A stretch of DNA of 64,000 nucleotides. It comes from Corynebacterium sphenisci DSM 44792 (GTDB lineage Bacteria > Actinomycetota > Actinomycetes > Mycobacteriales > Mycobacteriaceae). Below, piece by piece: positions 1-64,000 of the stretch (position 1 is its first letter; every line of letters begins with the position of its first letter). The stretch lies in assembly GCF_001941505.1 (NCBI RefSeq), contig NZ_CP009248.1, positions 2,356,001 through 2,420,000 of the forward strand, given 5' to 3'. Made by a program: the position numbers and the translations under genes. The notes below the pieces were generated by a model. It did no database searches. It had not been told where the DNA came from and was given only the letters and a program-made list of their open reading frames with translations.

Positions 1-230
1 TCGACGAGCAGGGCGAGGTCCACGCCCGAGCGGCCGCGGGCGGCGGAGCCGGCGGCGACCGCGTCGTACTGGTCGGCGAGGATGCTGCGGGTGTCGTGCA
101 GCAGCCGGCCGACGAAGGTGGATTTGCCGTCGTCGACGCTGCCGGCGGTGCACAGCCGCAGCGCCGCCCGGGCGCCGGGTCCGGCGCCGGCGGCCGGGGC
201 GGGGTCGATGGTGGTGATCGGGGCGGCCAT
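1..230 (-). CDS. cysN: Sulfate adenylyltransferase subunit 1 (GTPase), N-terminal part
   Basis: N-terminal part of the large, GTP-binding subunit of ATP sulfurylase, which with CysD forms adenosine 5'-phosphosulfate (APS) from ATP and sulfate. About 76 residues are present; the gene runs off the left edge. The visible sequence has the Walker A/G1 motif GSVDDGKST and the following segment typical of CysN and EF-Tu-like GTPases ([15 protein letters not shown]). The start ATG overlaps the cysD stop by one base (TGATG), so the two subunits are translationally coupled. It is the last gene seen of the minus-strand cys operon. Whether a CysC kinase domain is fused cannot be seen. Confidence 0.93.
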
Positions 231-1201
231 CAGAAGTAGCCCTCCTTCTTGCGGTCCTCCATGGCGGACTCGGACAGTCGGTCATCGGCGCGGGTGGCGC
301 CGCGTTCGGTGAGCCGGGAGCGGCGCAGCTCCGCCTGCACCGCGGCGATGTCGGCGGCCTCGGACTCCACCGCCCCGGTGCAGCTCATATCGCCCACGGT
401 GCGGTAGCGCACCCGGCGGGTGACCAGCCGCTCTCCCTCCCGGGGCCCGCCCCAGTCGCCGGGCGCCAGCCACATCCCGTCCCGGGCGAAGACCTCCCGC
501 TCGTGGGCGTAGTAGATGGCGGGCAGGGCCAGCCCCCGGGCGGCGATGTAGGCCCACACGTCGGCCTCGGTCCAATTGGAGATCGGGAACACCCGGATGT
601 TCTCCCCGGGCGCGTGCCGGCCGTTGTACAGGCCCCACAGCTCCGGGCGCTGCCGGCGCGGGTCCCAGCCGCCGAAGGGGTCCCGGACGCTGAACACCCG
701 CTCCTTGGCGCGGGCCTTCTCCTCATCCCGGCGGGCCCCGCCGAGCAGGGCGTCGTAGCCGCGTTCGGCGATGGTCTCCACCAGCGGCACGGTCTGCAGC
801 CGGTTGCGGGAGCCGTCCGCGCGCTCGGCGAGTTCCCCGCGGTCGATCCAGTCCTGCACCCGGGCGATGTGCAGGCGCACCCCCTCCTCGGCGGCGACCC
901 GGTCCCGGAACTCGATCACCTCCGGGAAGTTGTGCCCGGTGTCGATGTGCAGCAGCTCCACCGGGGGCGGGGCCGGGGCGAAGGCGCGGCGGGCCAGCTC
1001 GAGCACCACCACGGAGTCCTTGCCCCCGGAGAACAGCAGGCCCATCCGGTCGAATTGGCCGGCGGCCTGCCGGATCACGTCGATGCCCTCGGCCTCGAGC
1101 TCGGCCAGGCGGGGGTCCGGGTCCGGTGGCGCGCCGGGGCCGGGGCGCCCGGCGGCGGGGTCGTCGGGGCGGGTCTGGTGCTGGGTGATGGTGGTGGTCA
1201 T
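230..1201 (-). CDS. cysD: Sulfate adenylyltransferase subunit 2
   Basis: Catalytic subunit of ATP sulfurylase, 323 residues, which adenylates sulfate to APS together with the CysN GTPase. The PP-loop motif SGGKDS lies at residues 58-63 and is followed by the CysD-type [11 protein letters not shown] segment. The first ~30 residues are a Pro/Gly-rich extension. The start MTTTITQ is chosen because its ATG overlaps the cysH stop as ATGA, the same coupling used at every junction from cysI to cysD. A longer in-frame reading upstream lies inside cysH and is not credible. Cytoplasmic, second step of the operon's pathway after sulfate entry. Confidence 0.95.
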
Positions 1202-1947
1202 GTGTGCAGTCCGCATTCGGTCTTCTCGTGCCCGGACCAGCGTCCGGAGCGGGGGTCGGCGCCCGGGGCGACCCGGGCGGTGCAGGGGGCGCAGCCGATG
1301 CTGGGGTAGCCGGCGCGGGTCAGGGGGTGCACGATGAGCTCGTGCTCGGCGATGTAGCGCGCGACGTCGGCCTCGGTCCAGGCGGCCAGCGGGTTGAGCT
1401 TCAGCCGCCCGGTGCGGTCGACCTCCAGCACCGGGGTGCGCGCCCGGGTGGGCGCGTCGCAGCGCTTCAGCCCGCTCACCCAGGCCAGGTAGGGCCGCGT
1501 CACCGCCGCCAGCGGCCGGACCTTGCGCAGCGCGCAGCAGCGGCCCGGGTCCCGGGCCCACAGGTCCGGGCCCTCCGCGGCGTCCTGTTCCGCGGGGGTG
1601 GCCTCCGGGGTGACGGTGCGCAGCCGGCCGGGGTAGCGCTCGGCGACCGCCGCGGCCACGGCCAGGGTCTCGGGGAAGTGGTAGCCGGTGTCCAGGAAGA
1701 TCAGGTCCGCCTCCGGCGCGTGCCGGGCGGCGAGATCGGCGAGCACCGTGTCCTGCATGGACAGGGTCACCGCCAGCGGGCCGCGGACGTGCCCGGCGGC
1801 CCAGGCGAGGATCCCGGCGGCGTCCATCCCCTCCAGGGCGGGCCCGTGGTCCAGGGCCAGGCCCAGCAGCCGGCGGGCGATCGCCGGGTCGGCCAGGGCG
1901 TCCGGGGCCGCCGCGGCGGCGTCGGCGCGGATCAGCTCGGCGCTCAT
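1198..1947 (-). CDS. cysH: Adenylyl-sulfate (APS) reductase, thioredoxin/4Fe-4S type
   Basis: Reduces activated sulfate to sulfite, 249 residues. The PP-loop-like N-terminal domain contains SMQDTVLADL and the substrate segment LDTGYHFPET. Two cysteine pairs, C137-C138 and C219-x-x-C222, are the ligands of the 4Fe-4S cluster that marks enzymes using APS rather than PAPS. The catalytic cysteine is C245 in the C-terminal ECGLH motif. Absence of a cysC gene in the visible operon agrees with direct APS reduction, though cysC could be fused to the cysN that leaves the window. Start ATG overlaps the cysX stop (ATGA). Confidence 0.93.
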   Translation of the reverse strand: MSAELIRADAAAAAPDALADPAIARRLLGLALDHGPALEGMDAAGILAWAAGHVRGPLAVTLSMQDTVLADLAARHAPEADLIFLDTGYHFPETLAVAAAVAERYPGRLRTVTPEATPAEQDAAEGPDLWARDPGRCCALRKVRPLAAVTRPYLAWVSGLKRCDAPTRARTPVLEVDRTGRLKLNPLAAWTEADVARYIAEHELIVHPLTRAGYPSIGCAPCTARVAPGADPRSGRWSGHEKTECGLHT

Positions 1948-2177
1948 GCGATCACCGCCCGGGGGGCGTGGCCGTGCAGTTTCACGGTGAACACCCGGCA
2001 GCAGTCCCGGCAGGACCAGGCGTAGCCGGTCTCCGGATCCGGCCAGAGGTCCTCCCCGGCGCAGTAGGGGCAGTGCATCACCGCGCCCCGGTTCGGGTTG
2101 GGGTGGGCGGCTCGGCCGGGCAGCCCGGTCGGGTCCGGGGCCGCGGCGGCGGTGCTCGGCGCGGTGCGGCGGCTCAT
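1944..2177 (-). CDS. cysX: CysX-like small cysteine-rich protein
   Basis: Small protein of 77 residues between cysI and cysH, the place of cysX in the known corynebacterial fpr2-cysIXHDNYZ cluster. The N-terminal ~30 residues are low-complexity. The C-terminal part has C36-x-x-C39 and C56-x-x-C59-C60, separated by an acidic/aromatic loop, which could bind zinc or an iron-sulfur centre. CysX has been proposed as an electron carrier between Fpr2 and the sulfite reductase; that role is inferred, not visible. It overlaps its neighbours on both sides by ATGA, so its level is tied to theirs. Confidence 0.82.
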   Translation of the reverse strand: MSRRTAPSTAAAAPDPTGLPGRAAHPNPNRGAVMHCPYCAGEDLWPDPETGYAWSCRDCCRVFTVKLHGHAPRAVIA

Positions 2178-3880
2178 CGCAGCTCCTCCTCGGGGGCCCG
2201 GGCCACCCAGTCCCGGAAGGTTTCGCCGGGGCCCCGGCCGGCGCGGTAGGCGCGCACCAGGCGCTCCACGTAGTCGCCGAGCTCGGCGGAGGTGACCTTG
2301 TGCCCGCGCAGTTTGCGGCCGAAGCCCGCGTCCTCGCCGAGGCCCCCGCCGAGGTGCACCTGGAAGCCCTCCACCCGGTTGCCCGCGGCGTCGGTGACGA
2401 TCTGGCCCTTGAGCCCGATGTCCGCGATCTGGGTGCGGGCGCAGGAGTTGGGGCAGCCGTTGAGCGCGATGGTGATCGGCGAGTCCAGGTCGCCGAGCCG
2501 CCGCTCCAGGTCGGCGACCAGCTCGATCGCCCGGGTGCGGGTGGTGACCAGGGCGAGTTTGCAGAACTCCAGGCCGGTGCAGGAGATCACCCCGCGGCGG
2601 AAGGCGCTGGGCCGGGCGGTGAGCCCCAGCTCGTCGAGGTCGGCGAGCAGCGGCCCGACCTCCGCATCGGCGACGTCGAGCAGGATCAGCTCCTTCATCA
2701 CGGTGGTGCGGATGCGGGTGACCCCGTGCGCGTCGGCGATGTCGGCCAGGCGCACCAGGTCGGCGCCGCCGACCCGGCCCACGGCGGGTTTGACCCCGAC
2801 GTAGTTGCGCCCGTCGCGCTGGCTGTGCACCCCGACGTGGTCGCGGTCGCCGGACTGCGGCCGCGGGGCGGGCCCGTCGACGAGGGGCCGGCCGAGGTAG
2901 TCCTCCTCCAGCACCCTCCGGAAGCGCTCGGCGCCCCATTCGGCGACGAGGAACTTCAGCCGGGCCCGGTTGCGCAGCCGGCGGTAGCCGTAGTCGCGGA
3001 AGATCCGGCATACCCCGGCCCACACCTCGGGCACCTCCTCGAGGGGCACCCAGGCGCCGAGCCGGCGGGCGAGCATCGGGTTGGTGGACAGGCCCCCGCC
3101 GACCCACAGGTCGAAGCCGGGGCCGTGCTCGGGGTGCTCGACCCCGACGAAGGCGACGTCCTGCACCTCGTGGGTGACGTCCAGGCGGGGCGAGCCGGAG
3201 ACCGCGGACTTGAACTTGCGGGGCAGGTTCGCGAACTCCCCGGCCCCGGGGGCGTCCGGGTCGAGGTACTCGGCGCGGATCCGCTCGATGGCGGGGGTGC
3301 CGTCGACGATCTCGTCGGCGGCGACCCCGGCCACCGGGGAGCCCAGGATCACCCGGGGCACGTCCCCGCAGCCGAAGTGGGTGTCCAGGCCGACGGCCTC
3401 CAGGCGGCGCCAGATCTCCGGCATGTCCTCGATCCGGATCCAGTGCAGCTGCACGTTCTGCCGGTCGGTGAAATCGGCGGTGCCGCGGGCGAAGTCCCGG
3501 GAGATCTCGCCGATGGCCCGGATCCCGGCGACCGTGGCCTGGCCGCCGTCGAGCCGGATCCGCAGCATGAAGTAGCGGTCCTGCAGTTCGGCGTTGGTCA
3601 TGGTGCCGGTGTGCTCCCCGCCGAGGTCCTGGCGGCGCTGGGTGTACAGGCCGATCCACTTGAAGCGGGGGGCGAGGTCCTCGGCGGGGATCGAGGCGAA
3701 GCCCTCCCGGGAGTAGATGTCCAGCACCCGCCGTTTCACGGCGATGCCGGGGTCGGCGGCCTTGAGCCGCTCATCCTCGTTGAGGGGTTCGCGGCCGTCG
3801 ACCAGCCACTGCCCCTGCGGCTTGGGCGTGCGCTTGGGCCGGGGGCGCGCGGCCGGGGCGGCCTTCGTCGGGGTGGTCAT
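2174..3880 (-). CDS. cysI: Assimilatory sulfite reductase (ferredoxin-type hemoprotein)
   Basis: Six-electron reduction of sulfite to sulfide, 568 residues, cytoplasmic. Two nitrite/sulfite reductase ferredoxin-like halves are visible. The siroheme/4Fe-4S cysteines are in TGLEFCKLA and NGCPNSCAR in the C-terminal third. The N-terminal ~25 residues are Lys/Pro/Arg-rich. Start MTTPTKAA is taken because it is the first ATG before the conserved domain, with an AAGGA about 10 bases upstream. A longer open frame upstream has no support. It is the first gene of the cysIXHDN transcription unit; its promoter with TAGAC-type boxes lies at 3989-4050. Electrons probably come from Fpr2 (5125-6555) through a small carrier. 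Confidence 0.94.
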   Translation of the reverse strand: MTTPTKAAPAARPRPKRTPKPQGQWLVDGREPLNEDERLKAADPGIAVKRRVLDIYSREGFASIPAEDLAPRFKWIGLYTQRRQDLGGEHTGTMTNAELQDRYFMLRIRLDGGQATVAGIRAIGEISRDFARGTADFTDRQNVQLHWIRIEDMPEIWRRLEAVGLDTHFGCGDVPRVILGSPVAGVAADEIVDGTPAIERIRAEYLDPDAPGAGEFANLPRKFKSAVSGSPRLDVTHEVQDVAFVGVEHPEHGPGFDLWVGGGLSTNPMLARRLGAWVPLEEVPEVWAGVCRIFRDYGYRRLRNRARLKFLVAEWGAERFRRVLEEDYLGRPLVDGPAPRPQSGDRDHVGVHSQRDGRNYVGVKPAVGRVGGADLVRLADIADAHGVTRIRTTVMKELILLDVADAEVGPLLADLDELGLTARPSAFRRGVISCTGLEFCKLALVTTRTRAIELVADLERRLGDLDSPITIALNGCPNSCARTQIADIGLKGQIVTDAAGNRVEGFQVHLGGGLGEDAGFGRKLRGHKVTSAELGDYVERLVRAYRAGRGPGETFRDWVARAPEEELR

Positions 3881-3988
3881 GGCGGCGGGGTCCTTCGCGT
3901 CGGGGTCGGGGGGGCGGGGCGGCGGGGCCGCGGGACCCGGCCGGGTACGGGCCGGGTCCCGCCGCCGGCCGCACCACCCCGGGTGAAG

Positions 3989-4004
3989 TAGACAGTACGG
4001 TTCA
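3989..4004. promoter_or_regulatory. Imperfect McbR-type box upstream of cysI
   Basis: Sequence TAGACagtacgGTTCA: the left half matches the TAGAC-N6-GTCTA consensus fully and the right half at three of five bases. It lies about 110 bases before the cysI start and downstream of the proposed -10, so binding here would block elongation. Tentative. Confidence 0.4.
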
Positions 4005-4005
4005 G

Positions 4006-4935
4006 TCAGCGTGATTCCGAAGAGTAGACGTACCGATCTGTCTGTTGCAAATCGGGGCCCGGCGAGACCAGGTCGACGCGGGGCCGGCGGAAGGCGCCGC
4101 GGGCGGCGAGCAGGCCCAGCAGCGCCGCCACCGCCGCCGCCCAGCCGGCGAGCAGCCCGGCCAGCGCCGCCGGGGCGAGCGCCCCGGCGAGCAGGGTGCG
4201 CAGGTTCAGCGCCACCAGCACCGCGCCGACCACGATGCCCAGCAGCCGGGGGTTCGCCCGCCCGACCAGGGCCGCGGCGACCGGGGCGGCGGCCACCCCG
4301 CCGGCGAGCATCGCCGCGATCGCCCCGGCATGCGCGGCGAACTCCGCCCGCAGCAGCGGGGCGAACCCGGCCACCGCGGCGCAGGTGACCAGGAACTCCG
4401 CGGCGGAGACGGTGCCGATGATGGTGCGCGGCCGCCCGGACTCCACGCTGAGCAGCGTGGACGTGGTCACCGGCCCCCAGCCGCCGCCGCCGGTGGCGTC
4501 CAGCAGCCCGCCGAGCAGGCCCAGGGGCGCGAGCCGGCCGGCCCCCCAGCGGGCGCGCGCCGGCCGGGCGGCGCCCCGGGCGAAGCGGACGGTCACCCAC
4601 AGGCCCAGGCCGAGCAGGATCGAGGAGGTCACCGGGGCGGCGGCGGAGGCGTCCAGGCCGGTGAGCAGGGTGGCCCCGGCGAAGGCGCCGATCGCGCCCG
4701 GCCCGCCGAGGGCGAGCACCCGGGGCAGGTCCACGTTGCCGAAGCGCCAGTGCGAGACCCCGGAGGCGGCGGTGGTGCCCACCTGGACCACGTGCACCAC
4801 CGCGGAGGCCGTCGCCGCGGGCGTCCCGGTGACCATGAACAGGGTGGTGGCGGTGACGCCGAAGGCCATGCCGAGGGTGCCGTCGACGAGTTGGGCGCCG
4901 AGCCCGATGAGGGCGAACAGCAGGATCTTCTCCAT
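4006..4935 (-). CDS. TauE/SafE (TSUP) family membrane permease, probable sulfur-compound transporter
   Basis: Integral membrane protein of 309 residues with about eight hydrophobic segments and the TSUP N-terminal pattern (LIGLGAQLVDGTLGMAFG). The family moves sulfite, sulfate or organosulfur anions. Here it sits between the McbR-box promoter region and cysI, as cysZ does at the other end of the C. glutamicum cluster, so sulfate uptake is the likely role (inference). Start MEKILLF is preferred over an upstream ATG because CTGGAG lies 7 bases before it. The last residues (QQTDRYVYSSESR) are encoded by the DNA that carries the cysI promoter. Confidence 0.82.
   Translation of the reverse strand: MEKILLFALIGLGAQLVDGTLGMAFGVTATTLFMVTGTPAATASAVVHVVQVGTTAASGVSHWRFGNVDLPRVLALGGPGAIGAFAGATLLTGLDASAAAPVTSSILLGLGLWVTVRFARGAARPARARWGAGRLAPLGLLGGLLDATGGGGWGPVTTSTLLSVESGRPRTIIGTVSAAEFLVTCAAVAGFAPLLRAEFAAHAGAIAAMLAGGVAAAPVAAALVGRANPRLLGIVVGAVLVALNLRTLLAGALAPAALAGLLAGWAAAVAALLGLLAARGAFRRPRVDLVSPGPDLQQTDRYVYSSESR
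4021..4050 (-). promoter_or_regulatory. Proposed cysI promoter with TAGAC box in spacer
   Basis: On the minus strand TTGCAA (4050-4045), an 18-bp spacer, then TACTCT (4026-4021). A TAGAC half-site (4025-4029) with a degraded partner lies across spacer and -10. The element overlaps the 3' end of the upstream permease gene, so cysIXHDN can be driven separately from that permease. Confidence 0.5.
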
Positions 4936-4997
4936 GGGTGACTCCAGGGGCGGGGGCCCCGCCGCGCCCCGGCTGCGCACCGGGGGCGGGGCCCGCA

Positions 4998-5027
4998 TTG
5001 GCGAAACTAGACCTTTCGGTCTAGTCT
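4998..5027 (+). promoter_or_regulatory. Proposed fpr2 promoter with perfect McbR box
   Basis: TTGGCG (4998-5003), 18-bp spacer, TAGTCT (5022-5027). A perfect palindrome TAGACctttcgGTCTA at 5008-5023, which matches the known McbR consensus TAGAC-N6-GTCTA, fills the spacer. McbR represses sulfur metabolism genes in corynebacteria in response to S-adenosylhomocysteine. Confidence 0.75.
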
Positions 5028-5038
5028 CATTTCACGCA

Positions 5039-5068
5039 ACACTAGACCGACTGGTACGCGATTGCCAA
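5039..5068 (-). promoter_or_regulatory. Proposed TSUP permease promoter with second McbR-type box
   Basis: On the minus strand TTGGCA (5068-5063), 18-bp spacer, TAGTGT (5044-5039). TAGACcgactgGTACG at 5043-5058 lies in the spacer, with a perfect left half and a 3/5 right half. It mirrors the fpr2 promoter on the other strand. Confidence 0.55.
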
Positions 5069-5124
5069 GGGGTGGCCGAGTCCGCCCCGCCGCCGCGCCG
5101 CCCACCCGATGATGGAGGAACCCC

Positions 5125-6555
5125 ATGACCCGCCCCGCCCCGCAGTCCCCGCCCGCCCCCGCGCCCGCGGCGCCACCCGGGGGCGCCGCCCCGCTGCGGG
5201 TGGCGGTGGTCGGCTCCGGCCCGGCCGGGGTCTACGCCGTGGACGCGCTGCTGAAATCCGATGCGGAGGTCGCCGTGGACCTCATCGAGCGGCTGCCCGC
5301 CCCCTTCGGGCTGATCCGCTACGGGGTGGCCCCGGACCATCCCCGGATCAAGGGCATCATCGCCAGCCTGCACCGGGTGCTGGACAAGCCCGGGGTGCGG
5401 CTGCTCGGCAATGTCGAGGTCGGCGCGGACGTCAGCGTCGCCGAACTGCGGGCGCGCTATGACGCGGTGGTGCTGGCCACCGGCGCGGTCGGCGACCGGG
5501 ACCTGGACATCCCGGGCGCGGAACTGGCCGGGCACCACGGCGCCGGCGAATTCGTCGGCTTCTACGACTCGCACCCCGACTTCGCCCGCGGCTGGGATCT
5601 CTCCGCGGAATCGGTGGCCGTGGTCGGGGTCGGCAACGTCGCCCTCGACGTGGCCCGGGTGCTGGCCAAGACCGCCGATGAGCTGAAGGTCACCGAAATC
5701 GCGGACAACGTGCACGCGACCCTGGCGGGCAACGCCGCCCGGGACATCCACGTCTTCGGCCGGCGCGGCCCCGCCCAGGCGAAGTTCACCCCCCTGGAGC
5801 TGAAGGAGCTGGACCACTCCCCCACCATCGAGGTGCTCGTGGACCCGGCGGACCTGCGCTACGACGCCGCCGGGGAGGCCGCCCGGCGCAGCACCAAGGT
5901 CGTCGACCAGGTGTGCACGATCCTGGAGGACTACGCCCTCCGGGAGCCGAAGGGCGCCCCGCACCGGCTGCGCATCCACTTCTTCGAGAACCCGGTGGCG
6001 CTGCTCGGCGTCGGCGGGCGGGTCACCGCGATCCGCACCGAGCGCACCGAACCCGACGGCAACGGCGGGGTGCGCGGCACCGGCGAGTTCACCGACTGGC
6101 CGGCCGGGGCGGTCTACCGGGCGGTGGGCTACCGCTCCGACCCGGTGCCCGGGGTGCCCTTCGACGCGGCCACGCACACCATCCCGGAGCTCGGCGGCCG
6201 GGTGCTGGACCCGGCCGGGGCCCCGATCCCCGGGCTCTACGCCACCGGCTGGGTGCGCCGCGGCCCGGTCGGCCTCATCGGCAACACCAAGGGCGACGCC
6301 AACGAGGTCATCGCCAACCTGCTCGCCGACGCCGCCGCCGGGGCCCTGCCCGCCCCGGCGGCCCCCGGCGTCGACCGGCTGCTCGCCGAGCGCGGGGTGC
6401 AGGTCACCGACTGGGCGGGCTGGCGCGCCCTGGACGCCCACGAGCGCGCCCTGGGCGCCGCGGAGGGCCGGGAGCGCAAGAAGGTCGTGGAGCGCGCGGA
6501 GATGATCCGCCGCTCCCGCCCGGCAGCGGCGGAGGCGGCGCCGGTCACCGCCTGA
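5125..6555 (+). CDS. fpr2: FprA-type ferredoxin/NADP+ reductase of the sulfate cluster
   Basis: Flavoprotein of 476 residues related to adrenodoxin reductase; takes electrons from NADPH to a ferredoxin-like carrier. FAD-binding Rossmann motif VVGSGPAGVYAVDALL lies near residue 30, the second nucleotide-binding motif VGVGNVALDVARVLA near residue 170, and the family C-terminal signature (GPVGLIGNTKGDANEVI) near residue 385. The first ~25 residues are Pro/Ala-rich. GGAGG lies 8 bases before the ATG. It is divergent from the cys operon and shares its McbR-type control region, so it very likely supplies electrons to CysI. Confidence 0.93.
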   Translation: MTRPAPQSPPAPAPAAPPGGAAPLRVAVVGSGPAGVYAVDALLKSDAEVAVDLIERLPAPFGLIRYGVAPDHPRIKGIIASLHRVLDKPGVRLLGNVEVGADVSVAELRARYDAVVLATGAVGDRDLDIPGAELAGHHGAGEFVGFYDSHPDFARGWDLSAESVAVVGVGNVALDVARVLAKTADELKVTEIADNVHATLAGNAARDIHVFGRRGPAQAKFTPLELKELDHSPTIEVLVDPADLRYDAAGEAARRSTKVVDQVCTILEDYALREPKGAPHRLRIHFFENPVALLGVGGRVTAIRTERTEPDGNGGVRGTGEFTDWPAGAVYRAVGYRSDPVPGVPFDAATHTIPELGGRVLDPAGAPIPGLYATGWVRRGPVGLIGNTKGDANEVIANLLADAAAGALPAPAAPGVDRLLAERGVQVTDWAGWRALDAHERALGAAEGRERKKVVERAEMIRRSRPAAAEAAPVTA

Positions 6556-6568
6556 GCGGGCGGGCCGG

Positions 6569-7591
6569 CTACTCCCCGACCACCCGGGTCAGCTGCTCCT
6601 CCAGGGCGTCCAGCAGGTAGGGGATGCCGAGCACCGTCTGCCAGGCCAGCGCCTCCTGCTGATCCTCCGCGAGCACCTCGCCAATACAGAAGGCATGACC
6701 CCCGGTGATCGCCGGCAGTTGGCCCAATGCCGGGTCGGCCTTCAAATCGTCCATCACACATTCCTCGCCCGGGGCGTCCAGGATGAGCACATCGAGGTCG
6801 AGCAGGTCGGCCCGTTCCCGAGAGAACGTCACGTAGTAGCCGTCCTCATCGAATTCGTCGAAGGACTCCGGGATGGTGAAGCCAATCGAGGCAAGCAGCC
6901 GGGAGCGCGGATCCTTGCTGGTGTTGACGCCGAGTTCGCCCTCCTCCACGAAGACCATCGCCGCGGTTTTGCCCTCCCATTCGGGATGGGCCTCGCGCAG
7001 CGCCGCGATCCGCTCGTGGACGTCGGCGATGAGCTCCTCGCCCTTCTCCGGCCGGCCCACCGCGGCGGCGGCGTCGCGGGTGGAGTCCTCCCAGCCCTGC
7101 CGCCAGTTCCCGTTGCCGGTCCGGTAGGTCACCGTCGGGGCGATCCGGGAGGGCTTGTCGTAGGTCTCCTGGTCGCCCCCCGAGTACAGGGCGAGGATGA
7201 GATCCGGTTCCGCCGCGGCGATCTCCTCGGCGTCGACCTCCTTCATGTCCACCCACTCCGGGGCGGGGCCCTCGATGAGCGGCTCCTGCCAGGGCAGCGG
7301 TCCCTCGCTGGTCCAGGCGCGCACCCACACCGGGGTGACGCCGAGGGCCAGCAGCGGATCGACGTCGCTGTGGCCCAGGGCCACCACCCGGGCCGGCGCC
7401 TGCTCGATGGTGGTCTCGCCGAAGGCGTGCTCGATGGTGACCGGGAAGGCCCCCTCCTCCACCTCCGCGGTGCTCTGCGCACCGGTCTCGGCCGCGGTGT
7501 CCCCCTCCTCCGAGGAACAGCCCGAAAGCCCCAGCCCACAGGCCAGGGCGATCGCCGCACCCGCAGCGGTGATGCGTCGTCCGATTCTCAT
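6569..7591 (-). CDS. Siderophore-binding lipoprotein 1 of the tandem array
   Basis: Substrate-binding protein of the FecB/Peripla_BP_2 family, 340 residues, secreted and lipid-anchored. The signal peptide has MRIGRR, a hydrophobic core and lipobox LSGC with the lipid-modified C25. The constant block FPVTIEHAFGETTIE at 49-63 is shared by nearly all nine paralogs; the middle is divergent. C278 and C302 are extra cysteines, present at matching places in proteins 3, 4 and 9, and may form a disulfide. It is the last gene of the array, convergent with fpr2 (13 bases apart). Its own promoter has an interrupted G run (18-bp spacer). The ligand cannot be named; a ferric chelate is inferred from family and neighbouring FecCDE genes. 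Confidence 0.88.
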   Translation of the reverse strand: MRIGRRITAAGAAIALACGLGLSGCSSEEGDTAAETGAQSTAEVEEGAFPVTIEHAFGETTIEQAPARVVALGHSDVDPLLALGVTPVWVRAWTSEGPLPWQEPLIEGPAPEWVDMKEVDAEEIAAAEPDLILALYSGGDQETYDKPSRIAPTVTYRTGNGNWRQGWEDSTRDAAAAVGRPEKGEELIADVHERIAALREAHPEWEGKTAAMVFVEEGELGVNTSKDPRSRLLASIGFTIPESFDEFDEDGYYVTFSRERADLLDLDVLILDAPGEECVMDDLKADPALGQLPAITGGHAFCIGEVLAEDQQEALAWQTVLGIPYLLDALEEQLTRVVGE

Positions 7592-7702
7592 CTCTCGTCC
7601 ATCCGATCCGTAGTGGTTGGCGTACGTGGATCGGGCGAGGCCGCATCCGGACCCGGGGACGGTCGCATGACCTGGGCTGGCCGCGGGCGGAAGACGGCGG
7701 AA

Positions 7703-7732
7703 AACGTACCCCCCTCCGCGACGGATCGTCAA
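7703..7732 (-). promoter_or_regulatory. Promoter of lipoprotein 1, interrupted G tract, 18-bp spacer
   Basis: Minus strand TTGACG (7732-7727), spacer ending GGAGGGGGG, TACGTT (7708-7703). The longest G run is six, so slippage should be rare; the promoter is probably fixed in an active spacing. Dyad GGTCGCATGACC at 7661-7672 follows 30 bases after the -10. Confidence 0.75.
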
Positions 7733-7800
7733 GGACCGATCGCGGGAGAGGGGTGGCGGCACCCTTGGTGCGGGATGCCGAGCGTGGCCGGTGGGGACGG

Positions 7801-8814
7801 CTATTCGCCGATGGTGTCAACGATCGCCTGCTCCAGTTCATCGAGGACGTAGAGCTGGGACAGCACCGTGGACCAGTTGATGGCGTTGGCTTCGGCTTCG
7901 TCCAATTTCTCCCCGATGGCGAATGAGCGATTGTCCTGCAGCACCTGGAGGTTGCCGAGCACCGGCTCGGCCGCAATTTCCGCTACGGGGGTGTCACCGG
8001 CGATCCACACGACAAAATCTAAATCAAGGAGATCTGCCTGTTCCGTAGACAAGTCCACGAAGGTGCTGCCGTCCGATGCTTCGGCGATCTGCTCGGGATA
8101 TGCGAAGCCCATGCGGGCGAGCATCCGGTTGAAGGGATAATCGGGGGCGAAGGCACCGAAATGTTCCATCTCGGGTGCCGCGAGCACCGCGGTCTTGCCC
8201 TGCCAATTCGGATGCCGCTCCCGAATCCCGGCGTACTTGACATCGAGTTCATCGATGAGCTGCTGCGCCGCCTTCGGCCGGCCCACCGCCTCCCCCACCA
8301 TCAGCAGGGTGTCTGCCGTGTCCTGCTGGTAATCGGCCTGCCCCTCCGCGTACGTCACCGTCGGGGCGATCTCCGACATCCGGTCGTAGTCGTCCTGCTC
8401 AAGACTGGTGAACATCGCGATGATGAGATCCGGCTTGGCCGCCGCGATATCCTCCATGTCCACGTCCCCCATGAACCACACCGGCTCCTCGCCCTGGATA
8501 TGGGGTTTCTGCCACTCCTCGGGACCATCGCTGGTCCACCCGGTCACCCACACCGGGGTCACCCCGAGAGCGAAGAGGGCGTCCGCATCGGTCTGCCCGT
8601 AGGCGACGACCCGCTTTGGAGCCTTCTCGATGGTGGTCTCGCCGAAGGCGTGCTCGATGGTGACCGGGAAGGCCCCCTCCTCCGCCTCCACGGTGCTGTC
8701 CGCACCGGTCGCGTCCGCGGTGTCCCCTTCCTCCGCGGAACAACCCGAAAGCCCCAGCCCGCAGGCCATGACGATCGCCGCACCCGCGGCGGCGATGCGC
8801 TTGCCGATTCTCAT
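7801..8814 (-). CDS. Siderophore-binding lipoprotein 2 of the tandem array
   Basis: FecB-family substrate-binding lipoprotein, 337 residues. Lipobox LSGC with C25; constant block EEGAFPVTIEHAFGETTIE precedes the variable cleft. No cysteine pair is seen in the C-terminal lobe, unlike proteins 1, 3, 4 and 9. The cleft region (TGWTSDGPEEWQKPH, AMFTSLEQDDYDRMSE) differs from all other members, so a different ligand is expected. The coding sequence is visibly richer in A/T around 8000-8160 than the rest of the window, consistent with separate ancestry of the body. Start ATG follows GGACGAGAG, the leader type shared with genes 1 and 3. Confidence 0.88.
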   Translation of the reverse strand: MRIGKRIAAAGAAIVMACGLGLSGCSAEEGDTADATGADSTVEAEEGAFPVTIEHAFGETTIEKAPKRVVAYGQTDADALFALGVTPVWVTGWTSDGPEEWQKPHIQGEEPVWFMGDVDMEDIAAAKPDLIIAMFTSLEQDDYDRMSEIAPTVTYAEGQADYQQDTADTLLMVGEAVGRPKAAQQLIDELDVKYAGIRERHPNWQGKTAVLAAPEMEHFGAFAPDYPFNRMLARMGFAYPEQIAEASDGSTFVDLSTEQADLLDLDFVVWIAGDTPVAEIAAEPVLGNLQVLQDNRSFAIGEKLDEAEANAINWSTVLSQLYVLDELEQAIVDTIGE

Positions 8815-8927
8815 CTCTCGTCCATCCGATCCGTAGTGGTTTGTGCTGCATGGATCGGGCGAGGCCGCCTCCGGGTCCCGAAACGGTCGATCGACCGCCT
8901 GGCTGGACGGGGCCGAAGACGGCTGAA

Positions 8928-8959
8928 AACGTACCCCCCCCCCCGCGACGGATCGTCAA
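8928..8959 (-). promoter_or_regulatory. Promoter of lipoprotein 2, G11 tract, 20-bp spacer
   Basis: Minus strand TTGACG (8959-8954), 20-bp spacer ending in eleven G, TACGTT (8933-8928). At 20 bp the promoter should be nearly off; loss of two or three G would restore 18 or 17 bp. Perfect dyad GGTCGATCGACC at 8885-8896. Confidence 0.8.
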
Positions 8960-8991
8960 GACCCGCTCGCGGGAGAGGGGGTGGCGGAAGC

Positions 8992-10002
8992 TCAGTCGAG
9001 CAGGCGCTCCAACAGTTCCTCAACATCGTCGAGAATGTACGACCAGCTCAGAGTGGTGGAGTACTGCCAGGCGGTCAGCTCCTCCTCCCCGAGATCCTCA
9101 AAAATGCAGGCGGCCCGCCCCTCGGCGATGGCGGGTACTCCGCGCATGACGGGATCCGCACGCAACTTGTCCATGGAGCACTCGTAGTCGATGAACAGCA
9201 GCGCATCGGCCTCGAAAAGATCGGTTCGCTCATCGGAGACCTCCACCCCGCCATCATCGGAGGCTTCGTCCACCGCGCTCGGCACAACCAGGCCAAAAGC
9301 CTGGGGTAGCTGAGTCCGATCGGCAGTGGAATCATACAACCAGGACAACGCCGGATTCCGGTCACCGACGTTGACGGTCTTCCCCGCCCAGTCCGGGTGC
9401 CGGTCGGCGATGGCCTTCATCCGATCCTCAAGCTCCGAGACGGCGTCAGCCGCCGCCTGCGGCCGGCCCACCGCCTTACCGACATCCTCCATGACCAGCT
9501 CGATGGGTTGGCCCATTTCGGCGTAGCCCTCCCGATGGGTCACGGTCGGCGCAATCTGGGAAAGCCGGTCGTAGACATCACTGTCCTCCACCCGGGTCAT
9601 CGCGATGATGAGATCCGGTTCCGTTGCGGCGATCTGCTCGTAGTCCACTTCTCTGTCCGTGGACGCCTGCGGCAGTTCACCCTCGATGACCTCGCTTTGC
9701 CACGATGTCGGGAAACTTTCGTGGTAGTCATAGGTCCATACCGGGGTCACCCCCACCGCAAGGAGGTAATCCACATCGACCCAGCCAAGAGCCACCACCC
9801 GCGTCGGCGCCTCTTCGATGGTGGTCTCGCCGAATGCGTGCTCGATGGTGACCGGTAAGGCCCCCTCCTCCACCTCCGCGGTGCTCTGCGCACCGGTCGC
9901 GGCTGCGGTGTCGCCCTCCTCCGCGGAACAGCCCGTGAGCCCCAGCCCGCAGACCAGGGCGATCGCCGCACCGACGGCGGTGATGCGTCGTCCGATTCTC
10001 AT
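8992..10002 (-). CDS. Siderophore-binding lipoprotein 3 of the tandem array
   Basis: FecB-family lipoprotein, 336 residues, lipobox LTGC with C25. The constant N-terminal block reads EEGALPVTIEHAFGETTIE (one Phe to Leu change). C275 and C299 correspond to the cysteine pair of proteins 1, 4 and 9. The C-terminal lobe has the acidic motif FIDYECSMDKLRADP. A longer in-frame reading begins at the -35 TTG of its promoter but has no ribosome site and would bury the signal peptide, so MRIGRR is the start. Body sequence is only distantly similar to its neighbours. Confidence 0.88.
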   Translation of the reverse strand: MRIGRRITAVGAAIALVCGLGLTGCSAEEGDTAAATGAQSTAEVEEGALPVTIEHAFGETTIEEAPTRVVALGWVDVDYLLAVGVTPVWTYDYHESFPTSWQSEVIEGELPQASTDREVDYEQIAATEPDLIIAMTRVEDSDVYDRLSQIAPTVTHREGYAEMGQPIELVMEDVGKAVGRPQAAADAVSELEDRMKAIADRHPDWAGKTVNVGDRNPALSWLYDSTADRTQLPQAFGLVVPSAVDEASDDGGVEVSDERTDLFEADALLFIDYECSMDKLRADPVMRGVPAIAEGRAACIFEDLGEEELTAWQYSTTLSWSYILDDVEELLERLLD

Positions 10003-10115
10003 TCTCTCGTCCATCCGATCCGTAGTGGTTTGTGGTGCATGGATCGGGCGAGGCCGCATCCGGCCCCGGGGACGGTCGCATGACCTGGGCTGGCCCCGGG
10101 CCGAAGACGGCTGAA

Positions 10116-10146
10116 AACGTACCCCCCCCCCGCGACGGACCGTCAA
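10116..10146 (-). promoter_or_regulatory. Promoter of lipoprotein 3, G10 tract, 19-bp spacer
   Basis: Minus strand TTGACG (10146-10141), 19-bp spacer ending in ten G, TACGTT (10121-10116). One G fewer gives 18 bp, one more gives 20 bp. Dyad GGTCGCATGACC at 10074-10085. Confidence 0.8.
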
Positions 10147-10191
10147 GACCCGGTGGGCGGAAGGGGGTGGGGCGGACGCCGGCGGGCCGGC

Positions 10192-11220
10192 TCAGTCGCC
10201 GAGCTCCTCGACGAGCATCGGCTCGATCTCGTCGAGCACGTGATCCAGGCTCAGCACGGTCTGCCACTGGAAGGCCATGCCGAGCTCGGGGTCATCGAAG
10301 AACTCGTCCACGCACACCGAGCGGCCCTCCTTGACCACGTCCAGCCGGCCGAGGATCGGGTCGGTGGCCAGGCTGCCGCCGGGCCCGGTGGTGCACCCCT
10401 CCTGACCCCAGAACACGACGTCCAGCTCCAGCACATTGGCCTGCTCCAGGGAGAACGCGGAGACGTGGCCGCCCTCGGCAAGCTCGGCGATCTTCTCCGG
10501 CACCACCATGCCCAGCTTGGCGAAGAACCGGGATCGCGGGTCATCCGGGGAATAGGCGTTGATGAGGTCCTCGCGGGCGATCGCCAGGGCGGTGGTCTTG
10601 CCCTCCCAGTTCGGGTGCCGCCCCCGGATGGCGGTGAAGCGGCCCTCGATGTCGTCGATGAGGTCCCGCGCCGCCTGCGGCCGGCCGATGGCCTCGCCGA
10701 TCATCTCCGCGGTGATGTCCCACGGCTGCTGCCAGTCGGCGTATCCCTCCCGGAACGGCACCACGGGGGCGATCTCGGAGAGCTGCTCGTACTGCTCCCG
10801 GGTCATCCCGGAGTACATCGCCACGATGAGATCCGGGTCCACGGCGGCGACGTCCTCCGGGTCGATCTCCTCGCCGTCGTAGAACTCGGGCAGCTCGCCC
10901 CGGGCGGCCTCGAGTTGCCAGCCGGTGGGCTCCGGGGTGTTCCACTCCTTGACGAACACCGGGGTCACCCCGAGGGCGAGCAGCGGATCGATGTCGTTCT
11001 CCCCGTAGGCCACGACCCGCTGCGGGGCCTCCTCGATGGTGGTCTCCCCGTAGGCGTGCTCGATGGTGACCGGGAAGGCCCCCTCCTCCACTTCGACGGT
11101 GCTCTCCACTCCGGTCGCGGCCGCGGTGTCGCCCTCCTCCGAGGAGCAGCCCGCAAGGCCCAGCCCGCAAGCCAGGGCGATGGCCGCTCCGGCGGCGGTG
11201 ATGCGTCGTCCGATTCTCAT
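10192..11220 (-). CDS. Siderophore-binding lipoprotein 4 of the tandem array
   Basis: FecB-family lipoprotein, 342 residues. Lipobox LAGC with C25, constant block EEGAFPVTIEHAYGETTIE. Cysteines C276 and C303 match the pair of proteins 1, 3 and 9. The N-terminal signal and block are almost the same as in protein 1, whereas the cleft segments (KEWNTPEPTGWQLE, FREGYADWQQPWDI) are its own. From this gene on to gene 9 the leader before the ATG changes to GGACGGACACGAC (gene 6 carries a shortened version), which marks two sub-blocks of the array. Ligand unknown. Confidence 0.88.
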   Translation of the reverse strand: MRIGRRITAAGAAIALACGLGLAGCSSEEGDTAAATGVESTVEVEEGAFPVTIEHAYGETTIEEAPQRVVAYGENDIDPLLALGVTPVFVKEWNTPEPTGWQLEAARGELPEFYDGEEIDPEDVAAVDPDLIVAMYSGMTREQYEQLSEIAPVVPFREGYADWQQPWDITAEMIGEAIGRPQAARDLIDDIEGRFTAIRGRHPNWEGKTTALAIAREDLINAYSPDDPRSRFFAKLGMVVPEKIAELAEGGHVSAFSLEQANVLELDVVFWGQEGCTTGPGGSLATDPILGRLDVVKEGRSVCVDEFFDDPELGMAFQWQTVLSLDHVLDEIEPMLVEELGD

Positions 11221-11332
11221 GTCGTGTCCGTCCGATCCGTTCTGGTTGGGGATGCATGGATCGGGCGAGGCCGCATCCGGACCCGGGGACGGTCGCATGA
11301 CCTGGGCTGGCCCCGGGCCGAAGACGGCTGAA

Positions 11333-11363
11333 AACGTACCCCCCCCCCGCGACGGACCGTCAA
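11333..11363 (-). promoter_or_regulatory. Promoter of lipoprotein 4, G10 tract, 19-bp spacer
   Basis: Minus strand TTGACG (11363-11358), 19-bp spacer ending in ten G, TACGTT (11338-11333). Dyad GGTCGCATGACC at 11291-11302. Confidence 0.8.
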
Positions 11364-11429
11364 GACCCGGTTGCGCGGAGGGGGAGGCGGCAGGGGCACG
11401 GGGTCCGCCTCGTGCCGGCGGCGCGGGGG

Positions 11430-12449
11430 CTACTCCGCCAGCGCCTCGGCGAGCGGCTCCTCGATGCCGTCGAGGAGGTAGTTCAGGCTGAGCACCGACT
11501 GCCATTCGAAGGCCTCGGCCAGCATCGGATCATCGGCGGCGAGCAACCCAAGAGGGATGACGTGGCCCTTCTTCGCCACATCCAGGCCGGCGAGCACCGG
11601 CTGCGCCATGAAGGACTCATCGCTGTCGCTGTAGAGGAAGAACACATCCTCGTCGACCACGCTGGCCTGTTCCAGGGAGATGTCGGCCCACACGTTGTCG
11701 CCGACCATCGCGTCAACCTCCGGGGACATCCGGAAGCCGAGTTTGCCGAAGAAGGCGCCGCGCGGGTCCAGCGTGGTCAGCATGGACAGCTGGCCGTTCT
11801 CCTCCTCGTACAGGCCGGCGACCGCGCTCATCTCCTGCCATTCGGGGTGCCGTTCCCGGATGCCCTCGAACTTGCCCTTGACCTCCTCGACGAGCTCCTT
11901 CGCGGCCTTCGGCCGGCCCACGGCACGGCCGATCCGCTCGGTGGTGACGTCCCAGGGCTGCGACCAGTCCGGGTACTCCTCGGCGTAGGGCACCACGGGC
12001 GCGATCTGGGAGAGCTTGTCGTAATCCGCCTGCTCCAGACCGGCCCACTGGGCGACGATGAGATCCGGCTCCAGTGCGGCGATCTTCTCGTCCGCGTTCT
12101 CGCCGGACGGGATGTTGAAGGCCGGCTGCTCGCCGGTGTCCGCGTTCTTCTGCCAGGCCAGCGGTTCATCGCTGTGCCACTCCGCCACGCCGACCGGGGT
12201 GACGCCCAGCGCCAGGAGCGGGTCCACGTCCGTCGCGCCGAGGGCGACGACCCGGGTGGGCGCCTGCTCGAGGGTGGTCTCGCCGAAGGCGTGCTCGATA
12301 GTGACCGGGAAGGCCCCGTCCTCCACGCCCGCGGCCGCCGAGGTTTCCTGTGCCTTACCCGTCTCATCCGGGGAGCAGCCCGCAAGGCCGGGCCCGCAGG
12401 CCAGCATCAGTGCCGCACCCGCGGCGGCGATGCGCGTGCCGATTCTCAT
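11430..12449 (-). CDS. Siderophore-binding lipoprotein 5 of the tandem array
   Basis: FecB-family lipoprotein, 339 residues, lipobox LAGC with C25. It forms a close subgroup with proteins 6 and 8: long stretches such as EEYPDWSQPWDVTTERIGR and LGFRMSPEVDAMVG are shared, and no C-terminal cysteine pair is present. The relation to protein 6 extends over most of the coding sequence and into the 3' flank, so the two look like a recent tandem duplication. It is the only member with a promoter at the ideal 17-bp spacing, and its G run is broken, so it is the best candidate for a constantly expressed receptor. Confidence 0.88.
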   Translation of the reverse strand: MRIGTRIAAAGAALMLACGPGLAGCSPDETGKAQETSAAAGVEDGAFPVTIEHAFGETTLEQAPTRVVALGATDVDPLLALGVTPVGVAEWHSDEPLAWQKNADTGEQPAFNIPSGENADEKIAALEPDLIVAQWAGLEQADYDKLSQIAPVVPYAEEYPDWSQPWDVTTERIGRAVGRPKAAKELVEEVKGKFEGIRERHPEWQEMSAVAGLYEEENGQLSMLTTLDPRGAFFGKLGFRMSPEVDAMVGDNVWADISLEQASVVDEDVFFLYSDSDESFMAQPVLAGLDVAKKGHVIPLGLLAADDPMLAEAFEWQSVLSLNYLLDGIEEPLAEALAE

Positions 12450-12560
12450 GTCGTGTCCGTCCGATCCGTTCTGGTTGGCGTACGTGGATCGGGCGAGGCC
12501 GCATCGGATCCCGGAATGATCGCATGACCTGGGCTGGTCCCGGGTCCGAAGACGGCTGAA

Positions 12561-12589
12561 AACGTATCCTCCCCGCGACGGACCGTCAA
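12561..12589 (-). promoter_or_regulatory. Promoter of lipoprotein 5, broken G tract, 17-bp spacer
   Basis: Minus strand TTGACG (12589-12584), 17-bp spacer ending GGGGAGGA, TACGTT (12566-12561). Optimal spacing, no run above four G. The dyad is degraded on one arm (GATCGCATGACC, 12518-12529). Confidence 0.78.
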
Positions 12590-12656
12590 GACCCGGTCGT
12601 GCGGAGGGGGGAGGCGGCAGGGGCGCGGGTTCCACCTCGTGCCGGCGTCGCGGGGG

Positions 12657-13682
12657 CTACTCCGCCAGCGCCTCGGCGAGCGGTTCCTCGATGCCGTCGA
12701 GGAAGTAGCTCAGGCTGAGCACCGACTGCCAGTCGAAAGCGTCGCTCAGCGTGTCATCCCCGGCGGCGAGCAGCCCCAGCGGGATGACGTGACCCTTCTT
12801 CGCCACGTCCAGGCCGGCGAGCACCGGCTGCGCCATGAACCCCTCGTCGCTGTCGCCGTAGAGGAAGAACACGTCCTCGTCGACCACGCTGGCCTGCTCC
12901 AGGGAGATTTCGGCCCACACGTCCTCGCCGACCATCGCATCGACCTCCGGGGACATCCGGAAACCCAGATTGCCGAAGAAGGCGCCGCGCGGGTCCAGCG
13001 TGGTGAGCATGGACAGTTGACCGTCATCCTCCGAGTACAGGCCGGCGACCGCGCTCATCTCCTGCCATTCGGGATGCCGCTCCCGGATCCCGTCGAATTT
13101 GGCCTGCACGTCATCGATGAGCGCCTTTGCGGCCTTCGGCCGGCCCACGGCACGGCCGATCCGCTCGGTGGTGACGTCCCAGGGCTGCGACCAGTCAGGG
13201 TACTCCTCGGCATAGGCCACCACCGGCGCGATCTGGGAGAGCCGGTCATACTCCTCCTGCTCCAGGCCGATCCACTGGGCGATGATGAGATCCGGCTCAA
13301 AGGCGGCGATCTCCTCCGGATCCACCTCACCGACCGGGATGTCGAAGGTCGGCTCCTCACCGGTCTCCGCGTTCTTCTGCCAGGCCATCGGCTTATCGGT
13401 GTGCCATTCCACGCCACCAACCGGGGTCACGCCCAGCGCCAGCAGCGTGTCCACGTCGCTCCACCCGAGCGAGAAGACCCGCTCCGGGGCCTTCTCGATG
13501 GTGGTCTCGCCGAAGGCGTGCTCGATGGTGACCGGGAAGGCCCCCTCCTCGACGCTCGCCGCCGAGGCCGCCGAGGTTTCCTGGGCCTCCCCCGCCTCAT
13601 CCGAGGAGCAGGCCGTCAGTCCCAGCCCGCAGGTCAGGGCGATTGCGGCGCCAGCGGCGGCGATCCTTGTGCTGATTCTCAT
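12657..13682 (-). CDS. Siderophore-binding lipoprotein 6 of the tandem array
   Basis: FecB-family lipoprotein, 341 residues. The signal peptide ends in an LTAC lipobox (C25), the only one of the nine with Ala before the cysteine. Body is nearly that of protein 5 in the C-terminal lobe (VAKKGHVIPLGLLAA, DGIEEPLAEALAE) but differs in the first cleft segment (GGVEWHTDKPMAWQKNAET against AEWHSDEPLAWQKNADT in protein 5). Substitutions between the two therefore concentrate where ligand contact is expected. The leader before ATG is shortened (GATCGGACGGACAC). Confidence 0.88.
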   Translation of the reverse strand: MRISTRIAAAGAAIALTCGLGLTACSSDEAGEAQETSAASAASVEEGAFPVTIEHAFGETTIEKAPERVFSLGWSDVDTLLALGVTPVGGVEWHTDKPMAWQKNAETGEEPTFDIPVGEVDPEEIAAFEPDLIIAQWIGLEQEEYDRLSQIAPVVAYAEEYPDWSQPWDVTTERIGRAVGRPKAAKALIDDVQAKFDGIRERHPEWQEMSAVAGLYSEDDGQLSMLTTLDPRGAFFGNLGFRMSPEVDAMVGEDVWAEISLEQASVVDEDVFFLYGDSDEGFMAQPVLAGLDVAKKGHVIPLGLLAAGDDTLSDAFDWQSVLSLSYFLDGIEEPLAEALAE

Positions 13683-13792
13683 GTGTCCGTCCGATCCTGG
13701 TGGTTGGTGATGCAGGGATCGGGCGAGGCCGCCTCCGCGCCCCGGGATGGGTCGGTCGACCGGCTGGCTGGGCGGGGCCGAAGACGGCTGAA

Positions 13793-13823
13793 AACGTACC
13801 CCCCCCCCGCGACGGATCGTCAA
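13793..13823 (-). promoter_or_regulatory. Promoter of lipoprotein 6, G10 tract, 19-bp spacer
   Basis: Minus strand TTGACG (13823-13818), 19-bp spacer ending in ten G, TACGTT (13798-13793). Dyad GGTCGGTCGACC at 13750-13761. Confidence 0.8.
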
Positions 13824-13902
13824 GATCCGGACTCGCGAGGGGGTGGGCGGGGACGGTCACCGCCGGCTGCGAAGCCACGGCCGGGTTGCGCGGATGCCCC
13901 GA

Positions 13903-14940
13903 CTACGTGCCGATGGTCTCCTCGATGACGGCGACGTAGGTGTCGAGGAAGTGGTCAATGGACAGCACGGTGTTCCACATGAGCGCATAGTGCATCCCAT
14001 CATCGATGTGGTCACCGGTGACGAAGCTGCGACCACCGGTGACCACCTCCAGATTCCCCAGAATCGGATGCTCGGAGATCACCAGGGCACCCGCTTCGCG
14101 CCCCTCACCCTCGAGCGTGCAGTTTTCCCAGCACTCCCACACCACCATGTCGTGATCGACGAGACCCGCCTGCTCCATGGAAATAAAGACATTTGTCGTA
14201 CCGTCACCAAGGGCGGCGACCTCATCCGGGTAGACGAACCCGAAGTCGTGAAGCATCCGGTTGCTCACGTCACCCTCGGGATAGGCGATCAGCTCCTCCT
14301 GGTCGGGGACGATGACGACGGCCTCTTTACCGGCCCAGTTCGGATGATCCTCAGCGACCTTCGCAATCCGATCCTCCAGGTCGGTCACCAGCTTCTCGGC
14401 GGCGGCCGGCTTGCCCACCGCCTTGCCGATGATCCGGGTGGTCTCCTGCCAGGACTGCTGGTAGCCACCGGTTTCCTCCGCGTAAGCGACCACCGGGGCG
14501 ATGTCCGAGAGCTTCTCGTACTGGTCCGGTTCGAGATCCGCGTACTGGGCGATGATCAGATCCGGGTTCTGCGCGGCGATGCTCTCGAAATCCATCTCCT
14601 CCTCATGGTTGAACCAGAGCGGATCCCCGTCCACCAGAGGCTGCTGCCATTCATTGGGCCCCTCATCGGTCCAGCCACGAACCCACACCGGGGTGATGCC
14701 CAGGGCGAGCAGCGGATCGACATCGCTTTCCCCGATCGCCGCGATCCTGGTGGGGGCCTCCTCGATGGTGGTCTCCCCGAAGACGTGCTCGATGGTGACC
14801 GGGAAGGCGCCCTCCTCGGCCTCGACCGCAGCGGTCGCGTCCGCGGCGTCCCCGCCATCCCCCGAGCAGCCGGCGAGGCCGAGGCCGCAGGCCATGATGA
14901 CCGCCGCTCCGGCGGCGGCAAATCGCTGTCCGATTCTCAT
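13903..14940 (-). CDS. Siderophore-binding lipoprotein 7 of the tandem array
   Basis: FecB-family lipoprotein, 345 residues, lipobox LAGC with C25. The constant block reads EEGAFPVTIEHVFGETTIE. It carries a distinct cysteine pair C270-x3-C274 (VWECWENC), not the spacing seen in proteins 1, 3, 4 and 9, and a longer C-terminal lobe ending DTYVAVIEETIGT. The cleft segment RGWTDEGPNEWQQPLV is reminiscent of proteins 1 and 2. Sequence outside the constant block is the least like the 5/6/8 subgroup. Its promoter has the shortest uninterrupted run (nine G). Confidence 0.88.
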   Translation of the reverse strand: MRIGQRFAAAGAAVIMACGLGLAGCSGDGGDAADATAAVEAEEGAFPVTIEHVFGETTIEEAPTRIAAIGESDVDPLLALGITPVWVRGWTDEGPNEWQQPLVDGDPLWFNHEEEMDFESIAAQNPDLIIAQYADLEPDQYEKLSDIAPVVAYAEETGGYQQSWQETTRIIGKAVGKPAAAEKLVTDLEDRIAKVAEDHPNWAGKEAVVIVPDQEELIAYPEGDVSNRMLHDFGFVYPDEVAALGDGTTNVFISMEQAGLVDHDMVVWECWENCTLEGEGREAGALVISEHPILGNLEVVTGGRSFVTGDHIDDGMHYALMWNTVLSIDHFLDTYVAVIEETIGT

Positions 14941-15053
14941 GTCGTGTCCGTCCGATCCGTTCTGGTTCGCGTTCTTGGATCGGGCGAGGCCGTCTCGGCG
15001 CTTCGGAAACGGTCGGGTGACCTGGGCTGGACGGAGAGCCGAAGATGGCTGAA

Positions 15054-15083
15054 AACGTACCCCCCCCCGCGACGAAAAGTCAA
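15054..15083 (-). promoter_or_regulatory. Promoter of lipoprotein 7, G9 tract, 18-bp spacer
   Basis: Minus strand TTGACT (15083-15078), 18-bp spacer ending in nine G, TACGTT (15059-15054). Active spacing expected, but still long enough to slip. Dyad GGTCGGGTGACC at 15011-15022. Confidence 0.8.
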
Positions 15084-15147
15084 GGGCGGTTTGCGCGGGA
15101 GGGGAAGGGCTGCAACCGAGGCAGGGTGGCCCCGCCGCCGTTGGGCG

Positions 15148-16173
15148 CTACGTCGCGAGCGCCTCGGCGATCGGTTCCTCGACACGGTCGAGGAGGTAGT
15201 CGAGGCTGAGCACCGTCTGCCAGGGGAAGGCCAGGGGCAGATCCGGATCGGTCTCGGCCCATGCGGAAACCGGGAGCACCCGGTTGTTCCGCACCACGTC
15301 AAGCTTCTCGATCACCGGTTCCGCGGTGAACTCATCGAGATCCTGCGCGATGAGGAAGAACACGTCCTCGTCGACGAGGTTCGCCTGTTCCAGGGATATC
15401 TGGGCCCATACGGTGTCACCGACCGCGGCATCGACCTCCGGGGACATCCGGAAACCGAGCTTGCCGAAGAAGTCGCCGCGCGGGTCCTTGGTGGTCACCA
15501 TCGCGAAACTCCCATCCTCCTGCGAGTACAGGCCCGTGACGGCGGTCATCTCCTGCCATTCGGGGTGCCGTTCCCGGATCGCCGCGAACTTCCCCTCGAC
15601 CTCCTCCACGAGTTCCTTCGCCGCCTTCGGCCGACCCACCGCCCGCCCGATCCGCTCGGTGGTGATATCCCAGGGTTGCGACCAGTCCGGGTACTCCTCG
15701 GCGTAGGCCACCACCGGGGCAACCTGGGAAAGCTTGTCGTACAGCTCCTGATCCAACCCGATCCACTGGGCGATGATGAGATCCGGTTTGAAACTGGCGA
15801 CCTTCTCCGGATCGGGCTTCTCCGCGGGCAGATTGAACACCGGCTCCTCCCCGGTGACCGCATTGCGCTGCCAGGCACCGGGCTCGGTGCCCTCCCACGC
15901 CGGGGCACTGACCGGGGTCACGCCCAGGGCCAGGAGCGCATCGACGTCTGTCCAGCCCAGGGCGAAGACCCGCTCCGGCGCCTCCTCGATGGTGGTCTCG
16001 CCGAAGGCGTGCTCGATGGTGACCGGGAAGGCGCCCTCCTCGGCCTCCACCGCGGGCGCCGCCGAACTGGTCTGGGCACCGTCGCCCTCGTCGCCCGAGC
16101 ATCCCGCAAGGCCGAGCCCGCAGGCCATGACGATCGCCGCTCCGGCGGCGGCGAGCCGCTGTCCGATTCTCAT
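15148..16173 (-). CDS. Siderophore-binding lipoprotein 8 of the tandem array
   Basis: FecB-family lipoprotein, 341 residues, lipobox LAGC with C25. Third member of the 5/6/8 subgroup: shares EEYPDWSQPWDITTERIGR and LGFRMSPEVDA, but has a distinct N-terminal cleft (APAWEGTEPGAWQRNAVTG) and a changed C-terminal lobe (RNNRVLPVSAWAETDPDLP). Its signal peptide and the spacer after the lipid cysteine (SGDEGDGAQTSSAAPAVE) match protein 9 rather than 5 or 6, so the 5' part and the body have different nearest relatives. That is a mosaic pattern. Confidence 0.88.
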   Translation of the reverse strand: MRIGQRLAAAGAAIVMACGLGLAGCSGDEGDGAQTSSAAPAVEAEEGAFPVTIEHAFGETTIEEAPERVFALGWTDVDALLALGVTPVSAPAWEGTEPGAWQRNAVTGEEPVFNLPAEKPDPEKVASFKPDLIIAQWIGLDQELYDKLSQVAPVVAYAEEYPDWSQPWDITTERIGRAVGRPKAAKELVEEVEGKFAAIRERHPEWQEMTAVTGLYSQEDGSFAMVTTKDPRGDFFGKLGFRMSPEVDAAVGDTVWAQISLEQANLVDEDVFFLIAQDLDEFTAEPVIEKLDVVRNNRVLPVSAWAETDPDLPLAFPWQTVLSLDYLLDRVEEPIAEALAT

Positions 16174-16285
16174 ATCGTGTCCGTCCGATCCGTTCTGGTT
16201 CGCGTACGTGGATCGGGCGAGGCCGCCTCCGGGCCCCGAACCGGTCGGTCGACCGGCTGGCTGGGCGGGGCCGAAGACGGCTGAA

Positions 16286-16317
16286 AACGTACCCCCCCCC
16301 CCGCGACGGAAAGTCAA
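16286..16317 (-). promoter_or_regulatory. Promoter of lipoprotein 8, G11 tract, 20-bp spacer
   Basis: Minus strand TTGACT (16317-16312), 20-bp spacer ending in eleven G, TACGTT (16291-16286). Predicted off in this sequence. Dyad GGTCGGTCGACC at 16243-16254. Confidence 0.8.
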
Positions 16318-16371
16318 GATCCGTTTGCGCGGGAAGGGAGTGGGTACCCGGAAACCGGGTGCCGGCGGGGG

Positions 16372-17406
16372 TCAGTCACCCAGGATTTCCGCGAGGGGCT
16401 CCTCGATGTGATCCAGCAGATACGGCAGGCTCAGCACGGTCTGCGAGTTGAAGGCCATCGTCGCGGCATGATCGGGATCACCGCCGAAGACGTCCTGCAC
16501 GCACAGGGCGCGACCCTGCCTGGCAACCTCCAGCGCCTTCACGGTGGGCAGGTCGTAGTCATCGGGGTTGCATTCGTCGATGCCGCCCCGCCACACCAGG
16601 AGATCCACGTCCAGGATATGGGCGTTCTCCTGCGAGATCTCGGTGTCCGGGTTACCGTCGGCGAGCTCGTCGATCTCCGCGGGAACCACGAGGCCCAGGC
16701 GAGTGAAGAAGTCACTGCGCCGATCGACGGAGGAGTAGGCGTAGATGTTCCCGCCCTCCTCAAGCGGGGCGACGACGACGGTCTTGCCCTCCCATTCCGG
16801 ATGGCGTCCCCGGATTTCCGCGAATCGGTCCGAGATACCGTCGACGAGCTCCTGCGCCTTAGCCGGCCGGCCCAGCGCCTTGCCGATCACGAGCGTGGAG
16901 TCCTCCCAGCCCTGACCCCAGTCGTCCTCACTCTCCTGGTGGGCGACGGTCGGGGCAATCTGCGAGAGCTTGTCGTACTGCTCCTGGGTGATCTCCGACC
17001 ACACCGCGAGGATCAGATCCGGCTCAGCGCCCGCGATCTTCTCGATGTCGAGTTCCTTATCGTCGAGCCACACCGGCTCCGTGTCCCCGGCGTGCGGCTT
17101 CTGCCACGCCACGAACTCGGAGTCGAAGCGCGGCCGGATCGCCACCGGGGTGACGCCGAGCGCGAGCACCGCGTCCTCGTCGGTTATGCCGACGGTCGCC
17201 ACGCGCGTGGGTGCCTCCTCGATGGTGGTCTCGCCGAAGGCGTGCTCGATGGTGACCGGGAAGGCCCCCTCCTCGACCTCCACCGCGGGCGCCGCCGAAC
17301 TGGTCTGGGCACCGCCGCCCTCGTCCCCCGAGCATCCCGCAAGGCCGAGGCCGCAGGCCATGACGATCGCCGCTCCGGCGGCGGCAAATCGCTGTCCGAT
17401 TCTCAT
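16372..17406 (-). CDS. Siderophore-binding lipoprotein 9 of the tandem array
   Basis: FecB-family lipoprotein, 344 residues, lipobox LAGC with C25, constant block EEGAFPVTIEHAFGETTIE. C279 and C302 match the pair of proteins 1, 3 and 4. The central helix GQGWEDSTLVIGKALGR resembles protein 1 (RQGWEDSTRD). It is the member nearest the transporter genes: the ATPase gene ends 187 bases upstream, so transcript from the permease operon could also read into it. Its own promoter has eleven G. Confidence 0.88.
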   Translation of the reverse strand: MRIGQRFAAAGAAIVMACGLGLAGCSGDEGGGAQTSSAAPAVEVEEGAFPVTIEHAFGETTIEEAPTRVATVGITDEDAVLALGVTPVAIRPRFDSEFVAWQKPHAGDTEPVWLDDKELDIEKIAGAEPDLILAVWSEITQEQYDKLSQIAPTVAHQESEDDWGQGWEDSTLVIGKALGRPAKAQELVDGISDRFAEIRGRHPEWEGKTVVVAPLEEGGNIYAYSSVDRRSDFFTRLGLVVPAEIDELADGNPDTEISQENAHILDVDLLVWRGGIDECNPDDYDLPTVKALEVARQGRALCVQDVFGGDPDHAATMAFNSQTVLSLPYLLDHIEEPLAEILGD

Positions 17407-17518
17407 GTCGTGTCCGTCCGATCCGTTCTGGTTCGCGTTCGTGGATCGGGCGAGGCCGCCTCCGGGCCCCGAGCCGGTTGATCGACCGGCTGGCTGGGCG
17501 GGGCCGAAGACGGCTGAA

Positions 17519-17550
17519 AACGTACCCCCCCCCCCGCGACGAAAAGTCAA
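17519..17550 (-). promoter_or_regulatory. Promoter of lipoprotein 9, G11 tract, 20-bp spacer
   Basis: Minus strand TTGACT (17550-17545), 20-bp spacer ending in eleven G, TACGTT (17524-17519). Predicted off in this sequence. Dyad GGTTGATCGACC (one arm altered) at 17476-17487. It lies 42 bases after the ATPase stop. Confidence 0.8.
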
Positions 17551-17592
17551 GATCCGTTTGCGTGGGAGGGGGACGCGGGGGCGCCGGGCGGG

Positions 17593-18420
17593 TTATTCGG
17601 GGACGATATGCGGGCCGCCGACCGCCGGGTCGTCGACCACCAGCGCCTCGAAGCCGAAGACCTCGTGCAGCAGCTCCCGGGTGATCACCTCCCCCGGCTC
17701 GCCCTGGGTGATGAGGGAGCCGTCCTTGATCACCACCAGGTGATCGGAGAACCGGGCGGCGAGGTTGAGATCGTGCAGCACCATCACTACGGTGCGCTCC
17801 GGGGTGAGCCGGCGCACCCGGCGCAGGATCTCCAGGCTGTTCGCCAGGTCCAGGTAGGTGGTCGGCTCGTCCAGGAGCATGGTGGGGGTCTCCTGGGCCA
17901 GGGCCATGGCCAGCCACACGTGCTGGCGCTGCCCGCCGGAGAGCGAGGACAGCGGCCGGGCCCGCAGATGGGTCATCCCGGTGAGCTCCAGGGCCTCGGC
18001 GACCTTGGCGGCGTCCTCGGCGGACCAGCGGGACAGCCAGGACTGGTGCGGGTGCCGGCCCCGGGAGACTAGCTGGGCGACGCTGATCCCCTCCGGGGCG
18101 ATCGGCTGCTGCGGCAGCAGGGACAGCCGGGTGGCCCGGGCCTTGCGGGGGATCCGCTCGATGTCCTCGCCGTCGAGCTCGATGACGCCCTCGTGGTCGA
18201 GGACGGTGGCGATGGAGTTGAGCAGGGTGGATTTGCCGCAGCCGTTGGGGCCGATGAGCGTGGTCACGCAGTCGGCGGGCAGCTCCAGGTTCATCCCCTC
18301 GATGATGGTGGCCTCCCCGTAGCCCACGGTGAGGTCGCGCACCGCGATCCGGGGGGTGCCGGGCCCGGTGCGGCCGGCGGGCGGGGCCGCCTGCGTCGCG
18401 GGGGCGGATGCGGCGGTCAT
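17593..18420 (-). CDS. Iron-siderophore ABC importer, ATP-binding protein (FecE/FepC type)
   Basis: ATPase of the ferric-siderophore importer, 275 residues. Walker A GPNGCGKST at 57-65, Q-loop LSLLPQQP, signature LSGGQRQHVWLAMALAQ near 155, Walker B MLLDEPTTYLD and the switch histidine in VMVLHDLNLAA are all intact. Start MTAASAP is chosen because its ATG overlaps the permease stop as ATGA. It is the last gene of the three-gene importer unit; the nine lipoproteins follow directly. No second FecCDE set exists in the window, so all nine binding proteins probably share this one. Confidence 0.93.
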   Translation of the reverse strand: MTAASAPATQAAPPAGRTGPGTPRIAVRDLTVGYGEATIIEGMNLELPADCVTTLIGPNGCGKSTLLNSIATVLDHEGVIELDGEDIERIPRKARATRLSLLPQQPIAPEGISVAQLVSRGRHPHQSWLSRWSAEDAAKVAEALELTGMTHLRARPLSSLSGGQRQHVWLAMALAQETPTMLLDEPTTYLDLANSLEILRRVRRLTPERTVVMVLHDLNLAARFSDHLVVIKDGSLITQGEPGEVITRELLHEVFGFEALVVDDPAVGGPHIVPE

Positions 18421-19520
18421 ATGGTGCTCCTCCGGTTCTGTTGGATGACGAGGTACAGCAGCACGGGCGCGCCGAGCAGCGAGGTGACGATGCCCACCGG
18501 CAGCGACCAGGGGATGATCAGCCGGGCGGCGACGTCCGCGGCGGTGACCAGGGCGCCGCCGCAGAGCATGGCGGTGAGGATCGGCGGGGTCGGGGCCTTC
18601 GAGGCCCAGCGCGCGATCTGCGGGGCGACGAAGGCGACGAAACCCACCGGCCCGGCGGCGGAGACCGCGATCGCGGCGAGGACGACGGCCACCGCCAGCT
18701 GCACGATCTGGGCGACCTTGACCCGGATGCCCAGCACATGGGCGACCTGGGGGCCCAGGGCCAGGGCGGAGAGGGCGAAGACCAGCCAGGAGGCGAGCAG
18801 CACCGCCGCCAGCAGGGTGGCCATCGGCGCCCAGGCGTGCTGCCAGCCGCGGTCGTTGACGGAGCCGTTGAGCCACAGGCTGGCCCGGAGCAGCTCCTGC
18901 TCCCCGGCCTTGGCCATCAGCCAGGTGGAGAAGGCGCCGAGGAACATCGACACCGCGATGCCCATGAGCACGATGCGCAGGGTGTCGCCCCAGTTGCGGC
19001 CCACGATGAGCACCACCACCACGGTGGTGGCGGTCGCCCCGATGAGCGCCATGGCGGGCAGGCCCACGGTGTCGCGCAGCATCCGGGCGGTGGCCCCGGT
19101 GTCATTGGCCCGGGCGGAGAGCAGCAGGGTGGCCACCACCGCCAGCGAGGCACCCTGGGTCACCCCCAGCACATCCGGGCTGACCAGGGGGTTGCGGGCC
19201 ACGGTCTGGGTGATCGCGCCGCCGAAGGCGAGGCAGGCGCCGACCAGGAAGGCCACCGTGGCCCGGCCGGCGCGCCATTCGATGACGATCGCCCGGGACA
19301 GGCCCTCGCCCCGCCCGGTGAGGATCCGGAACAGCTCGTCGAGGCCGATGAAGTAGTTGCCGAAGACGATGGAGCTGACATAGGCGACCACCGCGATGGC
19401 CGCCATGACGAGGGCGACCACCAGGGTGCGGGTGGGCACCAGCCCGGTGACCGGGCCCAGCCGCAGCCGGGCGTGCCCGGGCACCAGGTCCTGGCGGGTG
19501 AGCAGCCTCGGCCGGCTCAT
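18417..19520 (-). CDS. Iron-siderophore ABC importer, permease (FecD/FepG type)
   Basis: FecCD-family permease of 367 residues with about ten membrane segments. The family landmarks are present: GGAITQTVARNPLVSPDVLGVTQGASL and, near the C-terminus, AAGPVGFVAFVAPQIARW, followed by the EAA-like coupling region and IIPWSLPVGIVTSLLGAPVLLYL. ATGA overlaps at both ends couple it with the partner permease and the ATPase. It forms a heterodimeric channel with the protein encoded at 19517-20665. Start MSRPRL is preferred over a much longer open frame that runs inside the upstream gene. Confidence 0.93.
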   Translation of the reverse strand: MSRPRLLTRQDLVPGHARLRLGPVTGLVPTRTLVVALVMAAIAVVAYVSSIVFGNYFIGLDELFRILTGRGEGLSRAIVIEWRAGRATVAFLVGACLAFGGAITQTVARNPLVSPDVLGVTQGASLAVVATLLLSARANDTGATARMLRDTVGLPAMALIGATATTVVVVLIVGRNWGDTLRIVLMGIAVSMFLGAFSTWLMAKAGEQELLRASLWLNGSVNDRGWQHAWAPMATLLAAVLLASWLVFALSALALGPQVAHVLGIRVKVAQIVQLAVAVVLAAIAVSAAGPVGFVAFVAPQIARWASKAPTPPILTAMLCGGALVTAADVAARLIIPWSLPVGIVTSLLGAPVLLYLVIQQNRRSTI

Positions 19521-20665
19521 AGCGCGTTCACCCGGCCCCGCTTGATCAGCATGATGAAGAACGGCGCCCCGGCGAGGGCCATCACGATGCCCATCTGCAG
19601 CTCCCCGGGGCGCACCACCACCCGGCCGATCATGTCCGCCCACAGGGCGAGGAAGCCGCCGGTGACCGCGGAGGCGGGCACCACCAGCCGGTAGTCGGGG
19701 CCGGTGAAGCCGCGCACGATATGCGGGGCGGCCAGCCCGATGAAGCCGATCGGGCCGGCGGCGGCGGTGGCCCCGCCGCCGAGCAGGGACACGGTGGCCA
19801 GGCCGAGCACCCGGTGCGCGGTGACGTTGAGGCCGAGCGCGGCGGCGGTGCGCTCGCCGAGGGCGAGCAGGTTCAGCGGCTTGGCCTGCGCCTGGGCGAG
19901 CACCAGGCCGAGCAGCATGAACCCGCCGGTGGCCAGGATCACCTCCACCCCGCGGCCGGCCACGGAGCCGGCGGCCCATTTCGCCAGCTCCCGCATGGCC
20001 TCGCGGTCGGAGAGGGTGAGGATGGTGGTGACGTTGCCGAACAGGGCGGACAGCGCCGCCCCGGCGAGCACCAGGGACAGCGGGCTGGCCACGATCGGCC
20101 CGGTGGAGGACAGCGCGAAGACCAGCACGGTCACCGCGGCGCAGCCGGCCAGGGCGGCCCACACGTAGCCGTAGGGGTCGCGGGTGATGCCGAGGAAGAT
20201 CACCAGCACCACGGCGAAGGCGGCCCCGGAGGTCAGCCCGAACAGGCCCGGGTCGGCCAGGGCGTTGCGGGTGTGGCCCTGCACCACCGCGCCGGCGGCG
20301 CCGAGGGCCAGGCCGACCAGCACCGCGAGGATGCCGCGGGGCAGTCGCAGGGTGGCGATGATGACGGAGAGCTGGTCATCTCCGGTGCCGGGGACCTCCC
20401 CGCGCAGCCCGGCGGGCACCGCCTCCGGCAGCCGGGTCCACACCTCGGCGAAGGTGTTCGGCAGCGCGCCCACGAAGAGGCTGCCCACCAGGGACGCCGC
20501 GAGGATGCCGAGGAGGACCAGCATCAGCAGCGGGAAGGTGCGGGGGATGCCGTCGAGGCGTTCGGCGCGGATCTCCACCTCGTCATGGGCGCGCACCGGG
20601 CGGGCGCCGTCCGGGGGTGCGGCGCCGGCGGATGCGCCGGGCGCGGCGGTGTCGGTCGTCCTCAT
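19517..20665 (-). CDS. Iron-siderophore ABC importer, permease (FecC/FepD type)
   Basis: FecCD-family permease of 382 residues, first gene of the importer operon. Landmarks: GLALGAAGAVVQGHTRNALADPGLFGL in the first half and AAGPIGFIGLAAPHIVRGF in the second. The first ~55 residues are a polar, Ala/Pro-rich cytoplasmic extension. Start MRTTDTA has AGGGTG about 7 bases upstream. A promoter with possible iron-box half-sites lies at 20757-20797. Regulation by DtxR is expected for this function but the site is weak. Confidence 0.92.
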   Translation of the reverse strand: MRTTDTAAPGASAGAAPPDGARPVRAHDEVEIRAERLDGIPRTFPLLMLVLLGILAASLVGSLFVGALPNTFAEVWTRLPEAVPAGLRGEVPGTGDDQLSVIIATLRLPRGILAVLVGLALGAAGAVVQGHTRNALADPGLFGLTSGAAFAVVLVIFLGITRDPYGYVWAALAGCAAVTVLVFALSSTGPIVASPLSLVLAGAALSALFGNVTTILTLSDREAMRELAKWAAGSVAGRGVEVILATGGFMLLGLVLAQAQAKPLNLLALGERTAAALGLNVTAHRVLGLATVSLLGGGATAAAGPIGFIGLAAPHIVRGFTGPDYRLVVPASAVTGGFLALWADMIGRVVVRPGELQMGIVMALAGAPFFIMLIKRGRVNAL

Positions 20666-20756
20666 GGTCACCCTGCGGGGCGCGGGGGCGCGGGCACCCG
20701 GCGGGGCCGCCCCGCCCCACACCGGGGCCCCGGGCCGGCGGCCCGGAATCGTGGGC

Positions 20757-20786
20757 AGGGTAACCCCGGCGCGGAATGCATGTCAA
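20757..20786 (-). promoter_or_regulatory. Proposed promoter of the importer operon
   Basis: Minus strand TTGACA (20786-20781), 18-bp spacer, TACCCT (20762-20757). Just upstream the minus strand reads TTAGGCGAGG, and about 20 bases earlier TTAGGT: two DtxR-like half-sites, but no full 19-bp iron box. Direct DtxR control is therefore only suggested. Confidence 0.5.
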
Positions 20787-20812
20787 TCCTCGCCTAATCC
20801 GCCCACCCCGAC

Positions 20813-22531
20813 CTAAGCCCCGGGTGCCGAGGACTCCCCGGGCGTCGCGGCCGGGGCCGCGGGCTCCCCGGCGGCGACCACCGCATCGGCCACCGACCGC
20901 ATCGCCACCCCCGCGCCGAGCACCACGGTGGTGCGCCCGGCGCGGTGCGCGGCCACCGCCCGGGCCACCCGCAGCGCGGTCACCGAGTCCAGCGCGGAGG
21001 TGGGGTCGACCAGCACCAGCAGCTCCGGTTCGGCGAGCAGGCTGCGGGCCAGGGCCAGCCGCCGGCGCTGGCCGCCGGAGAGGTTCGTCGCGGAGTCCTC
21101 CAGCCGCAGGGCGAGCAGCCCGCGGCGATCCCCGGCGAGCTCGCCCAGGCCCAGCGCGTCGAGCACCCCCAGGGCCCGCTCCCGGGCCGCCGGGTCGGCG
21201 GGGCCGGCCGGTGCCGCGGCCTCCGCCGGCTCCCCCGGATCCCCGGGATCCGCGGCGACCGGGTCCGGGCCCAGGCCCAGGGCCTCGCCGATGCTGCCGG
21301 CGAAGAGCGCCGGGGCCCGCCCCTCGGCGAGCACCGCGGTGCGCAGCCCGGCCACGTCCAGCTCCGCCACGGCCGTCCCGCGCACCCGCAGCCGGCCGGC
21401 GACCGGGCCGGCGGCGGCGCCGTCGACGAGCGCGGCGGCGATCCCCGCGGCGGTCGCCGGGGTGCAGGCCACGGCGGTGAGCCGCCCCTCGGCGGCGGCC
21501 CAGCCTGGCCCGGCCAGCGCCGGGGCGGCGCCGGCGGCGGGCACCGGGGCGCCGGGGGCGAGCGGGGCGGGTTCGGCGACCCGGGTGACCCGCCGGGTGG
21601 AGGCCCGGATATCGGCCAGGGCCAGCGGCACGATGGCCAGCCCGCCCAGCGGCACCGCCGCGAACTGGGCCAGGCCCACCACGGCGACGAGCTCCCCGAC
21701 GGTGATCTCCCCGGCCACCGCCCGGTAGCCGGCGGCGACCCCGATCACCGCGATGAGCGCCACCCGGGCGATGGTGCCGATGCCGCCGAAGACCCCGGCG
21801 GCCCAGGCCAGGGACTCCGCGCGCGCCCGGGCCCGGCCGGAGGCGGCGGCGTAGCCCTCCGCGGCGGGCCGTCCCCCCGCCACCCCGGCGACCGGGCGCA
21901 GCCCGCGGATCAGGTCGGTGAGCCGGGCGGTGGCCTCCGCCAGGGCCTTCTGGTGGGCCTCGCCGCGGCGCACCAGCCCCGCGGAGAGCGCCTGCAGCAG
22001 GGCCAGCACCACCGCGGTGCCGGCGAGCACGCCCAGGCCCAGCGGCCAGTCGATGAGGGCCAGGGCGACCGCGCAGTAGATCATGGCGGCCGCCTCGGAG
22101 GCCACGAAGGGGGCGAAGCCCACCGCGTCCGCGGTCTCCGGCACGTCCTCGCCGATCACGGTGGGCAGCTCGTCCAGGGGCAGCGACTCGGCGCCGTCGG
22201 GGGTGCGCGGGGCCGGGTCGGCGGCGGCGATCACCCGCCGGGAGAGCTCCACCCGCAGCCGGTGCCGGGTGCCGACCTCCCGGACCTGCAGCAGCACCGC
22301 GGCGGTGCGCCAGGACAGCGACACCGTGGCCAGGTTCAGCCCCAGCGCGGCCACCCCGAGCAGCAGGGTGCGCGGCTCCGGGGAGGGCAGCACCTCATCG
22401 GCGATCCGGCCGAGCACGATCGGCACCGTGGCCTCGGCGACGTTGTAGAGGCACATCAGGACGGTGCCCACCAGGATCGCGCCCCGGTGGGCGCGCACCA
22501 TGGACAGCAGATGATCCCGCACCGCGCTCAT
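20813..22531 (-). CDS. ABC exporter-fold half-transporter with degenerate ATP site (IrtB-like partner)
   Basis: Half-transporter of 572 residues: membrane domain of about six helices, then an NBD. Walker A is absent: where GxxGxGKS/T is expected the sequence is TAVACTPATAAG. Walker B has Pro (P510) in place of the catalytic Glu (LVDPTSALD), and the switch His is Gly (VVLGAG). Yet the signature LSGGQRRRLALARSLLAEP at 484 is perfect. It can only contribute its signature to the site completed by the partner encoded at 22528-24390. ATGA overlap with that gene supports a heterodimer. Role in siderophore traffic is inferred from the locus, as for mycobacterial IrtAB. It lacks the FAD-binding SIP domain of IrtA. 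Confidence 0.85.
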   Translation of the reverse strand: MSAVRDHLLSMVRAHRGAILVGTVLMCLYNVAEATVPIVLGRIADEVLPSPEPRTLLLGVAALGLNLATVSLSWRTAAVLLQVREVGTRHRLRVELSRRVIAAADPAPRTPDGAESLPLDELPTVIGEDVPETADAVGFAPFVASEAAAMIYCAVALALIDWPLGLGVLAGTAVVLALLQALSAGLVRRGEAHQKALAEATARLTDLIRGLRPVAGVAGGRPAAEGYAAASGRARARAESLAWAAGVFGGIGTIARVALIAVIGVAAGYRAVAGEITVGELVAVVGLAQFAAVPLGGLAIVPLALADIRASTRRVTRVAEPAPLAPGAPVPAAGAAPALAGPGWAAAEGRLTAVACTPATAAGIAAALVDGAAAGPVAGRLRVRGTAVAELDVAGLRTAVLAEGRAPALFAGSIGEALGLGPDPVAADPGDPGEPAEAAAPAGPADPAARERALGVLDALGLGELAGDRRGLLALRLEDSATNLSGGQRRRLALARSLLAEPELLVLVDPTSALDSVTALRVARAVAAHRAGRTTVVLGAGVAMRSVADAVVAAGEPAAPAATPGESSAPGA

Positions 22532-24390
22532 CGGCCCGGCACCTCCCCCGCGCCCGCATCCGCGGCGGCGGGATCCGCCCCCGCGCCGGCGGGCCCCTGG
22601 GCCCCGCCGCCCCAGGCCGCCCACAGCTCCGCGTAGGCCCCGCCGGCGGCGAGCAGCCCGGCGTGATCCCCGGATTCCACCACCCGACCGGCGGCGAGCA
22701 CCGCCACCCGGTCCGCGACCGCGGCCTGGCCCAGCCGGTGCGCCACCACCACCGCGGTGCGGCCGCGGATCGCCGCCGCGGCGGCGGCCATCAGATCGGA
22801 TTCCTCGGCGCTGGGCTCGTCGAGCACCACCACCGGGGCGGGGGCGAGCCGGATCCGGGCCAGCGCCACCCGCTGCACCACATCCGCCGGGGCGGCCACC
22901 CCGCCGGAGCCGACCCGGGTGTCCAGGCCCCGCTCCAGCCCGGCCAGCCAGTCGCCGGCGCCCACCGCGGCCAGCGCCGCCACCAGCCGGTCGTCCCCGG
23001 CGGCCGGGTCGGCCAGCAGCAGGTTCTCCCGCAGCGTGCCGGCGAAGAGGTGCGTCTCCTGGGAGGCCACCGCGACCAGCCCGGTGCGGGCCGCGGCGTC
23101 CAGGTCGGCGAGATCCCGGCCGCCGATGCGCACCGTCCCGGAGCCGCGGTGCGGCAGCATCCCGGAGATGATCCCGGCGACGGTGGACTTGCCCGCCCCG
23201 GAGCCGCCGACCAGGGCGATGACCTCGCCGGCGGGCACCGCGAGGTCCACCCCGGCCAGGCCCACCCGGCCATCGGGGTAGACGTGGGTGAGCCCGGTGA
23301 CCGCCAGGTCCACCGGGGCATCCGGCAGCGCCGCCGGGTCCACCGCCGGCGGGGGCGCGCCCCCGGTGAGCCGGACCAGGCCGACGATCCGGGTCAGCGC
23401 CGCCCCGGAGCGCTGCAGCTCATCGGCGGAGGTGACGATGTCCCCGATCGGGTCGAACATCCGGTGGAAGAGCATCAGCGCGGCGGCGACGTCGCCGATC
23501 CGCACCTCCCCGCCGCGCAGCAGCAGCCAGCCGGCCACCGTGATCGCGGCCAGGCCGGTGAACTCGGCGAGATTGTCCCGGGCGATGAGCCCGGAGAAGA
23601 CCCGGAACACCCGCACCGAGGTGTCCCGGGACCTCGCCGAGTCCGCGATCACCCGCGCCCGGCGCTCGTCGAGGAGATGATGCGCGCGCACCGTGGCCCG
23701 GCCGTCCACGGCGGCCATCAAATCGCCGAGCAGCCGGGCCTCCTGGCGGCGCTCCCGGCGATACAGGTGCGCAGAATGCCGCAGGTACCAGCGCAGCGCA
23801 TGGGCGTAGGCCAGCCCGGCCAGCGCCCCGGCGGCGGCCAGCCGCCAGTCCATCCCGGCGATCCCGGCGGTGGCGGTGAGGACCAGCACCATCGCGGAGA
23901 GCAGCCCCGGCACCTCGTCGAGGAAACCGCCGACGAGCACCGCCACATCGGCGCCGACCCGGCCGATCAGATCCCCGCGGCCGGCGCGCTCCACCCGGCC
24001 CGGGGGGATCGCCAGCACCGCGGCGACGGCGCGTTCCCGCAGATCCGCGAGCAGCCGGGCGATGAGGGTGCCGGTGAGCCCGCCGGCCAGGGTGGCCGCC
24101 ACCCCGGCGAGCACCGCCGCGGCCAGCGCCAGGGCCAGGATCCGGGGCAACCCGGCGGCGGAGTCCCCGGCGGCGACGATGTTGATCACGTCGCGCAGCA
24201 GCAGCACCGGGGCCAGGGAGGCCGCGGAGGCGGCGAAGGTCACCGCCAGCGCGGCCAGGGCGTGCAACCACCGGGGCCGCAGCAGCCCGGCGATCTCCGC
24301 CACCGCCTGCCCGGCGGTGGCGGTGGGCAGCAGCGCCGCCGGCCCCTCCCCGGCCGCGGCCCCCGCCGTCTCCGGCGCATCGTCGTGCAT
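22528..24390 (-). CDS. ABC exporter-fold half-transporter with intact Walker motifs but lost signature (IrtA-like partner)
   Basis: Half-transporter of 620 residues. After an Ala/Gly-rich N-terminus come about six membrane helices and an NBD with Walker A GGSGAGKST at 395-403, Walker B VVVLDEPSA with catalytic E525 and switch H551. The signature LSGGQ is replaced by APADVVQ near 500. Together with its partner this leaves exactly one complete ATP site (Walker A/B/H from here, LSGGQ from the partner). First gene of the two-gene unit, with GAAGGAG before the ATG and a promoter at 24454-24482. Substrate is unknown; siderophore or ferric-siderophore is suggested by the importer immediately downstream. 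Confidence 0.87.
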   Translation of the reverse strand: MHDDAPETAGAAAGEGPAALLPTATAGQAVAEIAGLLRPRWLHALAALAVTFAASAASLAPVLLLRDVINIVAAGDSAAGLPRILALALAAAVLAGVAATLAGGLTGTLIARLLADLRERAVAAVLAIPPGRVERAGRGDLIGRVGADVAVLVGGFLDEVPGLLSAMVLVLTATAGIAGMDWRLAAAGALAGLAYAHALRWYLRHSAHLYRRERRQEARLLGDLMAAVDGRATVRAHHLLDERRARVIADSARSRDTSVRVFRVFSGLIARDNLAEFTGLAAITVAGWLLLRGGEVRIGDVAAALMLFHRMFDPIGDIVTSADELQRSGAALTRIVGLVRLTGGAPPPAVDPAALPDAPVDLAVTGLTHVYPDGRVGLAGVDLAVPAGEVIALVGGSGAGKSTVAGIISGMLPHRGSGTVRIGGRDLADLDAAARTGLVAVASQETHLFAGTLRENLLLADPAAGDDRLVAALAAVGAGDWLAGLERGLDTRVGSGGVAAPADVVQRVALARIRLAPAPVVVLDEPSAEESDLMAAAAAAIRGRTAVVVAHRLGQAAVADRVAVLAAGRVVESGDHAGLLAAGGAYAELWAAWGGGAQGPAGAGADPAAADAGAGEVPGR

Positions 24391-24453
24391 CGGCCCCTCG
24401 ACTCCTTCCCGTGCGGGGGCCGGCCCCCGCGCGGGGGCCGGCCGATCCCCGCC

Positions 24454-24482
24454 AAGCTATCCCCGGCGGGGTATGCAGTCAA
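24454..24482 (-). promoter_or_regulatory. Proposed promoter of the ABC half-transporter pair
   Basis: Minus strand TTGACT (24482-24477), 17-bp spacer, TAGCTT (24459-24454). Layout and spacer sequence (CCGCCGGGG before the -10) resemble the importer promoter at 20757-20786, so the two units may be co-regulated. A 20-bp GC palindrome at 24421-24440 lies in the leader. Confidence 0.55.
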
Positions 24483-24540
24483 GGCTGGCCTGGGCCGGCC
24501 AGGGCACCCTGGGCCCCCGGGCCGGGCCGGTGCCGGCACG

Positions 24541-24546
24541 TATGAT
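24541..24546 (+). promoter_or_regulatory. -10 element for a leaderless transcript
   Basis: TATGAT ends 6 bases before the ATG at 24553, so transcription should begin at or next to the start codon. Leaderless mRNAs of this kind are common in actinobacteria. Confidence 0.55.
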
Positions 24547-24552
24547 CGGCCC

Positions 24553-25056
24553 ATGGCCTACCACGCGGACTCCAGCGAGCTGGAGCAGAAGGAAATCCTC
24601 ACCTGGTCCGGATTCGGCGACGCCCAGGAGGAGCTGGCCCAGCAGGTGGTCGACTCCGGGTTCACCCCGGACATCATCGTCGCGGTGGCCCGCGGCGGGC
24701 TGCTGCCGGCCGGGGCGCTGTCCTACTCCATGGGGGTGAAGCTCTCCGACGCGATCAACGTGGAGTTCTACACCGATGTCGCGGAGACCCTGCCGGACCC
24801 GGTGCTGCTGGAGCCGCTGCTGGACGTCGACGCGATCCGGAACAGGCGGATCCTGGTCGTCGACGACGTCGCCGACTCCGGGCGCACCCTGCACCTGGTG
24901 CTGGAGCTGCTCGCCGGGCACGGCGCGGAGGTGCGCTCCGCGGTGCTCTACGCCAAGTCCCGCTCCGAGGTCTCCCCCGACTACGTGTGGCGGCGCACCG
25001 ACGAGTGGATCGTCTTCCCCTGGTCCGCCAAGCCCCCGGTGACCCCGCGGGGCTAG
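24553..25056 (+). CDS. Phosphoribosyltransferase (type I PRTase fold)
   Basis: Cytoplasmic protein of 167 residues with the PRPP-binding motif ILVVDDVADSGRTLHLVLE near residue 97 and the N-terminal loop IIVAVARGGLLPAGALSYSMGVK. It resembles xanthine/hypoxanthine-guanine phosphoribosyltransferases (Gpt-like), which salvage purine bases; the base used cannot be decided from sequence. It is divergent from the ABC pair and probably translated from a leaderless transcript. Confidence 0.85.
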   Translation: MAYHADSSELEQKEILTWSGFGDAQEELAQQVVDSGFTPDIIVAVARGGLLPAGALSYSMGVKLSDAINVEFYTDVAETLPDPVLLEPLLDVDAIRNRRILVVDDVADSGRTLHLVLELLAGHGAEVRSAVLYAKSRSEVSPDYVWRRTDEWIVFPWSAKPPVTPRG

Positions 25057-25198
25057 GCCCCCGCCGACGCGCCCGCCGGCGCCGGCCCGCGACCCGTGGC
25101 GCGCCGGGGCGGACGGGGTTACCCTGCCCTCATCCCGCGATCCCGGGCCCCGCCGCAGCACCGCCCCGGGACCGCCCCGTCCGCGCAGGAGGACCCCG

Positions 25199-26194
25199 AT
25201 GAGCCAGCGCCGCCCCGATCCCGATCGACCCGCCGGCGACCCGGATGTGGAGGTGCTCATCGTCGGCGCCGGCCCCGCCGGGCTCACCGCGGCGACGGTG
25301 CTGGGCCGGCAGCTGCGCCGGGTGCTGGTGGTCGACGCCGGGGCGCCGCGCAACCGGGGCGTCGGGGAATCCCATATGCTGCTCACCCGCGATGGCGCGG
25401 ATCCGGCGGAGATCCTGCGGATCGGCCGGGCGGAGGCCGCCGCCTACCCGGGGGTGGAGCTGCGCCGCGGCGTGGTGGAGTCCGTCACCGGCGCCGCCGG
25501 GGCCTTCACCGCGATCGTCTCCGGCCGGCCGGTCACCGCGGCGCTGGTGCTGCTCGCCGGGGGCCAGGCCGACCAGGTCACCGGGCCGCCGGGGCTGGCC
25601 GACCGGTGGGGCCGCGGGGTGTACCACTGCGGCTACTGCCATGGCCACGAGTCCGCGGGCCTGCCCCTGGGCGTGCTGGCGACCCGGCCGCAGGACGCGG
25701 TGCTGGCCCGCTATCTCGCGGACCGGTTCTCCGATGACGTGGTGCTCTTCACCGGCGGGTCGATCGCGCTGGACGAGGCCGCCCGGGCGCTGCTGGACGC
25801 CGGCGGGGTGCGGGTGACCGCGGAACCGGTGACCCGGATCTCGGGGGCGGAGCCGGAGCTCGTCGTGGAGCTCGCCGGGGCGCCGCCGGTGCCCCGGGCG
25901 CGGCTGTTCCACCGCCCGGAGGCCACCCAGGCCAGCCCGCTGGCGGCGCGGCTGGGCTGCGAAATCGACCCCGGGTGGGCGACGGTGCTGGTGGATCCCC
26001 GGCAGGAGAGCTCGGTGCCGGGGGTGTTCGCCGCCGGGGACTGCGCCCAGCTGCGCGGGCTGCCCGCCCCGGCCGGGTTCATCGCCGCCGGCGCCGGGGA
26101 CGCCCAGCGGGCGGCGGTGTGGCTGGAGTCGGCGCTCTTCGCCGCCTCCCTGGGCGCCGGCTGGCCCGGCGCGGACCGCCCGGGGGCCGGTTAG
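25199..26194 (+). CDS. Thioredoxin-reductase-like FAD/NAD(P)-dependent oxidoreductase
   Basis: Flavoprotein of 331 residues. FAD-binding motif [18 protein letters not shown] near residue 18, redox-active CGYC motif in [10 protein letters not shown] near residue 143, and the C-terminal FAD motif [10 protein letters not shown]. The family reduces disulfides or acts in redox steps of secondary metabolism; the partner is not visible. The second Rossmann motif is poor ([12 protein letters not shown]), so NADPH binding may be altered. It converges on purT with a 4-base overlap of the stop codons. Confidence 0.82.
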
Positions 26195-27405
26195 CCGCGG
26201 GCGCTGACCCGCACCGCCGCGGCGGCCGCGGCGGCCCGGCGGCGGGCCTCGTCGACGTCCTCGGCGGTGGCCACCGCCACGCCCATCCGGCGCCGGGGGT
26301 GCGCCTCCGGTTTGCCGAAGAGGCGCACCTGGGATTCCGGCACCGCCAGCGCCGCGGCGAGCCCGGAGTACTCCGGGGCGGTGGCGTCCAGCCCGCCGTA
26401 GATCACCGCCGAGGCCCCCGGGGAGGTCAGGGTGACGTCCACCGGCAGGCCGAGGATGGCCCGGGCGTGCAGCTCGAACTCGGAGCAGCGCTGGGTGCCC
26501 ATGGTGACCAGCCCGGTGTCGTGCGGGCGGGGGCTGACCTCGGAGAACCACACGTCGTCGCCGCGCACGAACAGCTCCACGCCGAAGACCCCGCGCCCGC
26601 CGAGCGCCCCGGTGACCCGGGCCGCCACGGAGCGGGCGTTGTCCAGGGCGACCTGGCTCATCGGCATCGGCTGCCAGGACTCCACGTAGTCCCCCTCGTC
26701 CTGCCGGTGCCCGATCGGCTCGCAGAACCAGGTCGCGGGCTCCCCGGTGGAGGGGTCCACCGAGCGCACCGTGAGCAGCGTGATCTCGTACTCGAAGTCG
26801 ACGAAGCCCTCCACGATGACCCGCTGCCCGGCGACCCGGCCGCCGCCGATCGCGTGCGCCCAGGCGGCGTCGACGTCCGCGGCGGAGCGCAGCGTGGACT
26901 GGCCCTTGCCGGAGGAGCTCATCACCGGCTTGACCACGCAGGGGAAGCCGATGTCGGCGACCGCGGCCTCGAATTCGGCGCGGTCCCCGGCGAAGCGGTA
27001 CCGGGAGGTGGGCAGGCCCAGCTCCTCGGCGGCCAGCCGCCGGATGCCCTCCCGGTTCATGGTCAGGGCCACCGCCCGGGCGGTGGGCACCACGGTGGCC
27101 GCCCCGGCCTCGGCGATTTCGCCGAGCGCGTCGGTGGCCAGGGCCTCGATCTCGGGGACCACGAAATCCGGGCGCACCCGCTCCACCAGCTCGCGCACCG
27201 CGGCCGGGTCGGTCATGTCCAGCTCGTACCAGGCGTGCGCCACCTGGTGCGCCGGGGCCTGCGGGTACCGGTCCGCGGCGTGTACCTCCACGCCCAGCCG
27301 CTGGAAGGCGATGGCCACCTCCTTGCCCAGCTCGCCGGAGCCGAGCAGGAGCACGCGCAGCGCCCCCTCGGTGCGCGGGGTGCCGATGGCGGCGGGGATG
27401 AGCAT
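26191..27405 (-). CDS. purT: Formate-dependent phosphoribosylglycinamide formyltransferase
   Basis: ATP-grasp enzyme of purine synthesis, 404 residues, close to the usual ~392. It formylates GAR with formate and ATP, an alternative to folate-dependent PurN. Visible motifs: N-terminal [31 protein letters not shown]-grasp [15 protein letters not shown], and the C-terminal [16 protein letters not shown]. Start MLIPAAIG is the only one before the conserved domain. No operon partner. Confidence 0.94.
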
Positions 27406-27495
27406 GGGGTGATCCTCCAGGGTCGGTGGCGGTCGGCGCGGGCGGGGCCGCGGCCCCAGCCTAATGGCCGATCCGGTGAATGCCGAACATGCGTC

Positions 27496-27534
27496 AGCGC
27501 CGTCCCCCTCCCCCGGCGCGGCCGGGACGGCGCT
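27496..27534 (-). terminator. Stem-loop after the arsR-type gene
   Basis: Arms AGCGCCGTCCC (27496-27506) and GGGACGGCGCT (27524-27534), perfect 11-bp stem with a 17-base loop. The right arm touches the stop codon of the minus-strand regulator. No U-tract, as is usual at this GC. Confidence 0.6.
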
Positions 27535-28079
27535 CAGCGATCCGCGGTGCGGCGCCGCCGGCGGGCCGGTTCCGCCGCGCCGGCCGGATCCGCGTGCCGG
27601 GTTCTCGGGCCGTGCTCGGCGCCGGAGTCCCCGGCCCCGCCGGAGCCGCCCTCGGCCCCGGCGGCCCCGGCCCGCGGGGCGCGGCCCCGGCCGCGGTGGT
27701 GCGGCGGCACCTCGTGGTAGGCGTGCTCGGCGTTGTGCAGGATGTTCGTCACCAGGGCGGCGACGTGCGCATCGGGCTGCCGGTAGTAGACGCTGGTGCC
27801 CTCCCGGCGGGTGACCACCAGGTTGCCGGTGCGCAGCTTCGCCAGGTGCTGGGACACCGCCGGCACCGGCCGGTCCAGGACCTCGGCGATGGCGGTGACC
27901 GCCATCTCCCGGTCGTCGAGCAGGGCCAGGATGGACAACCGGGTGCGATCGGCGAGCAGCCGCAGCACCGACACCGCGTAGTCGATCTCCCGGGCCGGCG
28001 GCAGCGGCCCCGGGCCGGCCCCGGGGCCCCGGCCCCCGGGTCGCCGCCGCGGCGACCCCGGTGCAGTCTCTTCACTCAT
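27534..28079 (-). CDS. ArsR/SmtB family transcriptional regulator
   Basis: Winged-helix repressor of 181 residues. The HTH core covers residues ~35-105 ([40 protein letters not shown]). The C-terminal ~70 residues are Ala/Gly/Arg-rich and disordered. Metal ligands are not obvious: no ELCVCDL-type cysteine motif is present, but histidines cluster in [15 protein letters not shown] near the end of the fold and could bind Zn or Ni. Same strand as the upstream MFS exporter gene, 16 bases apart, with a 15-bp palindrome between them. Confidence 0.87.
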
Positions 28080-28085
28080 GCGGGC

Positions 28086-28100
28086 CATAGTGCCACTATG
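28086..28100. promoter_or_regulatory. 15-bp perfect palindrome, candidate ArsR operator
   Basis: CATAGTGcCACTATG: two 7-bp arms around one base. It covers the stop codon of the MFS gene and ends 7 bases from the regulator's ATG. ArsR-family operators have this AT-containing dyad form, so autoregulation is likely. Confidence 0.6.
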
Positions 28101-29358
28101 CATCGCGGGGGGTCGCGGGGGCGGCCGCGGGCTCCCCCGCCGCCCGCCACAGCGCCGCCGCGGCGAGGGTGCCGGCGCCGGCGAGGGCGGCCATCACGGC
28201 GGCGGCGACGGGGGCGGAGACCGCGCCGACCCAGCCCACCACCAGGTAGCTGACCAGCCAGCAGGCGTGCGAGAGGGAGAACTGGGCGGCGAAGGCCGCG
28301 GGCAGGTCCGCCGCCGGGGCGTGCCGGCGCAGGATCCGGCCCACCGGGGTCTCCGCGGCGGACCAGCCCACCCCGATCGCCGCCCACAGCACCGCCACCG
28401 CGGCCACCGCCGCGGCCCCGGTGAGCGCCAGCGCCGGGCCGATCAGGGCGGTGGCGGCGGTGACCAGCACCGCCCCGGAGAGCATCACCGCGCGTTCCGG
28501 GGCGCGGCGCAGCGCCGCCGGCAGCAGCAGCGCCCCGGCCATGGAGCCGGCGCCGGCGGCGGCGAGCAGCCAGGCCACCGCCTGCTCGCCGAGGCCCAGC
28601 CGGGACTGGGCGATGACCACGGTCTGCACGATGACGTAGCCGCCGCCGGCCGCGGGCACCATGTTCAGCGCCAGGATGGGCCGCAGCGCCGGCCGGCCGG
28701 CGAGCAGCGCCATCCCCCGGCGGGCCCGGCGGGCGAAGGCGGCCGGGCCGTGGCCCCCGTCCTCCCCTTCGCCGGCCGCCGCGGCGCGGCGGCCCGGGAT
28801 GGCGCAGGAGGCGACCAGGGCGGCGGAGGCGGCGAAGCCCACCGCGGTGCCGTCGAAGAGCGCCCCGGTGGAGACCGCCAGCAGCAGCGCCGCGGCGAGC
28901 ATCGGGGAGAGGATCGCCTCCATGTCCTGGGCCAGCCGGGACAGCGACAGCGCCCCGGTGTAGGCGTCCTCCCCGGGCAGCACATCCGGCAGCACCGACT
29001 GGAACAGCGGGGTGAAGGTCGCCGAGGCGGCCTGCAGCACGAAGATCAGGGGGTAGATCTGCCAGGCCTCGGTGACCAGCGGCAGGCAGGCCGCCACCGC
29101 CATCCGCACCAGGTCCGCGCCGATCAGCACCCGCTTCCGGGGCAGCCGCGCGACCAGGGCCTCCATCACCGGGGCGAGGGTGACGTAGGCGACCATCTTC
29201 ACCGCCAGGGCGGTGCCGAGCACCCGGGTGGCGCCCGCCCCGGCGAGATCGTAGGCGAGCAGGCCGAGGGCCACGGTGGCCAGCCCGGAGCCGAGCAGGG
29301 CGAGGATCTGGGCCAGGTAGAGCCGGCGGTAGATCGGGTCGGCGAGCGCGGCGCGCAT
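28096..29358 (-). CDS. MFS transporter
   Basis: Major facilitator of 420 residues with about twelve hydrophobic segments. N-terminal pattern DPIYRRLYLAQILALLGSGLATVALGLLAYDLAG is typical of MFS exporters that accompany ArsR regulators (NreB/MFS_3-like). AAGGAGG stands about 10 bases before ATG; a longer reading upstream lacks a ribosome site. Co-transcription with the regulator gene suggests efflux of a metal or of a compound sensed by it. Confidence 0.85.
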   Translation of the reverse strand: MRAALADPIYRRLYLAQILALLGSGLATVALGLLAYDLAGAGATRVLGTALAVKMVAYVTLAPVMEALVARLPRKRVLIGADLVRMAVAACLPLVTEAWQIYPLIFVLQAASATFTPLFQSVLPDVLPGEDAYTGALSLSRLAQDMEAILSPMLAAALLLAVSTGALFDGTAVGFAASAALVASCAIPGRRAAAAGEGEDGGHGPAAFARRARRGMALLAGRPALRPILALNMVPAAGGGYVIVQTVVIAQSRLGLGEQAVAWLLAAAGAGSMAGALLLPAALRRAPERAVMLSGAVLVTAATALIGPALALTGAAAVAAVAVLWAAIGVGWSAAETPVGRILRRHAPAADLPAAFAAQFSLSHACWLVSYLVVGWVGAVSAPVAAAVMAALAGAGTLAAAALWRAAGEPAAAPATPRDA

Positions 29359-29421
29359 GGGGGCGGGGCCTCCTTCCGGGCGGCGGTGCCGGCGTGGCCG
29401 GCGCCCCCATTCTGACCCTGT

Positions 29422-29437
29422 TTGCACCATTGCGCAA
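29422..29437. promoter_or_regulatory. Imperfect palindrome upstream of the MFS gene
   Basis: TTGCACCATTGCGCAA: arms TTGC-C and G-GCAA around a short centre, 64 bases before the MFS start, in the only A/T-containing part of this gap. Possible operator for the ArsR protein, but different in sequence from the palindrome at 28086-28100. Confidence 0.35.
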
Positions 29438-29493
29438 GGAGGCAATTCCCGCTCCGGGGTTTCCCCCGGCGCCGGTGCGGCGGGGCGCCCCGG

Positions 29494-30015
29494 CTACAGC
29501 GCCCGGCGGTAGAGCACCGAGCGGGAGACCCGGTCCGGGTACAGCCGGGGGGCGTCCTCGAACCCGGCCCAGGTGGCGCACACCGCCGCCAGGGCCCGCC
29601 GGGAGGCGAGGTTCGCCGCATCCGCCCGGAACCAGGCCTCGCGCACCCCGGCGGCGGCCAGGGCGGCGAAGAGCGCCCCCTTCATCGCCGGGTTCGCCCC
29701 GGTGCCGCGGGCCGCCGGCACCAGCCAGGTGAAGCCGAGGCTGACCCGGGCACGGGCCTCGTCGCAGTCGTAGACCGCGGTGGCCCCGATCGGCCGCTCG
29801 CCGTCGAAGAGGCCGTAGACCCGCCGGCCCGGGTCGAGGGCGACGAAGTCGACCAGCGGCAGCGGGCGGCGGGTGAAGAAGCGGAAGGTGTCCTCCCGGG
29901 CGTGCTCCGGCAGCGCCTCCTGCACCGCCCGGGTGGTCGCCGGGTCGCCGGGGCGCAGCCGGCGCAGCAGCCGGCCGCCGCCGGCGGGGATCTCCCCGGG
30001 CAGCGGCGGCCACAT
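29494..30015 (-). CDS. GNAT family N-acetyltransferase
   Basis: Acyl-CoA-dependent N-acetyltransferase of 173 residues, RimJ/RimL-like. The acetyl-CoA-binding region is LGFTWLVPAARGTGANPAMKGALFAALAAAGV near residues 92-125, followed by RADAANLASRRALAAV. The substrate cannot be named. It starts 5 bases after the purA stop and is very probably translated from the purA mRNA. The ribosome site would lie within the purA end. Confidence 0.85.
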   Translation of the reverse strand: MWPPLPGEIPAGGGRLLRRLRPGDPATTRAVQEALPEHAREDTFRFFTRRPLPLVDFVALDPGRRVYGLFDGERPIGATAVYDCDEARARVSLGFTWLVPAARGTGANPAMKGALFAALAAAGVREAWFRADAANLASRRALAAVCATWAGFEDAPRLYPDRVSRSVLYRRAL

Positions 30016-30020
30016 CGGGC

Positions 30021-31310
30021 TCAGCCCGCCAGCACGTCGTTGACCACGATGGTCTGGTCCCGGCCCGGGCCGACCCCGACATAGGAGATCCGGGTGCCGG
30101 AGAGCTCCTCGAGCCGGTCCAGGTAGTCCCGGGCGCGCCCGGGCAGCTCCGCGATGGAGCGGCAGCCGGTGATGTCCTCCTCCCAGGCGGGCATGGTCTC
30201 GTAGATCGGCACCGCGTGGTGGAACTCGGACTGGGTCAGCGGCATCTCGTCATGGCGCACCCCGTCGACGTCGTAGGCCACGCAGATCGGGATCTCCCCG
30301 ATCCCGGTGAGCACGTCGAGCTTGGTGACGAAGAGGTCGGTGAGCCCGTTGACCCGGCCGGCGTAGCGGGCCAGCACCGAGTCGTACCAGCCGCAGCGGC
30401 GCTTGCGGCCGGTGTTCACGCCGACCTCCCCGCCGGTGGTCTGCAGGTACTCGCCCCATTTGTCGAAGAGCTCGGTGGGGAAGGGCCCGGCCCCGACCCG
30501 GGTGGTGTAGGCCTTGATGATGCCCAGCGAGGAGGTGATCCGGGTGGGCCCGATCCCGGCGCCCACGCAGGCCCCGCCGGTGGTGGGGTTGGAGGAGGTG
30601 ACGAAGGGGTAGGTGCCGTGGTCCACGTCGAGCATGGTGGCCTGGCCGCCCTCCATGAGCACGTGCTTGCCGGCGTCCAGGGCGGCGTTGAGCTCGGTGG
30701 CGGAGTCGATGATCATCGGGGCCAGCCGGTCCCGGTAGCCCATGAAGTAGTCGAAGACCTCGTCGGCGTCGATCGCCCGCCGGTTGTACAGCTTCACCAG
30801 GATCTGGTTCTTCCGGGCCAGGGCGGCCTCGATCTTCTGCCGCAGGATGGACTCGTCGAGGATGTCCTGCACCCGGATGCCCACCCGGGAGACCTTGTCC
30901 GCGTAGGTGGGGCCGATGCCGCGGCCGGTGGTGCCGATCGCGCGCTTGCCCAGGAAGCGCTCGGTGACCCGGTCCAGGGTCTGGTGGTAGGGGGCGACCA
31001 GGTGCGCGTTGGCGGACACCCGCAGCCGGGAGGCGTCCGCGCCGCGGGCCTCCAGGCCGTCGATCTCGGAGAACAGGGCCTCCAGGTTGATCACCACGCC
31101 ATTGCCCAGCACCGGGGTGGCGTTCTCGGAGAGCACCCCGGCGGGCAGCAGCTTGAGCTCGTACTTCTCCCCGCCGACGACGACGGTGTGGCCGGCGTTG
31201 TTGCCGCCGTTGGGCTTGACGACGTAGTCGACGCGGCCGCCGAGGATGTCGGTGGCCTTGCCCTTGCCCTCGTCGCCCCACTGCGCTCCGACGATGATGA
31301 TCGCGGCCAT
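30021..31310 (-). CDS. purA: Adenylosuccinate synthetase
   Basis: First step from IMP to AMP, 429 residues, full length. The GTP-binding N-terminus is [16 protein letters not shown], then [29 protein letters not shown], and the C-terminal [15 protein letters not shown] precedes the ATG. Divergent from the gene at 31387; the 76-base gap between them carries both promoters. Confidence 0.96.
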
Positions 31311-31386
31311 TTCGCACGCCTTCCCTGGTTAGGTCGTTCCGGCCCGCGGCACGTCGACCGCGGACACCCGGATAGAGTCTAGTCCC

Positions 31387-32262
31387 ATGCGGATCTTCGT
31401 GGCGCGATGCGGGCGGGTCGACCTCGGCGGGGACCCGCCGCCGGGGGCGGCGGTGGTGGACCTGCCGCCGCGGCCGGGCCGCCGCGAGCTCGGCTTCCTC
31501 GACGCCGCCGCCGCCGAGGTGCTGCCGGTGGATCACGCGCCCACCCCGGAGGAGATCGCCCGGCGCAAGGAGGTCGCCCACCTCGGCGCCCCGGAGCGCG
31601 CCCCGCAGGCCCCGGCGGAGCCGCTGCGGGTGATCGTCGCCGGCCCGGACGCCTCCCTGGCCGCGGTGGTCACCCACCTGATGCGGCGCAACCTCGGCTG
31701 GGTGGAGGTCGCGCACGTGCCCGGCGGGGCCACCCCGGCCTGCCGGAACTGGGATCTCGGCGAGGGCCTGGATCTCGCCGCGGCGTGCACCCGCCCGGTG
31801 CGCCCGGTGCCGCTCATCCGGGACGACACCGGGGCCGCGATCGTGGGCTACGCGCTGCTCACCGCCCCCGGGGTGAGCGGCACCTCCTCCCGCGGCGGCC
31901 TGGTCGGGGAGGTGTGGGTCGACGAGCACAACCTGTTCTCCGGCACCGCGCACGGGGTGCAGGTGCGCCCCCTGGCGGACGCCCCGGGGCTGGTCGCCGC
32001 GGAGCTGCCGCCGCCGGCGGAGCCGGCCGCGCCGCGCCGCGGCCTGGCCCGGCTGCTGCGCCGGGACCCGGCCCCGGACCCGGACGCGGGCCTGGCCGAC
32101 GCCGCCGGGGCGCCGCGCGGGATGCACCCGCCGCTCACCGGCCGGGCGGTGCAGGCCGGCGGGCCGGGCTTCCGCTACGTGCGCGACGGGGTGGCCGCGA
32201 AACGGCCCCGGGACAAGGTGACCCTCTACCGGCATCTGCGGGATCTGCAGCTGGTGCGCTGA
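31387..32262 (+). CDS. Conserved hypothetical protein
   Basis: Cytoplasmic protein of 291 residues, no membrane segment or signal. N-terminal ~60 residues begin MRIFVARCGRVDL; a central Rossmann-like stretch LRVIVAGPDASLAAVVTHLMRRNLGWVEVAHVPGG recalls NAD-kinase/diacylglycerol-kinase folds but lacks their glycine motif. A Pro/Ala linker at ~205-230 leads to a basic C-terminus (FRYVRDGVAAKRPRDKVTLYRHLRDLQLVR). Position next to purA is familiar for corynebacteria. TAGAGT 8 bases before the ATG suggests a near-leaderless transcript. Function not recognised. Confidence 0.7.
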   Translation: MRIFVARCGRVDLGGDPPPGAAVVDLPPRPGRRELGFLDAAAAEVLPVDHAPTPEEIARRKEVAHLGAPERAPQAPAEPLRVIVAGPDASLAAVVTHLMRRNLGWVEVAHVPGGATPACRNWDLGEGLDLAAACTRPVRPVPLIRDDTGAAIVGYALLTAPGVSGTSSRGGLVGEVWVDEHNLFSGTAHGVQVRPLADAPGLVAAELPPPAEPAAPRRGLARLLRRDPAPDPDAGLADAAGAPRGMHPPLTGRAVQAGGPGFRYVRDGVAAKRPRDKVTLYRHLRDLQLVR

Positions 32263-32345
32263 GCCGCCCGGATCCGCCCCGCGGCGCCTCGGCGGGGCCG
32301 CCGGGCGCGGGTGCCCGGCGGGGGCGGCGGCGACCGGGGCTCTGC

Positions 32346-32351
32346 TAATCT
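32346..32351 (+). promoter_or_regulatory. -10 element of pckG
   Basis: TAATCT about 40 bases before the pckG start, in the only A/T-rich patch of the gap. No convincing -35. Confidence 0.4.
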
Positions 32352-32390
32352 GTCCCCGAGTTTTCGTACCACCGAACTTTGGAGATGGAC

Positions 32391-34265
32391 ATGACGAAAC
32401 CCGCCCCCGACGCCGCCGCGATCCTGTCCGAGGCGGGGATCGCCAATCCCGCCATCGCGGACTTCGTCGCCGAATGGGCCGCGCTGCTCGAACCCGAGGC
32501 GATCGAGGTGATCGACGCCCGCGACGACGCCCGGATCCTCGAGGCCGCGCTCGCCGACGGCGAGATCCACCCGGCCGGCGAGGGCCGCTACTACTCGCGC
32601 AGCTACCGCAAGGACACCGCGCGCACCGAGGAGCGCACCGTGGTGGCCACCCACGACCCGGCCGACGCCGGGGAGTACAACAACTGGCGCGATGCCGCGG
32701 AGGTCACCGCGGCGCAGCGGGAGCGGATGGCCGGCGCCTACCGGGGCAGGACCATGTACGTCATCCCCTACCTGATGTCCCCGAAGGACTCCCCCTTCGC
32801 CAAATGGGCCGCCGGGGTGCAGCTCACCGACAACCGCACCGTGTGCCTGCACATGATCCGGATGGCCCGGGTGGGCGTGGACCTGCTGGATTCCCTCGAG
32901 GAGCCGGACCACTTCGTGCGCGCGGTGCACGTCACCGGCGATCTGCCGAACCTGGGCCAGGGCACCGGGGACGACCGGCGCCTCTTCGCCACCGTCGCCG
33001 ATGAGCGCACCATCCTGCACTTCGGCTCCTCCTACGGCGGCAACGCGCTGCTCGGCAAGATCGCGCACGGGCTGCGCCAGGCCTGCTACGACGGCTGGGC
33101 CTCCGGGGAGTTCCTCGCCGAGCAGTTCATGCTGATCGGCATCCTGGACAAGGAGACCGGGGTGCGCCGGCACATCTGCGGCGGCTTCCCCTCCGCCTCC
33201 GGCAAGACCAACCTGGCGATGATGCTGCCCCCGGAGGGCCTCGGCGACCGCTACCAGGTGGACTTCTACGGCGACGACATCGTCTGGCTGCGGGTCGGCG
33301 AGGACGGCCGGCTCTACGGGATGAACCCGGAGTACGGCGCCTTCGGCGTCGCCGGCAACACCAACTCCACGACGAACCCCACCGCGATGGCCGCCATCGC
33401 CGAGGGCACCGGCACCCTGTTCACCAACGTGGCCTACAACGAGAGGACCGGCGAGGTGTGGTGGGAGGGCCTCACCAAGGAGCCGCCGGCCGACGTCGAC
33501 GGCTGGCTGGACTGGACCGGGGAGCCGATCGCGGATCGGCCCGCGGAGCGGCGGCGCTCCGGCGCCGAGGGCGATGAGTGGGCGCACCCGAACAGCCGCT
33601 TCACCACCACCCTGGCCAATGTGCCGAACGTCGCCGAGGACTACGAGGCCCCCGCCGGGGTGCCCATCGACGCGATCATCTTCGGCGGCCGGGTCCGCGA
33701 CCGGGAGCCGCTGATCCGCGCCTTCCGGGACCCGGCGGAGGGCGTCTACGACGGGCTCACCCTCGGCGCGGAGGCCACCTTCGCCGCGGAGGGCAAGCAG
33801 GGCCAGCTGCGCTACGACCCGATGTCCATGCGGCCCTTCATGGCCTACCCGGAGGGCGCCTACGCCGCGCACTGGCTGGACATCCTCGGCCGGGTCGCGG
33901 AGAAGGGCGGCGAGGACGCGATGCCGGTGTTCGCGCACGTGAACTGGTTCCGCCGCGGCGGGGACGGCCGCTTCCTGTGGCCGGGCTTCCGGGACAACCT
34001 GCGCGCCCTGCTGTGGCTGCTGGACTTCCGCGAGGGCCGGGTCACCGGCACCGAGACCCCGGTCGGCGCGGTGCCCAAGGTCGAGGAGCTCAACCTCGAC
34101 GGCTTCACCGGCGACCCGGCCGATCTCGACGAGATCCTCTCCATCGACCGCGGGCGCTGGCTGGAGGAGATGGCCTCCCGCCGGGAGCACCTGGATCGCT
34201 TCCACGGCCTGCCCGCCGAGATCCTGCACGCGCACCAGCGCATCCTGGACCGGCTCCGCGGCTGA
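32391..34265 (+). CDS. pckG: Phosphoenolpyruvate carboxykinase (GTP)
   Basis: Gluconeogenic enzyme, oxaloacetate + GTP to PEP, 624 residues (family ~600-620). Motifs: PEP/OAA-binding YGGNALLGKI, kinase-1a loop GGFPSASGKTNLAMM, kinase-2 FYGDDIVWLRVGEDG, and the guanine-site NWFRRGGDGRFLWPGFRDN. Start MTKPAPD is chosen because GGAG ends 6 bases before it; two closer-upstream in-frame starts (TTG 32379, ATG 32385) overlap that site. A strong terminator follows. Confidence 0.96.
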   Translation: MTKPAPDAAAILSEAGIANPAIADFVAEWAALLEPEAIEVIDARDDARILEAALADGEIHPAGEGRYYSRSYRKDTARTEERTVVATHDPADAGEYNNWRDAAEVTAAQRERMAGAYRGRTMYVIPYLMSPKDSPFAKWAAGVQLTDNRTVCLHMIRMARVGVDLLDSLEEPDHFVRAVHVTGDLPNLGQGTGDDRRLFATVADERTILHFGSSYGGNALLGKIAHGLRQACYDGWASGEFLAEQFMLIGILDKETGVRRHICGGFPSASGKTNLAMMLPPEGLGDRYQVDFYGDDIVWLRVGEDGRLYGMNPEYGAFGVAGNTNSTTNPTAMAAIAEGTGTLFTNVAYNERTGEVWWEGLTKEPPADVDGWLDWTGEPIADRPAERRRSGAEGDEWAHPNSRFTTTLANVPNVAEDYEAPAGVPIDAIIFGGRVRDREPLIRAFRDPAEGVYDGLTLGAEATFAAEGKQGQLRYDPMSMRPFMAYPEGAYAAHWLDILGRVAEKGGEDAMPVFAHVNWFRRGGDGRFLWPGFRDNLRALLWLLDFREGRVTGTETPVGAVPKVEELNLDGFTGDPADLDEILSIDRGRWLEEMASRREHLDRFHGLPAEILHAHQRILDRLRG

Positions 34266-34299
34266 CCGCCGCGACGCCCCACCCGGTTTCCGGTCACCG

Positions 34300-34340
34300 C
34301 CCCCGTCCCCGGCGCCCACCCACGGCGCCGGGGCCGGGGG
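34300..34340 (+). terminator. Stem-loop after pckG
   Basis: Arms of 17 bases (34300-34316 and 34324-34340) pair with one mismatch around a 7-base loop. It stands in the 153-base gap between convergent pckG and the Fic gene and may serve both. Confidence 0.7.
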
Positions 34341-34418
34341 CGGGTCGGATCGGCCTTCGGCGCCGACGGTGCCGCGATCGGGGTCGGGCCACCGCGGGCG
34401 CGAACGCCCACCCGCCGG

Positions 34419-35699
34419 TCACCGCCGGTCCGGGTGGACCGGGACCCCGCGCCGCGGCGGCGCCACTGCGGTGTCGAAACGAGTGCTCGCCAACCGGCGT
34501 TCCGCGATGATGATGAGATCGAGAAGCTCATCGGCGAAGTACCCGCGGATCCCCTTCCCCACGGATCGGGAACGGAGGATCCCCGCATCGGCGAGCCGGT
34601 CCAGGCCGCCGCGCGCCGCGGTGGCGGACACCCCGTACTCCTCCGCCGCCACCGCGGCGGTGAGCACCGGGAGATCCGGCAGGCCGTCGAGGATTCGCAG
34701 ATCCACGGCATCGGCCCGCGGCTCCGCGGGAAGCCCCCGGGTGAGCCGATCCCGGCGGATCCGATCCCGCCAGTCCTCGCGCAGTTCGGCGAGTTCCCCG
34801 CTGAGCCGCTCCACCTGGTCGAGGGCCCCGGCCACGGCGTCGAGGAATACGCTCAGCCACCGGTCCACCCGATCCGGGAGCCCGTCATCGCGGTAGGCGG
34901 TGAGCCCCGCGATGTACTCCCGCGACCAGGTGCCGAGCACCATGCTCACCGGCAGCATCGCCACCGGCAGCAGATGCCGGCGGTGCAGCACCTCGTGGAT
35001 GAGCGCCCGGCCGATGCGGCCGTTGCCGTCGACGAAGGGGTGGATGGTCTCGAACTGGGCGTGCACGATCCCGGCCTGCAGCAGCGGACCATGGATGGAG
35101 CTGTTGAGGTAGTCGACGAGGTCCTGCATCAGGTCCGGCACCTCCGACGGGGGCGGGGGAACGTACGCCGCGTCGATCGGGTGCCAGTCCGAACCGCCGA
35201 TCCAGTTCTGCACGGTGCGGAGACCGGTCAGCCGCTCCTGGTCGAGCAGTCGGGCGTGCATGTCGACGATGTCCGCCACCGTCAGCGGGCGCGCGGGGTC
35301 GCCCGCGCCGAGTCCGCGCAGCACCGCCACGTTGCTCGCCACCAGGGCCGCCGTCCGGGAGAAACCCCCGACATTATCGCGGCCGACAAGCTCCGCGATG
35401 GCGACCTTGTCGGGGCCGGGGGTCATCCCCTCGATCTTCGATGAGGCCAGGGCCTCGGACCGGAGGAGGAACCTGGACACGCCCTCGATTCCCCGGGTGG
35501 CCCCCGGATGCCGTCCGGTGAGCTCGACGATCCGTGATTCCAGTTCCGCGGCCCGGGTGGCGACGGCCCTGCTCACCGGGGGTGTGGGCGAGTCGAGCCG
35601 ATCCGGGACATAGGCGAGGTACCGGCCGGCCTTCCTGGACCTCCGGGGCAACGCCGGCGCATCGGAGGGATACCACTTCTGCTCAACCCACTCGCCCAT
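34419..35699 (-). CDS. Fic/DOC family protein with N-terminal inhibitory motif
   Basis: Probable AMP- or NMP-transferase, 426 residues. The N-terminal helix SSKIEG (86-91) fits the inhibitory motif (S/T)xxxE(G/N) whose Glu blocks the ATP site. The Fic active site HPFVDGNGRIGR (220-231) is complete with catalytic H220. C-terminal residues ~345-405 look like a winged helix (LTAAVAAEEYGVSATAARGGLDRLADAGIL), so self-regulation on DNA is possible. The second of two adjacent ATGs is used because GGAGGAGG lies 5 bases before it. Two AT-rich interrupted palindromes lie upstream (35754-35933). Auto-inhibited class II Fic; target unknown. Lone gene, probably accessory. Confidence 0.9.
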   Translation of the reverse strand: MGEWVEQKWYPSDAPALPRRSRKAGRYLAYVPDRLDSPTPPVSRAVATRAAELESRIVELTGRHPGATRGIEGVSRFLLRSEALASSKIEGMTPGPDKVAIAELVGRDNVGGFSRTAALVASNVAVLRGLGAGDPARPLTVADIVDMHARLLDQERLTGLRTVQNWIGGSDWHPIDAAYVPPPPSEVPDLMQDLVDYLNSSIHGPLLQAGIVHAQFETIHPFVDGNGRIGRALIHEVLHRRHLLPVAMLPVSMVLGTWSREYIAGLTAYRDDGLPDRVDRWLSVFLDAVAGALDQVERLSGELAELREDWRDRIRRDRLTRGLPAEPRADAVDLRILDGLPDLPVLTAAVAAEEYGVSATAARGGLDRLADAGILRSRSVGKGIRGYFADELLDLIIIAERRLASTRFDTAVAPPRRGVPVHPDRR

Positions 35700-35753
35700 C
35701 ATCGCCTCCTCCAACGACTCCGGCACCACGCCATATGCGCTTGCCCTCAAACG

Positions 35754-35801
35754 AAGTTTAGTACCTTAAAGTTGCCCAGAGAAGGGGCTGGGCCAACTTT
35801 A
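35754..35801. repeat. Interrupted palindrome, copy 1 (upstream of fic)
   Basis: AAGTTTA, 6 bases later TAAAGTTG (35767-35774), 19 bases, then the inverted CAACTTTA (35794-35801). Same arrangement as copy 2. It is 52 bases from the Fic start and AT-rich in a very GC-rich surrounding. Confidence 0.75.
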
Positions 35802-35886
35802 TCCGCCACCGCCGCCTACGACCGATCCACCATGTGGTTCCGCGCGATGGGCTTCCGCACCTGGTCAATGGCCCGGACTCCCGGCC

Positions 35887-35933
35887 AAGTTTAGTGTCTA
35901 AAGTTGGCTCGACACCTCGGCGGGCCAACTTTA
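35887..35933. repeat. Interrupted palindrome, copy 2 (upstream of fic)
   Basis: AAGTTTA, 5 bases later TAAAGTTGGC, then the inverted GCCAACTTTA (perfect 10-bp arms; 19 bases between the 8-bp cores). Starts 133 bases from copy 1. Operator pair or ends of a small element; no transposase is present in the 275-base gap, which holds nothing else I can identify. Confidence 0.75.
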
Positions 35934-35974
35934 ACCGCCCACCGGCGGGGCCTCTCGGCGTAGTGCGGCAGGGC

Positions 35975-37417
35975 CTACTCCCGGCCGGGTTCGCCGGGGT
36001 CAACCTCGACCGGGCCGGCGAAGGGCCCGCCGCGGCGGCGCGGCCGGTCGGGTTCGCCCGGGGCGCCCGGGTCGCCGGGGGCGTGCCGGTCCCCCCACAC
36101 CTCCGGGGGCATCGCCGGATGCTCGGTGGTCGGCGGCAGGGTGGCCACCGCGGAGAGCCGGGACAGCCCGCACACCTGCAGCAGATCCACCACGATGGAG
36201 CGGCACTGGGCGAAGATCACCTGCTCGCTCAGCCCCACCCCGGCGATCGCGGCCGGATCCAGCCGGGCGGCGAGGATCCGCAGCCGGCGCACCGTCTCCT
36301 CCGCGGTGACCTGGCCCATCGGCGGCGCCGGCGGGGCCGTGGCCGCCGCCCCCCAGGCGGGCACCTCCGGCAGCTCCGGGACATCGTCGATCACCCGGCG
36401 CACCAGGTGGGTGCACCGGGCGGCCTCGTCGACCATGGCGATGAGCTCCGGATGCGCGGCCACCCCGTCCTCGCAGGCGGTGATCGCCCGCCGGGCGAGC
36501 ACCCGCACATTGCGCATCGCGTTGTCCGCGGGGTTGACGATCCGGGCCAGGGTGCGCAGCTGCCGGCGCCGGCCCCACCACACCGGGGAGACGTTGACCA
36601 GCTCCCGGCCGTCGGCGACCACCTGGGTCATCTCGGTGACCTCCGACTGGGAGGCCCGGCCGACCTGCAGCGCCGCCCGGATCCGGTCCACGTCGTCCTC
36701 GGCCAGGCCCCGGGCGACGTCGTAGAGGATGTCCGCGACCAGGTCCACCACCCGGGCGATGGAGCGCCGGGACTCCGCGATCGGGTTGCGCGGGATGATC
36801 GCCATCACCGCGATGCCGATGAGCCCGCCGACCAGGGCGTCCACCATCCGCTCATAGGAGATCCCGGACCCGGGCGGGATGATCGTGGCGATGAGCACCG
36901 CCGAGGAGGCCGCCTGGTTGACCACCAGCGGCCCCCGGCCGACGAAGACGCCGACCACCATGGCCACCAGCACGCCCACGGTGAGCTGCCACACCCCCGG
37001 CCCGAGCACCCCGATGATCAGGTCGCCGATGCCCACGCCCAGGGCGGCGCCGAGCACCAGCTCCACGGAGTGCTTCATCCGCGGGCCCCGGTTCATCACG
37101 GACATGGAGATGAACGCCGCCATCGGCGCGAAGAAGGGGCTGGCGTGGCCGAGCACGTCCAGGGCGACCCAGTAGGCCAGGCCCGCGGACAGCGCCGCCT
37201 GCACGATGAGCAGCCAGCGGGAGCGGATCCGCTCCAGCCCGTGCAGCGCCCGGGTGCGCGGCCGCATCCGGCGGCGCAGCGCCGCCGCCGCCCGGGAGGC
37301 CGGGTGCGCCGCGGCGTCGGCGTAGTCCTCCGGGGCGGGCCGCGCCCCGCCGCCGGGTCGGCCGGGGCCCTCCCCGGGCAGGTCGGCACCCGGATCCGGC
37401 CAGTCCCGCCGGCTCAT
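35975..37417 (-). CDS. FUSC family membrane protein (aromatic acid exporter-like)
   Basis: Inner-membrane protein of 480 residues. After a polar N-terminus of ~60 residues come about six hydrophobic helices between ~65 and 210 (RSRWLLIVQAALSAGLAYWVALDVLG, LVLGAALGVGIGDLIIGVLG, ALVGGLIGIAVMAIIPRNP), then a long cytoplasmic helical domain. This is half of the two-repeat FUSC layout. The C-terminal 45 residues are Pro/Gly-rich. Substrate unknown. It follows the DUF3151 gene by 13 bases, so both are likely one transcript. Confidence 0.82.
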   Translation of the reverse strand: MSRRDWPDPGADLPGEGPGRPGGGARPAPEDYADAAAHPASRAAAALRRRMRPRTRALHGLERIRSRWLLIVQAALSAGLAYWVALDVLGHASPFFAPMAAFISMSVMNRGPRMKHSVELVLGAALGVGIGDLIIGVLGPGVWQLTVGVLVAMVVGVFVGRGPLVVNQAASSAVLIATIIPPGSGISYERMVDALVGGLIGIAVMAIIPRNPIAESRRSIARVVDLVADILYDVARGLAEDDVDRIRAALQVGRASQSEVTEMTQVVADGRELVNVSPVWWGRRRQLRTLARIVNPADNAMRNVRVLARRAITACEDGVAAHPELIAMVDEAARCTHLVRRVIDDVPELPEVPAWGAAATAPPAPPMGQVTAEETVRRLRILAARLDPAAIAGVGLSEQVIFAQCRSIVVDLLQVCGLSRLSAVATLPPTTEHPAMPPEVWGDRHAPGDPGAPGEPDRPRRRGGPFAGPVEVDPGEPGRE

Positions 37418-37430
37418 CGGCCCGCCCCGG

Positions 37431-37826
37431 TCACGGCAGGCCCAGCGCGTCCACCGCGGACTGGTCGCAGTCGCGCAGCAGCGCCAGGCAGCGCTCGTAC
37501 TCGGGCTCCTCCCCGATCTCCCGGGCGGCCCGGGCCAGGGCGGCGATGGCGCGCAGCACCCCCCGGTTGGGTTCATGATCCCAGGGCACCGGGCCGAAGC
37601 CCTTCCAGCCGTTGCCGCGCAGCCGGTCCAGGCCCCGGTGGTAGCCGGTGCGCGCGTAGGCGTAGGCCTCGATGGGGCGGGCCCCGGCCAGCGCCGCCTC
37701 GGCGAGATCCGCCCAGGAGGCCGAATCCAGGGGGTTGGCCCGGATCCGCTGCTCCGGGTCGGCGCCGGCGACGTCGAGGGCGGGCAGCCGCACGGGATCG
37801 GGGGCGAGCATGTCCTTGAACTCCAT
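37431..37826 (-). CDS. DUF3151 family protein
   Basis: Small actinobacterial protein of 131 residues of unknown function. The conserved run SASWADLAEAALAGARPIEAYAYARTGYHRGLDRLRGNGWKG and the C-terminal CLALLRDCDQSAVDALGLP identify the family. No membrane or secretion signal. It is downstream of fba, separated by a terminator, and upstream of the FUSC gene. Confidence 0.85.
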   Translation of the reverse strand: MEFKDMLAPDPVRLPALDVAGADPEQRIRANPLDSASWADLAEAALAGARPIEAYAYARTGYHRGLDRLRGNGWKGFGPVPWDHEPNRGVLRAIAALARAAREIGEEPEYERCLALLRDCDQSAVDALGLP

Positions 37827-37911
37827 GCCCCCATTGTGCGCGACGCGGCCGCGGCGCGGCGACCCCCGCTGCGGGGTGCGCCGCGGCCGCGGCCGCGATC
37901 GGGGCCGCATC

Positions 37912-37945
37912 CGCCCGGGGCGGCCCTGCTCGGCCGCCCCGGGCG
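37912..37945 (-). terminator. Stem-loop after fba
   Basis: Arms CGCCCGGGGCGGCC (37912-37925) and GGCCGCCCCGGGCG (37932-37945), perfect 14-bp stem, 6-base loop, 8 bases after the fba stop. Confidence 0.75.
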
Positions 37946-37953
37946 CGGGCGGG

Positions 37954-38988
37954 CTACTTGCTCACCGAGGTGCCCACCGAGTGCAGGTCCTGGCAGGCCT
38001 CGACGACGCGCTCGGCCATGCCCTGCTCCGCCTTCTTCAGGTAGGAGCGCGGGTCGTAGACCTTCTTGTTGCCGACCTCGCCGTCGATCTTCAGCACCCC
38101 GTCGTAGTTGGCGAACATGTGCGAGACGATCGGGCGGGTGAAGGCGTACTGGGTGTCGGTGTCCACGTTCATCTTGATCACGCCGTAGCGCAGCGCCTCC
38201 TCGATCTTCTCCTTCTCGGAGCCGGAGCCGCCGTGGAAGACGAAGTCGAAGGGCTGCTCGCCCTCGGCCAGGCCGAGCTTCTTGACCGCGGTCTTCTGGC
38301 CCATGTCGAGCACCTCGGGGCGCAGCTTGACGTTGCCCGGCTTGTACACGCCGTGCACGTTGCCGAAGGTGGCGGCCAGCAGGTAGCGGCCGTTCTCCCC
38401 GGTGCCCAGGGCGTCCACGGTCTTCTCGAAGTCCTCGGCGGTGGTGTAGAGGTTCGCGCCGGCCTTGGCCTGCACGCCGTCCTCCTCGCCGCCGACCACG
38501 CCGATCTCGATCTCCAGGATGATGTTCGCCGCGCGGGCCTTGGCGAGCAGCTCCTGGGCGATCTCCAGGTTCTCGTCGATCGGCACCGCGGAGCCGTCCC
38601 ACATGTGGGACTGGAACAGCGGCAGCTCACCGCGGTCCACCCGCTCCTGGGAGATGGCGATCAGGGGGCGCACGAACTCGTCGAGCACCTCCTTCTGGCA
38701 GTGGTCGGTGTGCAGGGCCACGTTGACCCCGTAGTGCTTCGCGGCCTCATGCGCGAAGGCGGCCAGGGCGCAGGCGCCGGCGACCTTGTTCTTCACGCTG
38801 AGCCCGGAGCCGAACTCGGAGCCCCCCGTGGAGAACTGGATGATCCCGTCGGACTCGGCCTCCGCGAACCCGCGCAGCGCCGCGTTGATGGTCTCCGAGG
38901 AGGTGCAGTTGATGGCCGGGTAGGCGAAACCGCCCTTCTTGGCCTTGTCGAGCATCTCGTTGTAGACCTCGGGAGTGGCGATGGGCAT
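37954..38988 (-). CDS. fba: Fructose-bisphosphate aldolase, class II
   Basis: Zinc-dependent aldolase of glycolysis and gluconeogenesis, 344 residues. Zn ligands and active site are visible in VALHTDHC, LEIEIGVVGGEEDG (with Glu), GNVHGVYKPG and FHGGSGSEKE. MNVDTDTQYAFTRP is typical of the class IIA actinobacterial type. GGAGG about 10 bases before the ATG. A CATAAT -10 lies at 39051-39046 on the minus strand. Confidence 0.96.
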   Translation of the reverse strand: MPIATPEVYNEMLDKAKKGGFAYPAINCTSSETINAALRGFAEAESDGIIQFSTGGSEFGSGLSVKNKVAGACALAAFAHEAAKHYGVNVALHTDHCQKEVLDEFVRPLIAISQERVDRGELPLFQSHMWDGSAVPIDENLEIAQELLAKARAANIILEIEIGVVGGEEDGVQAKAGANLYTTAEDFEKTVDALGTGENGRYLLAATFGNVHGVYKPGNVKLRPEVLDMGQKTAVKKLGLAEGEQPFDFVFHGGSGSEKEKIEEALRYGVIKMNVDTDTQYAFTRPIVSHMFANYDGVLKIDGEVGNKKVYDPRSYLKKAEQGMAERVVEACQDLHSVGTSVSK

Positions 38989-39116
38989 GTGGTGCTACCT
39001 CCGGTAATGAAAGACTCGGGCGCACGTCGGCGCCCCCTGGGCTCGATTATGCCCGCGTCCGCGATTCCCGGCATCCGCCGCCGCCCGGCCAGCCCCGGCC
39101 GCCCGATCCCGGGCGG

Positions 39117-40064
39117 CTACCGGTCCCGCCCGGGCGCCCCGGCCGCGTCCTCCCCGGCGCGGGCGAGCACCTCCACCGCCACCGCCAGATCCTCCCAGCC
39201 CTGGCCGGCGGTCTTGAACACCACCGGCCGATCGCGGGCGGCCAGGCGCAGCGCCAGCGCCCGGTCCCGGACCACCTCCGCCATGGTGCACCACGCCCCG
39301 TCCGCCAGGTGGCCCTCGGCGATCGCCAGGGCGATGTCCCCGCATTCCTCCCGGGCCGGGCCGGCGGCCTCCACGATCACGCTCGCCCGCGCCATCAGCT
39401 CCCCGGGCAGCTCCCGGCGCTCCGGGTGATGCGCGCCCACGGCCACCACCACCGCCGAATCGGCGACCTCGGCGGAGTCGAGCACCGGCGCCGCGGCGGA
39501 GGTGGCGCACAGGATCAGGTCCGCGCCCCCGGGGATCCGGTCGGCGACCCGGTGCGGCACCGGGCAGGCCACCTCCCGCGGGGTGCGCGCGACGAAGACG
39601 ATCTCCACCGGGTCGAAGAGCTCGGCGGCGCCGAGCGCGTGGTGGACGCCCTGCGGCCCGGTGCCGATGACCGCCACCCGCAGCGGCCGGCCGGGGTCCC
39701 GGCGCGCCTGCACCACCTCGAGCACCCCGGCGAAGCTCACCGCGGGGGTGCGCAGCTCGGTGAGCGCCGCGCCCTCGATGAGCGCCAGCGGGGTGAGCGT
39801 GCCCCCGGCGAAGAGCAGGTAGCCGCCCTGGATGGCGGGCAGCCCGCGGTCGGGGTTGCCCGGCGCGGCGGTGAGCACCTTGCAGCCGGCGTGGTCCCGG
39901 GAGGCCGAGGGCATCAGCAGCAGCTGCCCGCCGGGGGCCCCGGCCCGGGAGCGCGGCGCGTCCGCGTCCGGCTCCACCCCGTCGAGCAGGGCCTCGCGCA
40001 GCACGTAGGCGGCGCGGCCCACGCTGAGCGAGCGGTGCACGGTCTCGGCGTCGATGAATCGCAT
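39117..40064 (-). CDS. Ornithine cyclodeaminase / mu-crystallin family protein
   Basis: NAD(P)-binding protein of 315 residues. Rossmann motif VAVIGTGPQGVHHALGAAELF lies near residue 130; the N-terminal part has KVLTAAPGNPDRGLPAIQGGYLLF, matching the family's substrate domain. Members act as ornithine or alanine/lysine-type imine dehydrogenases, so the exact reaction is open. Start MRFIDAE chosen (an ATG three codons upstream is possible). Same strand as the GH76 gene, 54 bases downstream of it. Confidence 0.83.
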   Translation of the reverse strand: MRFIDAETVHRSLSVGRAAYVLREALLDGVEPDADAPRSRAGAPGGQLLLMPSASRDHAGCKVLTAAPGNPDRGLPAIQGGYLLFAGGTLTPLALIEGAALTELRTPAVSFAGVLEVVQARRDPGRPLRVAVIGTGPQGVHHALGAAELFDPVEIVFVARTPREVACPVPHRVADRIPGGADLILCATSAAAPVLDSAEVADSAVVVAVGAHHPERRELPGELMARASVIVEAAGPAREECGDIALAIAEGHLADGAWCTMAEVVRDRALALRLAARDRPVVFKTAGQGWEDLAVAVEVLARAGEDAAGAPGRDR

Positions 40065-40118
40065 GCGCCCCACGCTACCGAGTCCGCCGGGGCCGGCCGG
40101 GGCGACGCCGGCGGCGGG

Positions 40119-41354
40119 CTACCGGGCCGGCCCGCCGGCCGGATCCGGGCCGCCCTCGCCGGAGGGCGGCGGGTCCCCGGGATCCTCGGCGCGCACGGAG
40201 AAGGCGGACACCGCCGCGGCGGCCTCCATCAGCATCCAGCCGGAGAGCTGGGTGGACAGGTCGCGTTCGCGCACCTTGGAGGAGTGCACCGCCCCGCCCA
40301 CCGAGGCGGCGACCAGGCCGCCGCCCTGCGGGAAGGAGGCGTCGGCGGTCCAGTCCGCGGGGAACAGCGGCAGCCCGTCGACCTCGAGCCGGTGCTGCCA
40401 GGCGGCCTCGGCGGTGCACAGCACCAGCCGCCGGCAGATCCGGCGGGTGGCCCGGCTCATCCGGTCGTCATCGGGCAGCCCGGTGGCGGCCAGCGCCAGG
40501 TAGCGGATCAGGATCCCGTTGAACAGGCCCCCGTCGCCCCCGCCGCCGCCGGCGATCACGTTGCCCGGGGTGGCCAGGTGCCGGGCCACCGCGTGCACCA
40601 GGTTGTGCACCCGGGTGAGGTAGCGGGCGGCGCGCTCGCGCTCCCCGCGGCCGCGCAGCGCCAGGGCGATCTCCAGGCAGGCGCCGATCATCACGCCCTG
40701 GTTGTAGGTGTAGATCCGGCGTACCGTCTCCGGCCCGGCCGCGGAGAGCCGGATGCCGTCCATGACCAGCCCGTCATCGTCGATCAGGGTGTCGAAGACC
40801 CAGTCCACCAGGGACCGCGCCTCGTCGAGGCGGCCCTGCCGGGCGAAGGCGATCGCCGCCGGGCCGTTGGCGGGCACGTTGAGGAACACGTCGCCCTCCC
40901 GCCAGGGCAGCACCCCGGCATCCGGGTCGATGCCGTCGAGCAGGGCCCGGTGCAGCCGGGCCGCCGAGCGCCGCGGCCGGCGCCGGCCGAGCAGCGCATC
41001 GGCCCGGCCCAGGGCCAGGGCCAGCCAGGCCCGATCGTCGTAGTAGCGGTTCGCCGCCACCGGGGCGAGGTTGCGCACCCGGATCCCGCGGATGGTGTCG
41101 CGCACCGCGCGGGCCTTCTCCTTCGAGGGCAGCCGCCGGCCGGCGTCGACCAGGCAGTCCAGGTAATGCGCCTGCCACCAGTAGTTCCAGTTCACGAAGA
41201 GCTTGTGCCGGGTCGGCGCCGGCCAGCTCACCACGGCGAGGTTGGTGCGCGGCAGCGCCCACAGCCGGGAGGCGTGCCGGTCCCGGATCGCCTGCTCGGC
41301 CATGTCCGCCCGGTAGGCCCAGTTCTCCGCCTCCGCGCGGGTCGGTCCCATCAT
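40119..41354 (-). CDS. Glycoside hydrolase family 76 protein
   Basis: (alpha/alpha)6-barrel enzyme of 411 residues, related to alpha-1,6-mannanases. The family features are NYWWQAHYLDCLVDAGRR, the paired acidic motif NRYYDDRAWLALALGRA (catalytic Asp-Asp, near residue 105), and YTYNQGVMIGACLEIALAL. No signal peptide is seen, so it is apparently cytoplasmic, unlike secreted mannanases; a role on lipomannan-type glycans or intracellular mannosides is only inference. ATG at 41354 preferred over a GTG three codons upstream because AGGAAAGG lies ~10 bases before it. Confidence 0.83.
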   Translation of the reverse strand: MMGPTRAEAENWAYRADMAEQAIRDRHASRLWALPRTNLAVVSWPAPTRHKLFVNWNYWWQAHYLDCLVDAGRRLPSKEKARAVRDTIRGIRVRNLAPVAANRYYDDRAWLALALGRADALLGRRRPRRSAARLHRALLDGIDPDAGVLPWREGDVFLNVPANGPAAIAFARQGRLDEARSLVDWVFDTLIDDDGLVMDGIRLSAAGPETVRRIYTYNQGVMIGACLEIALALRGRGERERAARYLTRVHNLVHAVARHLATPGNVIAGGGGGDGGLFNGILIRYLALAATGLPDDDRMSRATRRICRRLVLCTAEAAWQHRLEVDGLPLFPADWTADASFPQGGGLVAASVGGAVHSSKVRERDLSTQLSGWMLMEAAAAVSAFSVRAEDPGDPPPSGEGGPDPAGGPAR

Positions 41355-41508
41355 CGACGCCACCCCTTTCCTGCTGCGCAGCGGACCCGGCGCCCCGCCC
41401 GGGCGGCGCCGCCGGGGGTGGCGCCGGGCGTGGCGGGGGCTGAGCCCAGCATAACCATCTCAACCACGTTTACCACGGTGGGGGCGGCCCGGCCTCGCGC
41501 CGGCCGGC

Positions 41509-42180
41509 TCACCAGGCCGACCGGGGATCGGCGTGCTCGCGCACCCAGGCGTGCATAGCGATACCCGCGGCCACCCCGGCGTTGATGGACCGGGTGGAGC
41601 CGTACTGGGCGATGGACACGGTGAGATCCGCCCCGGCCCGGGCCGCCGGGGTCACCCCCGGGCCCTCCTGGCCGAAGAGCAGCATCGTCTCCCGGGGCAG
41701 CCGGGTGGCCTCCAGGGGCACCGAACCGGGCACGTTGTCCACCGCCACCACCGCCAGGCCGCGCTCCCGGGCCCAGGCCACCGCGGCGGCCACGTCGGCG
41801 TGGTGCAGCAGATGCTGGTAGCGGTCGGTGACCATCGCCCCGCGCCGGTTCCAGCGGCGCCGGCCGATGATGTGCACCGCCGCCGCGGCGAAGGCGTTCG
41901 CGGTGCGCACCACGGTGCCGATGTTGGCGTCGTGGCCGAAGTTCTCGATCGCGATGTGCAGCGGGTGCCGGCGGGCGTCGATGTCGGCGATGATCGCCTC
42001 CCGCCGCCAGTACCGGTAGGCGTCGACCACGTTGCGCCGGTCGCCCCCGGCGAGCAGCTCCGGGTCGTAGCGGGGGTCCTGCGGCACCGGGGTCCCGGGA
42101 TGCTCCTCCGCCCAGGGGCCCACCCCCACCCGAGGCTCGCCCCATTCGGTGGGCCCGGGCCCGGGGGTCGGCGCGGTCAC
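41509..42180 (-). CDS. SpoU (TrmH) family RNA 2'-O-methyltransferase
   Basis: Knotted SAM-dependent methyltransferase of 223 residues. SPOUT motifs: ENFGHDANIGTVVRTANAFA (motif 1), LLFGQEGPGVTP (motif 2) and STRSINAGVAAGIAMHAWV (motif 3). The RNA target (tRNA or rRNA) cannot be told. Starts with GTG that overlaps the preceding stop as GTGA. Last gene of the pyrE unit. Confidence 0.9.
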   Translation of the reverse strand: MTAPTPGPGPTEWGEPRVGVGPWAEEHPGTPVPQDPRYDPELLAGGDRRNVVDAYRYWRREAIIADIDARRHPLHIAIENFGHDANIGTVVRTANAFAAAAVHIIGRRRWNRRGAMVTDRYQHLLHHADVAAAVAWARERGLAVVAVDNVPGSVPLEATRLPRETMLLFGQEGPGVTPAARAGADLTVSIAQYGSTRSINAGVAAGIAMHAWVREHADPRSAW

Positions 42181-42998
42181 CGGCGACCCCCCTCGGCGCG
42201 GGCCTCCTCGGCGCGGGCCAGGCCGTCGACGAGCAGCAGCTGCGCGGTGGCGTAGGTGTCCATCACCGCCGCGTCCAGCAGCCGGGCGGCGGCCGAGCCG
42301 GGGTCGGCGAGGGCGGCGCGGGCCAGCAGCAGCCCGTCGGAGAGCAGGAACAGGTTCGCCCCGGCGCCGATGCCGTGCCGGGCGTCGGCCCGCGGCAACG
42401 GGGTCGCGGCAAGGTCCGCCGGCCCGGCGCCGGCGAGCAGCGCCCGGTCGTCGCCGAGCGCGGAGCTGGCCGCCAGCACCGCCCCGTAGCCGAGCGCCGC
42501 CGGCAGCAGCGCCGGGGCGCGGCGGGCGACCAGCGCGGCCGCGCCCGCCCAGGCCAGCGCCCGCGGCAGCGCCCGCGCCGGGGCGTGCCGGGCCCCGGCC
42601 CGGTGCATCAGCCACTGGTGGAGGGCGTGCGCCCCGGCGAAGGGCACCGCGCCCCGGTTGAGGTCCGGGCGCTCCGGCAGCAGCACCAGATCCCCCGCCC
42701 AGGCCAGGCCCAGCCCGGTGAGCAGCGCGCCCGCCCCGGGGGCGCCGATCCGGCGGCGCCGGCGCAGCACGGAGCCGGCCAGCAGCGGCATGAGCAGCGT
42801 CTTGGACACCCGGCGGGGCCGCTCCAGGCCCAGCGCCGAGGAGGCCACGCAGGTCGCGTGCGCGGCGAGGTAGCCGGCCCGCTCGGGCTCCCGCCCGGCG
42901 CGGGCCACCGCCGCCCCGGCGGCCCCGGCCGCGGAGGCCGCCCGGCCGGGCAGATCGGCCCGGGCGAGCAGCCCGGCGCGGCGGTCGCCCCGCGCCAT
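42177..42998 (-). CDS. YhhN/TMEM86 family membrane protein (lysoplasmalogenase-like)
   Basis: Membrane protein of 273 residues with about eight short hydrophobic segments. Family marks: RVSKTLLMPLLAGSVL, GLAWAGDLVLLPE and the late NLFLLSDGLLLARAAL. The family hydrolyses lysoplasmalogens in animals; corynebacteria have no plasmalogens known to me, so the real substrate is open. Overlaps pyrE by one base (TGATG) and the SpoU gene by four. Confidence 0.78.
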   Translation of the reverse strand: MARGDRRAGLLARADLPGRAASAAGAAGAAVARAGREPERAGYLAAHATCVASSALGLERPRRVSKTLLMPLLAGSVLRRRRRIGAPGAGALLTGLGLAWAGDLVLLPERPDLNRGAVPFAGAHALHQWLMHRAGARHAPARALPRALAWAGAAALVARRAPALLPAALGYGAVLAASSALGDDRALLAGAGPADLAATPLPRADARHGIGAGANLFLLSDGLLLARAALADPGSAAARLLDAAVMDTYATAQLLLVDGLARAEEARAEGGRR

Positions 42999-43552
42999 CA
43001 GGCCAGGCCCAGGTCGGACAGGCCGAGCAGGTGCCGGTACTCCAGGCCGGCCTCGCGGATCACGTCCGCCGCCCCGGTGGCCCGGTCCACCACGGTGGCC
43101 ACCCCGACCACCTCGGCGCCGGCCTCGCGCAGCGCGGCGACCGCGGTGAGCGGGGAGTTGCCGGTGGTGGTGGTGTCCTCCACGACGAGCACCCGGGCCC
43201 CGGCGACGTCGGCGCCCTCGATCCGGCGCTGCATGCCGTGCCGCTTGGCCTCCTTGCGCACCACGAAGGCGTCGATGTCCCGGCCGGGGGCGTGCAGCAC
43301 GGCGGCGGCCACCGGGTCCGCGCCGAGGGTGAGCCCGCCGACGGCGGCGTAGTCCCAGTCGGCGGTGAGCTCGCGCAGCAGCGCGCCGATGAGCGGCGCG
43401 GCCTCGTGCTGCAGGGTGGCCCGGCGCAGGTCGACGTAGTAGTCGGCCTCCTTGCCGGAGGACAGGGTGACCCGGCCGTGCACCACGGCCAGGTCCCGGA
43501 CGAGTTCCGCGAGGCGGCGGCGGGCGGCCTCGTCGACGGCGGGTGCGTTCAT
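42998..43552 (-). CDS. pyrE: Orotate phosphoribosyltransferase
   Basis: Converts orotate and PRPP to OMP in pyrimidine synthesis, 184 residues. PRPP-binding motif ARVLVVEDTTTTGNSPLTAV, substrate loop LSSGKEADYYVDLRR, flexible loop VVRKEAKRHGMQRRIEG. GGAGG is 5-8 bases before ATG. It follows the acidic membrane-anchored protein gene by 43 bases. Confidence 0.95.
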   Translation of the reverse strand: MNAPAVDEAARRRLAELVRDLAVVHGRVTLSSGKEADYYVDLRRATLQHEAAPLIGALLRELTADWDYAAVGGLTLGADPVAAAVLHAPGRDIDAFVVRKEAKRHGMQRRIEGADVAGARVLVVEDTTTTGNSPLTAVAALREAGAEVVGVATVVDRATGAADVIREAGLEYRHLLGLSDLGLA

Positions 43553-43595
43553 GGGCTCCTCCTGTGTCGGCGGCGGCCTTCGCCGCCGGGGACGA

Positions 43596-45707
43596 TTATG
43601 CCGGGTCGGCGCCGGGGGTCCGCGGCCCGTCCGGATCGGCGGGGTCGTCCACCCCGGCCGGGGCCCCGCTGCCGTCGTCGGCGTCCTCGGGCTCCGCCGC
43701 CGGCGCCGCGGCGGCCTCCCCGGAATCGGACCCGGCGTCCGGCCGATCCGCCCCCTCGTCCCCGAGGATCTCGACGTCGACGATCGCGTCCCCGGCGGCG
43801 CCGGCCTCCGGGGCGTCGGCGTCCCGTGCGGGCTCGCCGGGGCCGTCGGCGTCCCCGGCCGATTCGGCGGGCGCCGCATCCGCGGCGGCGGCATCGGCGG
43901 CGGGGTGCTCCCCCGCCGCGTCGGCGTCCCCGGCGGGGCCGTCCAGGGCGGCGGCGAAGATGTCCGCGGCGGCGGCATCATCCTCCCGGATCACCCGCCC
44001 GGCGGTGCTGCGCGCCCGGGTGTGCCCCGGGTCCTCGCCGAGGGCGGGCAGATCCGCGTCGGCCTCGCCGATGCCGCGGAACTCGCCCTCGCCGCGCCGG
44101 GTGCCGATGCTGCGGGTGGGCAGCTCCACCGGCTCCGGGGCGGTCTCCGGGGCGGGCCGCCACACCGGGTCCTCCTCCTCGCCCTCGCGGTGCTCCCGCG
44201 CCGGGGCGCCCGCGGGCAGCCCGACCAGGTGCCCGCCGGGTTCGCGGTGCTCCTCGGCGTCATCGGCCGCGGGCCGGGTCGGCCCCCAGCCGGCCGGGTC
44301 GAGTTCCCCGGTCTCCCCCGGGGTGGGCGGCAGCCGCCGGACGATGTCGGCGAATTCGGCGAGCTGGTCCACCGCCGCGTCCCAGTCCGCGGGACCGGCG
44401 CCCTCGGCGAGGGCGGAGATCGCCCAGTCGCCCTCCGCCCACTGGGCGGTGACCGCCGGCGGCATCCGGCGCAGCACCCGGTGCGCCCGGTCGTCGAAGA
44501 TCCGGTGGATGAGCTCGGGGTCGCCGGCGGAGACCAGCACCCCGTCCTCCACCCCGACCTCCCGGAGATCGGCGCCGCCGTCCCGGGAGAACTCCAGCAC
44601 CTCCGGTGAGCCCACCGGCCGGCGCAGCGCCAGTACGGTGGTGCCGCCGACATCGGCCAGGTGCATCTCCCGGCCGTGCGCGAACCCGCTGACCACGTCC
44701 CGGGCCTGCCCCTCGGGCACCCGGCCCCACTGCCCGGCCAGGGCCGGGTCGGCGGTGGCGAAGCCGGCGTTGCGCTGCGCCGCCCAGGCCTTGCGGGCCC
44801 GGCGGCCGCCGGGCGCGGGCCGCAGCCGGCCGGCGATCCCGCCGAGCGCGGCGGCGACGGCCTCCGGGGGCCGCGGCAGCCGCGGCGGGCGGGGCACCCG
44901 GGCGGGCCGGCCCACCCGGGGCAGCCGGGGCAGCCGGATTACCCGGGGCGCGGCCGGCGCATCCGGCCCGGTCGGCTCCGCCGGTGCGGCGGGTTCCCCG
45001 GCGGGCGGGGCCTCGGCGCCGGCGTCGGCGTCGATGGCCCGGGCCATCGGCTCGGCCACCTGCTCCGGCACCGCGGAATCGGGCACCACCGGCACATGCG
45101 GGTCGGTGAGCCACTCCTCGAAATCGTCCTCGCCGGCGGCGGCCGGGGTGGGCCGGATGAGCGCCGGCACCGACTCCGGGTCCGGGTCCTCCCCGGTCCC
45201 GGCGGCGGCATCGGCGGCGGGGGCCGCGGGCCCCGCATCGGCTGCGGGGGCGGGCCCGGCGGGCTCCTCCGCCGGCGGGGCGGGGTCGACCGCGGGTTCC
45301 GGCTCCGGGGCGGGCTCCTCCGCCGGCTCCGCGGCGGCCGGCGGCGTATCGGGGGCGGCATCGGCCCCGGTCTCCGGAACCGGCTCGGGCTCGGGCAGGG
45401 CCTCCGGAACCGGTTCGGGCTCGGGGGCCTCCGCGGCCTCCGGAACCGGTCCGGGGTCGGGGGCCTCCGCGGACTCCGCCGGCGGGGCATCGGAATCGGC
45501 CGGGGCCCCCGCATCGGCGGCGTCGGCGGCGCCGTCGCCCCGCGCGGGATCCGCGGTCCGGTCCGGGGCCGCCCCCGGGGGCCCGGCCGGGGCGGCGCCC
45601 CGGCGGGCCTCGGCGGCGGGGCGGCCGCGGCGCCGGGAGTCCAGGATGAACAGCGCCACGCCCGCCACGATGAGCAGGACGGCCAGCAGGAGCACGATAG
45701 TTTCCAT
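43596..45707 (-). CDS. Membrane-anchored acidic low-complexity protein
   Basis: Protein of 703 residues. One N-terminal membrane helix (METIVLLLAVLLIVAGVALFIL) followed by a basic stop-transfer RRRGR. Residues ~35-270 are Ala/Pro/Glu low-complexity with repeated PEPEPVPE-like units. A folded region at ~275-520 (GQWGRVPEGQARDVVSGFAHGREMHLADVGGTTVLALRRP) is followed by another acidic tail rich in Ala/Asp. An anchored cytoplasmic protein with a reach of disordered chain; synteny next to pyrE suggests a conserved corynebacterial protein of unknown role. ATG at 45707 preferred over GTG at 45710. Confidence 0.78.
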   Translation of the reverse strand: METIVLLLAVLLIVAGVALFILDSRRRGRPAAEARRGAAPAGPPGAAPDRTADPARGDGAADAADAGAPADSDAPPAESAEAPDPGPVPEAAEAPEPEPVPEALPEPEPVPETGADAAPDTPPAAAEPAEEPAPEPEPAVDPAPPAEEPAGPAPAADAGPAAPAADAAAGTGEDPDPESVPALIRPTPAAAGEDDFEEWLTDPHVPVVPDSAVPEQVAEPMARAIDADAGAEAPPAGEPAAPAEPTGPDAPAAPRVIRLPRLPRVGRPARVPRPPRLPRPPEAVAAALGGIAGRLRPAPGGRRARKAWAAQRNAGFATADPALAGQWGRVPEGQARDVVSGFAHGREMHLADVGGTTVLALRRPVGSPEVLEFSRDGGADLREVGVEDGVLVSAGDPELIHRIFDDRAHRVLRRMPPAVTAQWAEGDWAISALAEGAGPADWDAAVDQLAEFADIVRRLPPTPGETGELDPAGWGPTRPAADDAEEHREPGGHLVGLPAGAPAREHREGEEEDPVWRPAPETAPEPVELPTRSIGTRRGEGEFRGIGEADADLPALGEDPGHTRARSTAGRVIREDDAAAADIFAAALDGPAGDADAAGEHPAADAAAADAAPAESAGDADGPGEPARDADAPEAGAAGDAIVDVEILGDEGADRPDAGSDSGEAAAAPAAEPEDADDGSGAPAGVDDPADPDGPRTPGADPA

Positions 45708-45764
45708 CACCGGCGATTCTATAGGCGCGGGCGCCCCCGGCCCCGGCGCCGCACCGCGGCGGGG

Positions 45765-46592
45765 CTACTTGCGCACGATCGGGTTCGCCGGATCCCCGGC
45801 CCACTGCGACCAACCGCCGACGTAGAGCGAGGCCCCGGGCAGGCCCGCCTCGTGCATCGCCTGGATGAACAGCGCCGAGTGCAGCCCGGAGCCGGAGTAC
45901 ACCGCCACCGGGGTGTCCGCGTCGATCCCGGCCTCGGCCAGGCGGGCCCGGATCCGCTCCGCGGGCAGGAAGGCGGGCCCGTCCATCAGCTCCGCCACCG
46001 GGATGCTCACCGCCCCGGGGATGTGCCCGGCCTGCAGGTCCATCCGCTCCCGGATCCCGTCGTAGCGGCTGCGCTGCCGGGCGTCGACGAGCACCCCGCG
46101 CCCCGGCCAGTCCCGGACCTCGGCCATGTCCGCCACCGGCAGCCGGCCGGGGCGGATCCGGGCCCCGCCGGACTGGGGCAGGTTACCGGGCCCGCCCGCG
46201 GTGGCCCGGCCCTGCGCCTCCCAGGCGGCGAGCCCGCCGACCAGGGTGCGCACCCGGGTCAGCCCCGCCCAGGTGAGGATCCACCAGGCCCGGGCGGCGA
46301 AGAGCCCGTCCCCGGAGTCGTAGACCACCACCTCGTGGTCGGCGTCCAGGCCCCACCGGTGCACCGCCTCCTGCACCCGCTCCGGATCCGGCAGCGGGTT
46401 GCGACCTCGGGCCCGGTCCGGCACCCCGGCGAGATCGGAGGCCGGGTCGCAGAACAGGGCCAGCGGGATATGCGCCATGGTGTAGTGGTCGTACGCGGCG
46501 CGATCGCGGCTCCATCGGGTGTCGATGACCGCGACCCGGTGGACGGAGTTGATGAGGCCGTCCAGGTCCTCGGGGGTCAGGCAAGTGCTCAT
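45765..46592 (-). CDS. Two-domain rhodanese-like sulfurtransferase lacking the catalytic cysteine
   Basis: Protein of 275 residues with two rhodanese domains. The second domain normally carries the active cysteine in a YCGSGVTA-like loop; here the loop is YSGSGLHSA, with S233 where Cys is expected. The remaining framework is intact: VLVDARQRSRYDGIRERMDLQAGHIPGA, then LYVGGWSQWAGDPANPI. Without the cysteine, thiosulfate or mercaptopyruvate sulfur transfer should not work, so a binding or regulatory role is possible. Start MSTCLTPED taken as nearest before the first domain. Confidence 0.85.
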   Translation of the reverse strand: MSTCLTPEDLDGLINSVHRVAVIDTRWSRDRAAYDHYTMAHIPLALFCDPASDLAGVPDRARGRNPLPDPERVQEAVHRWGLDADHEVVVYDSGDGLFAARAWWILTWAGLTRVRTLVGGLAAWEAQGRATAGGPGNLPQSGGARIRPGRLPVADMAEVRDWPGRGVLVDARQRSRYDGIRERMDLQAGHIPGAVSIPVAELMDGPAFLPAERIRARLAEAGIDADTPVAVYSGSGLHSALFIQAMHEAGLPGASLYVGGWSQWAGDPANPIVRK

Positions 46593-46713
46593 GTGGCGCA
46601 GTCTAGGCACGTTTCCGCCGGTCGGCGATGCCGCGCGGAGGAGCTCACGCCGGGGGCCCGGCTGAGATCCCGGTCACCGCGGCGAAGGGGTTCCGCGAGG
46701 TGAGCCGAACCTA

Positions 46714-46719
46714 TACCCT
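46714..46719 (+). promoter_or_regulatory. -10 element for a leaderless transcript of the SDR gene
   Basis: TACCCT ends 6 bases before the ATG at 46726, the geometry of leaderless actinobacterial promoters. An overlapping TATACC is one alternative. Confidence 0.5.
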
Positions 46720-46725
46720 TGCCGC

Positions 46726-47532
46726 ATGACCACGAAGAAGACCGCCCTCATCACCGGCGCGGGCCGCGGCATCGGCCGCCGCACCGCGGAACTGCTGCTC
46801 GCCGACGGCTGGACCGTCGGCGTCTACGACGTCTCCGGGGACCAGTCCTGGGCCGCGGACGTCCGCGGCGCCGTGCCCGGCCACCTCGACGTCACCGACC
46901 CGGAGAGCTGGGAGGCCGCGCTGGCGGAGTTCACCGCGGCCGCCGGCGGGCTGAACCTGCTGGTGAACAACGCGGGCATCCTCTTCGGCGGGGAGTTCAT
47001 GGACAACTCCTACAAGGGCGACTCCATGATCGTGGACGTCAACGTCAAGGGGGTGCTCTACGGGGCGCGGGCGGCCTTCCCGCATCTCAAGGCGACCCGG
47101 GCCGCCGGCGGGCGGGCGCAGATGGTGTCCATCTCCTCGGCGGCGGCGATCTACGGCACCCCGGATCTCGCCGTGTACTCCACCACCAAGTTCGCCGTGC
47201 GCGGGGCCACCGAGGCCCTGGAGGTGGAGTGGCTGGAGCACGGCATCGAGGTCAAGGCGGTCTGGCCGCTGTTCACCAACACCGGGATGCTCGACGGGGT
47301 GGACGTCGGCGGGATGCGCCGGATGGGCGTGAAGCTCACCCCCGAGGACGTGGCGCAGGAGATCGTGCGCTGCATCGACCACGACAACCTCGCCTCCAAG
47401 GCGCCGACGAAGGTGCATTTCCCGGTGGGCCTGCAGGCCAAGGCGCTCTACGCGGGGGCGCATTTCTCCCCGAACTGGGTGACCCGCTTCTTCAACGCGA
47501 AGCTGACCACCTCCCGGAGGGTCGGCATCTAG
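46726..47532 (+). CDS. Short-chain dehydrogenase/reductase (SDR)
   Basis: Classical SDR of 268 residues. Cofactor motif TGAGRGIG (residues 10-17), NNAG at ~86, catalytic Ser in SISSAAAIYG and YSTTK with Tyr and Lys. An acidic residue after the second beta strand (VYDVSGD) favours NAD+. The substrate is unknown. A bidirectional terminator follows. Confidence 0.9.
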   Translation: MTTKKTALITGAGRGIGRRTAELLLADGWTVGVYDVSGDQSWAADVRGAVPGHLDVTDPESWEAALAEFTAAAGGLNLLVNNAGILFGGEFMDNSYKGDSMIVDVNVKGVLYGARAAFPHLKATRAAGGRAQMVSISSAAAIYGTPDLAVYSTTKFAVRGATEALEVEWLEHGIEVKAVWPLFTNTGMLDGVDVGGMRRMGVKLTPEDVAQEIVRCIDHDNLASKAPTKVHFPVGLQAKALYAGAHFSPNWVTRFFNAKLTTSRRVGI

Positions 47533-47557
47533 CAGCCGGGCCCGGACCCGGATCGGC

Positions 47558-47592
47558 GCGGCGCCCCGGCCCCCTCGGGGCCGGGGCGCCGC
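47558..47592. terminator. Bidirectional terminator between SDR gene and clpB
   Basis: Perfect 16-bp GC stem (left arm 47558-47573, right arm 47577-47592) with a 3-base loop, placed between two convergent genes. Confidence 0.8.
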
Positions 47593-47616
47593 CGTGCCGG
47601 CGGGTGCGGCGGGGGC

Positions 47617-50211
<2,595 letters not shown>

Positions 50212-50264
50212 TGTCTTTCCGTCCTTTCGTCTGTGGGCCGGCTGTTCCGGGCGAACCGGACGCA

Positions 50265-50283
50265 TTGAGCCTTCGCGGCTCAA
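50265..50283. promoter_or_regulatory. HAIR-type operator 1 for HspR (clpB leader)
   Basis: TTGAGCcttcgcgGCTCAA, perfect dyad with 7-base centre, matching CTTGAGT-N7-ACTCAAG except at the innermost base of each arm and the outer C/G. Confidence 0.7.
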
Positions 50284-50317
50284 CCACGGCCGCCCATTCT
50301 AAGCGTTCACCCCATGC

Positions 50318-50343
50318 AACGCGCCAAGGGTTGAGTCTGTTCC
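50318..50343 (-). promoter_or_regulatory. SigH-type promoter of clpB
   Basis: Minus strand GGAAC (50343-50339), 17 bases, CGTT (50321-50318), as in SigH-dependent promoters of corynebacteria (GGAA...GTT). The -35 lies inside HAIR operator 2, so HspR binding would exclude polymerase. Confidence 0.6.
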
Positions 50344-50350
50344 ACTCAAG
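50331..50350. promoter_or_regulatory. HAIR-type operator 2 for HspR (clpB promoter)
   Basis: TTGAGTctgttccACTCAAG matches the HAIR consensus CTTGAGT-N7-ACTCAAG except for the outermost C on one side. Confidence 0.85.
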
Positions 50351-50508
50351 TAGGGGGTGGCTGGTGATTCGGGTCACTGAAGGACGGTCAGCGCTCCACC
50401 CCGGCCGGGGTCGACCCCGGCCGGGGGCGGACGCGGCTGTGCCATCATGACGGGAAACAGGCCGGGCCGGCCCCCGCAGGGTGGCCCGAGACAGCCGAGG
50501 AGGGGCCG

Positions 50509-51291
50509 GTGACCGGCGAGGACGAGAGGCGGGCGGGCACCGCCGTGGTGCTGGAGGCGCAGCGGCGCACCCGCGAGGTCACCGTGGTGCGGCTGCACTG
50601 CCCGGACTGCCCCGACTACGCCCCCGGCCAGCACCTGGAGGTCACCGGCCCGGGGCTGGGCGGGCTGCGCCGCCGGCTGAGCCCCGCGGTGCCCGCCAAC
50701 CCGGAGGGCCTGCTCGAGTTCCACATCCGGGTGGTGCCCGGGGGCCGGGCCTCGAGGATCCTGGCCACCGCCCGGCACGGCGACCACTGGCGGATCAGCG
50801 GCCCCGCGGGCGGGCCCCCGGCCGGCTTCGGCGCCGCCGACATCGGCCGGCACCACCTGGGCCTGCTGCCCCGGGACATGCTGCTCATCGCCGGCGGCAC
50901 CGGCCTGGCCCCGCTGCGCGCGATGATCCTCGCCGCCGCCGAGCACCGGGACCCGCCCCGGATGCACCTGGTGCTCGGGGCGCGCACCCCCGGCGGCCTC
51001 TACGATCTGCGCACCATGACCGAGCTGTCCCGCAGCCTCGGCTTCCTCACCCTGGACACCGCGGTGGAGGACCGCACCGAGGACCGCTTCACCTGGCCCA
51101 CCGCCTTCTGCCGGCACCATCTGGCGCCGCTGGCCCGGCGCGGCCGGGCCGTGGACGTCGCCGCCCGCACCGGCGCCTGGCGGCGCCGCCGGGTGCTGCT
51201 CGCCGGCTCCCCGGCGATGATGCGCGGCACCGCCGCCGGGCTGATGCGCGCCGGCGCCGACCCGCTGGCCATCGCCGCCATCGACGGCTGA
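50509..51291 (+). CDS. Flavohemoprotein-reductase-like FAD/NAD(P)H oxidoreductase
   Basis: Ferredoxin-reductase-fold protein of 260 residues. FAD-binding barrel with RRRLSPAVPAN in place of RxYS, then the NAD(P)-binding domain LLIAGGTGLAPLRAMI and VLLAGSPAMMRG near the end. No globin or 2Fe-2S domain is fused, so it must serve a separate acceptor. GTG start with GAGGAGG about 7 bases upstream. Divergent from clpB, sharing its 297-base control region, which also contains the HspR sites. Confidence 0.82.
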   Translation: MTGEDERRAGTAVVLEAQRRTREVTVVRLHCPDCPDYAPGQHLEVTGPGLGGLRRRLSPAVPANPEGLLEFHIRVVPGGRASRILATARHGDHWRISGPAGGPPAGFGAADIGRHHLGLLPRDMLLIAGGTGLAPLRAMILAAAEHRDPPRMHLVLGARTPGGLYDLRTMTELSRSLGFLTLDTAVEDRTEDRFTWPTAFCRHHLAPLARRGRAVDVAARTGAWRRRRVLLAGSPAMMRGTAAGLMRAGADPLAIAAIDG

Positions 51292-51300
51292 GCCGGCCGG

Positions 51301-52842
51301 CTAATCCCGCGGCCGGGCCCGCGATGACGACGCCCCCTCCAAACGGGTCCGCGGCCAGGGGGTCTCGTAGACCCGGCCCGGCGAGTAGTCCTCTGCGTCC
51401 ACCCCCGGCGGCAACGCCGCGGGCAGACCCTCGTAGGAGCCGCGGATCCCGGTGCGCTGCAGGAATACCCCGATCGCGACGAAAACGGCCAGCGAGATCA
51501 GCGACTGGGTGAACTCCGCCCGGGTCTCCGGGCGTAGGCCCATCGCCACCAGGATCACCACGATCAGCACGGTGACCAGGGCGGGTACCAGGGGATAGCC
51601 GAACATCCGGAAACGCAGACCGCCGCGGTCGGCGAGCTCGCGCTCCAGCAGGGGGCGCAGCCGCAGCTGGGAGACCCCGATGAACACGTAGACGAAGAGC
51701 ACCACCGCCCCGGAGGAGTTCACCAGGTAGAGGAAGATCGTCTCGGGCCACACGTAGCCGGCGGCGACACAGGTGAAGCCGACCAGCGCGGAGAAGAGGA
51801 TCCCGCCCATCGGCACCCCGCGGGCGTTGACCCGGGTCATCCACGCCGGCGCATCGCCGTTGCGGCCCTGGGTGAAGATCATTCGGCTGGCCGTGTACAG
51901 CCCCGCGTTGAGACAGGACAGCACCGCCACCAGCACGATGAGGTTGAGCAGATCCGCGGCGAAGGGAACGCCCATCGCGTCCAGGGCGGTGATGAAGGGC
52001 GAGACCCCGGCGATATAGGAGTCCCAGGGCAGGATGGTCACCAGCAGGGCGGTGGAGATCACAAAGAAGGCGAGGATACGCACCACCACGGTCTGCGTGG
52101 TGCGCCGGATCGCCTCGGCCGGGTGCGCCGACTCCGCGGCGGCGATGGTGACCAGCTCTGCACCGGTCATGGAGAAGATCACGGTGACCACGCCGACGAA
52201 GATGGCGCCGACGCCGTTCGGGGTGAAACCGCCGTGCAACCACAGGTTGCCGACCCGGGCGGGTTCCCCGGCACCGGTCCAGGCGCCGAGGGCGTAGGCG
52301 ACACCGGCGAGGATGAACGCGGCGATGACCACGACCTTGATCCCGGCGAACCAGTACTCGGCTTCGCCGAAGCTTCGCACGGAAAGCAGGTTCACCGTGA
52401 TCATGACCACCAGCACGGTCACCGCGGTCACCCACTGCGGTATCCCGGGTGCCCAGCGTGCGATCAGCTCCCCGCCGACGACGGCCTCGATGCCGACCAC
52501 GATCACCCAGAAGTACCAGTACAACCAGCCGGTGGCGAAACCCGCCCAACGCCCCAGGGCCATCCGCGCGTAGTCGACGAAGGAGCCGGTGGAGGGCCGG
52601 GCTACGGCCATCTCGCCGAGCATTCGCATCACCAGGTAGACCACCCCGCCGGCGAGCATGGTGGTCAGGATCGCCGCCGGCCCGGCGACCACGATGAGCC
52701 CGGAGAGCCCGACGAAGAAGCCGGCGCCGATGGTGCCGCCCATGGAGATCATTGTCAGGTGCCGTTTGGAGAGGTCCGGCTGCAGCTCCCCGGTGGCGCA
52801 GGGCGGTGGGCTGGTCGCGGTGCGGTTGGTCGGCTCGGTCAT
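51301..52842 (-). CDS. Amino acid permease (APC superfamily, GABA-permease-like)
   Basis: Membrane transporter of 513 residues with about twelve helices. N-terminal signature LSKRHLTMISMGGTIGAGFFVGLSG, then GAELVTIAAAESAHPAEAIRRTTQTVV and SRMIFTQGRNGDAPAW place it in the GABA/aromatic amino acid permease family (GabP-like). AAGGAGG before ATG. Divergent from the aminotransferase gene, it most likely imports the omega-amino acid (5-aminovalerate or GABA) used by that cluster. Confidence 0.88.
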   Translation of the reverse strand: MTEPTNRTATSPPPCATGELQPDLSKRHLTMISMGGTIGAGFFVGLSGLIVVAGPAAILTTMLAGGVVYLVMRMLGEMAVARPSTGSFVDYARMALGRWAGFATGWLYWYFWVIVVGIEAVVGGELIARWAPGIPQWVTAVTVLVVMITVNLLSVRSFGEAEYWFAGIKVVVIAAFILAGVAYALGAWTGAGEPARVGNLWLHGGFTPNGVGAIFVGVVTVIFSMTGAELVTIAAAESAHPAEAIRRTTQTVVVRILAFFVISTALLVTILPWDSYIAGVSPFITALDAMGVPFAADLLNLIVLVAVLSCLNAGLYTASRMIFTQGRNGDAPAWMTRVNARGVPMGGILFSALVGFTCVAAGYVWPETIFLYLVNSSGAVVLFVYVFIGVSQLRLRPLLERELADRGGLRFRMFGYPLVPALVTVLIVVILVAMGLRPETRAEFTQSLISLAVFVAIGVFLQRTGIRGSYEGLPAALPPGVDAEDYSPGRVYETPWPRTRLEGASSSRARPRD

Positions 52843-53063
52843 GGGGGCCTCCTTCGCGATCCCGGGGCACCGGGCCCCGGGGAGTCAAATGTGATGGGCG
52901 CCACAGTAATTCCGGCCCCCCGGACCGGGAATCGACGGATCGGCGATTTCATTTCGCTTCTCTCACCAATATGTCGATGGCGGAGCCCCCCTCCCGTCCG
53001 CACAGTGTGTTCCAGACCACATCCACCGCCCCCGACCGGGGCCGCCCGAGAAGGAGTGCGCCC

Positions 53064-54380
53064 ATGACCGCATCCGGCGACATCGCGCAAAGCCACCACC
53101 TGGCCACCGCCATCCCCGGACCCCGCTCCGCCGAATTCGCCGCCCGCGCCCGCCAGGCACTCCCCGCGGGCCTGCGCTCCACCCAGCCGGCCTGGGCCGA
53201 GCGCGCCGGCGGCGGCATCGTCGTCGACGTCGACGGCAACCGGCTCATCGACCTGGCCAGCGGCATCGCCACCACCACGGTGGGCAATGCGCACCCCCGG
53301 GTCGCCGCGGCGGTGGCCGAGCAGGCCCGCCGGCTGACCCACACCTGCTTCCTCAACCAGCCCTACCCCGGCTACCTGGAGCTGGCCGAGCGGCTCAACA
53401 CGCTGACCCCCGGCGACCATGCCAAGCGCACCGCGCTGTTCTCCACCGGGGCGGAGGCCCTGGAGAACGCGGTGAAATACGCCCGCGCGCACACCGGACG
53501 CAGCGCCGTGGTGGTCTTCGACCACGCCTTCCACGGACGCACCGCGCTGACCATGGCGATGACCGCCAAGGCCGACCCCTACAAGCGCGGCTTCGGCCCC
53601 TTCCCCGCCGAGGTGCACCGCGCCCCCGCCCCCGGCGCCGGGGTGTCCGCGACTGCGGCACTGGCCGCGATGCGCGCCCTGGTCGACGACCAGCTCGGGG
53701 CCGACCACGTCGCCTGCCTGGTGATCGAGCCAATCCGCGGCGAGGGCGGGTTCATCGTGCCCCCGCCGGGCTTCCTCGCCGAGCTCACCGCCTTCTGCCG
53801 CGAGCGCGGCATCCTGCTCGTCGCCGACGAGGTGCAGACCGGCATCGCCCGTACCGGCGACCTCTTCGCCTGCACTCACGAGGGCATCGTCCCGGACCTC
53901 ATCACCACCGCCAAGGGCCTCGGCGGTGGCCTGCCGATCGCCGCGGTCACGGGCCGAGCCGAGGTGATGGACTCGGCGCACCCCGGCGGCATCGGCGGCA
54001 CCTACGCCGGTAACCCGGTGGCCTGCGCCGCGGCGCTCGCGGTGCTTGACATCGTCGCCGAGGAGGACCTGTGCGCCGCCGCCCGCCGGATCGGCGAACG
54101 CGCCCATGCGGCGCTGTCCGCCGCCGCTGCGGACAACCCGGCGATCGCCGAGGTCCGCGGTCGCGGCGCCATGATCGCCGCCGAGATCGTCGACCCCGCC
54201 GACGGTTCCCCGGACCCGGGGCGCACCACCGAGACGGTGCGCCGCTGCGCCGCCCGCGGCGTGATCGCGCTCACCGCCGGCACCCACGGCAACGTGATCC
54301 GGCTGCTGCCCCCGCTGACCATCGGCGCCGACCTGCTCGACGCCGGCCTCGCCGTGCTCGTCGAGGAGCTGGCCCGCTGA
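53064..54380 (+). CDS. gabT: Omega-amino acid aminotransferase (GABA/5-aminovalerate type)
   Basis: PLP-dependent class III aminotransferase of 438 residues. Markers: STGAEALENAVKYARAHTG, HAFHGRTALTMAMTAK, DEVQTGIARTGDLFA (PLP Asp) and TTAKGLGGGLPIAAV with the Schiff-base Lys. It moves the terminal amino group of GABA or 5-aminovalerate to 2-oxoglutarate. Given the glutaryl-CoA dehydrogenase and CoA-transferase next to it, glutarate semialdehyde is the more likely product (DavT role). AAGGAG before ATG. First gene of the catabolic operon, divergent from the permease. Confidence 0.9.
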   Translation: MTASGDIAQSHHLATAIPGPRSAEFAARARQALPAGLRSTQPAWAERAGGGIVVDVDGNRLIDLASGIATTTVGNAHPRVAAAVAEQARRLTHTCFLNQPYPGYLELAERLNTLTPGDHAKRTALFSTGAEALENAVKYARAHTGRSAVVVFDHAFHGRTALTMAMTAKADPYKRGFGPFPAEVHRAPAPGAGVSATAALAAMRALVDDQLGADHVACLVIEPIRGEGGFIVPPPGFLAELTAFCRERGILLVADEVQTGIARTGDLFACTHEGIVPDLITTAKGLGGGLPIAAVTGRAEVMDSAHPGGIGGTYAGNPVACAAALAVLDIVAEEDLCAAARRIGERAHAALSAAAADNPAIAEVRGRGAMIAAEIVDPADGSPDPGRTTETVRRCAARGVIALTAGTHGNVIRLLPPLTIGADLLDAGLAVLVEELAR

Positions 54381-54438
54381 ACCCGGAGCCCCGGCACCGA
54401 CCCCATCCCGACCACCCCACCACCCCCCTGGAGGACCG

Positions 54439-55602
54439 ATGACCCGCACCCCCGATCAGCTGATTGACTTCGACGCGCTGCTCACCGAGGAGGAGCGCAT
54501 GATCCGCGACACCGTCCGCGGTTTCTGCGACGAGCGGCTACGCCCGCACGTGGCCGACTGGTTCGAGGCCCACGACATCCCCGACGACCTCGGCCCCGCC
54601 TTCGGCGAAATCGGGGTTCTCGGCATGCACCTCGAGGGCTACGGTTGCGCCGGCACCTCCGCGGTGGCCTACGGCCTGGCCTGTCTGGAACTTGAGGCCG
54701 TCGATTCCGGGCTGCGCTCCTTCGTCTCCGTGCAGGGCTCGCTGGCCATGTACGCCATCCACCGCTGGGGCAGCGAGGAGCAGCGGAACCACTGGCTGCC
54801 GGAGATGGCCGCCGGCCGCGCCATCGGCTGCTTCGGGCTGACCGAACCCGACTTCGGGTCCAACCCAGCCGGGATGCGCACCACCGCTCGCCGCGACGGC
54901 GGCGACTGGGTGCTCGACGGGGCGAAAACATGGATCACCAACGGCTCCCGCGCCGATGTCGCCGTAGTGTGGGCCCGGGTCGACGAGGGCTACGCCGGAT
55001 TCCTGGTGGAGCGCGGCACCCCCGGGTTCACCACCCACGACATCGGCCGGAAGATGTCCCTGCGCGCTTCCATCACCTCCGAGCTGGTGCTGGAGGGGGT
55101 GCGGGTGCCCGACTCCGCCCGGCTACCCGGCGCGACCTCGTTGCGCGGACCGCTGTCCTGCCTCAACGAGGCCCGGTTCGGGATCACCTTCGGCGCCCTC
55201 GGCGCCGCCCGGGACTGCATCGAGCAGACCCTCGACTACGTCGCCGCCCGGGAGGTGTTCGACAAGCCACTGGCCGCCTACCAACTCACCCAGGCCAAGC
55301 TCGCGGACATGGTCCTGGAGCTGGACAAGGGGCTGCTGCTGGCGCTGCAGCTGGGCCGGATGAAAGACGCCGGCCGGCTGCCGCACCAGGCGATCTCCCT
55401 GGGCAAGCTGAACTCCACCCGGGAGGCACTGGCCATCGCCCGGACCTGCCGCACCCTGCTCGGCGCCTCCGGGATCACCACCGAGTATTCCCCGATCCGG
55501 CACGCCAACAACCTGGAGTCGGTGCTCACCTACGAGGGCACCGCGGAGATGCACCAGCTCATCATCGGTCAGGAGCTCACCGGCGAGGCGGCGTTCCGAT
55601 GA
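54439..55602 (+). CDS. gcdH: Glutaryl-CoA dehydrogenase-like acyl-CoA dehydrogenase
   Basis: FAD enzyme of 387 residues, usual family length. Markers: CFGLTEPDFGSNPAGMRTTA, KTWITNGSRADVAVVWAR, and catalytic Glu in LTYEGTAEMHQLIIGQ near residue 373. The GCDH group has the NEARFGITFGALGAARDC and LGASGITTEYSPIRHANNLESV segments seen here. Dehydrogenates and decarboxylates glutaryl-CoA to crotonyl-CoA. Its stop overlaps the next start (ATGA). Confidence 0.9.
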   Translation: MTRTPDQLIDFDALLTEEERMIRDTVRGFCDERLRPHVADWFEAHDIPDDLGPAFGEIGVLGMHLEGYGCAGTSAVAYGLACLELEAVDSGLRSFVSVQGSLAMYAIHRWGSEEQRNHWLPEMAAGRAIGCFGLTEPDFGSNPAGMRTTARRDGGDWVLDGAKTWITNGSRADVAVVWARVDEGYAGFLVERGTPGFTTHDIGRKMSLRASITSELVLEGVRVPDSARLPGATSLRGPLSCLNEARFGITFGALGAARDCIEQTLDYVAAREVFDKPLAAYQLTQAKLADMVLELDKGLLLALQLGRMKDAGRLPHQAISLGKLNSTREALAIARTCRTLLGASGITTEYSPIRHANNLESVLTYEGTAEMHQLIIGQELTGEAAFR

Positions 55603-57059
55603 GCGGCCCCGTGAAACTGCGCCACCTCATCGGCGGGGCCCGGGTGACCGGCGCCGGCGCCCAGTGGCGCTCGGTGAACCCGGCCCGGCCGGAGGAGACC
55701 GTCGGCGTCGGCCGGCTCGCCGACGCAGCCCAGGTCACCGCCGGCATCGACGCCGCCGCGGCGGCCGCCGGCGACTGGGCGGCGAGGCCGATCGCCGAAC
55801 GGGCCGCGATCCTGCGCGGCGCGGCGGCAATCCTGCGCGGCAACGCCGAGGCCTGGGGCGCGGAGCTGGCCGCGGAGGAGGGCAAGACCCGCGCCGAAGG
55901 CGTCGCCGAATTCGCCCGGGCCGCCGCGGTGCTCGACTATCACGCCGGGGAGGACGGCCGTGACGCCGGGGAGGTGCACCACTCCCCCCGGGTCGGCGAG
56001 CGGATCGAGGTACTGCACCGCCCCCTTGGCGTGGTCGGTCTAATCACCCCCTTCAACTTCCCGGTGGCGATCCCCGCGTGGAAGGCCGCCCCCGCCCTGG
56101 TGCACGGCAACACGGTGGTTCTCAAGCCCTCCCCGCTGGCGGCGCTGCCCGCGCTGCGCCTCGCCGAGGCCCTGGAGCGGGCCGGGCTGCCGCCGGGGGT
56201 GCTCAACCTGGTGCTCGCCGAGCCGCCGGACACGGACCCGCTGCTGGCCGACCCGCGCGTGGCGGCGGTGTCCTTCACCGGCTCCACCGCGGTGGGTCGG
56301 AGCATCGCCGCGGCCTGCGCCGCCCGGGGAGTGCCGGTGCAGGCGGAGCTGGGCGGTAAGAACCCGGCGGTGGTGCTCGGGGACGCGGATCTGGATCTGG
56401 CCGCGGCGCAGGTGCTCGCCGGGGCCTTCGACTCCGCCGGGCAGAAGTGCACCGCCACCTCCCGTGTGGCGGTAGTGCGCGAGGTGGCCGAGGAGTTCAT
56501 CCGGCAGCTCGTGGCCGGCGCCGACGCCCGGGTTCTCGGGGATCCGCTGGCCGAGGGCGTCGACCTCGGCCCGCTGATCGGCGCCGACGCTCGGAGTCGG
56601 GCCCTATCCGGGGTGCGCGCCGCGGTCGATGCCGGAGCCTGGCTGCTCACCGGTGGGGAGGGCGCCGCCCCGGCGGACTGCCCCGACGGGTGGTTCCTGG
56701 AGCCGACGGTGCTACGGGTGCCGGACGCGGCCAACCCCGCCTGGGTCGAGGAGCTCTTCGCCCCGGTGCTCGCGGTGCTCGTCGTCGACGGCGCCGAGGC
56801 CGCCTTCGCCGCCGCCGACGCCGGGGAGCTGGGCCTGTCCGCGGCGGTGTTCACCGACTCCGCCACCGCGATGGGGCGGGCCGTGGAACTGCTGGATACC
56901 GGGGTGCTGCACCTGAACTCGGCGACCACCGGGGCGGATCCGCATGTGCCCTTCGGCGGTGCCGGCGCCTCCGGGTACGGACCGCGGGAGCAAGGCCGCG
57001 CGGCTCGGGAGTTCTTCACCCGCCCGGTGACCGTCTACCTCGCGGGAGGCCGCCGATGA
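55599..57059 (+). CDS. Semialdehyde dehydrogenase (aldehyde dehydrogenase family)
   Basis: NAD(P)-dependent ALDH of 486 residues. Cofactor motif SFTGSTAVG, catalytic Glu in AELGGKNPAVV, catalytic Cys in SAGQKCTATS, and PFNFPVAIPAWKAAPAL. By context it oxidises glutarate semialdehyde to glutarate (DavD role); succinate semialdehyde would be the alternative if the aminotransferase uses GABA. Coupled by ATGA to both neighbours. Confidence 0.9.
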   Translation: MSGPVKLRHLIGGARVTGAGAQWRSVNPARPEETVGVGRLADAAQVTAGIDAAAAAAGDWAARPIAERAAILRGAAAILRGNAEAWGAELAAEEGKTRAEGVAEFARAAAVLDYHAGEDGRDAGEVHHSPRVGERIEVLHRPLGVVGLITPFNFPVAIPAWKAAPALVHGNTVVLKPSPLAALPALRLAEALERAGLPPGVLNLVLAEPPDTDPLLADPRVAAVSFTGSTAVGRSIAAACAARGVPVQAELGGKNPAVVLGDADLDLAAAQVLAGAFDSAGQKCTATSRVAVVREVAEEFIRQLVAGADARVLGDPLAEGVDLGPLIGADARSRALSGVRAAVDAGAWLLTGGEGAAPADCPDGWFLEPTVLRVPDAANPAWVEELFAPVLAVLVVDGAEAAFAAADAGELGLSAAVFTDSATAMGRAVELLDTGVLHLNSATTGADPHVPFGGAGASGYGPREQGRAAREFFTRPVTVYLAGGRR

Positions 57060-58174
57060 GCACCGCCGAGGACACCCCGACCGGGGCGCTGGACGGGATC
57101 CTGGTAGCCGACTTCTCCCGGGTGCTCGCCGGGCCCTACGCCACCATGCTGCTCGCCGATCTCGGTGCGGAGGTGGTGAAGGTAGAGCGTCCCGGGGTCG
57201 GGGACGACACCCGTGCCTGGGGTCCGCCGCATGGCCCGGACGGGCGGGCCACCTACTTCACCGGGGTGAACCGGAACAAGACCTCGGTGGCGCTGGACCT
57301 CGGCGACCCCGCCGACGCCGCCCGGGCCCGGGAGCTCGCCGCCCGCGCCGATGTGGTGGTGGAGAACTTCCGGCCCGGCACCATGGACCGGCTCGGCCTG
57401 GGCTACGCGGACCTCCGGAAGATCAATCCACGGGTGGTCTACGCCTCCCTATCCGGGTTCGGGGAGGGCGCCGGCGCCACCCTCGGCGGCTACGACCTGG
57501 TGGTGCAGGCCGTCGGCGGGCTGCTGTCGATCACCGGGGAGGGCCCGGGTGCGGAGGTGAAGGTCGGCGTGGCCGTGGTTGATGTGCTCACCGGGCTGCA
57601 CCTGGCGATCGGGGTGCTTGCCGCGCTACGGCACCGCGACCGTACCGGGCGCGGCCAGCGGGTCGCCACCGACCTGCTCTCCTGCTCACTGTCCTCCCTG
57701 GTCAACCAGGCCGCCGCTTATCTCGGCGCCGGGATGGTGGCCACCCCCATGGGCAACCGGCACCCCTCCATCGCCCCCTACGAGGTCTACCCCACCGCGG
57801 CGGGCCGGCTGGCGGTGGCGGTGGGCAACGACGGGCTCTTCCGCCGTTTCGCGCGGGTGCTCGGGGCACCGGAGCTCACCGAAGATCCCCGCTTCGCCAC
57901 CAACCCGGACCGGGTGCGGCACAGGGAGGCGCTGCAGGAGCTGGTGTCCACCGCCCTGGCCCGCCGGGGCGCGGCCGACTGGGCGGCCGACCTCGCCGCC
58001 GCCGGGGTGCCCGCCGGACCGGTCAACGACATCGCCGGCGCCTTCGACTACGCCACCGAACTGGGCCTGGACCCGGTGGTGGAGCTCGGCGGCACCCGCA
58101 CCGTGCGGAACCCGCTGCGGCTGTCGGAGACCCCGGCGGCCTACCGGCTGCCGCCGCCGGAGCTGGGCGGCTGA
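57056..58174 (+). CDS. Class III (CaiB/BaiF) CoA-transferase, probable glutarate CoA-transferase
   Basis: Family III CoA-transferase of 372 residues. N-terminal VLAGPYATMLLADLGAEVVKVERPGVGDDTR, then NRNKTSVALDL, and the catalytic Asp (D147) in GGYDLVVQAVGG. In this operon the expected reaction is activation of glutarate with succinyl-CoA, as for the human SUGCT enzyme. Its 3' end overlaps the convergent regulator gene by 34 bases. Confidence 0.87.
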   Translation: MSTAEDTPTGALDGILVADFSRVLAGPYATMLLADLGAEVVKVERPGVGDDTRAWGPPHGPDGRATYFTGVNRNKTSVALDLGDPADAARARELAARADVVVENFRPGTMDRLGLGYADLRKINPRVVYASLSGFGEGAGATLGGYDLVVQAVGGLLSITGEGPGAEVKVGVAVVDVLTGLHLAIGVLAALRHRDRTGRGQRVATDLLSCSLSSLVNQAAAYLGAGMVATPMGNRHPSIAPYEVYPTAAGRLAVAVGNDGLFRRFARVLGAPELTEDPRFATNPDRVRHREALQELVSTALARRGAADWAADLAAAGVPAGPVNDIAGAFDYATELGLDPVVELGGTRTVRNPLRLSETPAAYRLPPPELGG

Positions 58175-59658
58175 GCCGGGGCCGCGGCCCGGGAGCGCAA
58201 CCCCAGCCACAGCTCGGCGCGCACATCCGGGTCGTCGAGGCTGGCGTCGAGTACCGCCTCCACCCGGTCCACCCGGGCCCGGGCGGTCTGCCGGTGCACC
58301 CCCAGCCGCCGGGCCATCGCCTCCACCCGGCCGTTGGCGACCAGGAATGCCTCCACCGCGGCCACGGTGCCCTCCCCGGTGGCCGCGTCATGCTCCTCCA
58401 GCCGGCGCAGCAGCCCGGCGGCGAGCAGCTCCGCAGCCTGGTCGTCGAGCAGCCCGAGCAGCAGCTCATGGGCCGCCATCCCGGTGAACCGGCGCACCCG
58501 CGCCACCGCCCCGGCCGCCGGCACCGCCAACTCCGCCTGGCGCAGCGAGGACACCGCGGCGGCCAGCGGCATCGCCGAGCCCACCCCCACCCGGGCGCCG
58601 TCAATCCCGGCCAGTCCCTCGGCGAGATCATCGGCGCCGCCGTGCAGCACCAGCCGGCCGCCGGCGGCCGGGCCATGCAGGTGCGCCCGCCCCGACTCCC
58701 GCAGCACCGCCGCCACCGGCGGGCCCGTCACCCCGTGCACCAGCACCGCGCGCACCTCGGCCTGCGGGGTAAGCCCGAACAGGCCCAGCTGCTCGGCGGG
58801 GGGCGTGCGCCCGGCCGCCACCGCCGCCGTGGCATCGGCGCGCAGCGCTTCCTCGACCCCGTGCACCGCCCGGGAACGGGCCAGCGACAACGCCGCCAGG
58901 GCGGCGACATGCCCGGCGAGCACCCGGTCGAGCTCATCGGGCGGCGACTCCGTATCCAACACCAGGGCGCCACGCCCTGCGCCGGGGTCCTCGCCCTCGG
59001 CCCCGGCCAACGGCAGCACCATCCGGGTGCCCCTGCCACCGCGGGCGGAGGGTCCGGCTGACGGGGTGAAGGGCGGCTCCGGCAGCGCTGCGGCGATCTC
59101 GGCGGCGTCCCCGGCGGCGGCGAGCACCACCCCCTCGGCGGAGACGACCGCGGCCACCGCGCCGAGCATCCCGGCGACCTCGCGCAGCATCGCCGGAAGC
59201 CCCCCGGCGAGCATCGCCCGGGTCAGCCGGGACTGCCGCTCCACCAGGGCGGTCAGGGCCCGCACCCGGGCGGCGACGATCTCCTCGGCGACGGTGCGCA
59301 CCACCGTAGCGAAGGGGATCTCGGCGGCCACGGAGAGCACCGGCACACCCAACTCCGTACCGCGGCGCACCAACGCGGCGGGCACCTCCGGCCAACGGCC
59401 GGCGGCGTCCAGGGCCAGGCCCGCCGCCCCAGCGGCGTGCAGCCGATCTAGATCCGCGGCCAGTCCGGCGTAGTCCTCGGCCATCTGGAAGCCGCCGCTG
59501 AGCACCAGGGTGCCCGGCGCCACCCACCGGGCCGCATCCGGGCGGTCGATGGCGTGCGCCCACTGCACCACCGACTGCTCCGCCACCTCCGCCGAGGTAT
59601 GCAAACGCAGGCCCAGCTCCCCCCGGCGGACCAGGTCGGCGACGGTGGGAGTGCGCAC
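58141..59658 (-). CDS. PucR family transcriptional regulator
   Basis: Regulator of 505 residues: N-terminal PucR sensor domain (1-125, TVADLVRRGELGLRLHTSAEVAEQSVVQWAH), a long central region and a C-terminal HTH_30 domain (VEAFLVANGRVEAMARRLGVHRQTARARVDRVEAVL). Such proteins activate amine, amino acid or purine catabolic genes when substrate is present. Convergent with the catabolic operon and so its probable regulator. Starts 7 bases after the stop of the nitrilase-like gene and is likely co-transcribed with it. Confidence 0.87.
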   Translation of the reverse strand: MRTPTVADLVRRGELGLRLHTSAEVAEQSVVQWAHAIDRPDAARWVAPGTLVLSGGFQMAEDYAGLAADLDRLHAAGAAGLALDAAGRWPEVPAALVRRGTELGVPVLSVAAEIPFATVVRTVAEEIVAARVRALTALVERQSRLTRAMLAGGLPAMLREVAGMLGAVAAVVSAEGVVLAAAGDAAEIAAALPEPPFTPSAGPSARGGRGTRMVLPLAGAEGEDPGAGRGALVLDTESPPDELDRVLAGHVAALAALSLARSRAVHGVEEALRADATAAVAAGRTPPAEQLGLFGLTPQAEVRAVLVHGVTGPPVAAVLRESGRAHLHGPAAGGRLVLHGGADDLAEGLAGIDGARVGVGSAMPLAAAVSSLRQAELAVPAAGAVARVRRFTGMAAHELLLGLLDDQAAELLAAGLLRRLEEHDAATGEGTVAAVEAFLVANGRVEAMARRLGVHRQTARARVDRVEAVLDASLDDPDVRAELWLGLRSRAAAPAQPPSSGGGSR

Positions 59659-59664
59659 CGGAAC

Positions 59665-60507
59665 CTAGTTCCCTTCGCGGATCGCCAGCACCGGGATCTC
59701 CCGGCGCACCCGGTCCAGCTCGCCGAGATCCAGGTCCGCGGTGAGCAGCTGCGGGTCGTAGCCGGCCTCCACGATGCGCCGCCCGTCCGGGGCGATGAGC
59801 GCGCTGTGCCCGATCCCGGTGGGCCCCTCCGCGGCACCGGCGGCGGCGGCCCCGCCGGGCCGGGCCGCGTCCACGGCGACCAGGGCGCAGGTGGCGTCCA
59901 GGGCCCGGGCGGCGGTGAGGGTGCGCCACTGGCCGAGTTTGCCCGGCCCGTCGTTCCAGGAGGTGGGCAGGGCGATCACCTCGGCGCCCTCGGCGGCCAG
60001 GGCGGTGAAGTGCTCCGGGAAGCGGATGTCGAAGCACACCCCCAGGCCCAGCCGGACGGTGTCGCGCTCCCCCTCGCGCACCGGCACGTCCACGATGAGC
60101 CGCTCCGCCCCCGGGGCGACGGTGTCGGATTCGCGGAAGCCGAAGGCGTCGAAGAGCCGGATCTTGTCGTAGCCGGTGTGCAGCCCGGCCCCGGTGACCA
60201 GGGCGGTGTTGTGCACCCGGCGCAGCCGGCGGCCCTCGACGAGCACCTCGTCGGCGGGCCGGAACATGCCGGCCACGGCGACCAGCCCGGCGGCCTCGGC
60301 GGCCTCGCCGACGGCGGTGGCGAAGGGACCGTCGAGATCCTCGGCGACCCGGTCCAGGCGGCCGGCGCCGAAGGCGAGCATCGCCGCCTCCGGGAGGACC
60401 ACCAGGTCCGCGCGGGCCCGCCCGGCGGCGGCGATCGCCTCCCGGATGGCCCGCAGGTTCTCCCCCACCTCGGGGCGGTTCTCCAGCTGGGCGATGGTGA
60501 TGCGCAT
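59665..60507 (-). CDS. Nitrilase-family carbon-nitrogen hydrolase
   Basis: Amidase-type enzyme of 280 residues with the full catalytic triad E40 (LVVLPEAAM), K115 (GYDKIRLFD) and C158 (LGLGVCFDIRFPEHF). Sequence resembles the Nit1/deaminated-glutathione amidase group. Because 5-aminovaleramide amidase (DavA) is also of this superfamily and the cluster next door fits 5-aminovalerate breakdown, that role should be considered, but it is only positional evidence. Transcribed toward and with pucR. Confidence 0.85.
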   Translation of the reverse strand: MRITIAQLENRPEVGENLRAIREAIAAAGRARADLVVLPEAAMLAFGAGRLDRVAEDLDGPFATAVGEAAEAAGLVAVAGMFRPADEVLVEGRRLRRVHNTALVTGAGLHTGYDKIRLFDAFGFRESDTVAPGAERLIVDVPVREGERDTVRLGLGVCFDIRFPEHFTALAAEGAEVIALPTSWNDGPGKLGQWRTLTAARALDATCALVAVDAARPGGAAAAGAAEGPTGIGHSALIAPDGRRIVEAGYDPQLLTADLDLGELDRVRREIPVLAIREGN

Positions 60508-60663
60508 GGGCCAAGGCTACCGGCGCGGCCGGGTTGTCCACCGCCGGCGCGGGTTTTCGCCGGTTGTCCACCGGCCCCGGCGCCCCCGGCCCGGCTGGGC
60601 GGGCACGGCCGCGCCGGGGCGGGCATCCTGGCCGCGCACGGGAAACCGGGGAGGGGACGGGCG

Positions 60664-60975
60664 ATGACCATGGCGGGCACGGGGGATCCGGGGCTGCTGC
60701 AGGCCTCCCCGACGGCGCTGCGCCGGCTCGCCGCGGGGATCGCGGAGGAGGCCGCGGAGCTCGCCGCCGCGGCGCGGCTGCCCCGGGGCGCGGCCTGCCC
60801 GCCGGGGGCGGCCACCGGACCGGCCGCGGACCGGCTGGCCCGGGCCTGGTCGGGCGAGCTCCACCGGCGCGCCGGGGAGCTGGCCGAGCTGGCCGGGCGG
60901 ATCCGCCGGTTGGCGGACGACCTCGACGGGGCGGACCGGGAGCTCGCCGGGCGGATCGCGGGTGGGGTGCGCTGA
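60664..60975 (+). CDS. WXG100-like small helical protein
   Basis: Protein of 103 residues made of two predicted helices with a WSG turn (W62-S63-G64), the hallmark of WXG100/ESX substrates. The usual C-terminal YxxxD/E signal is not evident. It ends TGATG with the following hydrolase gene, so the pair is coupled. Start at 60664 is one of two nearby ATGs; GGGGAGGGG precedes it. No type VII secretion gene lies in the window. Confidence 0.65.
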   Translation: MTMAGTGDPGLLQASPTALRRLAAGIAEEAAELAAAARLPRGAACPPGAATGPAADRLARAWSGELHRRAGELAELAGRIRRLADDLDGADRELAGRIAGGVR

Positions 60976-62303
60976 TGGCCGTGGATCTCGCCGGGGCCGC
61001 GGCCTGGTCCACCGCGCCGCTGGGCGGGGCCGCTCGCGGGCACCGGGAGGCCGCGGAGCGGCTGCGCGGCGCCGCGGATCGGCTCGGCGCCGCGGTCGCC
61101 GGCATCGACCCGGAGCACCTGGCCGGGCTGCAGCGCGACCGCGCCGAGGAGTCCCTGGCCCGGCGCGCCCGGGCGCTGCGCGAGCTCGCCGTGCTGCTGG
61201 ATCTCGCCGGCGGGCACCTCGCCGAGGGCGGGGCCCGGATCGGCGCCGCCCGGGAGGGCCTGCGCACCGCGCTCGCCCGGGCGCGGGCCCACGGCATGGC
61301 CGTGGACGCCGCAGGCCGGGCCCGGCCGGGGCCGGGGCTCACCCGGGCGCTGGCCCTGGCCCCCGGCGCGGCCGCGGCACTGCTGCTGCTCGCCCGGGCG
61401 GAGTCGCTGCTCATCCGCCGGGCCCTGGCGGGGGTGCGCGCCGCCGACGCCGCCACCGCCGACCGGCTCGCCGGGGCCTGGCCGGGCGCGCCGGGCCGGT
61501 CGAACCTGCGCGGCCACCCCCGCTGGCCGGCGGTGACCGCCGTCGCCGCCCGCGACGGGGGCCGGGTGCTGGAGACCGGCCCGGACTCCACCGCGCTCCT
61601 CGCCTACGGGGATCCCTCCGCCGCGGACCACCTGATCGTGCTGGTCCCCGGCACCGGCTCCGATCCGCTCGAGCCGCTCACCGTGCACCGCCTGGGCCGG
61701 CGGGCCCGGGCGATCCTGGACTGCGCCACCGCCGCCACCGCGGTGGTGGTGGCCCTGCACGACGCCCCGCCGGATCTGCTCGCCGCCGCCGGCGACGGCC
61801 ACCACCCGGCGGCGGCCGCCCAGCTGCGCACCGCGGTGGCCCGGCTCGCCGCGGCGCACCCGGGGGCGGCGGTGTCGGTGCTCGGGCACAGCCACGGGGC
61901 GGTGGTCGCCGCCCAGGCCGCCCGGGGCCCGGGGCTGCGCGCCGATGCGCTGATGCTGCTCGGCTCCCCCGGGGCCGGGCCGGGCGTGGCCGATGCGGGG
62001 GATCTGCGGCTGCTCGGCCCCGGCGGCCGGCGGCACCGCGGATCCGGGCGGGTGCATTCGGTGCGCGACCCCCGCGACCCGGTGGGCCTGGCCGCCCGGG
62101 CCGGGATCCACGGCGCGGACCCGGAGGACCCCGGGTTCGGGGCCCCCGGGGCGGAGCGGGCGGAATCGCCGCCGGCGCCGGTGCGGCGGGCGCATTCCGC
62201 CTATTTCGAGGATCCGCGGCGGCTGCGCGCCATCATCGCGGAACTGGAGGACGACGCCGGGCTCGGCCCGGCGCCGCCGGCTCAGTCGAAGTCGAGCCGG
62301 TAG
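60975..62303 (+). CDS. Alpha/beta hydrolase (DUF1023-like) with helical N-terminal domain
   Basis: Protein of 442 residues. Residues 1-200 are Ala/Arg-rich helices resembling a WXG-type coiled domain; the C-terminal half is an alpha/beta hydrolase with nucleophile motif VLGHSHGAVVA and strand LIVLVPGTGSDP. This combination is common in actinobacteria, where such enzymes neighbour WXG100 proteins. Substrate unknown. The 3' end overlaps the convergent membrane-protein gene by 22 bases. Confidence 0.8.
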   Translation: MAVDLAGAAAWSTAPLGGAARGHREAAERLRGAADRLGAAVAGIDPEHLAGLQRDRAEESLARRARALRELAVLLDLAGGHLAEGGARIGAAREGLRTALARARAHGMAVDAAGRARPGPGLTRALALAPGAAAALLLLARAESLLIRRALAGVRAADAATADRLAGAWPGAPGRSNLRGHPRWPAVTAVAARDGGRVLETGPDSTALLAYGDPSAADHLIVLVPGTGSDPLEPLTVHRLGRRARAILDCATAATAVVVALHDAPPDLLAAAGDGHHPAAAAQLRTAVARLAAAHPGAAVSVLGHSHGAVVAAQAARGPGLRADALMLLGSPGAGPGVADAGDLRLLGPGGRRHRGSGRVHSVRDPRDPVGLAARAGIHGADPEDPGFGAPGAERAESPPAPVRRAHSAYFEDPRRLRAIIAELEDDAGLGPAPPAQSKSSR

Positions 62304-63388
62304 TGCTCCGGGCGGGTCCAGCCGAGCACCCGGGTGAACAGCAGCTGGAAGCCGATCGACAGCGCCAGCGGGGCCACCACGAACATCAGGGCCACCACCG
62401 CGAGGTTGCCCGGGGTCCAGCCCCAGCCCGGGTCGTTCAGCGCGGCCAGCGGGCCGACCAGCCCGGAGATGCCGAACCCGGCGGAGATGGCGGTGCCCGG
62501 GACGCCCACCGCCCCGCCGAGCCCGCCGAGCACCGCGGCGGTGCACAGCATGGGCGCGAAGGCCGCCGGCCGGGCGAACATGTTCGCCATCTGCACCTTG
62601 GGGCTGCCCAGCACATGCAGCAGCGAGGTCGCCGGCCCGTTGACCCGCCAGCCGGCGACGAGCAGCCCGAAGCCCGCGGCGACCACCCCGAGGTTGGCGG
62701 TGCCGGCGGCGACATCGGCCATGAAGATGGCGGTGGCCACCCCGACCGTGGACACCGGGGAGACGATCATCACCGCGAAGAGCATGGCCAGCACGATGCC
62801 CATGGGCACCGGCTGCAGCGCGGTGGCCCCGTTGACCAGGCCGCCGAGCCATTCGGTGAACACCCTGACCACCGGGTAGGTGACCACCCAGCCGATTCCG
62901 CCGGCGACCACCACCACGATGGTGGACAGCAGCAGGATGGTGTAGTTGCGCAGCCGATCCCCGATGAGCAGGATCACGCCGACGGCCAGGGCGGCGGTGA
63001 TCCCGGTGTTGATCACCAGCCCGGTGCCCTGCAGGTGGAAGCCCCCCTCCGGGTCGACCTGCGCCACCCCGGAACCGCAGGTGGCGGCGATGCCCACCGC
63101 GGCGGTCTGGATCTGGGAGAGCCGGAACTGCATGGCCACCAGCACCCCGATGAGCACCGGCATCAGGGAGGAGGCCAGGGAGACCAGCTCGATGACGGTG
63201 GCCCCGGCGGGGAAGACCGGCAGCAGGGCCCGGAAGAGCTCGCCGAGCAGCGCCTGGGGCACCAGGGCCACCACCACGGCCACGGAGATGCCCTGCAGCA
63301 CCCGCATGGTGAACTCCCCGCCGCCCATCCGGGGCGGGATGGCCGCGTCGGCGGCGGGGTCGGCGGTGGGCGGTTCGCGGAAGGTCAT
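62282..63388 (-). CDS. PTS EIIC-like membrane protein (orphan)
   Basis: Membrane protein of 368 residues with about nine to ten hydrophobic segments. The order and the motif VNGPATSLLHVLGSPKVQMANMFARPAAFAPML indicate the PTS_EIIC_2-type family. No EIIA or EIIB domain is fused or adjacent, so phosphotransfer is not supported by this locus. Start MTFREPP chosen as the ATG before the first helix; a longer frame lacks a ribosome site. Confidence 0.75.
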   Translation of the reverse strand: MTFREPPTADPAADAAIPPRMGGGEFTMRVLQGISVAVVVALVPQALLGELFRALLPVFPAGATVIELVSLASSLMPVLIGVLVAMQFRLSQIQTAAVGIAATCGSGVAQVDPEGGFHLQGTGLVINTGITAALAVGVILLIGDRLRNYTILLLSTIVVVVAGGIGWVVTYPVVRVFTEWLGGLVNGATALQPVPMGIVLAMLFAVMIVSPVSTVGVATAIFMADVAAGTANLGVVAAGFGLLVAGWRVNGPATSLLHVLGSPKVQMANMFARPAAFAPMLCTAAVLGGLGGAVGVPGTAISAGFGISGLVGPLAALNDPGWGWTPGNLAVVALMFVVAPLALSIGFQLLFTRVLGWTRPEHYRLDFD

Positions 63389-63492
63389 GGCGGGCAGCCT
63401 AAACCACCCCGGGAGACGGGGAAGCGGCAGGTCAGGAACGGCCTTCGGGGTTTTCGCGGGGATGCCCGGACGGGCGCCCGGGCGGGCGCGGC

Positions 63493-63930
63493 TCAGCCGC
63501 GCTCGGCGCCGGGTGCGGTCCCCTCGCCGCGGGATCCGCGCCGGCGGGCCCGGCGATCCCACATCACCACCGCGGTGGAGCGGGGCACGTGCACCAGCTC
63601 CCCGCGGCGCGGGGCGGCCTCCCGGCGGGTGCGGGCGAGCTCCTCGCGCAGCCGGGCGTTGTCCTCCTTGAGCCGGTCCACCTCGGCGGTGAGCTCGATG
63701 ATGGACTTGATCCCGGCGAGGTTGACCCCCTCCTCCTGGGAGAGCCGCTGCACCTCCCGGAGCAGGGCCACGTCCCGGGCGGTGTAGCGCCGGCCGCCGC
63801 CGCGGGTGCGCCGGGGGGTGACGATGCCCAGCCGGTCGTAGTTGCGCAGGGTCTGGGCGTGCATGCCGGCCAGTTCCGCGGCCACCGAGATGACGTACAC
63901 CTCGGTGGGCTGCTGCTTCTTCTCCGGCAT
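63493..63930 (-). CDS. hspR: Heat shock repressor HspR (MerR family)
   Basis: Repressor of 145 residues. MerR-type HTH at the N-terminus (YVISVAAELAGMHAQTLRNYDRLGIVTPRRTRGGGRRYTARDV), a helix with LSQEEGVNLAGIKSIIEL, a coiled coil (LKEDNARLREELARTR) and a basic C-terminus. It binds HAIR elements such as the two upstream of clpB in this window, with DnaK as co-repressor in known systems. Start at MPEKK (63930) is preferred: GGAG is 9 bases before it, while the ATG at 63939 directly abuts that site. Confidence 0.94.
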   Translation of the reverse strand: MPEKKQQPTEVYVISVAAELAGMHAQTLRNYDRLGIVTPRRTRGGGRRYTARDVALLREVQRLSQEEGVNLAGIKSIIELTAEVDRLKEDNARLREELARTRREAAPRRGELVHVPRSTAVVMWDRRARRRGSRGEGTAPGAERG

Positions 63931-63965
63931 GGCGCTCATCTCCTTCCGTCCCCGCCGGGGGGCGC

Positions 63966-64000
63966 TCAGGCCTCCCCGGCCCAGCCCGCGCGGGGGTCGA
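63966..64000 (-). CDS. dnaJ: DnaJ, C-terminal end (partial)
   Basis: Last eleven codons and stop; the tail reads DPRAGWAGEA, which fits the end of actinobacterial DnaJ proteins. The gene comes in from the right edge and is followed by hspR after 35 bases, the usual dnaK-grpE-dnaJ-hspR order. Identification rests on this tail and the context. Confidence 0.75.
   Translation of the reverse strand, partial: DPRAGWAGEA

Follow-up and report, generated by a model that had tools for sequence, protein, structure and literature searches.

Described systems with tracts in promoters

In Neisseria, a homopolymer lies between the −35 and −10 elements of fetA, which encodes an enterobactin receptor, and of porA. 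A fetA tract of 6C is not phase-variable, while tracts of 8C or longer are. The cited part of PMC10502178 describes the vlp lipoprotein family of Mycoplasma hyorhinis, in which every promoter carries a homopolymer. According to the excerpt of PMC7864442, tp0126 of T. pallidum is transcribed best when its spacer poly-G gives a distance of 17 bp. The poly-G in the tprL promoter of the same organism is described as ranging from 7 to 11 within isolates. In Cutibacterium acnes, the authors assign a C tract of HPT_37 to the stretch between −35 and −10, and two strains with 5 and 7 C show a two-fold difference in expression; in the same cited passages the variable tracts are mostly clade-consistent, which the authors read as slow accumulation (PMC4746626). 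This case contradicts the earlier note on the present DNA, which knew of no actinobacterial example. Tracts are also known in M. tuberculosis and B. breve, but at other positions.

Organization of the binder array

The window (the whole stretch of DNA that was analysed, 64 kb) contains one permease pair and an ATPase gene, followed by nine paralogous lipoprotein genes. The latter are numbered 1 to 9 from low to high coordinate and all lie on the minus strand. The transporter genes were assigned by domain match, and the promoter of their operon is a candidate by pattern only.

20757..20786, minus, TTGACA-N18-TACCCT with no long G tract, candidate operon promoter of the permeases and ATPase
19517..20722, minus, second FecCD-type permease (PF01032)
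18417..19550, minus, FecCD-type permease (PF01032)
17593..18420, minus, ABC transporter ATPase (PF00005)
16372..17406, minus, gene 9, iron-complex-binding lipoprotein (PF01497), 344 aa
15148..16173, minus, gene 8, paralogue, 341 aa
13903..14940, minus, gene 7, paralogue, 345 aa
12657..13682, minus, gene 6, paralogue, 341 aa
11430..12449, minus, gene 5, paralogue, 339 aa
10192..11220, minus, gene 4, paralogue, 342 aa
8992..10002, minus, gene 3, paralogue, 336 aa
7801..8814, minus, gene 2, paralogue, 337 aa
6569..7591, minus, gene 1, paralogue (PF01497), 340 aa

A PF01497 binder, PF01032 permeases and an ABC ATPase make up a complete FecCD-type importer set. PF01497 was precomputed for eight of the nine binders, and a domain search hit genes 1 and 9. 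The lipobox Cys25 is invariant across the nine proteins. A PDB profile search of the binder was led by 7fhm and also reached a vitamin B12 binder. Judging from their sequences, the array genes would encode iron-complex-binding lipoproteins, and the siderophore-receptor array proposed in the earlier note would agree with such proteins standing beside a FecCD importer. Diversifying selection was considered and rejected, as the closest binder pair has a dN of 0.107 and a dS of 0.284, which is purifying.

Promoter-like sites and their G tracts

A script listing TTGAC[G/T]-N9-Gn-TACGTT on the minus strand of the window returned nine sites, exactly reproducing the positions, tracts and spacers given in the earlier note. 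The −35 and −10 elements were assigned by pattern and conservation only.

17519..17550, minus, gene 9 promoter-like site, TTGACT-N9-G11-TACGTT, spacer 20
16286..16317, minus, gene 8 promoter-like site, G11, spacer 20
15054..15083, minus, gene 7 promoter-like site, G9, spacer 18
13793..13823, minus, gene 6 promoter-like site, G10, spacer 19
12561..12589, minus, gene 5 promoter-like site, interrupted tract GGGGAGGA, spacer 17
11333..11363, minus, gene 4 promoter-like site, G10, spacer 19
10116..10146, minus, gene 3 promoter-like site, G10, spacer 19
8928..8959, minus, gene 2 promoter-like site, G11, spacer 20
7703..7732, minus, gene 1 promoter-like site, interrupted tract GGAGGGGGG, spacer 18

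As in a vlp-type family, each of the nine paralogous lipoprotein genes has its own site. Seven tracts are pure and 9–11 long, with spacers of 18–20, and two are interrupted, with spacers of 17 and 18; these lengths were read from one genome's assembly, and assembled homopolymer lengths may be wrong by one. A homopolymer of about 8 or more thus stands between the predicted −35 and −10 in seven of the nine cases. An ATG follows each −10 at 110–113 bp. TACGTT agrees with TATAAT at three of six positions and is a weak −10 by the E. coli standard. When 6500–21200 was scanned with an E. coli-type consensus that admits only spacers of 16–18, no promoter was called.

The G tracts of the array are not due to chance, because G/C runs are depleted elsewhere in the window and 7 of the genome's 20 long runs fall in the array spacers. 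All seven runs of at least 8 in the 64 kb lie inside these spacers. Outside 7600–17560, no run of at least 8 was observed against 28.1 expected from base composition, and one of at least 7 against 74.3. In the 2.59 Mb genome there are 20 distinct runs of at least 9. The 13 remaining ones (12 inspected by eye, all 13 for gene context) were considered as further promoters of this kind and rejected, since none fits the looser pattern used for the genus. The nine array copies have a common descent and are therefore not nine independent inventions.

Leaders, mosaicism and transcription units

The nine leaders are 110–113 bp long, for example:

17407..17518, minus, leader of gene 9

All nine have a CCGATCC/GGATCGG hairpin directly before the start codon, adjoining the likely ribosome-binding site. 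Only 1 of 27 pairs is altered on both sides, and for want of covariation the structure is unproven despite its conservation. GGTC-N4-GACC was seen by eye in the alignment of the leaders in seven of the nine.

Mean identity between paralogues is 0.49 upstream of −35, 0.89 from −35 to −10, 0.79 in the leader and 0.36–0.68 from coding base 271 onward, so similarity falls sharply upstream of −35. The block from promoter through leader to signal peptide is mosaic and is common to copies independently of the gene body. Five database proteins named as C. sphenisci have 58–91% identity to the nearest array member, and one of them is a mosaic. These patterns suggest recombination as a second layer, by which the promoter-to-signal-peptide block may be swapped among copies.

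No convincing terminators were found between the array genes (4 against 3.5 in shuffles). The DNA between the genes shows no excess of folding over its shuffles (z −1.4 to 1.3), and therefore read-through could blur independent switching. A search for a 19-bp DtxR box found none near the array: the best match in the array region was 12/19 and the best in the window 14/19 at 46696, with five shuffles reaching 12–13.

Distribution of the promoter type and of binder relatives

A search for TTGAC, G8 or longer and TANNNT in a sample of the phylum gave 12 sites in 12 of 395 other genomes, while the reversed pattern gave 0 matches. With the −35 permuted there were 0 forward matches in 396 genomes, the reversed control of that run giving 2. 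The same grammar in one family found 9 sites in 8 of 65 genomes (reversed 0), three of which also count among the 12 of the phylum sample. A looser pattern in the genus (G7, wider gap) gave 5 sites in 5 of 241 other genomes against 3 reversed-control sites in 2, and so no excess is seen within the genus.

For the downstream genes, 22 loci were counted: 12 from the phylum sample, 6 from the one-family sample and 4 from the looser genus pattern. L011 was left out because it has no secreted-type gene downstream; L190 duplicates L188, and L198 and L199 stand outside the count. Related copies (L184/L192; L185/L193/L191; L183/L195) reduce the independent loci to about 18 of 22. A hydrophobic N-terminus was found downstream at 19 of the 22 loci against 4 of 25 other ORFs at the same loci (one threshold, 2.0). 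The misses were L181, L008 and L012; the last two are ABC ATPase genes, and for L181 the script chose another frame, a TTG-start ORF at +23 appearing secreted. Elsewhere in the phylum, then, poly-G spacer promoters appear from sequence to stand mostly ahead of secreted or membrane proteins. Spacers at the 22 loci are 14–21 bp, within a search pattern that itself restricts them to roughly 14–24. Related promoters in one genome pair have 8 and 9 G with identical neighbouring bases, and those in a second pair 10 and 9 G with differences just upstream.

The array promoter DNA matched at full length in its own genome only, and as scraps of 28–31 bp in 2 of 241 other genomes, with 3 candidates scored per genome. 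Some binder relative occurs in 234 of 242 genomes (at most 8 candidates scored per genome in most cases). Among the best 80 of 312 confirmed loci of named relatives, 77 have one binder in the stretch examined and 3 have two or three; a G/C run of at least 8 occurs in 3 of the 80, at least 3.5 kb from the binder. Four of eight genus regions have a 42–43% identical binder beside permease/ATPase genes, and in none of them is this binder preceded by a G/C run of at least 7; one of the four has another binder farther away. The remaining regions contain either a lone binder or several.

Proposed mechanism and alternatives

Based on the above results, we suggest that the locus is probably a phase-variable binder array serving one iron-complex importer. 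Replication slippage would add or remove G's in the spacers, and each step would shift the −35/−10 distance by one base, 17 bp being best and 20 bp weak, so that each binder gene would be tuned up or down stochastically. The permeases and ATPase would stay on while the binders vary. The interrupted tracts, with expected strong spacers of 17 and 18 bp, may leave genes 1 and 5 locked on. NucS was found in the genome and MutS was not, in a search whose control worked in 11 of 14 reference genomes. In the cited section of PMC11551767, NucS of M. smegmatis leaves indels of 1–2 bp unrepaired. Small indels in the present array tracts are probably not corrected by NucS-type repair. Tract placement, slippage-prone lengths, spacers of 17–20, the iron-complex lipoproteins, the repair background and the recurrence of this promoter type ahead of secreted or membrane proteins in other genomes of the phylum favour the phase variation claimed in the earlier note. 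As to transcription of one gene at a time, no convincing terminator was found between genes. For the note's suggestion of escape from phage or immunity there is no evidence here.

Tract lengths might instead vary only over long times, giving lineage-fixed, stable promoter strength and a dosage tuning of the nine binders. This is unlikely, although the mostly clade-consistent C. acnes tracts, the HPT_37 spacer tract among them in the cited passages (PMC4746626), would fit it, as would the two interrupted array tracts and the coverage of only 9–11 by the pure ones. It accords poorly with the 7 to 11 described within isolates for tprL, with fetA tracts of 8C or longer being termed phase-variable, with the indels that M. 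smegmatis NucS is reported to leave uncorrected (excerpt of PMC11551767), and with seven of nine tracts remaining pure despite strong depletion elsewhere.

The sharp fall of similarity upstream of −35, and the G tract carried between the same two boxes by unrelated genes across the phylum, make it quite improbable that the tract is passive baggage of a founding gene, spread by duplication and gene conversion, its length without effect and expression coming from read-through or the leader. Such an origin would nevertheless explain a 5′ block common to copies independently of gene body, weak or absent terminators and a conserved hairpin adjoining the likely ribosome-binding site. We give very little credence to the block being a binding site or structural element, such as the operator of an unknown iron regulator, whose likeness to −35/−10 is coincidental: the weak −10 and the GGTC-N4-GACC seen by eye in seven leaders would suit it, but permuting the −35 letters abolished forward matches in 396 genomes, and the 22 other loci keep spacers of 14–21 bp under a pattern limited to roughly 14–24.

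If the phase-variable reading is true, cells could randomly display different iron catchers, one fixed transporter would work with many switchable binders, and importer specificity would be set by chance per cell and selected afterwards. A wider proposal, to which we give somewhat less than even weight, is a two-layer generator. In it, fast and reversible G-slippage would pick among the nine binders, and slower gene reshuffling, with the 5′ block exchanged among copies, would renew that block and the gene bodies between strains; the array would be the most concentrated example of a seemingly undescribed class of promoters with poly-G spacers across Actinomycetota, mostly before secreted or membrane proteins. 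Scanning for the promoter signature is an easy means of compiling candidate phase-variable genes in this phylum, where repair of the NucS type is expected to leave small indels in place.

Comparison with described systems

The best reading of the array is promoter-spacer phase variation like that of fetA and porA, with a vlp-like tract in every promoter. As in fetA/porA, the homopolymer lies between the predicted −35 and −10, and fetA too is a siderophore receptor gene. However, fetA and porA are single genes for Gram-negative outer-membrane proteins, whereas the array comprises nine tandem ABC-importer lipoproteins in an actinobacterium, and its switching is inferred. HPT_37 of C. acnes is likewise an actinobacterial tract between −35 and −10; as presented in the cited passages, it is a single gene (UbiE-like methylase) with a short tract and a two-strain comparison. 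T. pallidum tp0126 and tpr share poly-G in the promoters of several genes, that of tp0126 being between −35 and −10, but in the excerpt these are predicted outer-membrane protein genes of a spirochaete, whereas the array is one tandem cluster. The M. hyorhinis vlp family shares a tract in each promoter. In the cited description, its tract is poly-A and its genes form distinct transcripts, whereas the array has poly-G and no clear terminators between genes, and the array proteins, unlike Vlp, are iron-complex binders beside a transporter.

Organization of the array and its proteins

The array consists of nine tandem lipoprotein genes, numbered by increasing coordinate, and each of them is preceded by a promoter-like site:

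7703-17550, minus strand: nine sites, each composed of TTGAC(G/T), nine bases ending in CGTCGC, a G tract and TACGTT

Re-measurement of all nine sites gave values identical to the tract and spacer lengths reported in the earlier note: from gene 1 to gene 9, the tracts are interrupted, G11, G10, G10, interrupted, G10, G9, G11 and G11, and the spacers are 18, 20, 19, 19, 17, 19, 18, 20 and 20 bp. The ATG lies 110-113 bp downstream of each -10 box. The nine products are 336-345 aa long, genes 2-9 show 45-51% identity to gene 1, and the lipobox cysteine is invariant.

Based on Pfam annotation, genes 1 and 9 belong to PF01497, which was also precomputed for eight of the nine binders, while the three genes upstream of the array belong to PF00005 and PF01032. 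A profile of the nine proteins matched iron-complex-binding proteins among solved structures, with 7fhm ("probable periplasmic iron-transport lipoprotein", E 1.4e-51) as the top match and SirA, YfiY and the ferrienterobactin-binding protein as further ones. Because of these families and matches, the locus is a single FecCD-type importer with nine binders. Family membership leads us to infer that the ligand would be a siderophore.

Promoter and leader

Over the 60 bp preceding -35, mean pairwise identity of the nine units was 0.49, versus 0.89 across -35 to -10, so conservation starts at the TTGAC box. It was 0.79 in the leader, 0.72-0.78 over the first 270 coding bases and 0.36-0.68 beyond. 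An E. coli-type promoter scan called none in the array region, and TACGTT is a weak -10 box by the E. coli rule. In one view, TAnnnT suffices in actinobacterial -10 boxes. For the permease/ATPase operon, pattern matching alone points to a candidate promoter, TTGACA-N18-TACCCT, which lacks a long tract. In addition, a putative CCGATCC...GGATCGG hairpin closes all nine leaders (7592-17518), adjoining the likely ribosome-binding site; translational control by it is possible.

Non-randomness of the G tracts

The window contains seven G/C runs of at least 8, every one inside the array spacers. Outside the array, no such run was observed against 28.1 expected by base composition, and one run of at least 7 against 74.3. 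The array spacers hold 7 of the 20 distinct runs of at least 9 in the whole genome (2,594,799 bp, one contig), and none of the other 13 fits even a looser promoter pattern (G7, wider gap). The nine sites share common descent, and the case therefore rests on pure, unequal tracts being kept where such runs are otherwise removed. The feature is real and strongly non-random.

All 20 runs lie on one strand per chromosome half (5 on the plus strand below 1.27 Mb, 15 on the minus strand above 1.46 Mb). The dnaA gene is at 1.5 kb; if the origin is near it and the terminus near mid-genome, the strand in question would be the leading one. Three runs elsewhere in the genome (L108, G13; L120, G11; L113, G9) lie between predicted ORFs or directly ahead of one, and these could also be variable.

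Proposed switching and recombination

The tracts are of slippage length, unequal between copies and set between two conserved boxes spaced 17-20 bp. A search of the genome found NucS and no MutS domain; the control worked in 11 of 14 reference genomes. According to PMC11551767, NucS of M. smegmatis leaves 1-2 bp indels unrepaired. Transcription of T. pallidum tp0126 is highest with a poly-G giving a spacer of 17 (PMC7864442, citing earlier work), and meningococcal fetA is described as phase-variable at 8C or more, not at 6C (PMC13293289). By the proposed mechanism, each G gained or lost would alter transcription of that single gene. The interrupted tracts give 17 bp in gene 5 and 18 bp in gene 1. 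Strong promoters would be expected at such spacings, and the two may be locked-on forms, but two cases are no more than a hint. The intergenic stretches of the array show no more stable folding than shuffled sequences (z -1.4 to 1.3), and for this reason gene-by-gene independent switching is doubtful. As judged from its sequence, the locus is most likely a phase-variable binder array.

Recombination appears to form a second layer of diversity. Leader and body identities diverge in genes 8/9 (0.96 vs 0.54), 1/3 (0.91 vs 0.53) and 5/6 (0.71 vs 0.87). Over all 36 pairs, a weak correlation links leader similarity to similarity in the first 210 coding bases (r 0.31, p 0.036); none was clear between leader and body (r 0.14, p 0.19) or between the first 210 bases and the body (r 0.19, p 0.18). 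The closest database proteins outside this genome are themselves named Corynebacterium sphenisci, in a database clustered at 90%, which hides additional near-identical array members. Five of them, taken as coming from one contig (58,929 bases), show the following identities to their nearest array members: P0003 gene 2 (91%), P0006 gene 6 (89%), P0011 gene 7 (77%), P0009 gene 9 (72%) and P0002 gene 2 (58%). Along P0006 the nearest array member changes, from gene 8 in the first part (93%) through gene 6 centrally (94-95%) to gene 5 in the last part (95%, against 90% for gene 6).

Similar promoters in other genomes

We searched 396 genomes of the phylum with the strict pattern TTGACN{8,14}G8N{0,3}TANNNT, using its reverse as a control. 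The strict pattern gave 7 sites in C. sphenisci and 12 distinct sites in 12 other genomes (13 rows, one site being listed twice) versus 0 for the control; with -35 permuted to TCAGT, 0 sites were found in this genome set and 2 for its reversed control. A search of 65 genomes from a single family gave 9 sites in 8 genomes (control 0), 3 of the sites being already among the 12. A set of 394 genomes of the class, which overlaps the phylum sample, gave one site in each of two other genomes (control 0). Across these searches, every other genome carried two sites at most. Within the genus (241 other genomes), the looser pattern gave 5 sites versus 3 control sites, which is not above chance.

Downstream genes were scored at 22 loci. 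A hydrophobic N-terminal segment was predicted for 19 of the 22 versus 4 of 25 other ORFs at the same loci. A Pfam scan covered the proteins of 18 of the 22 loci. Six matched families of surface type (choline-binding repeat, BspA-type leucine-rich, Listeria-Bacteroides repeat, two beta-helix and peptidoglycan-binding), two matched DUF6020 and two ABC ATPases; eight had no Pfam match. Within one family, tract length is not constant between related promoters of different genomes. The tract is 8 G in L184 and 9 G in L192, where the adjoining bases are identical, though the L192 genome is 87% complete and an assembly error is therefore possible; it is 10 G in L185 and 9 G in L193, with the bases directly upstream also differing.

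Two other Corynebacterium genomes carry a promoter-like site with a G7/G8 spacer ahead of a secreted-peptide gene (L008 in G018, L010 in G143). We take both genes to be lactococcin-972-like; the L010 protein had no Pfam match. Furthermore, poly-G spacer sites in two genomes of different families (L009 in G108, 9 G; L199 in G914, 11 G) precede proteins that look alike by eye.

Comparison with known systems

Among open-licence papers, we found neither a tract-bearing array of iron-binding proteins nor a survey of poly-G spacer promoters across Actinomycetota. The spacer-tract mechanism as such is already known. It is established for porA and fetA (PMC2791445; PMC5320596); opc is listed with such genes in PMC2791445, but its tract lies over -35 according to PMC7864442. 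The earlier note knew of no actinobacterial example, which is contradicted by the published spacer tract HPT_37 of Cutibacterium acnes (PMC4746626). Other actinobacterial tracts are the intragenic G-tract switch of B. breve pili (PMC9187656) and the regulatory tracts of M. tuberculosis espR and espACD (PMC11898584). The vlp genes of M. hyorhinis encode a family of lipoproteins, and each of their promoters is described as containing a homopolymer (PMC10502178).
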